DNA of 30,956 bases, from positions 1 to 30,956 of IMG/VR virus record IMGVR_UViG_3300024259_002324; one strand, 5' to 3'. This DNA is from a virus. The translations under genes were made by a program, and so were the position numbers. Numbering within the stretch: position 1 is the first letter of the stretch; each line of letters begins with the position of its first letter. This document shows, in pieces, positions 1-30,956 of this stretch. The notes under the pieces are model-generated. The model was not told the DNA's origin. It did not search any database and saw nothing but the letters and a program-made list of their open reading frames with translations.

Positions 1-120
1 TCTCAAGGTATAATAACTATTCTAAAACCCATAAGAAAACAGTTTAATGAAATCCCTTCGTTTATAATTAGAGAGTTAAAAAATAAATTTGGCAAAGATG
101 CAGAAATAAGAGAGTTCTAA
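1..120 (+). CDS. C-terminal end of an unknown protein (partial)
   Basis: An open frame runs from the first base of the window to a TAA at 118-120 and encodes the last 39 residues of a protein that begins outside the window. The tail is basic and hydrophilic and ends in EIREF. No family is recognisable from this fragment. Its stop codon shares one base with the ATG of the next gene (TAATG), the same junction type seen between several tagged genes downstream, so it is probably the preceding member of that operon. Confidence 0.7.
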   Translation, partial: SQGIITILKPIRKQFNEIPSFIIRELKNKFGKDAEIREF

Positions 121-1943
121 TGAATTGGTTTAAAAAAGCACAACAAAGTTTAATGTTTTATCCATATGGTTCAGAACCTAATCAGCAAGGTGAAAAAGTG
201 CGTCCAATTTCCTTCGATCAAGAAAGACAGGAAAATGTTTACGAATGTGCTGACTGTGGAGAACCAGTTTTAGAAGAAGATGTGGAAAAATGGTACACTG
301 ATAAAGCTCAAAAGGAGGATGTTTCGTACAATATGCCTCCTTATAATTATGACAATATACTCCAATCTATTACACAAGTATCTCAATATCTATTGCCATT
401 CTATAATCAACTACAACAATATATCAAAGATGAAAATTTAGAATCTAAACGAAATGATACATATGATTATGGTTTTAGGTCTGCATTAGGAAGTTGGGAA
501 GTTCAGGTTCCTCAATTGCCAGAGATTTTAAGAAGCTCACAAGGACTTATGGATATCTGTTCTTTCCAAAATAACGGATATAGTAATAATGAAATTTGTA
601 GTTTATTTAACACGACAGAAATTAGCGGAAGTAAATTAAACGATCTATCTGATATAATTTTAAATCCAGAACAAGAAGCTAAAAAGTTTATGGAATATTC
701 TGGTAAGCAATTTGAAATACCTAAAAAATATCCTTTATGTTATGACTGTTTTGGAGATATGATAAAATGTGAATTTTGTGATGAACAGATATTCCCAGAC
801 GATAGAAAATATCAAACAACTTGGAGCGATACAGACTATGCTTGTGAAAAGTGTATTGAGAATGGTCATGCTGACACTTGTATAGAATGTGGAAAAGCTG
901 ATTCTCAAGATAGTATGCATTGGAGAGAAGATGAAGGAATGATTTGTAGTGATTGTCATCAAGACTTAGGTGAAAAATCAACAGATTGGGCGAAAGAACA
1001 AATAACAAATTTAGATATTCTTGTTGGAAAAAATTTACCTATATCACCAAAAGTATTAAGTAGTCTTTCTACTTTTCTGGAAAGATATGTTGAAAAGTAT
1101 GGGAATAATGTATTAAATAATAAAGAATGGGGAAGATTATCGTATTTATCTAAAAAAAGCGGTTTGCCTCAAGGTGCTATTGAGTATTTAGATTTTATTG
1201 AAAAAACTTATGTGCCTGAATCGGATAGTTATGCATCTGAAAATGTGCAAGATATATTAGGTGATATTAATAATAATATAGAAGCTCAAGGATATATGAA
1301 AGAACAATATCCTAATTTAAAATCTTATCAAGATCTTCCTTTTGATATTAAAGTTATGTCAAGTTATAGTAATGAAATGCCAGGTTTTACTATTGGAATA
1401 ACTCCATCAAAAGATTTTTTTGATTTTGCCGAAAAAAAATATCCTAATATTAAGAACATATGGGACAAAATGGGACAGACTCCTCATCATAATGGAACTC
1501 TTGCTTATGCAAGATGTGCTTTTGATATGGGGAATAATTTAGTAATTAATAATTTACAAAGAGATGCAGACTATGATAATTTTATTTCACAAAGTTTTAG
1601 AGGTGCAAATGAAGAAGATAAAATCGCGGCTAAATGGTTAGACATAACGACTAAAAATTGGGATTCATTTTTATTAAATCTAGTTAAAACTATGTGTATT
1701 TCCAAAAATATTAATGCTTATTTAACAACCTTTGACCAACAAAAAAGTAAATGGGGTAATTTACCGATTCATAAATCGAGAAAAACATATGAAGAAGTTC
1801 CAGAAAGAATGGGATTCCCCTTATCTGATCCAGAATATGGTGCATCAGGATTAGTAGAAAGAGGTGGATATGGGGATATGTATCAAGTAGCAAATAACAT
1901 AGGGATGAATTGGTTTAAAAGAGCACAAAATGAACTGGTATAA
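120..1943 (+). CDS. NWYKK-tagged Cys-rich zinc-finger protein
   Basis: A 607-residue protein starting MNWFKKAQ, the tag shared with the next four genes. It has a CxxC pair at residues 43-46 and, around residues 225-280, a dense set of CxxC/CxxxC pairs (CYDC, CEFC, CEKC, CIEC, CSDC) that look like two or three treble-clef or LIM-like zinc sites. The remaining 320 residues are not recognised. The protein ends MNWFKRAQNELV: a second in-frame copy of the tag, then NELV, which is the next gene's tag DNA read in another frame. The start is fixed by the tag and by the TAATG junction. The zinc binding is inferred from Cys spacing; the role (nucleic-acid or protein binding) is unknown. Confidence 0.85.
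   Translation: MNWFKKAQQSLMFYPYGSEPNQQGEKVRPISFDQERQENVYECADCGEPVLEEDVEKWYTDKAQKEDVSYNMPPYNYDNILQSITQVSQYLLPFYNQLQQYIKDENLESKRNDTYDYGFRSALGSWEVQVPQLPEILRSSQGLMDICSFQNNGYSNNEICSLFNTTEISGSKLNDLSDIILNPEQEAKKFMEYSGKQFEIPKKYPLCYDCFGDMIKCEFCDEQIFPDDRKYQTTWSDTDYACEKCIENGHADTCIECGKADSQDSMHWREDEGMICSDCHQDLGEKSTDWAKEQITNLDILVGKNLPISPKVLSSLSTFLERYVEKYGNNVLNNKEWGRLSYLSKKSGLPQGAIEYLDFIEKTYVPESDSYASENVQDILGDINNNIEAQGYMKEQYPNLKSYQDLPFDIKVMSSYSNEMPGFTIGITPSKDFFDFAEKKYPNIKNIWDKMGQTPHHNGTLAYARCAFDMGNNLVINNLQRDADYDNFISQSFRGANEEDKIAAKWLDITTKNWDSFLLNLVKTMCISKNINAYLTTFDQQKSKWGNLPIHKSRKTYEEVPERMGFPLSDPEYGASGLVERGGYGDMYQVANNIGMNWFKRAQNELV
1905..1943 (+). repeat. Tandem NWYKK tag DNA: C-terminal tag scar plus next gene's start
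   Basis: Two diverged copies of the tag DNA lie back to back: 1905-1928 encodes MNWFKRAQ in frame with the upstream gene, and 1930 onward encodes MNWYKR as the start of the downstream gene in another frame. The upstream frame reads the second copy as NELV-stop. The first copy looks like the remains of a tagged start whose body was lost, or of a partial duplication of the junction. Confidence 0.75.
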
Positions 1944-3012
1944 AAGAATAAAATATGCTCAAGTATGGGAAGTGGAAAGCGATGAGTCTTTTGCCGAAGA
2001 ATTAAAAGCTTTCTATGAGTTAGAATATAAGTACCAATGCCTAAAAAATTTCCCATTTGAAGGTATGGACAAAAGATATCAAAACATCTTTAACAAGGTA
2101 GAAGAGTCTCTTATGTACACAATGCAAAATCTAAAAGGGACTCTTATGTCTACCTTTAGCGGATGGTTAGAAACTCATGCCCTTACTGACCCTGCTATGT
2201 GGGCATCTAAAAGAGCAGATCCTTATGGAGACGGATATATGAGTTCTTATGATGCTGAGGAAGCTTTAGATGGTATCGTAGGAGAATACATAAGATATAG
2301 TAATGGAGGACAGTATCCTGTTAATAATAGACCTAACACTTCTACCGTTTTTTCAAATATGCTTGATCAAGTAATATCCGATCCAGGAAAATTTAAATCT
2401 CTTCAAGGTGCGCTAAGCGATATACAAGAAATGGATAGAGAGAGATTAGAGAATGATTTATATAGCGATGAATTTGAAAATTTCGGAATAAATGAAAGAG
2501 GAGAGGCATTTCAATCAGAAGAAGAAGCTCAAGCGTTTATAGAAGAAAGAGTAGGACAAGCAAGCGTTCAAGATTATGTATCTAATTTTGGCAAAGAAGA
2601 ACTTTTGAGTTTATTAGAAGGTCAAGGGCAGATGCAAGAATTTCTGATAGAATTAAACCAGCATCTTGTTTTTCCTTTATGGTATGATTATTGGGGAGGT
2701 ATGGGAATAGACTCAACTAGAGAACTGGCTCAAGAAGCTTATGAGGGACTTGAAAACGCTAATAATTTCGATGAGTTTCATTTAGCTTTAGAAACTGCTA
2801 TCCAGACATGTCATCAAAATGGTTCTATGTTAGAGTATTTAGAAACCTATGGTGGTGAAGAATATGGTGCAGATCCTCAAGAAATTGAAAATATTATGAC
2901 CGAATTAACAGAAGGCAAAGGTAATGCGGAATGGGATAAACAGCTTAAATCTATCGGAGTTAAAATTCCAGTATTAGTTAGAAAACGTAATTTAGAGCAA
3001 GCACAAGTATAA
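1930..3012 (+). CDS. NWYKK-tagged acidic protein of unknown function
   Basis: A 360-residue protein starting MNWYKRIKYAQ. I do not recognise the body. It is acidic, rich in Glu and Gln, probably mostly helical, with no Cys pairs, signal peptide or membrane segment, and it ends in a short basic stretch (VRKRN). The start lies 14 nt inside the previous gene, whose stop codon is the TAA within the tag DNA. The stop overlaps the next ATG by one base. The overlaps suggest translational coupling with both neighbours. The coding call rests on length, tag and gene packing. Confidence 0.85.
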   Translation: MNWYKRIKYAQVWEVESDESFAEELKAFYELEYKYQCLKNFPFEGMDKRYQNIFNKVEESLMYTMQNLKGTLMSTFSGWLETHALTDPAMWASKRADPYGDGYMSSYDAEEALDGIVGEYIRYSNGGQYPVNNRPNTSTVFSNMLDQVISDPGKFKSLQGALSDIQEMDRERLENDLYSDEFENFGINERGEAFQSEEEAQAFIEERVGQASVQDYVSNFGKEELLSLLEGQGQMQEFLIELNQHLVFPLWYDYWGGMGIDSTRELAQEAYEGLENANNFDEFHLALETAIQTCHQNGSMLEYLETYGGEEYGADPQEIENIMTELTEGKGNAEWDKQLKSIGVKIPVLVRKRNLEQAQV

Positions 3013-4607
3013 TGAATTGGTATATAAAGAAAATTCTATTAGCAGGAAATGTTGAAGAATATCTTCAAAGCTTAGGTGCTACTCCAGATATTATCCAATT
3101 CATTATGTCTCAAGGAGATAATTCCCAAATATTAGTTAATGAGTTTAGAAAAAATCCATCTATAACTGTGGAGCAATTACAAGGATTAATTCCTGCTCAA
3201 CAAGAGCAAGTAGATCCTTATTATGATAATGAAAAACGATTTGCAAATGATTATCCATCAATTAGTAAATGGATATTGGTTAATATGAGAAAATTAAGAA
3301 ATGGATTAAGTGATGATAAATTTGATATTCTTTCACCATCAGAACAAAGAAAATATTGGAGTTTTAGAGAAAATATATCAGAGATTAATGATTGGGCATT
3401 AAGATCAGAACCTAGACCAGATATTTCTAATTACACTCCAGAACAAGCATCTCAAGCATCTGACGAATGGCATAGAGCGATGGCAGGACAAGGTGAAGGA
3501 ACTAATTACGAATCTACAAATCAAGAATTAATAATGTATGGCCCTGAATGGAAAAATCCAGAATGGCAAGGTTGGACAGTTCAAAAAGTAATGAGTGAAA
3601 ATGATTTAACAGCAGAAGGGAATAAAATGGACCACTGTGTTGGCTCTTATTGTGAAGATGTTCAAGGAGGATTTAGTGTAATTTATTCATTAAGAGATCC
3701 AAACAATCAACCTCATATCACTATGGACACAGATGATTTCGGAAATATAAAACAAATACAAGGCAAATCAAATTCTACACCAAAAGATGAATATAAAGCA
3801 AAGATTAAAGAATGGATTAGCACAAGTGCTGACGATTTGGGAATAGTTAGAGATATCAATGCATTTGAAAATATGGAAGAACAACACCCCTATGATTCAC
3901 CCAGTGTTAAAGAAATAACAGATGTAATAGAAAATATTGTCCAAGGAGAAGAAAACGAATATGGATTAAAATATATATTTGATAATGATATTGAAACAGT
4001 TATAGACGAGATGGTGACAACAGGAGAAGGAGAAGCAAGTGGGTATTATAGTAGAGACAATGGTTATACAGGAGATATAACAGAGTCATCTCCTTATATA
4101 TCTAATCTTGCTTTAATGTTAGATTTAAAATTACCCAATTGGCCTCGTCATTCTGGGGAATGGGATGTAGTTAAATCAATGCCAAAGCAATCAGACTGGA
4201 AGAATATAAATGAAGTTGAAAAATGGGCTTGGGAAACTAGAGATGAAATACAAGAAGATTTTATGCATTATGAAACAGGTTTAGATTATCCTCAAGAAGA
4301 AGATTATGAAGACCCTAAAGATTATGAAGAAGCTTTGAGAGAGCATGACGATGCTGAATCAGAAATTCATAATGAGTGGATGGGACAATCTGTTAAAGGC
4401 GGATTTGCTAAAGATTTATTAGATGAATTAGAATCATTCAGAAATAGGGGCCTTATTCCAAGTGCTCAAGAACTATATAATATTAAAAAGAAAAAAGAAG
4501 AAGAAAAATTAAAAGCCAGTCCTGCTTATCAAAATGCTTATGACAAAGCTAGAAATGCAATTGAACAAAATACACCATTTGAGTCTGTTGCATTGGAGAA
4601 TATCTAG
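3012..4607 (+). CDS. NWYKK-tagged PcfJ-like protein
   Basis: A 531-residue protein starting MNWYIKKILLAGN. The core at residues 185-270 matches the PcfJ-like family: an EGNKMDHCVGSY block (HCVGSY at 208-213), then IYSLRDP, a PHITMD strand and IKQIQGKSNSTP. PcfJ proteins are known from conjugative plasmids and phages, but their biochemical role is not established. The regions before and after are charged and unassigned, with a very acidic segment near residues 420-460. The TAG stop shares a base with the GTG start of the next gene. The family call is fairly firm from the HCVGSY signature; function is open. Confidence 0.8.
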   Translation: MNWYIKKILLAGNVEEYLQSLGATPDIIQFIMSQGDNSQILVNEFRKNPSITVEQLQGLIPAQQEQVDPYYDNEKRFANDYPSISKWILVNMRKLRNGLSDDKFDILSPSEQRKYWSFRENISEINDWALRSEPRPDISNYTPEQASQASDEWHRAMAGQGEGTNYESTNQELIMYGPEWKNPEWQGWTVQKVMSENDLTAEGNKMDHCVGSYCEDVQGGFSVIYSLRDPNNQPHITMDTDDFGNIKQIQGKSNSTPKDEYKAKIKEWISTSADDLGIVRDINAFENMEEQHPYDSPSVKEITDVIENIVQGEENEYGLKYIFDNDIETVIDEMVTTGEGEASGYYSRDNGYTGDITESSPYISNLALMLDLKLPNWPRHSGEWDVVKSMPKQSDWKNINEVEKWAWETRDEIQEDFMHYETGLDYPQEEDYEDPKDYEEALREHDDAESEIHNEWMGQSVKGGFAKDLLDELESFRNRGLIPSAQELYNIKKKKEEEKLKASPAYQNAYDKARNAIEQNTPFESVALENI

Positions 4608-5977
4608 TGAACTGGTATAAGAAAGCGCAACTAATAAAGATAGCAGCTACAAAATACTTATATCATGGGACAGGTATTCAAAATTTATCTACAATTCTTT
4701 CTGAAGGATTAAAAGCAGATGCTGATAAATTATATGATAACGAAATAGAGCATGGGTCTATACAAACATATGGTGGTGCTTATTTAACTGATAATATTAT
4801 GACAGCTTTATCTTCCGCAGGAAAAAGTTCTGACCTATCTGATTCTAAAGACACATGCCTTGTAACTGTTAAGATAGAAGATTCTACTCCTCATATTGTG
4901 TTAGATGAAGATAATTTTCATAGTCCTGCCTTCGCAATAGCAGGAGCTAATACTTATGATATATGTGCCACCAACTGGAGTCCTGACAATCTTGCTTATT
5001 TTATATTAAATTCTCTTCCTAGTATGATCGATGATATAACTAATAATTATTTGCAAAATTTTAAAAAAATGAGACATGAAGATTCTGATCAACGTATATT
5101 TGATGCTCTTATTCCTTATGCTAAAAATGTAATAGAAACATATTGCTATAGCTCTTTGGCCGCTCAAGTTAATAATTATTTTCAAGGGACTCTTGAATAT
5201 AAGAAAAAATATTTTGAAGAAAAATATCCTCAATTTATAGGTATAGATGAGGCAACAGCGGCTAGTGAATATAGGTCAGCACATGACACTTTAATTCAAA
5301 AATCTCATCGATTAACATCTGATATGGAATCCCAGTTTAGCGCAAATGTTAGGTCTATGGAGAATATATCATACAGAGGAAAAAATAAAATAGTTATGGT
5401 ATCTTCCATATCAGAGAAAGGTTTAAAAAGTAAATATTATACAGAGGCAGATGTCTTATACTTGTCGGATAATTCTTGCTTAGATCAATTTATAAATGAT
5501 ATAACTGAAAGACTTGGCAGATCGTTGATAGTGAGATATAATAATAATGTATTATATGACAATCCAAGGGAAAGGTTTGAGTCTCCAGTGGAAGAGAAAG
5601 CAGCAAGTGGCAATTGGTATAAGAAAGCAGAACAACAGACTGCTGACGATATTGCTAAGAAATGGAGGCAAGAAGGAATCACTCTCTATGTATTCGAGGA
5701 TGGCGATAAGGTAATTCTCGACTCTATTATAGTTCCACCAGAAAGAAGGAAGCAAGGAATAGGGACTCAGATCATGCAAGAATTAACTAACTATGCTGAC
5801 TCTGTTGGAAAGAGAATAGAACTAAGTCCTGGTCAGAAAGATGATTATCATGGGACTACTTCTAAAAACAGGTTAGTTAATTTTTATAAGAGATTCGGGC
5901 TTATTCAAAATAAGGGTAGGAACAAAGATTTTACAACTAATAAAACAATGTACAGGGACCCAAATGAATTGGTATAA
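4607..5977 (+). CDS. NWYKK-tagged ADP-ribosyltransferase-like / GNAT fusion
   Basis: A 456-residue protein with GTG start; the start is supported by the tag (MNWYKKAQ) and by the 1-nt overlap with the upstream TAG. Residues 16-110 read YLYHGTGIQNLSTILSEGL followed by GGAYLTDN and A-rich helix, a pattern of ADP-ribosyltransferase or 2'-phosphotransferase (KptA-like) folds that use NAD. Residues 110-330 are unassigned. At 336-343 a second tag, NWYKKAEQ, appears internally, followed by a GNAT acetyltransferase domain: acetyl-CoA loop VPPERRKQGIGTQI and C-terminal NFYKRFGL. It ends NELV because the next gene's tag supplies the stop. It looks like a fusion of two tagged genes. GNAT call strong, ART call moderate; substrates unknown. 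Confidence 0.8.
   Translation: MNWYKKAQLIKIAATKYLYHGTGIQNLSTILSEGLKADADKLYDNEIEHGSIQTYGGAYLTDNIMTALSSAGKSSDLSDSKDTCLVTVKIEDSTPHIVLDEDNFHSPAFAIAGANTYDICATNWSPDNLAYFILNSLPSMIDDITNNYLQNFKKMRHEDSDQRIFDALIPYAKNVIETYCYSSLAAQVNNYFQGTLEYKKKYFEEKYPQFIGIDEATAASEYRSAHDTLIQKSHRLTSDMESQFSANVRSMENISYRGKNKIVMVSSISEKGLKSKYYTEADVLYLSDNSCLDQFINDITERLGRSLIVRYNNNVLYDNPRERFESPVEEKAASGNWYKKAEQQTADDIAKKWRQEGITLYVFEDGDKVILDSIIVPPERRKQGIGTQIMQELTNYADSVGKRIELSPGQKDDYHGTTSKNRLVNFYKRFGLIQNKGRNKDFTTNKTMYRDPNELV
5612..5635 (+). repeat. Internal copy of NWYKK tag DNA
   Basis: This stretch encodes NWYKKAEQ in frame inside the ART/GNAT gene, exactly between the two domains. The initiating Met is replaced by Gly (GGC before AAT). 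It marks the probable fusion point between two formerly separate tagged genes. Confidence 0.8.
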
Positions 5978-6488
5978 AAAAACATTGACAAGTGAAAGTG
6001 AAAATGATAGTATGCTTCCCATGAATAAAGAATTTATAATTATGCGTGGCACTTCAGGAAGTGGAAAAAGCTATAAAGCCAAACAATTGGCAGGAGAAAG
6101 TGGAGTTATCTGCTCTGCTGACGATTTTTTTATAGAAAAAGGTGAAGGAGAATATGCTTTTGATCCTTCTTTACTAGGACAAGCTCATAAACAATGTCAA
6201 GATAGAGCCACTCAAGCAATTCAGCAAGGAGAATCTCCTGTAATTGTAGATAATACAAATACTCGACTATGGGAGATGAAAAAACTTAAACCTATAATTC
6301 AATTAGCACAATCTTTAGGATATGACGTAAGAATAGAAGAACCTGAGACTGATTGGTGGAAATCAAGAGATATCGATGAGATGGTTAATAAGAATTCTCA
6401 TGGAGTCCCAAGAGAAGCTATTGAGAGAATGGTAAGTAGGTTTGATGAGGGTATTACCGTAGATAATATAATGAATCATGATGAATAA
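5964..6488 (+). CDS. NWYKK-tagged P-loop kinase (AAA_33 type)
   Basis: A 174-residue protein. Walker A is GTSGSGKS at residues 29-36; then SADDFF, IVDNTNTRLWEM and a helical lid with GVPREAIERM near the end. This is the arrangement of AAA_33/polynucleotide-kinase-like phosphotransferases, which usually phosphorylate nucleic-acid ends or small nucleotides. The tagged form starts MNWYKK at 5964, 14 nt inside the previous gene. An internal ATG at 6021 begins MNKEFIIMRGT just before the domain and has a promoter-like sequence directly upstream (5985-6013), so a shorter 155-residue product is possible. Residues 7-19 (TLTSESENDSMLP) appear to be translated promoter DNA. Substrate unknown. Confidence 0.88.
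   Translation: MNWYKKTLTSESENDSMLPMNKEFIIMRGTSGSGKSYKAKQLAGESGVICSADDFFIEKGEGEYAFDPSLLGQAHKQCQDRATQAIQQGESPVIVDNTNTRLWEMKKLKPIIQLAQSLGYDVRIEEPETDWWKSRDIDEMVNKNSHGVPREAIERMVSRFDEGITVDNIMNHDE
5985..6013 (+). promoter_or_regulatory. Candidate sigma70 promoter inside the tagged kinase gene
   Basis: TTGACA at 5985-5990, 17-bp spacer, TAGTAT at 6008-6013. The spacer opens with AGTGAAAGTG, the element seen in most promoters of this window. The expected start of transcription is near 6020, at the internal ATG at 6021, which has no SD, so a leaderless mRNA is possible. Confidence 0.5.
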
Positions 6489-7002
6489 TTTAAAAAAATG
6501 GCCAAAGAATTGGGTAGAGCATGTTAATGAGACATGCTTTTTTTACTTTGAGAACAAGGGTATATCTTTTATTGATTCAAAAATTCTCTGTTCAGACAAA
6601 ACAGAAGATGCTCCAATATATGGCATAAGACTAACATTTCAAAAATATGATAAACTCTATGATATTTTTATTAACTATAGTAATCCTAACTTTATAATTA
6701 ATTATTACTATAAAGATTATTATAAGATAAGGAAGCAAAGAGAATTAGAGCAAGACTTCGTATTTATGGAAGGAAAATTAACTAACGGATCAGATAAGGT
6801 CGGAACTTTTAACTATTTCGATTTAGGAGGTCAGGCCGCCAGAAGTAATCTCTTCTCTCCATATAATATAAGCCAAGGTATAGAAACTACTATTAATTTT
6901 CATGCTGATAATGGTGATGACGATGATGAAGGGGGGGAGAACGATCCAGTTGAACCATTCTCCCCTAGTGATGTGACAGAGCCAGAGCTACTTCTGTGTT
7001 AA
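6478..7002 (+). CDS. Unknown protein with acidic C-terminus
   Basis: A 174-residue protein starting MMNNLKKWPKNW, overlapping the end of the kinase gene by 11 nt. I do not recognise a family. The first 100 residues are rich in aromatic residues and predicted beta strands (FFYFENKGISFIDSK, YDIFINYSN, FIINYYYKDYY). The C-terminus is strongly acidic (DNGDDDDEGGENDP). It lacks a clean NWYKK tag, although KKWPKNW is loosely similar. Its stop overlaps the stop of the convergent minus-strand gene by 4 nt, leaving no room for a terminator between them. Confidence 0.75.
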   Translation: MMNNLKKWPKNWVEHVNETCFFYFENKGISFIDSKILCSDKTEDAPIYGIRLTFQKYDKLYDIFINYSNPNFIINYYYKDYYKIRKQRELEQDFVFMEGKLTNGSDKVGTFNYFDLGGQAARSNLFSPYNISQGIETTINFHADNGDDDDEGGENDPVEPFSPSDVTEPELLLC

Positions 7003-7610
7003 ATTTTTATAGTTTGAGAAAGTATCTCTCTAACTTTAATATCTTCTGTTTTATACCAACCAGTCGGCATGCCTTCAAAACATTGATCTAAATAAGAACA
7101 GTAATGTTTATACCAATTCTTACGAACATGCTCTGCTGATTTGTTTATCTTCTTTTTTTCTGTTCCAGTATTTTTAGAAGCATATCTTTCTGCCTCTTTA
7201 TTAATATCTTCAGATTCTTTTTTATTCACGCAGATAGGTCCCCAGTGAACTAGTTTTCTATCTTCAGAAATTGCCCAACAATCAACGTTATATTTTGCGA
7301 AAGTTAAAAACTGCTTACTAAACTTTATTGCAGAAGGATCATATCCTTGATTCTCTAAATAGCTATTAGAACAAATGCTTTTAACTATTTTATTATCTAT
7401 AGCAAGAAGATCACCAGAATGGAAAGATGTTCTTGCTAAAATATCAATATCTTTAATCCTCGTATTGGGTTTATCTATATTTTTAGAATAAGACCCCCAT
7501 ATATGCATGGATTTTACCCCTTCTGCATTTTTTAAAGAAGAGACAATTTCTTTAATATGTGGCTGCACATCTTTAATTTTCGGCATACATTTTTTATACC
7601 ATGAATCCAA
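6999..7610 (-). CDS. Nucleotidyltransferase-fold protein with NWYKK-like start
   Basis: A 203-residue protein on the minus strand. Residues 36-57 read HIWGSYSKN...KDIDIL: a GS motif at 39-40 followed by DxD at 54-56, the signature of the pol-beta/MNT nucleotidyltransferase superfamily, with another candidate Asp in YNVDCW (near residue 111). The start is TTG at 7608-7610, supported by AAGGAG seven bases upstream; it gives MDSWYKK, close to the NWYKK tag of the plus-strand genes. A second NWYKHY occurs near residue 167. Substrate unknown: such enzymes modify tRNA, antibiotics or proteins. Convergent with the preceding gene and divergent from the next. Confidence 0.85.
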   Translation of the reverse strand: MDSWYKKCMPKIKDVQPHIKEIVSSLKNAEGVKSMHIWGSYSKNIDKPNTRIKDIDILARTSFHSGDLLAIDNKIVKSICSNSYLENQGYDPSAIKFSKQFLTFAKYNVDCWAISEDRKLVHWGPICVNKKESEDINKEAERYASKNTGTEKKKINKSAEHVRKNWYKHYCSYLDQCFEGMPTGWYKTEDIKVREILSQTIKI

Positions 7611-7731
7611 TATTAATCTCCTTGATATATATCACACTTACTATTCGGAATAAAGCCTCACATACCTTTATTAATAAGTATTTGAAAAAATTCCGATATA
7701 AAGATATTGATAAATTAACAGGAAGAGAATA

Positions 7732-8508
7732 ATGAAAAAGAAAATTTATAGTTTTATAGATAACCCTGACAAATATGTTCCACTAATCGCTAAAGAGATT
7801 GTAGAGACATTTGATGAGGAGGCTAATGGTGAGAACGTAGAATATAGTTACACTATTGACGGAAATACTAAAGAGGTAAAAGGAAAAGATGCTAATACAT
7901 ATTTCGTGTTTGATACCGCTGGAGAAACATGTATTGATGATTTTAAGAAGCTCTTGTTTGATGAAGATCTAGCAGATATAGAAGAAAAAAGTCCAGAAGA
8001 AGAGGAGTTGATGGAAGATGTGAGAGGGTTTCTTTTTAAAGTTTGTAAAAAAATAACTAGTGACTATAAGGGTGATCTTCAAAATACTGTTCGTAGAGTA
8101 GTTTTAGGAGGTAGGTATAGCGAAGAACAAGTCCCTCTTGAAGATATCGAGATGATATCTATCGATGTTGCTGATTATTCATCTGTCCCAGAATCTTTTA
8201 AATATATTTTAAGAATAGGCAAAGCTCCAGGAACAGAAATAGAAACAGATGAAATTATAAAGTTCGTTCAGGACAGACAAGAAATAACAGGAATGGATAT
8301 TGATAGTATTTTCTCTATTGAAAAACAAGCAGGTAATCCCTTATTCGAAGATGTTCTAGTTATCGAAACAACAAGAAAATTTTTAAATGAAATATCAATT
8401 TATTTCTTTGTAGATTATACGATAAACATAACAGAGGAAGACGAAGAGAGTAGAAATAAGTTGAAAAGTGAAAGTGAAAAAGATAAAGTAGTGGAGACTG
8501 AAGGCTAA
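7732..8508 (+). CDS. Unknown acidic protein
   Basis: A 258-residue protein with ATG preceded by AGGAAGAG at a suitable distance. No family is recognised. It is acidic throughout, with a charged stretch near residues 80-100 and a hydrophobic strand pair near the end (ISIYFFVDYTINITEED). The C-terminal LKSESEKDK is encoded by a promoter-like sequence (8461-8489) facing the tRNA genes. The 121 bp upstream separate it from the divergent nucleotidyltransferase; no strong promoter is visible there. Confidence 0.8.
   Translation: MKKKIYSFIDNPDKYVPLIAKEIVETFDEEANGENVEYSYTIDGNTKEVKGKDANTYFVFDTAGETCIDDFKKLLFDEDLADIEEKSPEEEELMEDVRGFLFKVCKKITSDYKGDLQNTVRRVVLGGRYSEEQVPLEDIEMISIDVADYSSVPESFKYILRIGKAPGTEIETDEIIKFVQDRQEITGMDIDSIFSIEKQAGNPLFEDVLVIETTRKFLNEISIYFFVDYTINITEEDEESRNKLKSESEKDKVVETEG
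8461..8489 (+). promoter_or_regulatory. Candidate promoter for the tRNA cluster
   Basis: TTGAAA at 8461-8466, 17-bp spacer starting AGTGAAAGTG, TAAAGT at 8484-8489. The -10 is weak but the -35 and spacer nearly match the candidate at 5985. It lies in the last codons of the upstream gene and would transcribe 8500-8870. Confidence 0.45.
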
Positions 8509-8641
8509 GATACGATCCATAAATTGCTATGCTATGTTAGTTAGCGGCTTCGGAGCTTAAAATCCTTAACGAGTGGATATCGGGACCATTCGAGCTAAGC
8601 ATATAGGGTGGAGAATCGGGACTCCCTACTTCAGTCGTAAG
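8509..8641 (+). other. Noncoding leader of the tRNA cluster
   Basis: This stretch has no credible gene. It is clearly more GC-rich than its surroundings and includes a GGAG/CTCC pair near 8620. I tried to fold it as a further tRNA on both strands and could not place a T-arm. It may be processed precursor RNA, a degenerate tRNA, or an unrecognised small RNA. Confidence 0.35.
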
Positions 8642-8717
8642 GCCCTAGTAGCTCAATGGATTTTAGAGCATCCGACACCGAATCGGAAGGATGTGGGTTC
8701 AATTCCCATCTGGGGTA
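8642..8717 (+). tRNA. tRNA-Arg(CCG), atypical A33
   Basis: A full cloverleaf can be drawn. The acceptor GCCCTAG pairs with CTGGGGT (two G-U pairs), discriminator A. D-stem GCTC/GAGC has GG in the loop; anticodon stem TCCGA/TCGGA is perfect; T-arm GTGGG-TTCAATT-CCCAT. The anticodon loop is CACCGAA, giving CCG at 34-36 but A instead of the near-universal T at position 33. CCA is not encoded. The odd loop may mean it is degenerate or has altered nuclease sensitivity. Confidence 0.8.
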
Positions 8718-8720
8718 ATA

Positions 8721-8793
8721 GCTTCGGTAGCTTAGAGGTTAAAGCGATTGATTCCGAATCAAAAGATCAGGGGTTCGATCCCCCTCCGAAGCA
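8721..8793 (+). tRNA. tRNA-Arg(CCG)
   Basis: Acceptor GCTTCGG pairs perfectly with CCGAAGC, discriminator A. D-stem GCTT/AAGC. Anticodon stem ATTGA/TCAAA has four pairs and one A-A mismatch at the outer position. The loop TTCCGAA gives anticodon CCG with normal T33. T-arm AGGGG-TTCGATC-CCCCT. No encoded CCA. It lies three bases after the first tRNA and would read CGG codons. Confidence 0.85.
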
Positions 8794-8797
8794 CTAT

Positions 8798-8868
8798 GCA
8801 CCTATGGTATAAAGGAATTACGCGTGCTTCCCAAGCATAAAATTCGGGTTCGATTCCCGATAGGTGCT
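8798..8868 (+). tRNA. tRNA-Gly(CCC)
   Basis: Acceptor GCACCTA/TAGGTGC, discriminator T, as expected for bacterial tRNA-Gly. A three-pair D-stem GTA/TAC. Anticodon stem CGTGC/GCATA has four pairs including one G-U, and loop TTCCCAA gives CCC. T-arm TCGGG-TTCGATT-CCCGA. No encoded CCA. Last of the three clustered tRNAs. Confidence 0.85.
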
Positions 8869-8885
8869 TTCATTTCAGAAATCAC

Positions 8886-8913
8886 TTGACAAATAGAAAG
8901 AAAGTAGTATAAT
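8886..8913 (+). promoter_or_regulatory. Sigma70 promoter for the homing-endonuclease operon
   Basis: Perfect TTGACA (8886-8891), 16-bp spacer, perfect TATAAT (8908-8913), preceded by ATCAC as in the promoter at 27343. It would give a leader of about 90 nt before the endonuclease ATG. This is the one proposed promoter without the AGYGA spacer motif. Confidence 0.8.
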
Positions 8914-8917
8914 CATT

Positions 8918-8947
8918 ACCGACACATTTTTTTTCATAACCGACACA
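8918..8947 (+). repeat. Direct repeat ACCGACACA, 21 bp apart
   Basis: ACCGACACA occurs at 8918-8926 and again at 8939-8947, two helical turns apart, just after the promoter -10 box. The spacing would suit a dimeric regulator binding one face of the DNA. No known operator is recognised. Confidence 0.5.
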
Positions 8948-9012
8948 AAAATAAAGGATTTTTATTCTTCATGTAGAATATTAATATATCTACAATTAAA
9001 TTGGAGAATAAA

Positions 9013-9951
9013 ATGAGTAAGGAATGGACAAAAGAAGAGAAAAAAATATTAAAAAAGTATTACAAGAAAAAAGATAAAAAAGAATTAATGGAGTTATTGC
9101 CTAATCGTTCATGGGCGGCAATTAATCAATATTCTCAAAAACTAAATATAAAAAGAAGTTACGATACAGTTAGAACAACTAATGTGAAAAAATTAATAGA
9201 AGAAACCCCAGAAGCATATTACTGGATGGGGTTCTTAATGGCAGATGGCCATTTTACGGAAAAAAGAATAATAGTAGGACTTAGTATAAAGGATGTGGAT
9301 CATATTAAAAAATTCGCAAAATTTATATCTGCTGATTATTCAGAGGGTAATAAAAAATGTTGTGGTAAATACTATGGTAGCTGCTCTGTGTCAGCAGCAA
9401 ACTCTGATATAGTTCCTTTGTTAAGAGAAAAATTTAAAATACATAGCAATAAAACACATAACCCTTGTGATATAACATGGATTAAAAATAATGGTCTTCT
9501 ATTAAGCCTTATAATAGGATTTATAGATGGAGATGGGAGTATTTCAAGACAAACAAATAGAACAGATACTTTTTTGAGAATTAAATGCCATTCTAGTTGG
9601 CTTTTTAATTTACAATTTATAAGTGATATTATATGTAAAGATTGCAATTTAAAACCGAACATAGCAGCAATAAATAGACAAGGATATGCAGCGGTTGCCT
9701 TTTCAAATTCAATAATTTTAAAATTTTTAAAGAAAAAAGGCAAAGATCTAAAATTGCCTGTTTTAAAAAGAAAATGGGATAGAGTTAATGAAAATTTTAT
9801 AAGCAAATTTGAAGAATATAGTTATATATTAAAAGAGGTTAAAAACTTAATAAAGGAAGGTCTTAAGAATTACGATATAGCTGATATAGTTGATAGATCT
9901 CCTGCTAGTATTTATCAAATGGTAAAAAAACATAATCTTAGGAAAATATAA
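9013..9951 (+). CDS. LAGLIDADG homing endonuclease with SANT-like and HTH ends
   Basis: A 312-residue free-standing homing endonuclease. The start ATG at 9013 has GGAG seven bases upstream; an in-frame TTG at 9001 lies inside that SD. The N-terminus (WTKEEKKILKKYY...RSWAAINQYSQKLNI) resembles a SANT/Myb DNA-binding helix set. Two LAGLIDADG helices follow: WMGFLMADGHFTE near residue 75 and LIIGFIDGDGSIS near 165, each with its catalytic Asp. The C-terminus (GLKNYDIADIVDRSPASIYQMV) looks like a helix-turn-helix. It is a clear paralog of the minus-strand gene at 19499-20317. It cuts a long DNA site and spreads by homing; the target cannot be seen here. Confidence 0.92.
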   Translation: MSKEWTKEEKKILKKYYKKKDKKELMELLPNRSWAAINQYSQKLNIKRSYDTVRTTNVKKLIEETPEAYYWMGFLMADGHFTEKRIIVGLSIKDVDHIKKFAKFISADYSEGNKKCCGKYYGSCSVSAANSDIVPLLREKFKIHSNKTHNPCDITWIKNNGLLLSLIIGFIDGDGSISRQTNRTDTFLRIKCHSSWLFNLQFISDIICKDCNLKPNIAAINRQGYAAVAFSNSIILKFLKKKGKDLKLPVLKRKWDRVNENFISKFEEYSYILKEVKNLIKEGLKNYDIADIVDRSPASIYQMVKKHNLRKI

Positions 9952-10533
9952 ATGAGTAATGAAGTATCAAAAGTATATCTGCTGACGGACACGCATTTTT
10001 TTCATGATAAGATGCAAAAGTTTTGCGATAGACCTGCTGACTTTGGCGAGAAGATAATAAAACAGTGGAGAGTAACAGTTCAACCCCAAGACCTAGTTTA
10101 TCACTTAGGAGACGTTACATGGGGCAACAGGGAGCAACTACAACAGATAATGAGTAGCTTGCCTGGGACTAAGATCCTAGTGAGAGGAAACCACGATAGA
10201 AATCACTCTAACAACTGGTTTATGCAAGTTGGCTTTGCAGCAGTTGTAGAGAAGGTTCAGGTTAGTGGTGTAATCTTATCTCATTTCCCTACTGAGCTGA
10301 CTCAGGAAGAAATTGACTATGGAATAATAAATATTCACGGTCATTTTCATAATAATGATCCTAAGAAATGGGAGCAAAAATTTAAGAAAAGAATCACTTC
10401 TAGTCATTTTTTGATGATTTTAGAGAATATAGAATATCGCCCTGTAGACCTCCAAAAGGCACGTAAGGGAAAATTTGTATATAATTCTAAAAAACTTCTT
10501 GAAAGTGAAAGTGAATATGTTAAAAAGTGGTAG
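9952..10533 (+). CDS. Calcineurin-like metallophosphoesterase
   Basis: A 193-residue protein with the metal-binding motifs of this superfamily in order: LTDTHFFH near residue 11, LGDVTWG near 52, VRGNHDRNH near 78, LSHFP near 110 and HGHFHNN near 130. Such phage enzymes hydrolyse phosphodiesters or nucleotides; the substrate is not evident. The ATG follows the stop of the homing endonuclease without a gap, so the two are cotranscribed; AGGA lies in the last codons of the upstream gene. Both genes start ATGAGTAA-GAA, which might reflect insertion of the endonuclease directly at this start. The C-terminal LLESESEY is encoded by a promoter-like motif. Confidence 0.9.
   Translation: MSNEVSKVYLLTDTHFFHDKMQKFCDRPADFGEKIIKQWRVTVQPQDLVYHLGDVTWGNREQLQQIMSSLPGTKILVRGNHDRNHSNNWFMQVGFAAVVEKVQVSGVILSHFPTELTQEEIDYGIINIHGHFHNNDPKKWEQKFKKRITSSHFLMILENIEYRPVDLQKARKGKFVYNSKKLLESESEYVKKW
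10499..10526 (+). promoter_or_regulatory. Weak promoter-like sequence
   Basis: TTGAAA at 10499-10504 followed by GTGAAAGTG and, after a 16-bp spacer, TAAAAA at 10521-10526. The -35 and spacer match the other promoters in the window but the -10 is poor. It would serve the 10579 gene and tRNA-Gln. Confidence 0.3.
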
Positions 10534-10578
10534 TTGAAGTAACTTATGGAAATTTGATTTTAATAATGAGGTAGAGCA

Positions 10579-10857
10579 ATGAGTAAAGTGGTAAAAACTA
10601 AAGCTAAGCGTAAAGATGGTATCAGCATCATTAAAAAGAATGTTGGTAAGTTTCAGAGTATTGTTGATGGTCTTGATAAGGGTATTAACCTTTGTGATAG
10701 CGAAATATCAACAAATTCAAAATCTATAATAGCACCTAACAATAGAAATGAAGAAATTGGCAAGTCAATGGAACAGGCCGTAGCATTTCAAGGCAATTTG
10801 AGATCTATGCTTGCTGTGCCTCAAAAAGATGCTGTAGAAGAAAAAAAAGAGGATTAA
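10579..10857 (+). CDS. Small unknown protein
   Basis: A 92-residue protein with GAGG eight bases before the ATG. The N-terminus is very basic (SKVVKTKAKRKDG), the middle is polar, and the C-terminus is acidic and Lys-rich (AVEEKKED). No Cys, membrane segment or known motif is visible. The basic end could bind nucleic acid. It sits between the metallophosphoesterase and tRNA-Gln and has no recognised family. Confidence 0.7.
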   Translation: MSKVVKTKAKRKDGISIIKKNVGKFQSIVDGLDKGINLCDSEISTNSKSIIAPNNRNEEIGKSMEQAVAFQGNLRSMLAVPQKDAVEEKKED

Positions 10858-10885
10858 TCGTATAATCCTGTAAAATTAATGTGAT

Positions 10886-10956
10886 TGCCCTTTAGTATAA
10901 TGGGAGTACGGCTGGTTCTGAGCCAGTTAGTCATGGTTCGAATCCATGAAGGGCAG
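10886..10956 (+). tRNA. tRNA-Gln(CTG)
   Basis: Acceptor TGCCCTT pairs with AAGGGCA, with the U1-A72 pair and discriminator G that are typical of bacterial tRNA-Gln. D-stem GTAT/GTAC (one G-U pair), anticodon stem GCTGG/CCAGT, loop TTCTGAG giving CTG, and T-arm CATGG-TTCGAAT-CCATG. No encoded CCA. It reads CAG codons. A run of five T follows directly. Confidence 0.92.
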
Positions 10957-10976
10957 TTTTTATTCTTGGGAAAGAA

Positions 10977-11132
10977 ATGAACAGTAACACAAATAATTTG
11001 GAGCCTGAACCGTCAGACAAACCATTGTCGTACGGACTTTTTAAAAACAGGAGTAGTTGTGGTTATTTCGAGAGAAATATCTGTAGATATAATGAAGTAT
11101 CTACAGAACAAAAAAGGACTATCTATAGCTGA
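10977..11132 (+). CDS. Possible small ORF overlapping the HTH gene
   Basis: A 51-residue open frame (MNSNTNNLEPEPSDKPLSYG...) preceded by a weak GGGA. Its last part overlaps the HTH gene in another frame and is unlikely to be meaningful there. It could be a short leader peptide coupling translation to the HTH gene, or the original N-terminus of that gene separated by a frameshift. Evidence is thin. Confidence 0.25.
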   Translation: MNSNTNNLEPEPSDKPLSYGLFKNRSSCGYFERNICRYNEVSTEQKRTIYS

Positions 11133-11364
11133 TATCGCTAAAGCTATGTCCACTTCTCCCGAATTTATTCAATTTGTTATCGAAGGAAAACTTCCACTTA
11201 CATCTGATCATGTTAATAATCTCACTCATAATATGAATATTAGATTTTGGCAGTTAGCTGATGATGCTATTCCTGATAATCATCTTCCTCCAAAAGTTTT
11301 AAAGAAGGTTAAAATATGCAAAGAGATATCAGAACATATCGAAAAGTCTAAAAATAAATTTTAA
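11059..11364 (+). CDS. HTH (XRE-like) DNA-binding protein
   Basis: A 101-residue protein. GTG start with AGGAG five bases upstream. Residues 10-55 (MKYLQNKKGLSIADIAKAMSTSPEFIQFVIEGKLPLTSDHVNNLTHNMNI) have the helix pattern of an XRE/Cro HTH: L-IADIAKAM as first helix, STSPEFIQFVIEGK as recognition helix. The C-terminus is helical and basic. It is the best candidate for a transcription regulator in the window, next to the promoter at 11372. Its operator is unknown, and no other copy of the gene is seen. Confidence 0.75.
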   Translation: MVISREISVDIMKYLQNKKGLSIADIAKAMSTSPEFIQFVIEGKLPLTSDHVNNLTHNMNIRFWQLADDAIPDNHLPPKVLKKVKICKEISEHIEKSKNKF

Positions 11365-11371
11365 AAATGAC

Positions 11372-11400
11372 TTGAAAGTGATTGTGTTTTGTGTTATAAT
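11372..11400 (+). promoter_or_regulatory. Sigma70 promoter for the Nudix/ligase operon
   Basis: TTGAAA (11372-11377), 17-bp spacer starting GTGATTGTG, perfect TATAAT (11395-11400). It gives a leader of about 47 nt containing AATAATGATATAAATAA, which recurs exactly after the promoter at 22465. It can drive 11454 through 16114, where genes overlap or are closely spaced. Confidence 0.8.
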
Positions 11401-11413
11401 CCCTGTAATAATA

Positions 11414-11430
11414 AATAATGATATAAATAA
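11414..11430 (+). repeat. 17-nt leader element, copy 1
   Basis: AATAATGATATAAATAA lies 14 nt after the -10 box. An identical copy is at 22509-22525, 16 nt after another -10 box. It is A/T only except one G, so chance is not excluded, but the matching position suggests a shared 5' UTR element. Confidence 0.45.
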
Positions 11431-11453
11431 CGATAAAATAAGGATTTATAACA

Positions 11454-12128
11454 ATGATGAAGCATAAGTATTTTGGATGTGAGTGTTTTTGTTTAAATCA
11501 CATTGCTGGGTTTGGCTATTTTTTGCCTGAAAAGGGTGAAGAAATTGACGAAGAATATAATGATATTTATCTCACAGTTAAAACAGATTATCTTTATCAT
11601 AATATCATTCCTCCTCTTAACCCTATGGATCTAGGTTATTATTTTCGTTTTCATGTCTTAAAAAGAGTCCCTATTGCTTTAGGATATATCTTTCAAAAAA
11701 ACTATACTAGAAAAAATGGTATAATGAATTGCTTTGATTTTAGAATCGAAGATCTCTCCGAAATAAAAGAATTTCTATCAAATCTTTCAAGTGAGGAAAA
11801 GGTAGATAAATTAGGTGTCCTTTCCAAGATTGTTACAGGTAAAGAAATAGATATAATGAAATTTTGCCATACTATTGATAATGGAAAATGGTTGATTAGA
11901 TTTAATATTACTCAGTGGGATAAAGATACTCAATATGAGTTTGGATGGGATCTTCAATTTCGTCCAAGAAATATATTAGGAAGAATTAATTATGCTCTAA
12001 AATATCTTTTTGGAAAAGTTGATGATGAGCAAAATTTCGAAATAAACAAAAACGATGCTGAGCATCTTAATGGCTTAATAGCAGTTGTAGAAAAGGTAAA
12101 TAATGAAAGAACTGAATCTGAAAATTAA
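11454..12128 (+). CDS. Conserved phage-type protein of unknown function
   Basis: A 224-residue protein starting MMKHKYFGCECFCLNH. The opening CxCxC with following His may bind a metal. The C-terminal part, RINYALKYLFGK followed by a short D/E-rich strand segment and a final helix, resembles a family of uncharacterised phage proteins I recall with a CxC start and an ALKY-FG helix; I cannot verify this. Either of two adjacent ATGs (11454, 11457) may be used; AAGGA lies about ten bases before. Its end overlaps the Nudix gene by 26 nt. Confidence 0.78.
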   Translation: MMKHKYFGCECFCLNHIAGFGYFLPEKGEEIDEEYNDIYLTVKTDYLYHNIIPPLNPMDLGYYFRFHVLKRVPIALGYIFQKNYTRKNGIMNCFDFRIEDLSEIKEFLSNLSSEEKVDKLGVLSKIVTGKEIDIMKFCHTIDNGKWLIRFNITQWDKDTQYEFGWDLQFRPRNILGRINYALKYLFGKVDDEQNFEINKNDAEHLNGLIAVVEKVNNERTESEN

Positions 12129-12705
12129 GAGTTGTGATGACTGCCTATACTCAAAAATTAAGGATAAAGATATGTCTTGGGAGAGTATCCATTGTGGAGG
12201 GCATGGTGGTAAAAAAATTCGCTCAGTACACGATGGTTCGAATAAAGTTGCTTTTCCCAAATGGTGCCCTCTTAAAGATATGAGAGAGCAAGGTGTTAAA
12301 GTAGGTGTTTCTGTTTTTATCTTTAACAAATTTAATGAAATACTTATAGGTCATAGAATTCCTGATGATCTATGGGGATTACCTGGAGGCGGAATGATAG
12401 CAGGAGAAACTCCAAAAAGAACTGCTATAAGAGAGACATTTGAAGAAACGTCACTAAATATCGCTGAAGAATGGTTAGAATTTGCGACTTTTACTAATGA
12501 TATATTTTTAGAAGAAAAAAATGAGCATTGGATAACTCTCTATTTTATCTCTCGACAATACTTGGGAGTTCCTAATATAGTAGAGCCTGACAAATGTTCA
12601 GTATGGCAGTGGTGTAGTTTAGATAAGCTTCCTTCTAATCTATTCTGTGAATGGGGTAAATTTATTCCAGAGTTGAAGAGTATGGTAACAAAAACCAGTC
12701 TCTGA
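12103..12705 (+). CDS. Nudix hydrolase with N-terminal Cys cluster
   Basis: A 200-residue protein. The Nudix box runs from G96 to L118 (GX5EX7RE-X-X-EE), with E102, R110, E111, E114 and E115 present; the usual Gly near the end of the box is Ser117. These residues bind the divalent metals used to hydrolyse nucleoside diphosphate-linked substrates such as NUDP-sugars, NADH or capped RNA. An N-terminal extension has C11, C14, C31 and C55, spaced as a possible zinc site, which is not part of the minimal domain. It overlaps the upstream gene by 26 nt. The substrate cannot be predicted. Confidence 0.9.
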   Translation: MKELNLKIKSCDDCLYSKIKDKDMSWESIHCGGHGGKKIRSVHDGSNKVAFPKWCPLKDMREQGVKVGVSVFIFNKFNEILIGHRIPDDLWGLPGGGMIAGETPKRTAIRETFEETSLNIAEEWLEFATFTNDIFLEEKNEHWITLYFISRQYLGVPNIVEPDKCSVWQWCSLDKLPSNLFCEWGKFIPELKSMVTKTSL

Positions 12706-12765
12706 GTTTTTCAAAATGGTATAGTAGAAGAATGATAAAAATAATACTTAAATAAGGTAAAAATA

Positions 12766-14832
12766 ATGATTAAAGAACCTAAATCAAGAATTAAGAGGTT
12801 AGAAAAGACACTTATTGCTCTTGATACCGCTTTTCATGTATCAGGTGATGATTGTATTGATCCGTTTACAGATGAAGTTGTCCTCGACAATGAATACGAT
12901 GCCCTAAAAGCGGAACTTATGACTCTTTGCCCTGAATCAAAGATATTTACCGAAGTTACTGCTGCTAAAGAGATTAAGGGAACAAAAATCGTTCATGATC
13001 CTCCTATGACTTCTATTGGAAAATGCAATGGAACTGAAAAGGAAAAAGATACTATTCTTCACAAGTTTTTTGAAGACTGTCTCAAGATAGATAATATCTC
13101 GCCTTCAGGTATAAGAAAATCATTGCCCATTTGGTTAAAAAACTTTTTCACAATGTCTTTGAAACACGATGGTCTTGCTCTTTCATGTATATATAAAGAT
13201 GGAGAGTTAATAAGTGTAGGACTAAGAAGCAAAAGTGGTGTGGATGGGATCGATGTGACTGATAAAGCAAAATATATCGATGGTCTACCACAAACTCTAA
13301 AACGACCTGTAACTTGCATAGTTAGAGGAGAAGTTGAAACACCTGTATCTGATTTTAATAGAGTCAGCGCAGAATTAGGTGCTGATGCCAAAGCAAATCC
13401 AAGGGCGCATACTGCTGGAAGTATGAACCAAAAGACAGCAGAAAAAATGAAAAAGAGAGGGTTGAGATTCACAGCATACAATGTTGTCGGAGTTGACAAC
13501 CCACCATACAAAACAGAAATCGAAAGAGCAAAATGGACATCAAAGTTAGGCTTTCATTTTGTAAAAACAGTTCCTTTTACTTACGATATGCTAAAGACGT
13601 TTGAAGACAACCATCGTAGATTAGACTTTATGGTTGATGGTGTTGTGATCTCTATTAGTAATTTAGAGCTTCAAGCACAAATGGGGCATTCGGGAAATAA
13701 GCTTACAGGAAATCCTAAAGGTAAACTTGCTTTCAAATTCAAAGACGAAGTTAAGAATGCTGTTGTAAAAGATATTACATGGCAAACAGGTAGGACTGGG
13801 AATATCACTCCTGTTCTTATCTTTGATGGAATCCAATTGGAAGGTACAACGGTTGGTCGTTGCACTGCTCATAATCTTGGAATGATTAAGAGTAATAAAA
13901 TTGGAATTGGCACAGAGATTGAAATCATTAAGTCAGGAAAAATTATTCCTAAGATTCACAAAGTTGTTGATGCTAAGGGATCTGCTAATATTCCTGCGAA
14001 GTGTCCATCTTGCAAAGGTGATCTTGTAGAAGTAGATGGTTCTGATGGAGCATTGTCATTAGTTTGTAAAAGTGATGCTTGCCCTGCTCAAAATGTTAAG
14101 AACCTTAATCACTGGATGAAGATATTGGGAGTTAAGGGTATCGCAGGAAGCACTATCAACAAGTTGATCGATGCAGGTGTTGTTCAAAGGCCAGGGGATT
14201 TCTATCGTTTAACAGTAGATGGTTTGTTGAAAGTTGGTTTTACAAAAAGAACTGCTGTTCTTATTGTTGCAAGAGTATGGATGGTCAATGCTCCTGAAAA
14301 TATTAAAGATGATGATCTTATTATAGATGCTATTAAGGGTCATAAGGCATCTAAAATTACAATGCCGTTGGCTAAATTCTTTGCAGCATTCGGCATTGAG
14401 TCAGCAGGAAAAGAAGCAGGCAGAATTCTTGAGCAAAAAGTCGGAAATTGGGATAAAGTTAAAGCATTAGGACTCAGTGAGTTAGAAACCTTCGATGGTA
14501 TCGGACCTACTATGTCTACTGAAATCGTCAAATACTTCAATGATAACGAAAATATGATTATTGATGTTGAACGATATTTTAGATTAGAATCAAAAGTAGT
14601 AACAGGGAAATTTGGAGGAAAGAATTTTGTTCTTTCAGGTTCTGTAGATGGTGGAAAAGACTACTGGAGAAGCGAAATCGAAGCAAAAGGTGGAACTATT
14701 AAAAGTAGTGTTGGTAAGAAAACAGATTACCTTGTTGCAGGAGATGGTTCAGGTGCTAAAACAGATAAGGCAAACGAATTGAATATTCCTATTTTAACTG
14801 TTGATGAATTGGAAAAATTGCTTAATGAATAA
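12766..14832 (+). CDS. ligA: NAD-dependent DNA ligase
   Basis: A 688-residue, full-length LigA. It seals nicks in DNA using NAD as adenylate donor. Visible parts in order: Ia-like N-terminus with LDNEYDALKAEL; HDPPMTSIGK; nucleotidyl-transfer Lys in KHDG (133-136); VRGEVETP; NPRAHTAGSMNQ; DGVVI; LAFKFKDEV; the OB domain with WQTGRTGNITPV; a four-Cys zinc finger (CPSC...CKSDACPAQ); HhH repeats; and a C-terminal BRCT domain (GKNFVLSGSVDGGKDYWR...TDYLVAG). The active-site Lys context SLKHDG differs from the usual E-x-KxDG: the preceding Glu is replaced by Ser131. The start ATG has AAGG upstream. It is the largest gene of its operon and overlaps the next start by 8 nt. Confidence 0.97.
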   Translation: MIKEPKSRIKRLEKTLIALDTAFHVSGDDCIDPFTDEVVLDNEYDALKAELMTLCPESKIFTEVTAAKEIKGTKIVHDPPMTSIGKCNGTEKEKDTILHKFFEDCLKIDNISPSGIRKSLPIWLKNFFTMSLKHDGLALSCIYKDGELISVGLRSKSGVDGIDVTDKAKYIDGLPQTLKRPVTCIVRGEVETPVSDFNRVSAELGADAKANPRAHTAGSMNQKTAEKMKKRGLRFTAYNVVGVDNPPYKTEIERAKWTSKLGFHFVKTVPFTYDMLKTFEDNHRRLDFMVDGVVISISNLELQAQMGHSGNKLTGNPKGKLAFKFKDEVKNAVVKDITWQTGRTGNITPVLIFDGIQLEGTTVGRCTAHNLGMIKSNKIGIGTEIEIIKSGKIIPKIHKVVDAKGSANIPAKCPSCKGDLVEVDGSDGALSLVCKSDACPAQNVKNLNHWMKILGVKGIAGSTINKLIDAGVVQRPGDFYRLTVDGLLKVGFTKRTAVLIVARVWMVNAPENIKDDDLIIDAIKGHKASKITMPLAKFFAAFGIESAGKEAGRILEQKVGNWDKVKALGLSELETFDGIGPTMSTEIVKYFNDNENMIIDVERYFRLESKVVTGKFGGKNFVLSGSVDGGKDYWRSEIEAKGGTIKSSVGKKTDYLVAGDGSGAKTDKANELNIPILTVDELEKLLNE

Positions 14833-15394
14833 AAATGATAAAATAAAAATAATTAAACATGAAAATCCAGAACCATTAAAAGAATACGGAGATATATTAT
14901 ATCCATTTATAAGTTGGGACACGACATTGACAGCCGATGGTTGGTATACAAAATTTCCTGAAGATTTTTATGAGAATAAACCATATTACCCTTTAACAGC
15001 GGTTGGTCAAAATCCTTGGGAATCTCTTATTAGATTAGGAGTTAATTGTTTTGATTTTAAAGAATCAGTTCAATACGAATGTCCTTATAATAAGTATATC
15101 CATTTTTGGTCTATTCCAGTTGTAATTTTTACAGATGATGTGAAATTTTGGCTAGATAGGTATCAGGTAACTTCTCGTGAAAAATATCTTGATCAAGAGA
15201 GAATTAAAAAGTTCTCTCCTATAAAAGTAAAAAACAGTTTATCATTTACAAAAGTTCAAAGATCTCTTTTGGGTCCAGGGTATACTAGCGGCACAGCAGT
15301 AACGGATGGTAATGGATTTTTATATGATACTTTGTTAGCTTTAGATAATGGCGATTTTCTTGGAACTAAAGTTTGGATGTGGTTCAATAAATAA
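14825..15394 (+). CDS. Unknown protein
   Basis: A 189-residue protein; the ATG at 14825 overlaps the ligase stop by 8 nt and was preferred to an upstream in-frame ATG at 14801 deep inside ligA. No family is recognised. It is rich in aromatic residues, with patches such as DILYPFISWDTTLTADGWY, KYIHFWSIPVVIF and GTKVWMWFNK. No Cys pattern, signal peptide or membrane helix. Its stop overlaps the next ATG by one base. Translational coupling to ligA is likely. Confidence 0.75.
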   Translation: MNKNDKIKIIKHENPEPLKEYGDILYPFISWDTTLTADGWYTKFPEDFYENKPYYPLTAVGQNPWESLIRLGVNCFDFKESVQYECPYNKYIHFWSIPVVIFTDDVKFWLDRYQVTSREKYLDQERIKKFSPIKVKNSLSFTKVQRSLLGPGYTSGTAVTDGNGFLYDTLLALDNGDFLGTKVWMWFNK

Positions 15395-15717
15395 TGGGAA
15401 AGTGGAATTACAGATTAGTATATCATCCTCCTTCAACCTATATGGTTAGTAAGACAAAGTTTGATAGAGAAGAGTATCTTGCTATACATGAAGTCTATTA
15501 CGATGATGATGGAAATCCTAATAGTATGACAATAGATGAGATAGTAACAGGTGACGAAGGACCATTTTCTTTGTCATCTTTAAAGTGGATATTAGAACAT
15601 CAGTTAGAAGCATTAACAAAACCGATATTAACAGATAAACTTGAAAACAGTCAATATAAAGAAATTTCACAGGAGAAACAAGATGACTTTAGCAAAAGCA
15701 TTGAAGCAAAAGAATAG
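15394..15717 (+). CDS. Small conserved phage-type protein (WNYR...IHEVYYD)
   Basis: A 107-residue protein starting MGKWNYRLVYH, then YLAIHEVYYDDDGNPNSMT and ALTKPILTDKL. This arrangement is familiar from small uncharacterised proteins in many phages and prophages (recalled, not checked), and I know of no assigned function. The domain appears complete; the last 20 residues are Lys/Glu-rich and run over the next gene's start. Confidence 0.8.
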   Translation: MGKWNYRLVYHPPSTYMVSKTKFDREEYLAIHEVYYDDDGNPNSMTIDEIVTGDEGPFSLSSLKWILEHQLEALTKPILTDKLENSQYKEISQEKQDDFSKSIEAKE

Positions 15718-16114
15718 ACTGGCTCAAAAAATCTCTAAACTTCAACAAGAGATTCAAAGAGAAAACAGTGTTAGAGCGGACGATCCTAGAAAGATCAACG
15801 TAGAAGATTTGTTCAAAGAACTTAATAATAAAGTTGATGAACTTATCAAATTGAAAATTGCTATTTTTATAGCTTCTACTCCAATGAGAGAAAGCATTTT
15901 AAGACTTAGTGAGCTGAAGTCTAAGGTCGTCTTTCTTCAAAGTATTAGCACAACAGAGGGCATAGTCAGCGGTTTTAGAGAAGATCCCGTTGAGTATACT
16001 GTGGTCTACGATAAAATATTTGTAAAAGAACAGGTAGAATTGTGTGAGAAGAAGATAGATGAAATCCAAGATGAGTTGGACAAGTTTAACCACACAACAG
16101 ATATAGATGTTTAA
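15683..16114 (+). CDS. Coiled-coil protein, DUF6847-like
   Basis: A 143-residue protein starting MTLAKALKQKNRLAQKISKL. The ATG at 15683 has AGGAG seven bases upstream and was preferred over an in-frame ATG at 15641. The N-terminal helix followed by QQEIQRENS and a second helical half with EKKIDEIQDELDKFN point to an antiparallel coiled coil. The MTLAKALK...NRLA start is typical of the DUF6847 group of small phage and bacterial proteins of unknown function. It overlaps the upstream gene by 35 nt and ends the ligase operon. Confidence 0.8.
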   Translation: MTLAKALKQKNRLAQKISKLQQEIQRENSVRADDPRKINVEDLFKELNNKVDELIKLKIAIFIASTPMRESILRLSELKSKVVFLQSISTTEGIVSGFREDPVEYTVVYDKIFVKEQVELCEKKIDEIQDELDKFNHTTDIDV

Positions 16115-16116
16115 CG

Positions 16117-16285
16117 GTTAGGAGAATTGGAAGAACAGAAAAAATGGATATTTACGAACGCCTTTATGGCACTTTGATTTTGATCTTATGATATAAAAAT
16201 TCAAGATTCAATTTTATAACACATAAGAAGCAAAAAGTAAAATTCAATATATTATATTTTTTCTAAGTACTTTGATTCTCCTAAC
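16117..16285 (+). repeat. 11-bp inverted repeat flanking a noncoding segment
   Basis: GTTAGGAGAAT at 16117-16127 is the exact reverse complement of ATTCTCCTAAC at 16275-16285. The 147 bp between them hold no credible gene but include an AT-rich hairpin (16185-16227). The 293-bp gap 16115-16407 as a whole contains this repeat pair, the hairpin and the promoter at 16328. The pair could be the base of a long RNA stem, or the ends of a small lost element. Confidence 0.45.
16185..16227 (+). other. AT-rich hairpin
   Basis: CTTATG at 16185-16190 pairs with CATAAG at 16222-16227; inside, TATAAAAATT pairs with AATTTTATA with one bulged A, around a loop of about eight bases. There is no T-run after it, so it is not a typical terminator. 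It may stabilise the 3' end of the ligase-operon mRNA. Confidence 0.4.
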
Positions 16286-16327
16286 TTATATCTTTTTCGG
16301 AAAAAGTAGAAAAAAGTGAAAAAAGAG

Positions 16328-16355
16328 TTGACATTCATAAGCGAAAGCTTATAAT
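16328..16355 (+). promoter_or_regulatory. Sigma70 promoter for the hydrolase/vWA operon
   Basis: Perfect TTGACA (16328-16333), 16-bp spacer containing AAGCGAAAGC, perfect TATAAT (16350-16355). The AAGCGAAAGCTT core has an AAGC/GCTT inverted repeat. Leader of about 45 nt before the ATG at 16408. Confidence 0.85.
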
Positions 16356-16407
16356 GTTGTATATTGTAGTAATAGATGATAATAAATAATTTGGAAAGGA
16401 CGTAGCA

Positions 16408-17217
16408 ATGGCAGAACGAACAGATCTATTAATCATTGACCCACAAATCGATTTCTGTGATCCCAATGGTAGTCTTTATGTTGATGGGGCAGAAAAAGAC
16501 ATGGAAAGAGTAGCCTCGCTAATAGATAGATGCGGGTCTAAAATTAAACAAATCCACGTAACACTGGATTGTCACCACTTGATAGATGTTGCTCACCCTC
16601 CAATGTGGAGAGATAGTGACGGAAATCCACCACCAGATTTTACGGAAATTACCGCTCAAGAAATGAGAGACGGAAAATGGACTCCTGTTCTACTTCAGTA
16701 TAAGCAGAGATTCATTGACTATGCCGATGCTCTGGAATCTTCTAAGAAAAAGAAACTTTGTATTTGGCCACCTCACTGCTTAATTGGAAGTAATGGCAAT
16801 GCTGTTTTTCCAGTGCTGTTTGATGCCCTAAAAAAATGGGAAGAGAACAATAAAAAGAATGTTCACTATGTTAGTAAGGGTTCTAATCCGTTCACGGAAC
16901 ATTACTCTGCTGTTAAAGCAGAAGTTACTGATCCAACTGACCCAACAACTCAGTTGAATACCAAACTTATCCAAACTATTCAGGATGCTGATGTTACATG
17001 GATAGCGGGAGAGGCTGGAAGTCACTGCGTTAAAGAGACTGTCGAAGATATTGCTGACGGATTCGGTGATGATAGTTATATTAAAAAGCTGAAACTGCTA
17101 ACAGATGCTGTTAGTCCTGTTATCAGCCCATTCGTAGATTTTCCTGCTATTCAGGCGCAGTTTATTGCTGACCTGACTGCAAGGGGAATGCAAACTGCAC
17201 TGACAACTGATTTTTAA
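16408..17217 (+). CDS. Nicotinamidase-like cysteine hydrolase
   Basis: A 269-residue member of the isochorismatase/nicotinamidase superfamily. The triad is visible: Asp11 in IDPQIDF, Lys in VSKGSNPF (near 155) and Cys in GSHCVKET (near 206). TLDCHHLIDVAHP supplies the Asp/His/His of a metal site, and WPPHCLIGSNG matches the WPxHCxxG-xG segment of nicotinamidases, so nicotinamide to nicotinate is the most likely reaction. It is longer than typical PncA (about 190-215) because of insertions after residue 60. AAAGGA precedes the ATG. It is first in an operon, 11 nt before the vWA gene. With nadD in the same window, a role in NAD salvage is plausible. Confidence 0.85.
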   Translation: MAERTDLLIIDPQIDFCDPNGSLYVDGAEKDMERVASLIDRCGSKIKQIHVTLDCHHLIDVAHPPMWRDSDGNPPPDFTEITAQEMRDGKWTPVLLQYKQRFIDYADALESSKKKKLCIWPPHCLIGSNGNAVFPVLFDALKKWEENNKKNVHYVSKGSNPFTEHYSAVKAEVTDPTDPTTQLNTKLIQTIQDADVTWIAGEAGSHCVKETVEDIADGFGDDSYIKKLKLLTDAVSPVISPFVDFPAIQAQFIADLTARGMQTALTTDF

Positions 17218-17228
17218 GGAATCTTATC

Positions 17229-17969
17229 GTGAACAGTAAAACTTTAGAACAACACAGTTTAACGGGCCAGCACTTTGGTTATTCAGCGGCAGGGATTGAT
17301 GATCTTGGTGCTACTGAATACACTCTTGTCACTATCGCAGTTGATGAGAGTGGTAGTGTCTCTGCCTTTAAAGATGAAATGATAGCTTGTATTCAAGAAG
17401 TTGTCAAGGCATGTAAGTTCAGTCCAAGATCTGATTACCTGCTTATAAGACTTGTTGCTTTTAACGGAGCTATGAGAGAAATTCACGGATTTAAACAGTT
17501 GATAGACTGTGATGTGAATGACTATCTTGGAGCAATCACTCCTTGTGGAAGCACAGCTTTGTTTGAGACTGCTCGTAATGCTATCACTGCTACAAATGAT
17601 TATGGTAAGCAGTTGGCAGATAGCGATTTTGAAGCTAATGCTATTGTCTTTATTATTACTGACGGTGGAGACAACTCATCAGGAAGTATAACTGCAACTG
17701 AGGTCGGCAATGTTTTAAATGAAGCAAGGAGAGACGAAGCTCTTGAGTCAATCAATACTATCCTGATCGGTGTCGGAGTTGGTAGTTATAGCGGAGTTAG
17801 CACTTACCTTGATGCCTTCAAAAACGATGCTGGGCTAACTCAGTATGTAGAGATTAAAGATGCTAATGATAAAAGTTTGGCAAAAGTTGCAGACTTTATT
17901 TCTAAGTCTGTATCAAGTCAAAGTTCTTCTCTTGGAACAGGCGGTCCAAGTCAAGCATTGACTTTCTAA
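17229..17969 (+). CDS. vWA (TerY-like) domain protein
   Basis: A 246-residue protein with one von Willebrand A domain. The MIDAS metal site is complete: DESGS at 39-43, the Thr in CGSTALFE (near 117) and Asp in ITDGGDN (near 145). GTG start with AAGGA eight bases upstream. No signal peptide, so cytoplasmic. The C-terminal tail is Ser-rich (SKSVSSQSSSLGTGG). Single-domain cytoplasmic vWA proteins of this type are called TerY when they occur with a PP2C phosphatase and a protein kinase, as here (18274 and 20424). In that scheme the vWA protein is a likely phosphorylation target or scaffold. A terminator hairpin follows directly. Confidence 0.9.
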   Translation: MNSKTLEQHSLTGQHFGYSAAGIDDLGATEYTLVTIAVDESGSVSAFKDEMIACIQEVVKACKFSPRSDYLLIRLVAFNGAMREIHGFKQLIDCDVNDYLGAITPCGSTALFETARNAITATNDYGKQLADSDFEANAIVFIITDGGDNSSGSITATEVGNVLNEARRDEALESINTILIGVGVGSYSGVSTYLDAFKNDAGLTQYVEIKDANDKSLAKVADFISKSVSSQSSSLGTGGPSQALTF

Positions 17970-17989
17970 AAACAATTTCGTGGGCATGG

Positions 17990-18028
17990 AACCCTACCTG
18001 TCCTTTTGGGTGGGTAGGGTTTTTTTTA
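17990..18028 (+). terminator. Rho-independent terminator or attenuator
   Basis: AACCCTACC (17990-17998) pairs with GGTAGGGTT ending at 18021, a 9-bp stem with a 14-base loop, followed by an unbroken T run to 18028. It lies after the vWA gene and only 14 nt before the next start, with no promoter in between, so it probably lets a fraction of transcription through to the PP2C genes. Confidence 0.85.
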
Positions 18029-18042
18029 TAGGAGAAAATAAA

Positions 18043-18273
18043 ATGGAACTGACAGTAGAAATGTTAAGAATAGCAATAGCAGGAAAACCAGCTAATGCTA
18101 AAGTAAAAATAGGCACATGCACATTCGACAACGATGGAGAAACTATAAGAAGCAAAGAAGCCGCTGATATATATGAAGTTAATAGTTACGCTCCAGATGA
18201 AGCAGACCCATCAGATACCTCACAAATAAAAACTGTGGTATTAACAATAGTAGGATCAATAGGAGAGAAATAA
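18043..18273 (+). CDS. Small unknown protein
   Basis: A 76-residue protein. ATG at 18043 with AGGAG eight bases upstream; an in-frame ATG at 17980 is rejected because it would be translated through the terminator hairpin. It starts MELTVEMLRIAIAGKPANAKVKIG, a helix then strand pattern of small phage proteins with a 'regulate L-x-G-x-P-x-x-A-x-V-x-I-G' motif of unknown role, and ends with a hydrophobic strand (IKTVVLTIVGSIG). The stop abuts the ATG of the phosphatase gene. Confidence 0.75.
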   Translation: MELTVEMLRIAIAGKPANAKVKIGTCTFDNDGETIRSKEAADIYEVNSYAPDEADPSDTSQIKTVVLTIVGSIGEK

Positions 18274-19125
18274 ATGAATACCGATTGTGCTTTTTATATT
18301 GGAACCACTCATGATATTTGTCAAGACTATGCTCTAGCAGGTCAAAAATCTATCGCAGTGTCAGACGGTTGTTCAGGTTCTCCTCGTTCTGATATAGGAT
18401 CAAGAGTTCTTAGCATAACTGCTATGAATAAAATGGTAGAGTTAGATAGCCTTGCAAATTTTGATGAAAAAGAATGTATCCTACTTGCTCGTCCTGCTAT
18501 AAAAATACTGAATATGCCTAATGAATGTTTAGATGCGACTCTTCTCACTGCTACAGCGTATGAGACAGGAGCTATGGCATTATGTTATGGTGATGGAGTT
18601 ATAGCTATCAAAATTAAGAACGGCAATTTGGTTATCATAGATTGTGCTTATTCTGACAGCTATCCATTTTACATGAACTATCTTTATGATCGAACTGGCA
18701 GGTATTCAGATTGGATTCAAAACCATAACAAAAGAGATGTTGCTCAGACAGTCCTTAGCCCTGAGGGAGAATGGATAGCAACAGTGTCAGCAAAACATAA
18801 CGTTGAACGAATAGAAAATGATCTTGGTCTTATAAGATTAACTGAGAACAGAGTGGCTGTAGAAATAGCTGTTAAAGAAGAAGTAGAATATATGGCTATT
18901 ATGTCAGATGGTGTTCATAGTTTTTATGAAACTATTATGACAAATACTTCTAAATGTAACAAGTCTCTATCTTACATAGATGTAGTTAAAGAACTTTTAT
19001 CTTTCAAGAATTTTAATACATCATTCGTTCAAAGAAGAATGAATAAGTTTCGTAAGAATTGTGCTAAAAAGAACTGGGGCAATGCTGATGATCTTTCATT
19101 AGCTGTTATTTATTTCGGAGAATAA
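18274..19125 (+). CDS. PP2C-like protein phosphatase
   Basis: A 283-residue protein of the PP2C (PPM) Ser/Thr phosphatase family, of the compact bacterial PP2C_2 type. Metal-site motifs in order: QDYA near residue 16, AVSDGCSGSP near 28, LDATLL near 87, GDGVIAIK near 104, IMSDGVHSF near 210 and the terminal NADDLSLAVIYF near 270. It should remove phosphate from proteins using two Mn or Mg ions. AGGAGAG precedes the ATG. It lies between a vWA protein gene and, after an inserted homing endonuclease gene, a protein kinase gene, and probably reverses that kinase. Confidence 0.9.
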   Translation: MNTDCAFYIGTTHDICQDYALAGQKSIAVSDGCSGSPRSDIGSRVLSITAMNKMVELDSLANFDEKECILLARPAIKILNMPNECLDATLLTATAYETGAMALCYGDGVIAIKIKNGNLVIIDCAYSDSYPFYMNYLYDRTGRYSDWIQNHNKRDVAQTVLSPEGEWIATVSAKHNVERIENDLGLIRLTENRVAVEIAVKEEVEYMAIMSDGVHSFYETIMTNTSKCNKSLSYIDVVKELLSFKNFNTSFVQRRMNKFRKNCAKKNWGNADDLSLAVIYFGE

Positions 19126-19126
19126 A

Positions 19127-19492
19127 ATGGCAGGGTTAGAAGTTAACTATTTTTGTATTCGTTGCATGACATCTCTAACAGGCAAGCAAGAGAAATTTTG
19201 TAGTGATAAGTGTGGCAGAAAGTATAGACATAAAATATCTAACCGCAAAAAATGGAAAGAAATTAATGCCAAAGCTAAAACTAAAAAAATAGAAAAAAAG
19301 ACCAGACGAAAAATACTGATTGAACAAGAAGCAAAAAGGCGAGAGGAATTGGAATCAAAAGATATTTGTCCTGCTTGTGGATCTTGGGATAAAGATACAA
19401 GAAAAGATTATGATGTGATTTATAAGGGAATCAAAGGTAAATGTTTAAATCCTATTTGTAAGGCAGAATGGAAAATAAAAGTTCCTAACTAA
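19127..19492 (+). CDS. Small zinc-finger protein
   Basis: A 121-residue protein with two zinc sites: CIRC...FCSDKCGRKYR at residues 11-30 (an FCS-x-x-C treble-clef pattern) and CPAC...CLNPIC near residues 84-115 (zinc ribbon). Between them lies a very basic helix (RKKWKEINAKAKTKKIEKKTRRK) that could bind nucleic acid. GGAG precedes the ATG one base after the phosphatase stop, so it is in that operon. It ends 6 nt before the stop of the convergent homing endonuclease. No specific function is recognised. Confidence 0.82.
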   Translation: MAGLEVNYFCIRCMTSLTGKQEKFCSDKCGRKYRHKISNRKKWKEINAKAKTKKIEKKTRRKILIEQEAKRREELESKDICPACGSWDKDTRKDYDVIYKGIKGKCLNPICKAEWKIKVPN

Positions 19493-19498
19493 AATAAT

Positions 19499-20317
19499 TT
19501 AAATTTTTATTATTCCTAACTTTCTTTCCATAAATGGTATTTTTAATAGTATTGCTTTCTTTTTTATTTTAATTAAGAGAGGCCTATATGAGATATACAT
19601 TTCAGCTAGTTTGTATTTTTTTCTTATGCTTTTATCATCTTGAGGCAAATTAATGCTTCTTTCTCTAATAAATGCAGGTTTGGAGTTGCATTTTTCATTA
19701 AAATAATCATATAAGAAGTTTTTAATATAATCTAGATTTTGTAACCAAGAAGGATGTAATGATATACTAAGAGTATATGCTTCACAATTTTTATTTTTAC
19801 TGATACTCCCATCTCCATCTATAATTCCCATAATGAGAGAGAATAAAAGTTCTTCATTTTGTATATTTAAGTCGCAAGGTTCATATGTTTTTCTGTTAGT
19901 TATTTTAAATTTATTTTTTAACTGCCTTACATTAGAGGCATCTATAGATCGTACCTGGCAATAATCATGAGGCATTTTATGTATTTTATTATTAGAATTT
20001 ATAAATTTTTTATACCTTAAAAGATGATCCATATCTTTATAACTCATTCCTAAAGAAATTCTATTTTCTGTAAAGCTACCATCTGCCATTAAAAACCCTA
20101 TCCAATAATAAGATATAGGGTCATCTCTTAATAAAATAGAAATATCAGATAATTTTCTAGATTTTCTACGTATTTTTAAATATCTAGCTTTATCTTTAAT
20201 TTGACTCCATGTCCTATTTCTTAAACTCCCCATTAAGAGATGTTTACTCCCTTCATAATAATTCCTGATTAAAAAATTAGTTTCTAATTCTGTCCATTTA
20301 TTATATCTTTTAATCAT
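19499..20317 (-). CDS. LAGLIDADG homing endonuclease (minus strand)
   Basis: A 272-residue paralog of the endonuclease at 9013. Two LAGLIDADG helices, WIGFLMADGSFTE near residue 80 and LIMGIIDGDGSIS near 165, each keep the catalytic Asp. The N-terminus (NKWTELETNFLIRNYY...RTWSQIKDKARYLKI) is the same SANT-like unit. Shared features with the first copy include KD-DH after helix 1, PCD before helix 2 and SWL-NL after it. It lacks the C-terminal HTH. AGGTAA precedes the ATG. It lies opposite to its neighbours and splits the phosphatase genes from the kinase gene, which suggests later insertion. Confidence 0.92.
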   Translation of the reverse strand: MIKRYNKWTELETNFLIRNYYEGSKHLLMGSLRNRTWSQIKDKARYLKIRRKSRKLSDISILLRDDPISYYWIGFLMADGSFTENRISLGMSYKDMDHLLRYKKFINSNNKIHKMPHDYCQVRSIDASNVRQLKNKFKITNRKTYEPCDLNIQNEELLFSLIMGIIDGDGSISKNKNCEAYTLSISLHPSWLQNLDYIKNFLYDYFNEKCNSKPAFIRERSINLPQDDKSIRKKYKLAEMYISYRPLLIKIKKKAILLKIPFMERKLGIIKI

Positions 20318-20389
20318 AATTTTACCTATTAAATAATCTCTCTTAACGGGTATATGTTTAATAGTTTTTACTAAAATCCTTTAATATTC

Positions 20390-20417
20390 TTGACAAAAGC
20401 GAAAAAAAAGTTATAAT
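20390..20417 (+). promoter_or_regulatory. Sigma70 promoter of the kinase gene
   Basis: Perfect TTGACA (20390-20395), 16-bp spacer with AAAGCGAAA, perfect TATAAT (20412-20417). The predicted transcription start falls at 20424-20425, on the kinase ATG, so the mRNA may be leaderless. Confidence 0.85.
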
Positions 20418-20423
20418 TATGAA

Positions 20424-22106
20424 ATGAAAGTGAAAATACAAAAAACCAATAAGGAAATCAATTTAACGAAAAATAAGTTTGTTAGCTCTGGAGGGGAAGG
20501 TTTGATCTTCGCTTCTAAGGGGTACGCTTATAAGATATATAATAATATTAAAGCTGTTATCCCCTATGCTAAAATGCAAGAGTTATCTTTGATTAAAGAT
20601 TCGAATGTTATAAAACCAGAAAGATTGCTCTTGAATGGTAAAAATCAGCCCGTTGGTTATACCATGAAGCATATCTCACAATCTTATGCCCTTTGTCAGA
20701 TATTCCCCAAAGCATTCAGAGATAGAATGGGGTTAGATATAAAAAATATTCTTGATCTTGTCCAAAAAATGCAAAAAACTATAACAAATATACATGATCA
20801 GAAAATTCTGATTGTCGATTTAAATGAAATGAATTTTCTTGTAAATAAAAAATTTGATAATGTATTTTTCATAGATGTAGATAGCTATCAAACTCAAAGT
20901 TTCCCCGCTACGGCTATTATGGAGTCTATCAGAGATAGACATAACGTTTCCTTTAGTGAATTAACTGACTGGTTTTCATTTGCTATAGTATCATTTCAGA
21001 TGTTCACTTCAATACACCCCTACAAAGGGAAACACCCTTCCATAAAAGGTATGGAAGATAGAATGATGGCCAATATCCCTGTCTTTCATAAAGATGTCAA
21101 ATTCCCAAAAAACGTATTGCCTTTTGATGTTATACCTAAGGCATATAAAGATTGGTATAAAGCAGTCCTGTATGAAGGAAAGAGATTTGCTCCTCCAACA
21201 GATCTTGTTCAGATGATTGTTGTGCCTGTTGTAGTTACAACAGTCATAGGCAATGAGAGTTTTGATATCACAGAAGTGTTTGAATATGATAGCAATATAA
21301 TCAGATATATATCTGTGAACGGAACAAGGGCAACAATAACTTCTGATGATCTTTATATAGGTAATAAAAAGGTTGTCCAAACGTGTGATAAAAACATGCA
21401 TATTGCTGTAACCCCATTAATGAATAAAATTATATCAGTAACACTTGTTGATGGAAGTATTTCACTTTATAACTCTACTGATGGAGATATACCTACACAC
21501 GATATAAAAGCAGATGATATTATGTCTTACAAAGATAGAGTCTATATTAAAAATAATGATAAGGTGTCTGAACTTAGCTTTGTTGAGATGGGAAAGAATA
21601 TTCACGCAGTCCCTAAGCACGTAGGAAACGTTATGGAGAACTCTTCTAAGTTTTATGATGGAGTTATCATACAAAACGTTTTAGGCTCTTTCGTGGCATC
21701 TGTGTTCCCCTCAGCAGGAGTTCACCATCAGATCCAATGCCAAGAGTTTAAGGGCTATCAAGTTATCGAAGCTAAGTATCGAGACAACGTTCTTATTGTT
21801 ATTGCCAGCAAAAAAGGAAAATACGATAAGTTTATTTTGAAATTCGATGAGAAGTTCTCCTCTTATTCATTAAGAAAAGTCGAAGATGTGTCATATGTTG
21901 GTATTAACTTTACCGTTTTAGATAATGGTCTAGTAGTCCATATTAACGAAAATGAAGAATTGGAAATATTCTCTAATAAAAAAGACTCAGGCAAAGTAAA
22001 AGTGATCGATAATAATTTGATAACAGGAGACATGAAACTGTTTAACGATGGTGTTCAAGTTATGTTCTCCAAGGGTAAAAAACTGTATAAACTTAAGATG
22101 AAATAA
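20424..22106 (+). CDS. Protein kinase with C-terminal beta-rich domain
   Basis: A 560-residue protein. Residues 15-265 form a compact Ser/Thr-type protein kinase: glycine loop SSGGEGLIFA (21-30), Lys37 in YKIY, catalytic loop VDLNEMNFLV with D132 and N137 (the usual His is Val131), metal-binding DVD at 151-153 in place of DFG, and DWFSFAIVSFQM in the F helix. Residues 275-560 are many short strands with a periodic look, possibly a beta-propeller; not recognised. Kinases of TerY-P triads also carry extra C-terminal domains. The ATG has no SD and lies 7 nt after a TATAAT, so leaderless translation is likely. It is followed by the 22108 gene in the same operon. Confidence 0.88.
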   Translation: MKVKIQKTNKEINLTKNKFVSSGGEGLIFASKGYAYKIYNNIKAVIPYAKMQELSLIKDSNVIKPERLLLNGKNQPVGYTMKHISQSYALCQIFPKAFRDRMGLDIKNILDLVQKMQKTITNIHDQKILIVDLNEMNFLVNKKFDNVFFIDVDSYQTQSFPATAIMESIRDRHNVSFSELTDWFSFAIVSFQMFTSIHPYKGKHPSIKGMEDRMMANIPVFHKDVKFPKNVLPFDVIPKAYKDWYKAVLYEGKRFAPPTDLVQMIVVPVVVTTVIGNESFDITEVFEYDSNIIRYISVNGTRATITSDDLYIGNKKVVQTCDKNMHIAVTPLMNKIISVTLVDGSISLYNSTDGDIPTHDIKADDIMSYKDRVYIKNNDKVSELSFVEMGKNIHAVPKHVGNVMENSSKFYDGVIIQNVLGSFVASVFPSAGVHHQIQCQEFKGYQVIEAKYRDNVLIVIASKKGKYDKFILKFDEKFSSYSLRKVEDVSYVGINFTVLDNGLVVHINENEELEIFSNKKDSGKVKVIDNNLITGDMKLFNDGVQVMFSKGKKLYKLKMK

Positions 22107-22107
22107 A

Positions 22108-22458
22108 ATGGACGAGCAAAAAGAATATTGGATTAGATTATTTATTAAAAGATGCCTCTCTTTGGACAATTATGAAAAACAAAGACATCTCTTTATTGAG
22201 TGGTGTGGAAAAACATATAACGTCTCAGATGGTATTTTTGAAGATCTAAAAAAGAAGTATACAATAAAAAACTATATTGATAGGCTTGTTCCTGTTATAG
22301 ATAAGTATTTTACGCTTGAAGATCTAAAGGCTTCTATTAGATTTTATTCTTCCGATGCTGGAAAAAAGATATTAGATTATCAATTTTCTCAGGATATGGG
22401 AGAAGTCGGAAAAGATATAGGAGAAGAGATAGAAAAAGATTTTGCAAAGAAGAAATAA
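22108..22458 (+). CDS. DUF2059-like small protein
   Basis: A 116-residue protein starting one base after the kinase stop. The second half, LVPVIDKYFTLEDLKASIRFYSSDAGKKILDYQ, matches the DUF2059 signature (KYFT-x-x-DL...FY-S-x-GKK), a helical domain of unknown function. Family members are usually exported, but this copy has no signal peptide and should be cytoplasmic. The C-terminus is a charged helix. Cotranscription with the kinase suggests a shared role, but nothing indicates what it is. Confidence 0.8.
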   Translation: MDEQKEYWIRLFIKRCLSLDNYEKQRHLFIEWCGKTYNVSDGIFEDLKKKYTIKNYIDRLVPVIDKYFTLEDLKASIRFYSSDAGKKILDYQFSQDMGEVGKDIGEEIEKDFAKKK

Positions 22459-22464
22459 TTTCAC

Positions 22465-22493
22465 TTGACACAAAGTGAAAAAAGTGATATAAT
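22465..22493 (+). promoter_or_regulatory. Sigma70 promoter of the radical SAM operon
   Basis: Perfect TTGACA (22465-22470), 17-bp spacer with AAAGTGAAAAAAGTGA, perfect TATAAT (22488-22493). Leader of about 43 nt that carries the same 17-nt element as the leader at 11414. Confidence 0.85.
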
Positions 22494-22508
22494 CTCATTT
22501 CGAATGAT

Positions 22509-22525
22509 AATAATGATATAAATAA
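22509..22525 (+). repeat. 17-nt leader element, copy 2
   Basis: AATAATGATATAAATAA, identical to 11414-11430 and in the same place relative to its promoter. A looser relative (GATGATAATAAATAA) lies in the leader near 16375. Confidence 0.45.
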
Positions 22526-22542
22526 TTAGAAATGAAGAACTT

Positions 22543-23619
22543 ATGAAAATTATAGAAAAAGGTAACGGAAAAGCACTTTTCTCCGAAAACTATAACTATA
22601 TATTCAGAAAAAGTGACGGATTCTTTATGAGGTGGGGTAAAACTACTCAAGAAGATCCTCAATTCTCCCCGTACGGACCTGAACTGATTGATATGGAATT
22701 ATCTATTAATGGATGTCCTAATAATTGTTCATTTTGCTACAAGAGCAATAATTCTTCAGAACCTATAAATATGAGTTTTGATACATTCGTTAAGATTTTT
22801 AAAAAATTACCAAAAACAGTTACTCAAATTGCATTTGGAATAACTGGAATTCAGACTAATCCAAATTTTTTAAAAATTTTAGAATATTGTAAAGAGAATG
22901 GAGTAATTCCTAATTTTACTTTATCAGGAATTGATCTAACAGATTCTATAGCTTTGCAATGTTCTAAATTGATTGGAGCGGTTGCTGTTTCAGCGTATCA
23001 GCAAGATAAAAATATTTGTTATAATACTGTTGAAAAATTTATAGGGATGGGAATCTCTCAAACAAATATACACCTATTGGTAGCAGAAGAAAATTTAGAT
23101 TTTGTATACGAAGTTGTAAAAGACAGCCAAACAGATAAAAGGTTAAAAAATTTAAATGCTATCGTATTATTAGGAGTTAAAAGCAAAGGAAGGGCAAAAG
23201 AGTCTTATTCTTCGTTATCTTCTAATAAATTCCAAAAATTAGTAAAATATTGTTTTGATAATGAAATCGATATCGGATTTGATAGCTGTTCGGCTCCTAA
23301 ATTTGAATCATCTATAAAAAATATGGATATGAGCGAGTCTAGAAAACAAGAATTAAATATGCTTAGCGAAAGCTGTGAAAGTTTTGGATTATTTTCAGCT
23401 TATATTAATGTTTTTGGAGATTATTTTCCATGTTCTTTTGCCGAAAATGAAAAAGGGTGGGAAAACGGATTGTCAGTCCTGCATTGTGATGATTTTTTAA
23501 AAGATATATGGTTTTCAAATAAGGTTAAAAAGTGGAGAAAAAAATCACTTGACACTTGTTATAATAATGGGTGTCGAAGATGCCTTATTTTTGAAGAGAT
23601 AAATCCTGAAAAATTTTAA
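22543..23619 (+). CDS. Radical SAM enzyme
   Basis: A 358-residue protein. C58, C62 and C65 in NGCPNNCSFC form the CX3CX2C site for the [4Fe-4S] cluster that splits S-adenosylmethionine. The core continues with QIAFGITGIQTNP, FTLSGIDLTD and AVSAYQ strands. The C-terminus has a second Cys set (FDSCSAP, CESFGLFSAYINVFGDYFPCSF, DTCYNNGCRRC) resembling a SPASM-type domain for auxiliary clusters. The N-terminal region (ALFSENYNYIFRKSDGFFMRWGKT) is typical of a phage-borne radical SAM family I recall, whose substrate is not known. It has its own promoter. SD is weak (GAAG). Next downstream is a tiny membrane protein. Confidence 0.9.
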   Translation: MKIIEKGNGKALFSENYNYIFRKSDGFFMRWGKTTQEDPQFSPYGPELIDMELSINGCPNNCSFCYKSNNSSEPINMSFDTFVKIFKKLPKTVTQIAFGITGIQTNPNFLKILEYCKENGVIPNFTLSGIDLTDSIALQCSKLIGAVAVSAYQQDKNICYNTVEKFIGMGISQTNIHLLVAEENLDFVYEVVKDSQTDKRLKNLNAIVLLGVKSKGRAKESYSSLSSNKFQKLVKYCFDNEIDIGFDSCSAPKFESSIKNMDMSESRKQELNMLSESCESFGLFSAYINVFGDYFPCSFAENEKGWENGLSVLHCDDFLKDIWFSNKVKKWRKKSLDTCYNNGCRRCLIFEEINPEKF

Positions 23620-23641
23620 AGAAATTACTTCTCAAGCTTGT

Positions 23642-23761
23642 ATGATCATAGTTTACGGTATCTGTCTATACATGGTAGTCGCTATGCTTATTATTTTCTG
23701 GAAATTATATTTAATCATGTTAGGGCTGATCGCCCTTGCAGTTTATTTGGAGCCAAAATGA
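23642..23761 (+). CDS. 39-residue membrane protein
   Basis: The frame from ATG 23642 encodes MIIVYGICLYMVVAML..., almost wholly hydrophobic, with two candidate membrane stretches around a short FWKLY break and ending YLEPK. Its TGA at 23759-23761 overlaps the ATG of the next gene (ATGA), the standard coupled junction in phage operons; this and the hydrophobic pattern are the evidence. No clear SD is seen, so translation may be coupled to the radical SAM gene 22 nt upstream. Possibly a holin-like or inner-membrane protein; function unknown. Confidence 0.6.
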   Translation: MIIVYGICLYMVVAMLIIFWKLYLIMLGLIALAVYLEPK

Positions 23762-24153
23762 CTAAAGAAGAACACAAAGAATATGAAGAGAAAAGAAAAG
23801 TTATTGAAGCAATGACCCCTGATGAAAGAATGAAAAGACTTGATGAGATAAGCACTGAAGTTTTCATCATGGCTAATTCTTTTGCAGGGGATCAAGAAGG
23901 GATTCCTGAGGGTCTTGGTGTTGTCCTGCATCAGTCTGTTAATAAGATGATGGAGGCTCAGAAAATGTATGATGGGGAAATCCCTGGAGGTATTCCTATG
24001 GATGCAATTATGTCGACATGTGGACTTGACAACCCTGGCATGATAGATCTGCTTGCAGGCATAACCGAACCAGGTCATGGGACTTCTATGGCTGATCTGC
24101 AACTCAAAGATGAACAGTATGCAAATGATTTGGAGAATAGCTCCGATGAGTGA
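23758..24153 (+). CDS. Unknown acidic protein
   Basis: A 131-residue protein starting MTKEEHKEYEEKRK. The ATG at 23758 has GGAG seven bases upstream; an in-frame ATG at 23638 was rejected because that region encodes the small membrane protein in another frame. The first 60 residues are a charged helix, possibly a coiled coil; the rest is rich in Gly, Met and Asp (GGIPMDAIMSTCGLDNPGM). No family recognised. Overlaps the next gene by 8 nt. Confidence 0.72.
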   Translation: MTKEEHKEYEEKRKVIEAMTPDERMKRLDEISTEVFIMANSFAGDQEGIPEGLGVVLHQSVNKMMEAQKMYDGEIPGGIPMDAIMSTCGLDNPGMIDLLAGITEPGHGTSMADLQLKDEQYANDLENSSDE

Positions 24154-24373
24154 AGCTTGGTATAAAGAATATTGTCCAAAATGTGAAGCAGTTAATTGGA
24201 TCTGTAATGGCGATGAGTCTGATATAACTGCCATGGATGTCGATGGATACAAGTGTAGAAAATGTGGAGTTATTCATTATCTTGGCCCTGATTATGAATG
24301 GGACTCAGAACAGGGTCACTGGGAAAGTGTGGAAGATTGCAATTGGGAGTTAGGAAAAGAAACTCCTGATTAA
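24146..24373 (+). CDS. Small zinc-ribbon protein
   Basis: A 75-residue protein with two CxxC pairs, CPKC (residues 10-13) and CRKC (38-41), forming a likely zinc ribbon, followed by a Trp/Glu-rich tail (YEWDSEQGHWESVEDCNWELG). The ATG at 24146 overlaps the upstream stop by 8 nt; GGAG is ten bases before. The start MSEAWYKEY resembles the NWYKK tag, but the match is short and may be chance. Confidence 0.78.
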   Translation: MSEAWYKEYCPKCEAVNWICNGDESDITAMDVDGYKCRKCGVIHYLGPDYEWDSEQGHWESVEDCNWELGKETPD

Positions 24374-24384
24374 GGAAATGGATT

Positions 24385-24606
24385 ATGGACGGATATATAA
24401 GATTTAGTTGCGAAAAATGTAAATTTAAAATTAAGGCTTTGGAAAAGTATGCTGGCAAAAAAGGAAAATGTCCTAAGTGTAAAGCAATGTGTATTATTCC
24501 TAAAGAAGAGTATACAATATCGGACATTGAAAAAGACCTAGCAGAATTAGGTCTTGAAGATGCTCTCCATGCGTCAGGAACAGGTATAAATATTAAAGAG
24601 TGGTAA
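24385..24606 (+). CDS. Small zinc-ribbon protein
   Basis: A 73-residue protein: IRFSCEKCKFKIKALEKYAGKKGKCPKCKAMCIIP has two CxxC pairs (9-12 and 29-32) with the K-YAGK-GKCPKC pattern of a common small zinc-ribbon seen in bacteria and phages. The C-terminal 35 residues form an acidic helix. AAGGA lies nine bases before the ATG. It is the last gene before the RTGF-tagged cluster. Probably a nucleic-acid or protein adaptor; no specific role known. Confidence 0.8.
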   Translation: MDGYIRFSCEKCKFKIKALEKYAGKKGKCPKCKAMCIIPKEEYTISDIEKDLAELGLEDALHASGTGINIKEW

Positions 24607-24608
24607 TT

Positions 24609-25148
24609 ATGAAATTTAGAACAGGATTTGTTGCAAATAGTTCAAGCAGTTCATTTATCGTTGCGTTCGCACATAGACCTAAATCTGTGGCCGATCTTAA
24701 AGAGATGATGTTCGGCAAACAAGAATGGCATTATACAGGCATCTATGGAGATGGCGAAACAGATATATCAACTCAAAGTATTGCTGAAGCAGTATTTGAA
24801 GATGTGAAAAAGAAAGCAACTAAAAAGCAAGTCTATGAGTCAATTAGAAATGGTTACTTTAAGCCTTATCTAATTCCTGAGTTGTTCCCTGGAATACATA
24901 TGAGTGACACACAAGGTCTTAGTTATCAGAATAAAGAAGAGAAGAAAGAGATAGATCGAATATGGAAAGAGTCAGATGAAATAAATGATGCTAGAGCAAT
25001 GGCAATAGCAGAAGGATTTATAAATGGACATGACGATAAATTTATTGTTGTATTAAGATATTCAGATGAAGATAGTGGTTTATTCTCAATACTTGAACAT
25101 TCAGGCATATTTAAAAGATTAGATCATATTATAACAAGTTATCACTAG
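24609..25148 (+). CDS. RTGF-tagged protein 1
   Basis: A 179-residue protein starting MKFRTGFVANSSSSSFIV, the first of five genes sharing this N-terminal motif. An in-frame GTG nine bases upstream was rejected. The body (residues 20-179) is not recognised: a mixed alpha/beta protein with a charged helix (NKEEKKEIDRIWKESDEI) and a final strand DKFIVVLRYSDEDSGLFSILEHSGIFKRLDHI, which suggests a small regulatory or enzyme domain. It starts 2 nt after the previous stop. No signal peptide despite the Ser-rich hydrophobic start. Confidence 0.82.
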   Translation: MKFRTGFVANSSSSSFIVAFAHRPKSVADLKEMMFGKQEWHYTGIYGDGETDISTQSIAEAVFEDVKKKATKKQVYESIRNGYFKPYLIPELFPGIHMSDTQGLSYQNKEEKKEIDRIWKESDEINDARAMAIAEGFINGHDDKFIVVLRYSDEDSGLFSILEHSGIFKRLDHIITSYH

Positions 25149-25156
25149 GAGTAACT

Positions 25157-25501
25157 ATGAAAGCCAGAACAGGATTTATATCGAACTCAAGCACATCATG
25201 TTTTATCTGTGCAAGATGGGGGACTCACAAATATACTATTAAGAAAACAACAGAAATTCTACAAAAGATGCTGGACTTCTACAACAATTTAGAAGGAGAA
25301 GAACTCTCTTTTAATAGCGTTTTTGAAAAACCAAAAAAAGCAACAAAAGGAGATATAGAACTTCTTGATGGGTGGGATGTTCCAGAGTCAGATGTAAAAG
25401 GTAAAACATTGATTTATGGTAAAGATGATAATAGTGTTCCTTATTTGCTGCATGGTCTTATAGAGGCTAAATTTAATGCAGAGAGGATTCATCTGGGCTA
25501 A
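25157..25501 (+). CDS. RTGF-tagged protein 2
   Basis: A 114-residue protein starting MKARTGFISNSSTSCFIC. The body ends KTLIYGKDDNSVPYLLHGLIEAKFNAERIHLG; I recall this DNSxPY...FNAxRxHLG ending from small uncharacterised phage proteins, which usually carry the same N-terminal motif. Cys15, Cys18 lie at the end of the motif. AGGAG precedes the ATG. TAATG overlap with the next gene indicates coupling. Confidence 0.82.
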   Translation: MKARTGFISNSSTSCFICARWGTHKYTIKKTTEILQKMLDFYNNLEGEELSFNSVFEKPKKATKGDIELLDGWDVPESDVKGKTLIYGKDDNSVPYLLHGLIEAKFNAERIHLG

Positions 25502-26151
25502 TGAAAATAAGAACTGGATTTGTTAGTAATAGTTCAAGTAGTAATTTTATTATTGACGGTAGTTATAAAACTGTTTTCGATTTAGCTAAAGCTATGATTA
25601 ACATCAGAGATGAAGATTATGATGGAGACCCTAAGTACCGATCAGAAATTACTGATATAAATAAGGCTATCAGGGAAGGCAAAGATCCTAATAGTTCTAT
25701 TTTCTTTATGACTTGTAATTATGATACATACATAAGGAGAATATTTGATCTTTACATCGTAACATCTTGTAATAATCATTCATTTATACATGATTTAGAA
25801 GGTATTATTCATTGCCCGACAAAAATAACAGAATGGTTGAAAGAGAATAATTATTTTACTGATTATGATGGCCCTCTACCTTTTACTGAAGAGATTGACA
25901 CTTGGAAGTTCCAATGCGAAGAAACCTTTTGGTCTCCCAAATATGATTTAGAATTGTCTCGACATGATTATATGGAAGCTCGCAGAGCAGGTAATAAAGA
26001 TGCTAAAGGATTCTGTAGTGATGGAGATCATTTTTGTGATATGATGGTTCTTGCTTCTAATGGGAAAATTATTTGTCCTGCTTGCTATAAGAGAAAAATA
26101 GACGATGAAGAACCAGGAATTGATAATAGATTTGATATTTTAGATTTGTAG
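25501..26151 (+). CDS. RTGF-tagged protein 3
   Basis: A 216-residue protein starting MKIRTGFVSNSSSSNFII. The body contains a C-terminal Cys/His cluster (CSDGDHFCD...IICPACYKRK), a probable zinc site, and is otherwise unassigned and acidic. Overlaps the previous stop by one base. The following gene, 10 nt downstream, is frameshifted. Confidence 0.82.
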   Translation: MKIRTGFVSNSSSSNFIIDGSYKTVFDLAKAMINIRDEDYDGDPKYRSEITDINKAIREGKDPNSSIFFMTCNYDTYIRRIFDLYIVTSCNNHSFIHDLEGIIHCPTKITEWLKENNYFTDYDGPLPFTEEIDTWKFQCEETFWSPKYDLELSRHDYMEARRAGNKDAKGFCSDGDHFCDMMVLASNGKIICPACYKRKIDDEEPGIDNRFDILDL

Positions 26152-26161
26152 GAATGTAAAA

Positions 26162-26426
26162 ATGAAAATAAAAAAATGGGTCATAAGAGGAACAATAAAC
26201 TTAAAAAAAGCTTAACGACTATGTTAGAAAGCATAGAGGATATAAAGATGGGCAGTATATCTATTGCTCAAAAAGTGTTTTTGGAGATGCAGATGAAGCC
26301 ACCCTTTTTAAAACCCTTGGTGCTGCAAGAGGAATGCTCACTAAAACAGTAAAATATCAAAAAGAGTATGATCGCTCTCCATATGTAGAAGACTTGCAAA
26401 TATTAGAAGCTCAAATAACATTTTAG
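26162..26426 (+). pseudogene. Frameshifted small phage-type gene
   Basis: ATG 26162 follows a good SD (AGGA) and reads MKIKKWVIRGTINLKKA before a TAA at 26213-26215. From the A7 run at 26203-26209 a second frame continues LNDYVRKHRGYKDG...IYCSKS...ATLFKTLGAARGML to TAG at 26424-26426, with no start codon near its beginning. Removing one A joins the two into one protein of 87 residues that resembles a common small phage family (KWVI...DG-Y...AT-F-TL-AAR). It may be a real mutation, a sequencing or assembly error in the A run, or slippage-dependent expression. Confidence 0.7.
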
Positions 26427-26436
26427 GAATATAAAA

Positions 26437-26718
26437 ATGAAATTTAGAACAGGATTCGTCAGTAACAGTTCAAGCTGTGCTTTTATAGTGAAGAAAAGAT
26501 ATCTTTCTCTTGATCAGATTGACAAAATAAAAAATCACATAGATTATGCTTCAAATAATTTTCCTCAAATTGAAAATGCTAATGAGCATGAGACTTGGGC
26601 AATAGAAGAGACAGATGAGCAAATCAAGATGTATACAAGTATGGATAATTTTGATATGTACGATTTTCTTATTGCCATAGGAGTGGACGAAAATCGCATA
26701 GAAAGTGAGAACTATTAA
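26437..26718 (+). CDS. RTGF-tagged protein 4
   Basis: A 93-residue protein starting MKFRTGFVSNSSSCAFIV. The body contains HETWAIEETDEQIKMYTSMDNFDMYDFLIAIGV; the TSMDNFDMYDFL segment is familiar from small uncharacterised phage proteins. SD AGGAATATAAAA-ATG is nearly identical to that of the frameshifted gene upstream. No catalytic motif. It stops one base before the next gene. Confidence 0.82.
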   Translation: MKFRTGFVSNSSSCAFIVKKRYLSLDQIDKIKNHIDYASNNFPQIENANEHETWAIEETDEQIKMYTSMDNFDMYDFLIAIGVDENRIESENY

Positions 26719-26719
26719 T

Positions 26720-27223
26720 ATGAAGTTAAGAACAGGTTTCGTAAGCAATAGCTCAACGGCATCTTTCATCGTTAGGATAAAGCAGGATTCTTGGCATAAA
26801 GTAAAAGATGAACTTTTTCTAGCTAATGAAGAAGATATCATAAAGCTTGAAGAATATGGTTTTGAAAGAACGAATGCAACTAACCCATTTGATAGTAATG
26901 GCACAACAATAAAGACAGGAGATCCTGGCACTGATCATTACATATCTATGAAATATTTTGTGACAAGCAACTATGAGGAACAAGTTGCGTTTTTAGTTAA
27001 GAATAATATTCCATTCAAAGCTTCTTGTCATTACGGCCACAAATACATGTCTTATAAAAAAGATTCTGATTACATATTCAAAGCTACCAACTATGGGCTT
27101 ATTTTTAATATGTATGGAGAAGATCATTTCGATTACTTTACAGAACAAGATATGAAAAATCTTAATTTTAAACCATATCGCAAGATCCCTAAGAGTGAAT
27201 TTTTAGGAGATGATAATGAGTAA
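26720..27223 (+). CDS. RTGF-tagged protein 5
   Basis: A 167-residue protein starting MKLRTGFVSNSSTASFIV. ATG 26720 is chosen by the motif over an in-frame GTG at 26705, which lies inside the previous gene. The body, with KNNIPFKASCHYGHKYMSYKKDSDYIF and a final TEQDMKNLNF, is not recognised. It is the last of the five and overlaps a 38-residue ORF at its end. Confidence 0.82.
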   Translation: MKLRTGFVSNSSTASFIVRIKQDSWHKVKDELFLANEEDIIKLEEYGFERTNATNPFDSNGTTIKTGDPGTDHYISMKYFVTSNYEEQVAFLVKNNIPFKASCHYGHKYMSYKKDSDYIFKATNYGLIFNMYGEDHFDYFTEQDMKNLNFKPYRKIPKSEFLGDDNE

Positions 27224-27332
27224 AAAACAAGAAATAGACTGGGGATGGTGGTGGGAGCAGGTTCTACTAGGAGTGATACACGAAAGCGCCTATAGAAAAG
27301 CCAGACTTGAAAACTATTATATGCAAAAATGA
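27216..27332 (+). CDS. 38-residue Trp-rich small protein
   Basis: ATG 27216 overlaps the stop of the preceding gene by 8 nt, and GGAG lies about six bases upstream (27206-27209). It encodes MSKKQEIDWGWWWEQVLLGV...ENYYMQK, ending just before the promoter at 27343. The WGWWWEQ-LLG segment suggests a short amphipathic or membrane-surface helix. No homolog is recognised; support comes from the SD, the overlap and the fit to the operon end. Confidence 0.55.
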   Translation: MSKKQEIDWGWWWEQVLLGVIHESAYRKARLENYYMQK

Positions 27333-27342
27333 AAGAAATCAC

Positions 27343-27370
27343 TTGACAAGTGTAACAAATTCCTTATAAT
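27343..27370 (+). promoter_or_regulatory. Sigma70 promoter of nadD
   Basis: Perfect TTGACA (27343-27348), 16-bp spacer starting AGTGTAAC, perfect TATAAT (27365-27370), preceded by ATCAC. The transcript should begin near 27377, which rules out the in-frame ATG at 27369 as start of nadD. Confidence 0.85.
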
Positions 27371-27392
27371 GTTGTTTTATAGGGAATTTTTT

Positions 27393-28049
27393 ATGGCCAA
27401 ACAAAATAAAATATTGTTATTCGGTGGAACATTCAATCCAATCCATAATGGACACTTAATTATGGCTCAGGAGGCTGTAGAAGCCTTCGGTTTTGATGAA
27501 GTTATATTTATACCCTCTGCTACACCTCCTCATAAGATAGACGTTCTAAGCGTCTACCACAGGCTAAAAATGGTTAAATTAGCCACTGAAGGAGTAGATT
27601 ATTTCAAAGTATCAAATGTTGAAGAAAAAAGAGAAGGTCCGAGCTATACATACGATACAGTTATGCATTTTAGAGAAGAATATCCTGATTCTGAAATTTC
27701 TTGGCTGATAGGAACTGATTCTATACCAGAGTTAAAAACATGGTATAAAATAAAAGAGTTAGTCCATGAATGTCAATTTATTATAGCGGAAAGAGATCCT
27801 TACAAATTCTACAAAGGGCATTCGGGTGATATGTTCGGCTTTATACTTGAAGAATGCGAAGAATTTACAAACGGAGATATTACTAACTATTTTAAACCTT
27901 TGGTTAATTCGGTAGTTGAAATCTCTTCTACCGATATAAGACATAGGATAGAGAAGGAAGAAAAGTATGCTGTTAAGTTTTTAGTTCCTGAGAAAGTAGA
28001 GAAATACATATATGACCACAACATATACAGATATAAACCCCAAGACTAA
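27393..28049 (+). CDS. nadD: Nicotinate-nucleotide adenylyltransferase
   Basis: A 218-residue NadD. It transfers AMP from ATP to nicotinate mononucleotide, giving the direct precursor of NAD. Motifs: GGTFNPIHNGHL (nucleotide-binding HxGH region), FIPSATPPHK, WLIGTDSIPELKTWYK, and the C-terminal VVEISSTDIRHRI. Length is typical of bacterial NadD. The start is ATG 27393 with AGGGA upstream; the ATG at 27369 lies in the promoter. Its last 38 nt overlap the methyltransferase start in another frame, so the two are coupled. Along with LigA and the nicotinamidase-like protein it points to NAD metabolism. Confidence 0.93.
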   Translation: MAKQNKILLFGGTFNPIHNGHLIMAQEAVEAFGFDEVIFIPSATPPHKIDVLSVYHRLKMVKLATEGVDYFKVSNVEEKREGPSYTYDTVMHFREEYPDSEISWLIGTDSIPELKTWYKIKELVHECQFIIAERDPYKFYKGHSGDMFGFILEECEEFTNGDITNYFKPLVNSVVEISSTDIRHRIEKEEKYAVKFLVPEKVEKYIYDHNIYRYKPQD

Positions 28050-28830
28050 ACTATATCTTGGAGAATCAGAAAAAGTTATACCAACTTTAGAAGATAACTC
28101 AATTGATTTAGCAGTAACTTCACCCCCTTATAATGTGGATCTTGGTAATAATAAATTTAATGATAACCCTTATAATCTATACAACGACAATAAGGATCAC
28201 TGGGATTATATCCATTGGATGAGAGATGATATCTTTGGGCCAATCTTTTCTAAATTAAAATCAGGTGGAAGAGTTGCTATTAATATAGGAGATGGGAAGA
28301 ACGGTAGAGTCCCAACTCATGTAGATATCACCCATTTTATGACAAGAGAATTAAACTACCTTCCTATGGCTACTCTTATCTGGAGAAAAAGTCAAATAAG
28401 TAATAGATTCTCATGGGGAAGCTATCAGTCTCCAAGTTGTCCATCGTTCCCAAAACCTTTTGAATATATTATGATATTTGCAAAAGATAATGTTAAATTG
28501 CAAAGAAAAGGTGAAACAGATATTACAGCAAAAGAATTTAAAGAGTGGGCTTTTGCGGAATGGACGTTTACAGCAGAAACAAAAATGAAAAAGATAGGTC
28601 ATCCCGCTATGTTTCCTGTCGAATTGCCACGAAGACTTATTAAAATGTTATCGTGGAAAAATGCTACTGTGCTAGATCCTTTTAATGGAGCTGGAACGAC
28701 AGGAGTTGCTTGTAATGAGTTAGGTAGAGATTATATAGGTATAGAAATGTCAAAAGAATACTGCGATATTACAAAGCATAGAATTGATAATCTAAGACCT
28801 AAATCAGAAACAGATATGTTTTCTACTTAG
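28012..28830 (+). CDS. DNA methyltransferase (N4-cytosine/N6-adenine type)
   Basis: A 272-residue enzyme. Catalytic motif IV TSPPYNVD (SPPY at 37-40) comes first and the SAM-binding motif DPFNGAGTTGVACNELGRDYIGIE near residues 222-245, the beta-class order. SPPY is commonest in N4-cytosine enzymes, but N6-adenine is possible. It methylates exocyclic amino groups in a specific DNA sequence, probably to protect phage DNA or alter regulation. No restriction enzyme gene is next to it. It starts inside nadD and overlaps the convergent gene by 8 nt. Confidence 0.92.
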   Translation: MTTTYTDINPKTKLYLGESEKVIPTLEDNSIDLAVTSPPYNVDLGNNKFNDNPYNLYNDNKDHWDYIHWMRDDIFGPIFSKLKSGGRVAINIGDGKNGRVPTHVDITHFMTRELNYLPMATLIWRKSQISNRFSWGSYQSPSCPSFPKPFEYIMIFAKDNVKLQRKGETDITAKEFKEWAFAEWTFTAETKMKKIGHPAMFPVELPRRLIKMLSWKNATVLDPFNGAGTTGVACNELGRDYIGIEMSKEYCDITKHRIDNLRPKSETDMFST

Positions 28831-29131
28831 TATTTTTCCATTTTCCCAACGGGCACGTATATCTTGAATCTTTAATTATATTATTGATTAAACGATTGCT
28901 TTTATGACAAACTCTTATGCCCCTCTTTCTTTCTTCAGAAGATTGTCTCGATTCGATACAAGATAAACAAGCAGAAGATTTAGAAGTTAGAGGAGATGCT
29001 GACGAAATAACAGGTTTCGCACGAGAAGCTAATAATGCCTTTTTTCGAGCTTTAGTTATTTTCGCTGTTTGTTTCTTTATTCTATCTGATCTACTTGGAC
29101 CTGACCTTGCTCGTCCGCATCCACAACCCAT
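28823..29131 (-). CDS. Small Cys-rich phage-type protein
   Basis: A 102-residue basic protein on the minus strand starting MGCGCGRARSG with AAGGAA before the ATG. The C-terminal half has CLSC...RVCHKS...CPLGKW, the spacing of a widespread small phage zinc-binding motif ending CPxGKW. The opposite strand also has an open frame (28917-29189), but the SD and this motif favour the minus strand. Between the two Cys parts the chain is Lys/Ser/Ala-rich (KQTAKITKARKKALLASRAK) and may bind nucleic acid. Function unknown. Confidence 0.72.
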   Translation of the reverse strand: MGCGCGRARSGPSRSDRIKKQTAKITKARKKALLASRAKPVISSASPLTSKSSACLSCIESRQSSEERKRGIRVCHKSNRLINNIIKDSRYTCPLGKWKNTK

Positions 29132-29144
29132 AAAAATTTCCTTA

Positions 29145-29173
29145 TTGAAAAGTGATTGTCATTACTTTATTCT
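29145..29173 (+). promoter_or_regulatory. Candidate promoter of the paralog pair
   Basis: TTGAAA (29145-29150), 17-bp spacer opening AGTGATTG, TATTCT (29168-29173). The -35 and spacer match the promoter at 11372. It would start transcription near 29180, before the ATG at 29215, divergent from the minus-strand gene. Confidence 0.55.
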
Positions 29174-29214
29174 AATTAGAGCATTGTAAAACCTTTATTA
29201 TATCGGAATAAAAG

Positions 29215-29505
29215 ATGAATATAGAGAGAATGAAAGAATGGATATCAGAGCATAATCCTGACGCTTTACTAGCTGATGGGTTCGAAGATGCTATTATAGG
29301 GATTGGTGGACAACATGGAGGTAATAAGGTTGTAATTTATGATAGGGATAGATGTATAGAAATATTAGCTGATCAATATGCTAAAGATAAGGATTGCGAA
29401 GACCCTTACCTAGACGCAATTGAATATTTTAGTTATAATACAGAATGTGCTTATGTAGGAGAAAATACTCCCATTTTTATGCAGGGAGTAGATAGTGAAT
29501 ATTAG
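29215..29505 (+). CDS. Small conserved phage-type protein, paralog A
   Basis: A 96-residue protein starting MNIERMKEWISEHNPDAL. It has GFEDAIIGIG, VVIYDRDRCIEIL and the ending AIEYFSYNTECAYVGENTPIFM. This set is familiar from many phages as an uncharacterised small protein (recalled, not checked). It is a paralog of the next gene, aligned over most of its length. CGGAA lies upstream of the ATG. The stop overlaps the next start by 11 nt. Confidence 0.82.
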   Translation: MNIERMKEWISEHNPDALLADGFEDAIIGIGGQHGGNKVVIYDRDRCIEILADQYAKDKDCEDPYLDAIEYFSYNTECAYVGENTPIFMQGVDSEY

Positions 29506-29821
29506 ACTCATGAAAGAAATTATTAAAGAGATGAATGCAAAAGCTGTATTTCTGCCAGAAAGTTTCGACAAGGCTTTGGTAGGAACCGCGGCAGGGCATT
29601 CAAAAGTATATGTTGCAAATTATGACGCTGATAAGTGTATAGAAATATTGATGGGACTGCGTGAGATAGGGGAATTAGAAGCATTTGAAGATTTTAAGAT
29701 GACAGTTGAAGATTGTGCGATAGCAGAAAATAAGCCAGTGTTTACTAGTGATCTTAGAAAAGTAAAAACTCCTCCTCCTTTGGATTTAGACATCAATGGA
29801 ACTATTGCTGATTTACTTTAA
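29495..29821 (+). CDS. Small conserved phage-type protein, paralog B
   Basis: A 108-residue protein. The GTG start at 29495 has GGAG six bases upstream and gives MNIRLMKEIIKEMN, aligned with paralog A; an ATG at 29510 would lose this. Shared features: SFDKALVGT, VYVANYDADKCIEIL, and AIAENKPVFT for A's AYVGENTPIF. The C-terminal KTPPPLDLDINGTIADLL is extra. A tandem duplication is the simplest origin. Confidence 0.82.
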   Translation: MNIRLMKEIIKEMNAKAVFLPESFDKALVGTAAGHSKVYVANYDADKCIEILMGLREIGELEAFEDFKMTVEDCAIAENKPVFTSDLRKVKTPPPLDLDINGTIADLL

Positions 29822-30219
29822 GAACAAACGGTCCAATTAGATACATCTGTGCCTCCGTCTTCTGATAGCGTAGCCCAATAAACAGGTGTGCATAAATCTG
29901 GCCAGTCTAAACTATTTACAAAATTGTCAAGTTCATCATAGTATTTAGTGGTAAAATTATTAATAGATCTTACCATTTTTCTTCTATCTGTTTCATAATG
30001 AAACCATAATTTAGATTGACGAACAAGTAGGTCCATATCTGCTAAAAGTGCTACAGATGCCTCTGTACCATATCCTGGTTGACTACCATCTCCTATAGTC
30101 GTAAGATCTATCATAGCTAATCGAGCTTCTTTTAAATGCGCATAATCTTCTACAATGTCGCTCACAGTAGCATCGATAGCAACTGCCAATAATACGTATG
30201 TTTCTTTCCATGTAGCCAT
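29818..30219 (-). CDS. Unknown protein (minus strand)
   Basis: A 133-residue protein starting MATWKETYVLLAVAID. No family is recognised. It is mostly helical in appearance, without Cys clusters (three scattered Cys near the end), and its last residues SEDGGTDVSNWTVCS are polar. No strong SD (AATAAG) precedes the ATG. It overlaps the convergent gene's stop by 4 nt and is divergent from the SLOG gene. A virion or host-interaction role is possible but unsupported. Confidence 0.65.
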   Translation of the reverse strand: MATWKETYVLLAVAIDATVSDIVEDYAHLKEARLAMIDLTTIGDGSQPGYGTEASVALLADMDLLVRQSKLWFHYETDRRKMVRSINNFTTKYYDELDNFVNSLDWPDLCTPVYWATLSEDGGTDVSNWTVCS

Positions 30220-30264
30220 ATCTTATTATTATTAAAATTTCCCCGAAAAACCTTTATTTTATAC

Positions 30265-30292
30265 TTGAAAGCGAAAGTCTATATTCTATAAT
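30265..30292 (+). promoter_or_regulatory. Sigma70 promoter of the SLOG gene
   Basis: TTGAAA (30265-30270), 16-bp spacer starting GCGAAAGTC, perfect TATAAT (30287-30292). Transcription should begin near 30299, giving a short leader with GGAG before the ATG at 30322. Confidence 0.8.
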
Positions 30293-30321
30293 GGTGAAAT
30301 AGTCTAATCGGAGATAAAAAA

Positions 30322-30729
30322 ATGACAAAAATAGGATTCACAGGGACTCGTAATGGTATGAGTCAAGAGCAAGTCGATGCTTTTAAAGAAATCATCAAAT
30401 CAAAAGAACATGACGAATTTCACCACGGAATGTGTGTAGGTTCAGACAAGCAAGCACATGATATTGCCAAACAAGAAGAAATTAAGATAGTAGGACATCC
30501 TCCTACATTTAAAAAATTCATGGCAGAATGTGATTGTGACATAGATATGAAGCCTTACGATTATCTAACAAGAAACAAGAACATTGTAGATGCAACTGAT
30601 ATGATGGTAGCAACTCCTGATTGTAAGGAAAAAGCAAGATCAGGAACTTGGTCAACAGTTCGTTACGCTCGTAAACAGCATAAGAAAATTTATATCATTC
30701 ATAAGAATGGAAGGGTTACGATAGAATAA
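30322..30729 (+). CDS. SLOG/DprA-like Rossmann protein
   Basis: A 135-residue protein: IGFTGTRNGM at residues 4-13, HHGMCVGSDKQAHDIA near 35, YLTRNKNIVDATDMMVATP near 82 and SGTWSTVRYARKQHKKIYII at the end. This is the SLOG Rossmann-like fold (YspA/DprA/LOG relatives), which binds nucleotides or nucleotide-derived signals. The GxTGxR, GxCxGxD and RN..D segments are the usual ligand loops. Some SLOG proteins sense NAD-derived molecules in anti-phage defence; whether this copy does cannot be told. Stop overlaps the next ATG by one base. Confidence 0.85.
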   Translation: MTKIGFTGTRNGMSQEQVDAFKEIIKSKEHDEFHHGMCVGSDKQAHDIAKQEEIKIVGHPPTFKKFMAECDCDIDMKPYDYLTRNKNIVDATDMMVATPDCKEKARSGTWSTVRYARKQHKKIYIIHKNGRVTIE

Positions 30730-30956
30730 TGTATACGATAAAAGCAAGATATTATAGTAGTCCTGATCAATTCGGAGAATCATTCGTTATTACAAGTGAT
30801 AATGGAGATCTTGATATAAATATGCAACCAGGAGCAAAAATAAGAATAGTTCCTGTCTGTCATTGTGGAGAAGATGCTGAAGGAAATTTTGAAGGAACAG
30901 AGTATCTTTGTGAAAGTTGTCTTTTTGAGAAAATTACAGGAAATTCTATAGAATGA
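30729..30956 (+). CDS. Small protein with CxC/CxxC zinc-like site
   Basis: A 75-residue protein ending with the TGA that is the last codon of the window. CHCG (near residue 44) and CESC (near 60) could form one zinc site. The N-terminus is beta-like (YTIKARYYSSPDQFGESFVIT). It begins in the stop of the SLOG gene (TAATG), so the two are coupled. No family recognised. Confidence 0.75.
   Translation: MYTIKARYYSSPDQFGESFVITSDNGDLDINMQPGAKIRIVPVCHCGEDAEGNFEGTEYLCESCLFEKITGNSIE

Follow-up and report, generated by a model that had tools for sequence, protein, structure and literature searches.

Tagged genes in the window

The window, by which we mean the whole analysed stretch of 30,956 nucleotides (IMG/VR record IMGVR_UViG_3300024259_002324), contains a row of genes whose products carry variants of one short peptide, here called the tag (for example MNWYKKAQLIKIAATK). 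The genes and tag copies are as follows.

120..143, plus strand: tag 1, MNWFKKAQ, N-terminus of gene 1
120..1943, plus strand: gene 1, 607 aa, Cys-rich with zinc-finger-like clusters and a second tag copy at its end
1905..1928, plus strand: C-terminal tag copy MNWFKRAQ (MNWFKRAQNELV, then stop) in gene 1, directly ahead of the gene 2 tag
1930..1962, plus strand: tag 2, MNWYKRIKYAQ, a longer form, N-terminus of gene 2
1930..3012, plus strand: gene 2, 360 aa, without a recognised domain
3012..3035, plus strand: tag 3, MNWYIKKI, N-terminus of gene 3
3012..4607, plus strand: gene 3, 531 aa, PcfJ-like (PF14284, E=7e-15)
4607..4630, plus strand: tag 4, MNWYKKAQ, initiated at GTG, with another K-x-A site (LIKIAA) behind it
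4607..5977, plus strand: gene 4, 456 aa, an ART-like domain fused to GNAT
5612..5632, plus strand: internal tag GNWYKKAE (NWYKKAE) where ART meets GNAT in gene 4, a predicted processing site
5964..5984, plus strand: tag 5, MNWYKKT, N-terminus of gene 5
5964..6488, plus strand: gene 5, 174 aa, an AAA_33/polynucleotide-kinase-like P-loop kinase with a tag-body linker that varies in length
7590..7610, minus strand: tag 6, weaker, MDSWYKK, TTG start with AAGGAG upstream
6999..7610, minus strand: a 203-aa gene, nucleotidyltransferase-like by the prediction of the initial annotation, without a Pfam match

All six start peptides described in the initial annotation were found, at positions 120, 1930, 3012, 4607 and 5964 on the plus strand and 7610 on the minus strand. 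Its list of N-terminal copies stands, with two copies overlooked: one that ends gene 1 and one at the ART/GNAT junction. The claim that one tag sits on at least six unrelated proteins holds for the five plus-strand genes; the sixth case is weaker because in the nucleotidyltransferase family the WY leads into the first helix-like stretch, and every orthologue conserves it (MRWYQRALP, MKWYERAIP), so that here it may belong to the fold. The AAGGAG-backed TTG start of this gene was confirmed, and both the start and the WY are retained in its orthologues in three related contigs (G002, G018 and G006; 56-80% identical). A search for extra orthologues of the nucleotidyltransferase returned two, both already known.

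Comparison with Pfam gave RecO_C alone for gene 1, at an E-value of 2e-4, just under the cutoff. The orthologue of gene 2 (G009/G017; 31% identity) starts with MRWFELAKYGQ, and one orthologue of the PcfJ-like gene 3, in G006, is 51% identical and carries the tag at its C-terminus rather than its N-terminus. The ART-like assignment of gene 4 is based on a YHGT motif and weak PARP/KptA matches; in G002 its counterparts are two separate ORFs, ART and GNAT, with one tag apiece. On reading, the tags of the window genes are followed by no long hydrophobic stretch, and a Sec/Tat signal peptide was set aside.

Recurrence and conservation of the tag

Related IMG/VR contigs yielded 85 distinct tagged ORFs belonging to 66 unrelated families by blastp of their bodies. 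Forty-one ORFs have the motif W-[YF]-[KR]-[KR] close to their N-terminus, where its frequency in protein interiors predicts 0.47; with the spread over 66 families this shows that recurrence of this portable tag is not due to chance. A general C-terminal version was enriched too weakly in the same contigs (5 versus 0.9 expected) to be retained. The same DNA pattern, compared with genome contigs of ~85,000 prokaryote species, matched mostly Sel1-repeat interiors and stray sequences, with one ORF (L152) as the sole plausible N-terminal tag; as an N-terminal element, the tag is essentially absent from these genomes. An origin from Sel1 repeats, in which MNWYKKA occurs within ~36-aa tandem units, fits many of the bacterial matches but not the tagged phage proteins. 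A literature search for the tag peptide returned no match and no mention of such a tag.

Silent codons within the tags vary roughly as the background does (AAT/AAC 25/14, TAT/TAC 32/7, and four Ala codons), showing that conservation acts on the peptide, as the initial annotation had argued. The peptide itself tolerates N, S, D or T at position 2 and Y or F at position 4. Position 7 is A in about half of the tags and S, T, I or a longer variant in the rest, so that a strict K-x-A cut would not suit every one of them.

An element acting at the DNA or RNA level and translated incidentally (a late promoter, a translation enhancer or a recombination seam) is very improbable. It would account for ATGAAYTGGTATAAA, which is AT-rich with a promoter-like TATAAA, for the overlap of 10 of 70 tagged genes by an upstream ORF that ends within the tag as ELV and a stop, and for a GNAT gene whose next gene differs between the window and G002 while the overlap is identical. 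Against it stand the codon variation, on which ground a DNA-level function is disfavoured, the variable residues 2 and 4, and the in-frame copies between domains and at C-termini.

Cargo of the tag

Tagged proteins include polyvalent-type ART, GNAT, cREC, Acb1-like 2H, kinase, PolyA_pol and SLT domains. The tagged ART of G002 matches PF18760 (ART-PolyVal, 1e-17), and a tagged GNAT matches DarB/PLxRFG proteins. Most are single-domain proteins; gene 4 of the window (ART-GNAT) and a 1,235-aa protein in G004 approach the polyvalent layout of two or more such domains in one polypeptide. The initial annotation had suggested that an ART with other modifying enzymes would suit effectors injected with the DNA, and the cargo domains are those of polyvalent, virion-delivered proteins.

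Head type and gene neighbourhood

The tag is linked to one head type: 13 of the 18 tagged contigs encode a phrog_2522 capsid together with a protease-scaffold protein of ~1,850-2,300 aa. Of the other five, three are fragments shorter than 21 kb, one is a contig of 115 kb and the last is T4-like. A T4-type capsid (Gp23, PF07068) as the common head was rejected, since G010 alone has it, with a mere stray match to the tag pattern. The window carries no head genes, and its head type is thus inferred from close relatives. Tagged genes often adjoin the capsid gene, frequently in the same orientation, although some lie 50-100 kb away, and many loci with this head lack an NWY tag in the 10 kb nearest the capsid gene.

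The initial annotation named loss of the tag from orthologues as its refuting observation, and this was checked. Among kinases related to gene 5, five carry the tag, and six from contigs in which this capsid family was not found lack it; the G011 kinase is a tag-less orthologue inside the group. In remoter relatives that share the capsid family (Tunturi_5, mycobacteriophage Alice and LR745208), the stretches inspected contained no clear tag; the Tunturi_5 protease starts with MPIPLKTAN.

The head protease and the shared motif

In the relatives, the protease is fused to the scaffold and matches the phrog head maturation protease phrog_18299 (1e-10). Foldseek alone gave no match below 0.001 for an AF2 model of the protease domain; on re-alignment the model matched herpesvirus assemblin (1vzv, Z 10.6) and T4 gp21 (5jbl, Z 8.6). 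Judged by this model, of which the leader (residues 1-43) has mostly very low confidence, the head protease is of the gp21/assemblin type and resembles T4 gp21.

The core of the tag, (hydrophobic)-K-x-A-(Q/S/T), recurs in the leaders of two head proteins, at a site preceding the protease domain and in the scaffold. Comparison of 45 proteases shows conservation of at least 90% at K5 and A38, which fall within a leader of the form MxxxKxA and a pre-domain site (I/V/L)(K/R)TAS, respectively (the latter exemplified by PNQIKTASTTVE). In the second head protein, marked by GRKRIKDRG, 38 of 42 leaders contain [KR]-x-[AS] (at most 27 in shuffles), MKYNYKKA being one example. Within the protease-scaffold proteins the motif occurs 289 times against 44 expected and 45 in reversed sequences, a 6.6-fold enrichment, and other upstream ORFs have 96 against 26 expected. 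Capsid and decoration proteins have 4 against 11 expected, and downstream ORFs 33 against 30. On these sequence grounds, the hydrophobic-K-x-A shared by the tag, the scaffold sites and the pre-domain site is a candidate cleavage motif.

A predicted head-targeting propeptide

Taken together, head-type co-occurrence, the head-protein motif, capsid adjacency and the cargo domains favour the portable address label of the initial annotation, in its capsid-packaging and protease-site forms. We consider that the tag is probably a head-targeting propeptide, analogous to the T4 capsid targeting sequence (CTS) and removed by the head protease. The window phage would be one of a group of giant phages whose head is of the phage G type. 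In this group, unrelated late proteins bear M-N-W-Y-K-K-A-Q at the N-terminus or, in occasional cases, at the C-terminus or between domains. Resembling the leaders of the group's own head proteins, the tag would draw cargo into the core of scaffold and protease while the head assembles, and there the scaffold-fused gp21/assemblin-type protease would cut after the Ala of (hydrophobic)-K-x-A. Mature enzymes would be freed inside the capsid and injected into the bacterium along with the DNA; the internal tag of gene 4 would likewise be cut, giving two effectors, with ART and GNAT apart.

A peptide that binds the head or core and loads cargo without being cleaved, its K-x-A likeness arising from common scaffold-surface binding, would equally predict the head linkage and the scaffold motif. 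Where position 7 is S, T or I, the tag would make a poor K-x-A site, which speaks for this loader, and in the T4 CTS targeting and processing residues are separable (PMC9026906). We nevertheless regard it as unlikely, as the scaffold enrichment, the scarcity in the shell and the position just before the protease domain suit cleavage better. It is improbable, too, that the tag addresses another site in the cell (a phage compartment, a membrane, the replication complex or a shared chaperone) and is linked to the head by common ancestry. Some tagged genes do lie far from the head genes, in an island flanked by a membrane-protein gene and a kinase, and some cargo enzymes could act late inside the cell; but such an address explains neither why head-protein leaders and scaffold bear the same motif nor the situation in phage G, with a different tag, the same cargo class and a related head.

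If the propeptide reading is right, a simple pattern would pick out virion-delivered effectors among the hundreds of unknown proteins of giant phages, a listing that otherwise required virion proteomics, and would place candidate anti-defence enzymes (Acb1-like, cREC, ARTs) among them. It would also carry capsid targeting as known from T4 over to phage G-type heads of ~500 kb, supply a cleavage rule for an uncharacterised head protease, and offer a short tag for loading very large capsids. More tentatively, and with somewhat less than an even chance in our estimate, phage G-type giants may load an open-ended set of effectors by a peptide particular to each lineage (NWYKKA, KIYKIA/KIYRLA or KRLIKKA), whichever protein happens to gain it; multidomain proteins would be divided into separate effectors at internal copies in the capsid and cassettes exchanged at the tag, so that sequence alone would reveal the injected arsenal.

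Comparison with known systems

In T4, the CTS is found on internal proteins IPI-III and Alt and is removed by gp21, and the first 10 residues of IPIII are enough for packaging (PMC9026906). The window group resembles this in having a short N-terminal peptide on otherwise unrelated cargo and a gp21-type protease, which here would do the trimming. A cleavage-like site lies close to the N-terminus of T4 gp21 itself, and Alt undergoes processing at its C-terminus too (PMC9026906), in parallel with the protease leader and the C-terminal copies of the group. The tag differs from the T4 site in being (hydrophobic)-K-x-A with N-W-Y; a T4-like Glu before the cut is absent, position 7 being mostly Ala/Ser with no Glu conserved across tags, and the tag would thus be CTS-like in its working and not a T4 CTS by sequence. 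Cargo amounts to a handful of families in T4 and tens in the window group, where copies inside multidomain proteins and a protease fused to a large scaffold-like tail are further departures from T4.

SPN3US and phiKZ are likewise giant phages with N-terminal head-protein propeptides, cut by the prohead protease gp245; in SPN3US most of these are 111-254 residues long and two are of 20-24 (PMC10052503). The long ones hold several cleavage motifs, in which the scaffold of the window group seems alike, but they have not been reported as a single short tag common to unrelated enzymes.

Polyvalent proteins (ART-GNAT, DarB, PLxRFG) are predicted to be packaged and injected (PMC5512222). They share ART-PolyVal, GNAT, kinase and nucleotidyltransferase domains with the tagged set, and ART stands beside GNAT in one polypeptide, as in gene 4; in the window group, however, these are mostly separate short tagged proteins rather than parts of a single giant one.

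Judged by its capsid (54-55% identity to G018), Bacillus (Lysinibacillus) phage G is the nearest relative in culture. The NWY tag was not found in phage G, and its own tag, MKRLIKK[AS] in place of MNWYKKAQ, emerged from the follow-up: it is N-terminal in 23 of 720 ORFs, against 1-5 in later bins. Strict K-x-A is not enriched at phage G N-termini, whereas the form RL(x)K[KRT] is. The phage G protease, gp19 (301 codons), contains the sites VKIA and LVKTAA and is a separate protein, unlike the group proteases with their large scaffold tail. Like the window group, phage G has many tagged proteins, at least seven of them ART-like, and a related head.

Unrelated proteins behind a common tag

All six start peptides listed in the initial annotation are present where it placed them, namely on the consecutive plus-strand genes 1-5 (120-6488) and, in weaker form, at 7610 (-), and two further copies had been missed: the C-terminal end of gene 1 is a tag copy (MNWFKRAQNELV, then stop) immediately 5' of the gene 2 tag, and another, GNWYKKAE, separates the ART-like part of gene 4 from its GNAT part. 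The bodies are, as proposed, unrelated: gene 3 is PcfJ-like (PF14284), GNAT forms the C-terminal part of gene 4, and gene 5 is an AAA_33/polynucleotide-kinase-like P-loop protein; no confident family was found for genes 1 and 2. Upstream genes sometimes (10/70) end in [NYD]ELV ahead of a tagged gene (window 1930 and 5964; L005 7884, L049 1348 and L040 1501 among further matched sequences), because the upstream stop codon falls within the tag DNA of the next gene.

Searching IMG/VR with degenerate DNA patterns that encode MNWYKKAQ or MNWYKKA gave 8 and 22 matching stretches, respectively, and the whole contigs behind them carried clusters of tagged ORFs. Seeking the tag pattern in relatives, the check suggested earlier, gave 85 distinct tagged ORFs in 66 families. 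W stands at position 3 throughout, as the search pattern demanded; Y follows it in 82 ORFs, K occupies position 5 in 71, and K or R occupies position 6 in 62. Position 7 holds A in 42 and S in 12; Ala is missing there from some tags. At the N-terminus, W-[YF]-[KR]-[KR] is 87-fold above expectation, and hydrophobic-[KR]-x-A occurs in the first 12-residue bin of 45/732 ORFs, compared with 4-10 per later bin, 3 when the motif is reversed, and 0/213 bacterial ORFs. Silent-site variation of the tag codons is as described before, and roughly background-like. Within genome_contigs, most matches to the pattern belonged to Sel1 repeats or stray ORFs, and no more than one was a candidate.

Among ten tagged proteins of relatives, Pfam identified ART-PolyVal, cREC_REC, SLT, HicA, 2_5_RNA_ligase2 (with Acb1 below cutoff) and, twice, PolyA_pol, in one case alongside HD. 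The GNAT matches DarB/PLxRFG-type proteins in other phages. Virion delivery has been predicted for such cargo domains, and at least 10 ARTs were noted in phage G (PMC5512222, PMC9503650). Genes resembling NAD biosynthesis (NadD-like, phosphoribosyltransferase-like and NadE-like, judged only by how their sequences look) accompany the ART-rich cargo in the window (27369-28049) and in the related contig G018 (52405-53610, 57957-58769).

The tag behaves as a portable module

To the right of the tagged block, the window shares synteny with the related contigs G018, G002 and G006. On the left side of their common kinase, G018 has no further tagged genes, G002 has an ART, a GNAT and one unknown, G006 an ART and two unknowns, and the window at least four. 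As ART and GNAT are separate genes in G002, each with one tag, the internal tag of gene 4 looks like a remnant left by a fusion; comparable internal copies occur in G004 (1,235 aa), G017 (729 aa), G006 and elsewhere. Loss of the tag from orthologues had been named as evidence against an address label. It is kept, through a linker of variable length, in the kinase orthologues of the window, G018, G006, G002 and G001, and the N-terminal tag is missing from the gene 3 orthologue in G006, which ends in GNWYKNKKQIGKYELV instead. Six kinase relatives on contigs with no detected phrog_2522 capsid gene, all of them fragments, lack the tag. A kinase relative outside this head group (L310, match at 1501-1962) has another N-terminal extension, MYSKISSMLDEVAESLESKGLIREASELDKISNTLEVIAAKEG, ahead of the domain, perhaps the address module of a different lineage.

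A third tag form, MKIYKIA/MKIYRLA, occurs in G004 and L280, and one protein common to G001 and G004 begins MNWYKKATLKIAKH in the former and MRIYKIAKH in the latter. Distinct from the NWY tag, a second common start, MK[x]RTGF[VI][SA]NSS[ST]xxFI, is found on five window genes with different bodies (24600-27223), two of which have orthologues in G018:
near 24600, plus strand, MK[x]RTGF start
near 25157, plus strand, MK[x]RTGF start
near 25501, plus strand, MK[x]RTGF start
near 26437, plus strand, MK[x]RTGF start
near 26705, plus strand, MK[x]RTGF start

Association with a head type and its protease

Of the 18 tagged contigs, 13 encode both the phrog_2522 capsid protein and a protein, ~1,850-2,300 aa long, whose N-terminal ~280 residues form a head maturation protease. 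An AF2 model of the protease part (45-sequence alignment, mean pLDDT 77) gave only weak Foldseek matches (E about 0.01); re-alignment matched it to T4 gp21 (5jbl; Z 8.6, 122 residues) and to herpesvirus assemblins (Z as high as 10.6). A Z near 8 is only moderate, so the fold match counts as support jointly with the phrog hit. In G003 and G005 (one case, as the tagged ORF is common to both), no more than 150 bp separates the tag from the capsid gene; in G018, G002, G006 and G011 tagged genes come after the capsid gene in the same orientation, and in G001 and G016 they adjoin it. Many loci with this head have no tag near the capsid gene, and the window contains no head genes.

Several proteins of different length in the head-gene block (minus strand; G002 15905-30616, G018 18756-32315) share a further start, MK[IL][IL]K[TS]xx[YF]. 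G018 also carries an intein in terminase and a LAGLIDADG-containing insert in portal, and two similar window proteins (9001-9951, +; 19499-20317, -) look like homing endonucleases.

The protease leader reads MxxxKxA, and (I/V/L/M)(K/R)(T/V/L)A(S/A) stands directly ahead of the folded domain; conservation of K5 and A38 is 90% or higher across 45 proteases (mean column identity 43%), and both segments have pLDDT <50. Leaders of the neighboring GRKRIKDRG head protein differ greatly in length and carry [KR]-x-[AS] in 38/42 (shuffles at most 27); the leader MKYNYKKA, followed by GRTR, is almost identical to the tag. The internal motif was counted past residue 45 only.

Internal motif counts by protein class
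51 protease-scaffold proteins: 289 (shuffles 44, reversed 45)
Other upstream ORFs: 96 (shuffles 26, reversed 24)
Capsid/decoration proteins: 4 (expected 11)
Downstream ORFs: 33 (expected 30)

Kinship among loci swells these counts and leaves the contrast with the reversed motif unaffected. A motif rich in scaffold and poor in the mature shell is the pattern that a maturation-protease site should produce.

Comparison with known systems

Among cultivated phages, phage G is the nearest relative: it shares the capsid family (54-55% identity), and its protease contains VKIA and LVKTAA sites. NWYKK was not found in it; instead, 23/720 of its ORFs begin with RL(x)K[KRT] in MKRLIKK[AS]-like form (versus 1-5 per later bin), among them at least seven that encode ART-like proteins, assigned by reading the HGTS-type motif. 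Homology was detected (E 1e-4) between one ART of phage G and one of the NWY lineage, whose tags differ.

We infer that tagged proteins are packaged, cleaved after the Ala and injected. In T4, propeptides of 10-19 residues target internal proteins to the prohead core, ten residues being enough, and are then removed by gp21, which has a cleavage-like site close to its own N-terminus; the C-terminus of Alt is cleaved too (PMC9026906). Head proteins of SPN3US likewise lose N-terminal propeptides (PMC10052503). Compared with both systems, the sequence letters of the tag differ, but its anatomy is alike.
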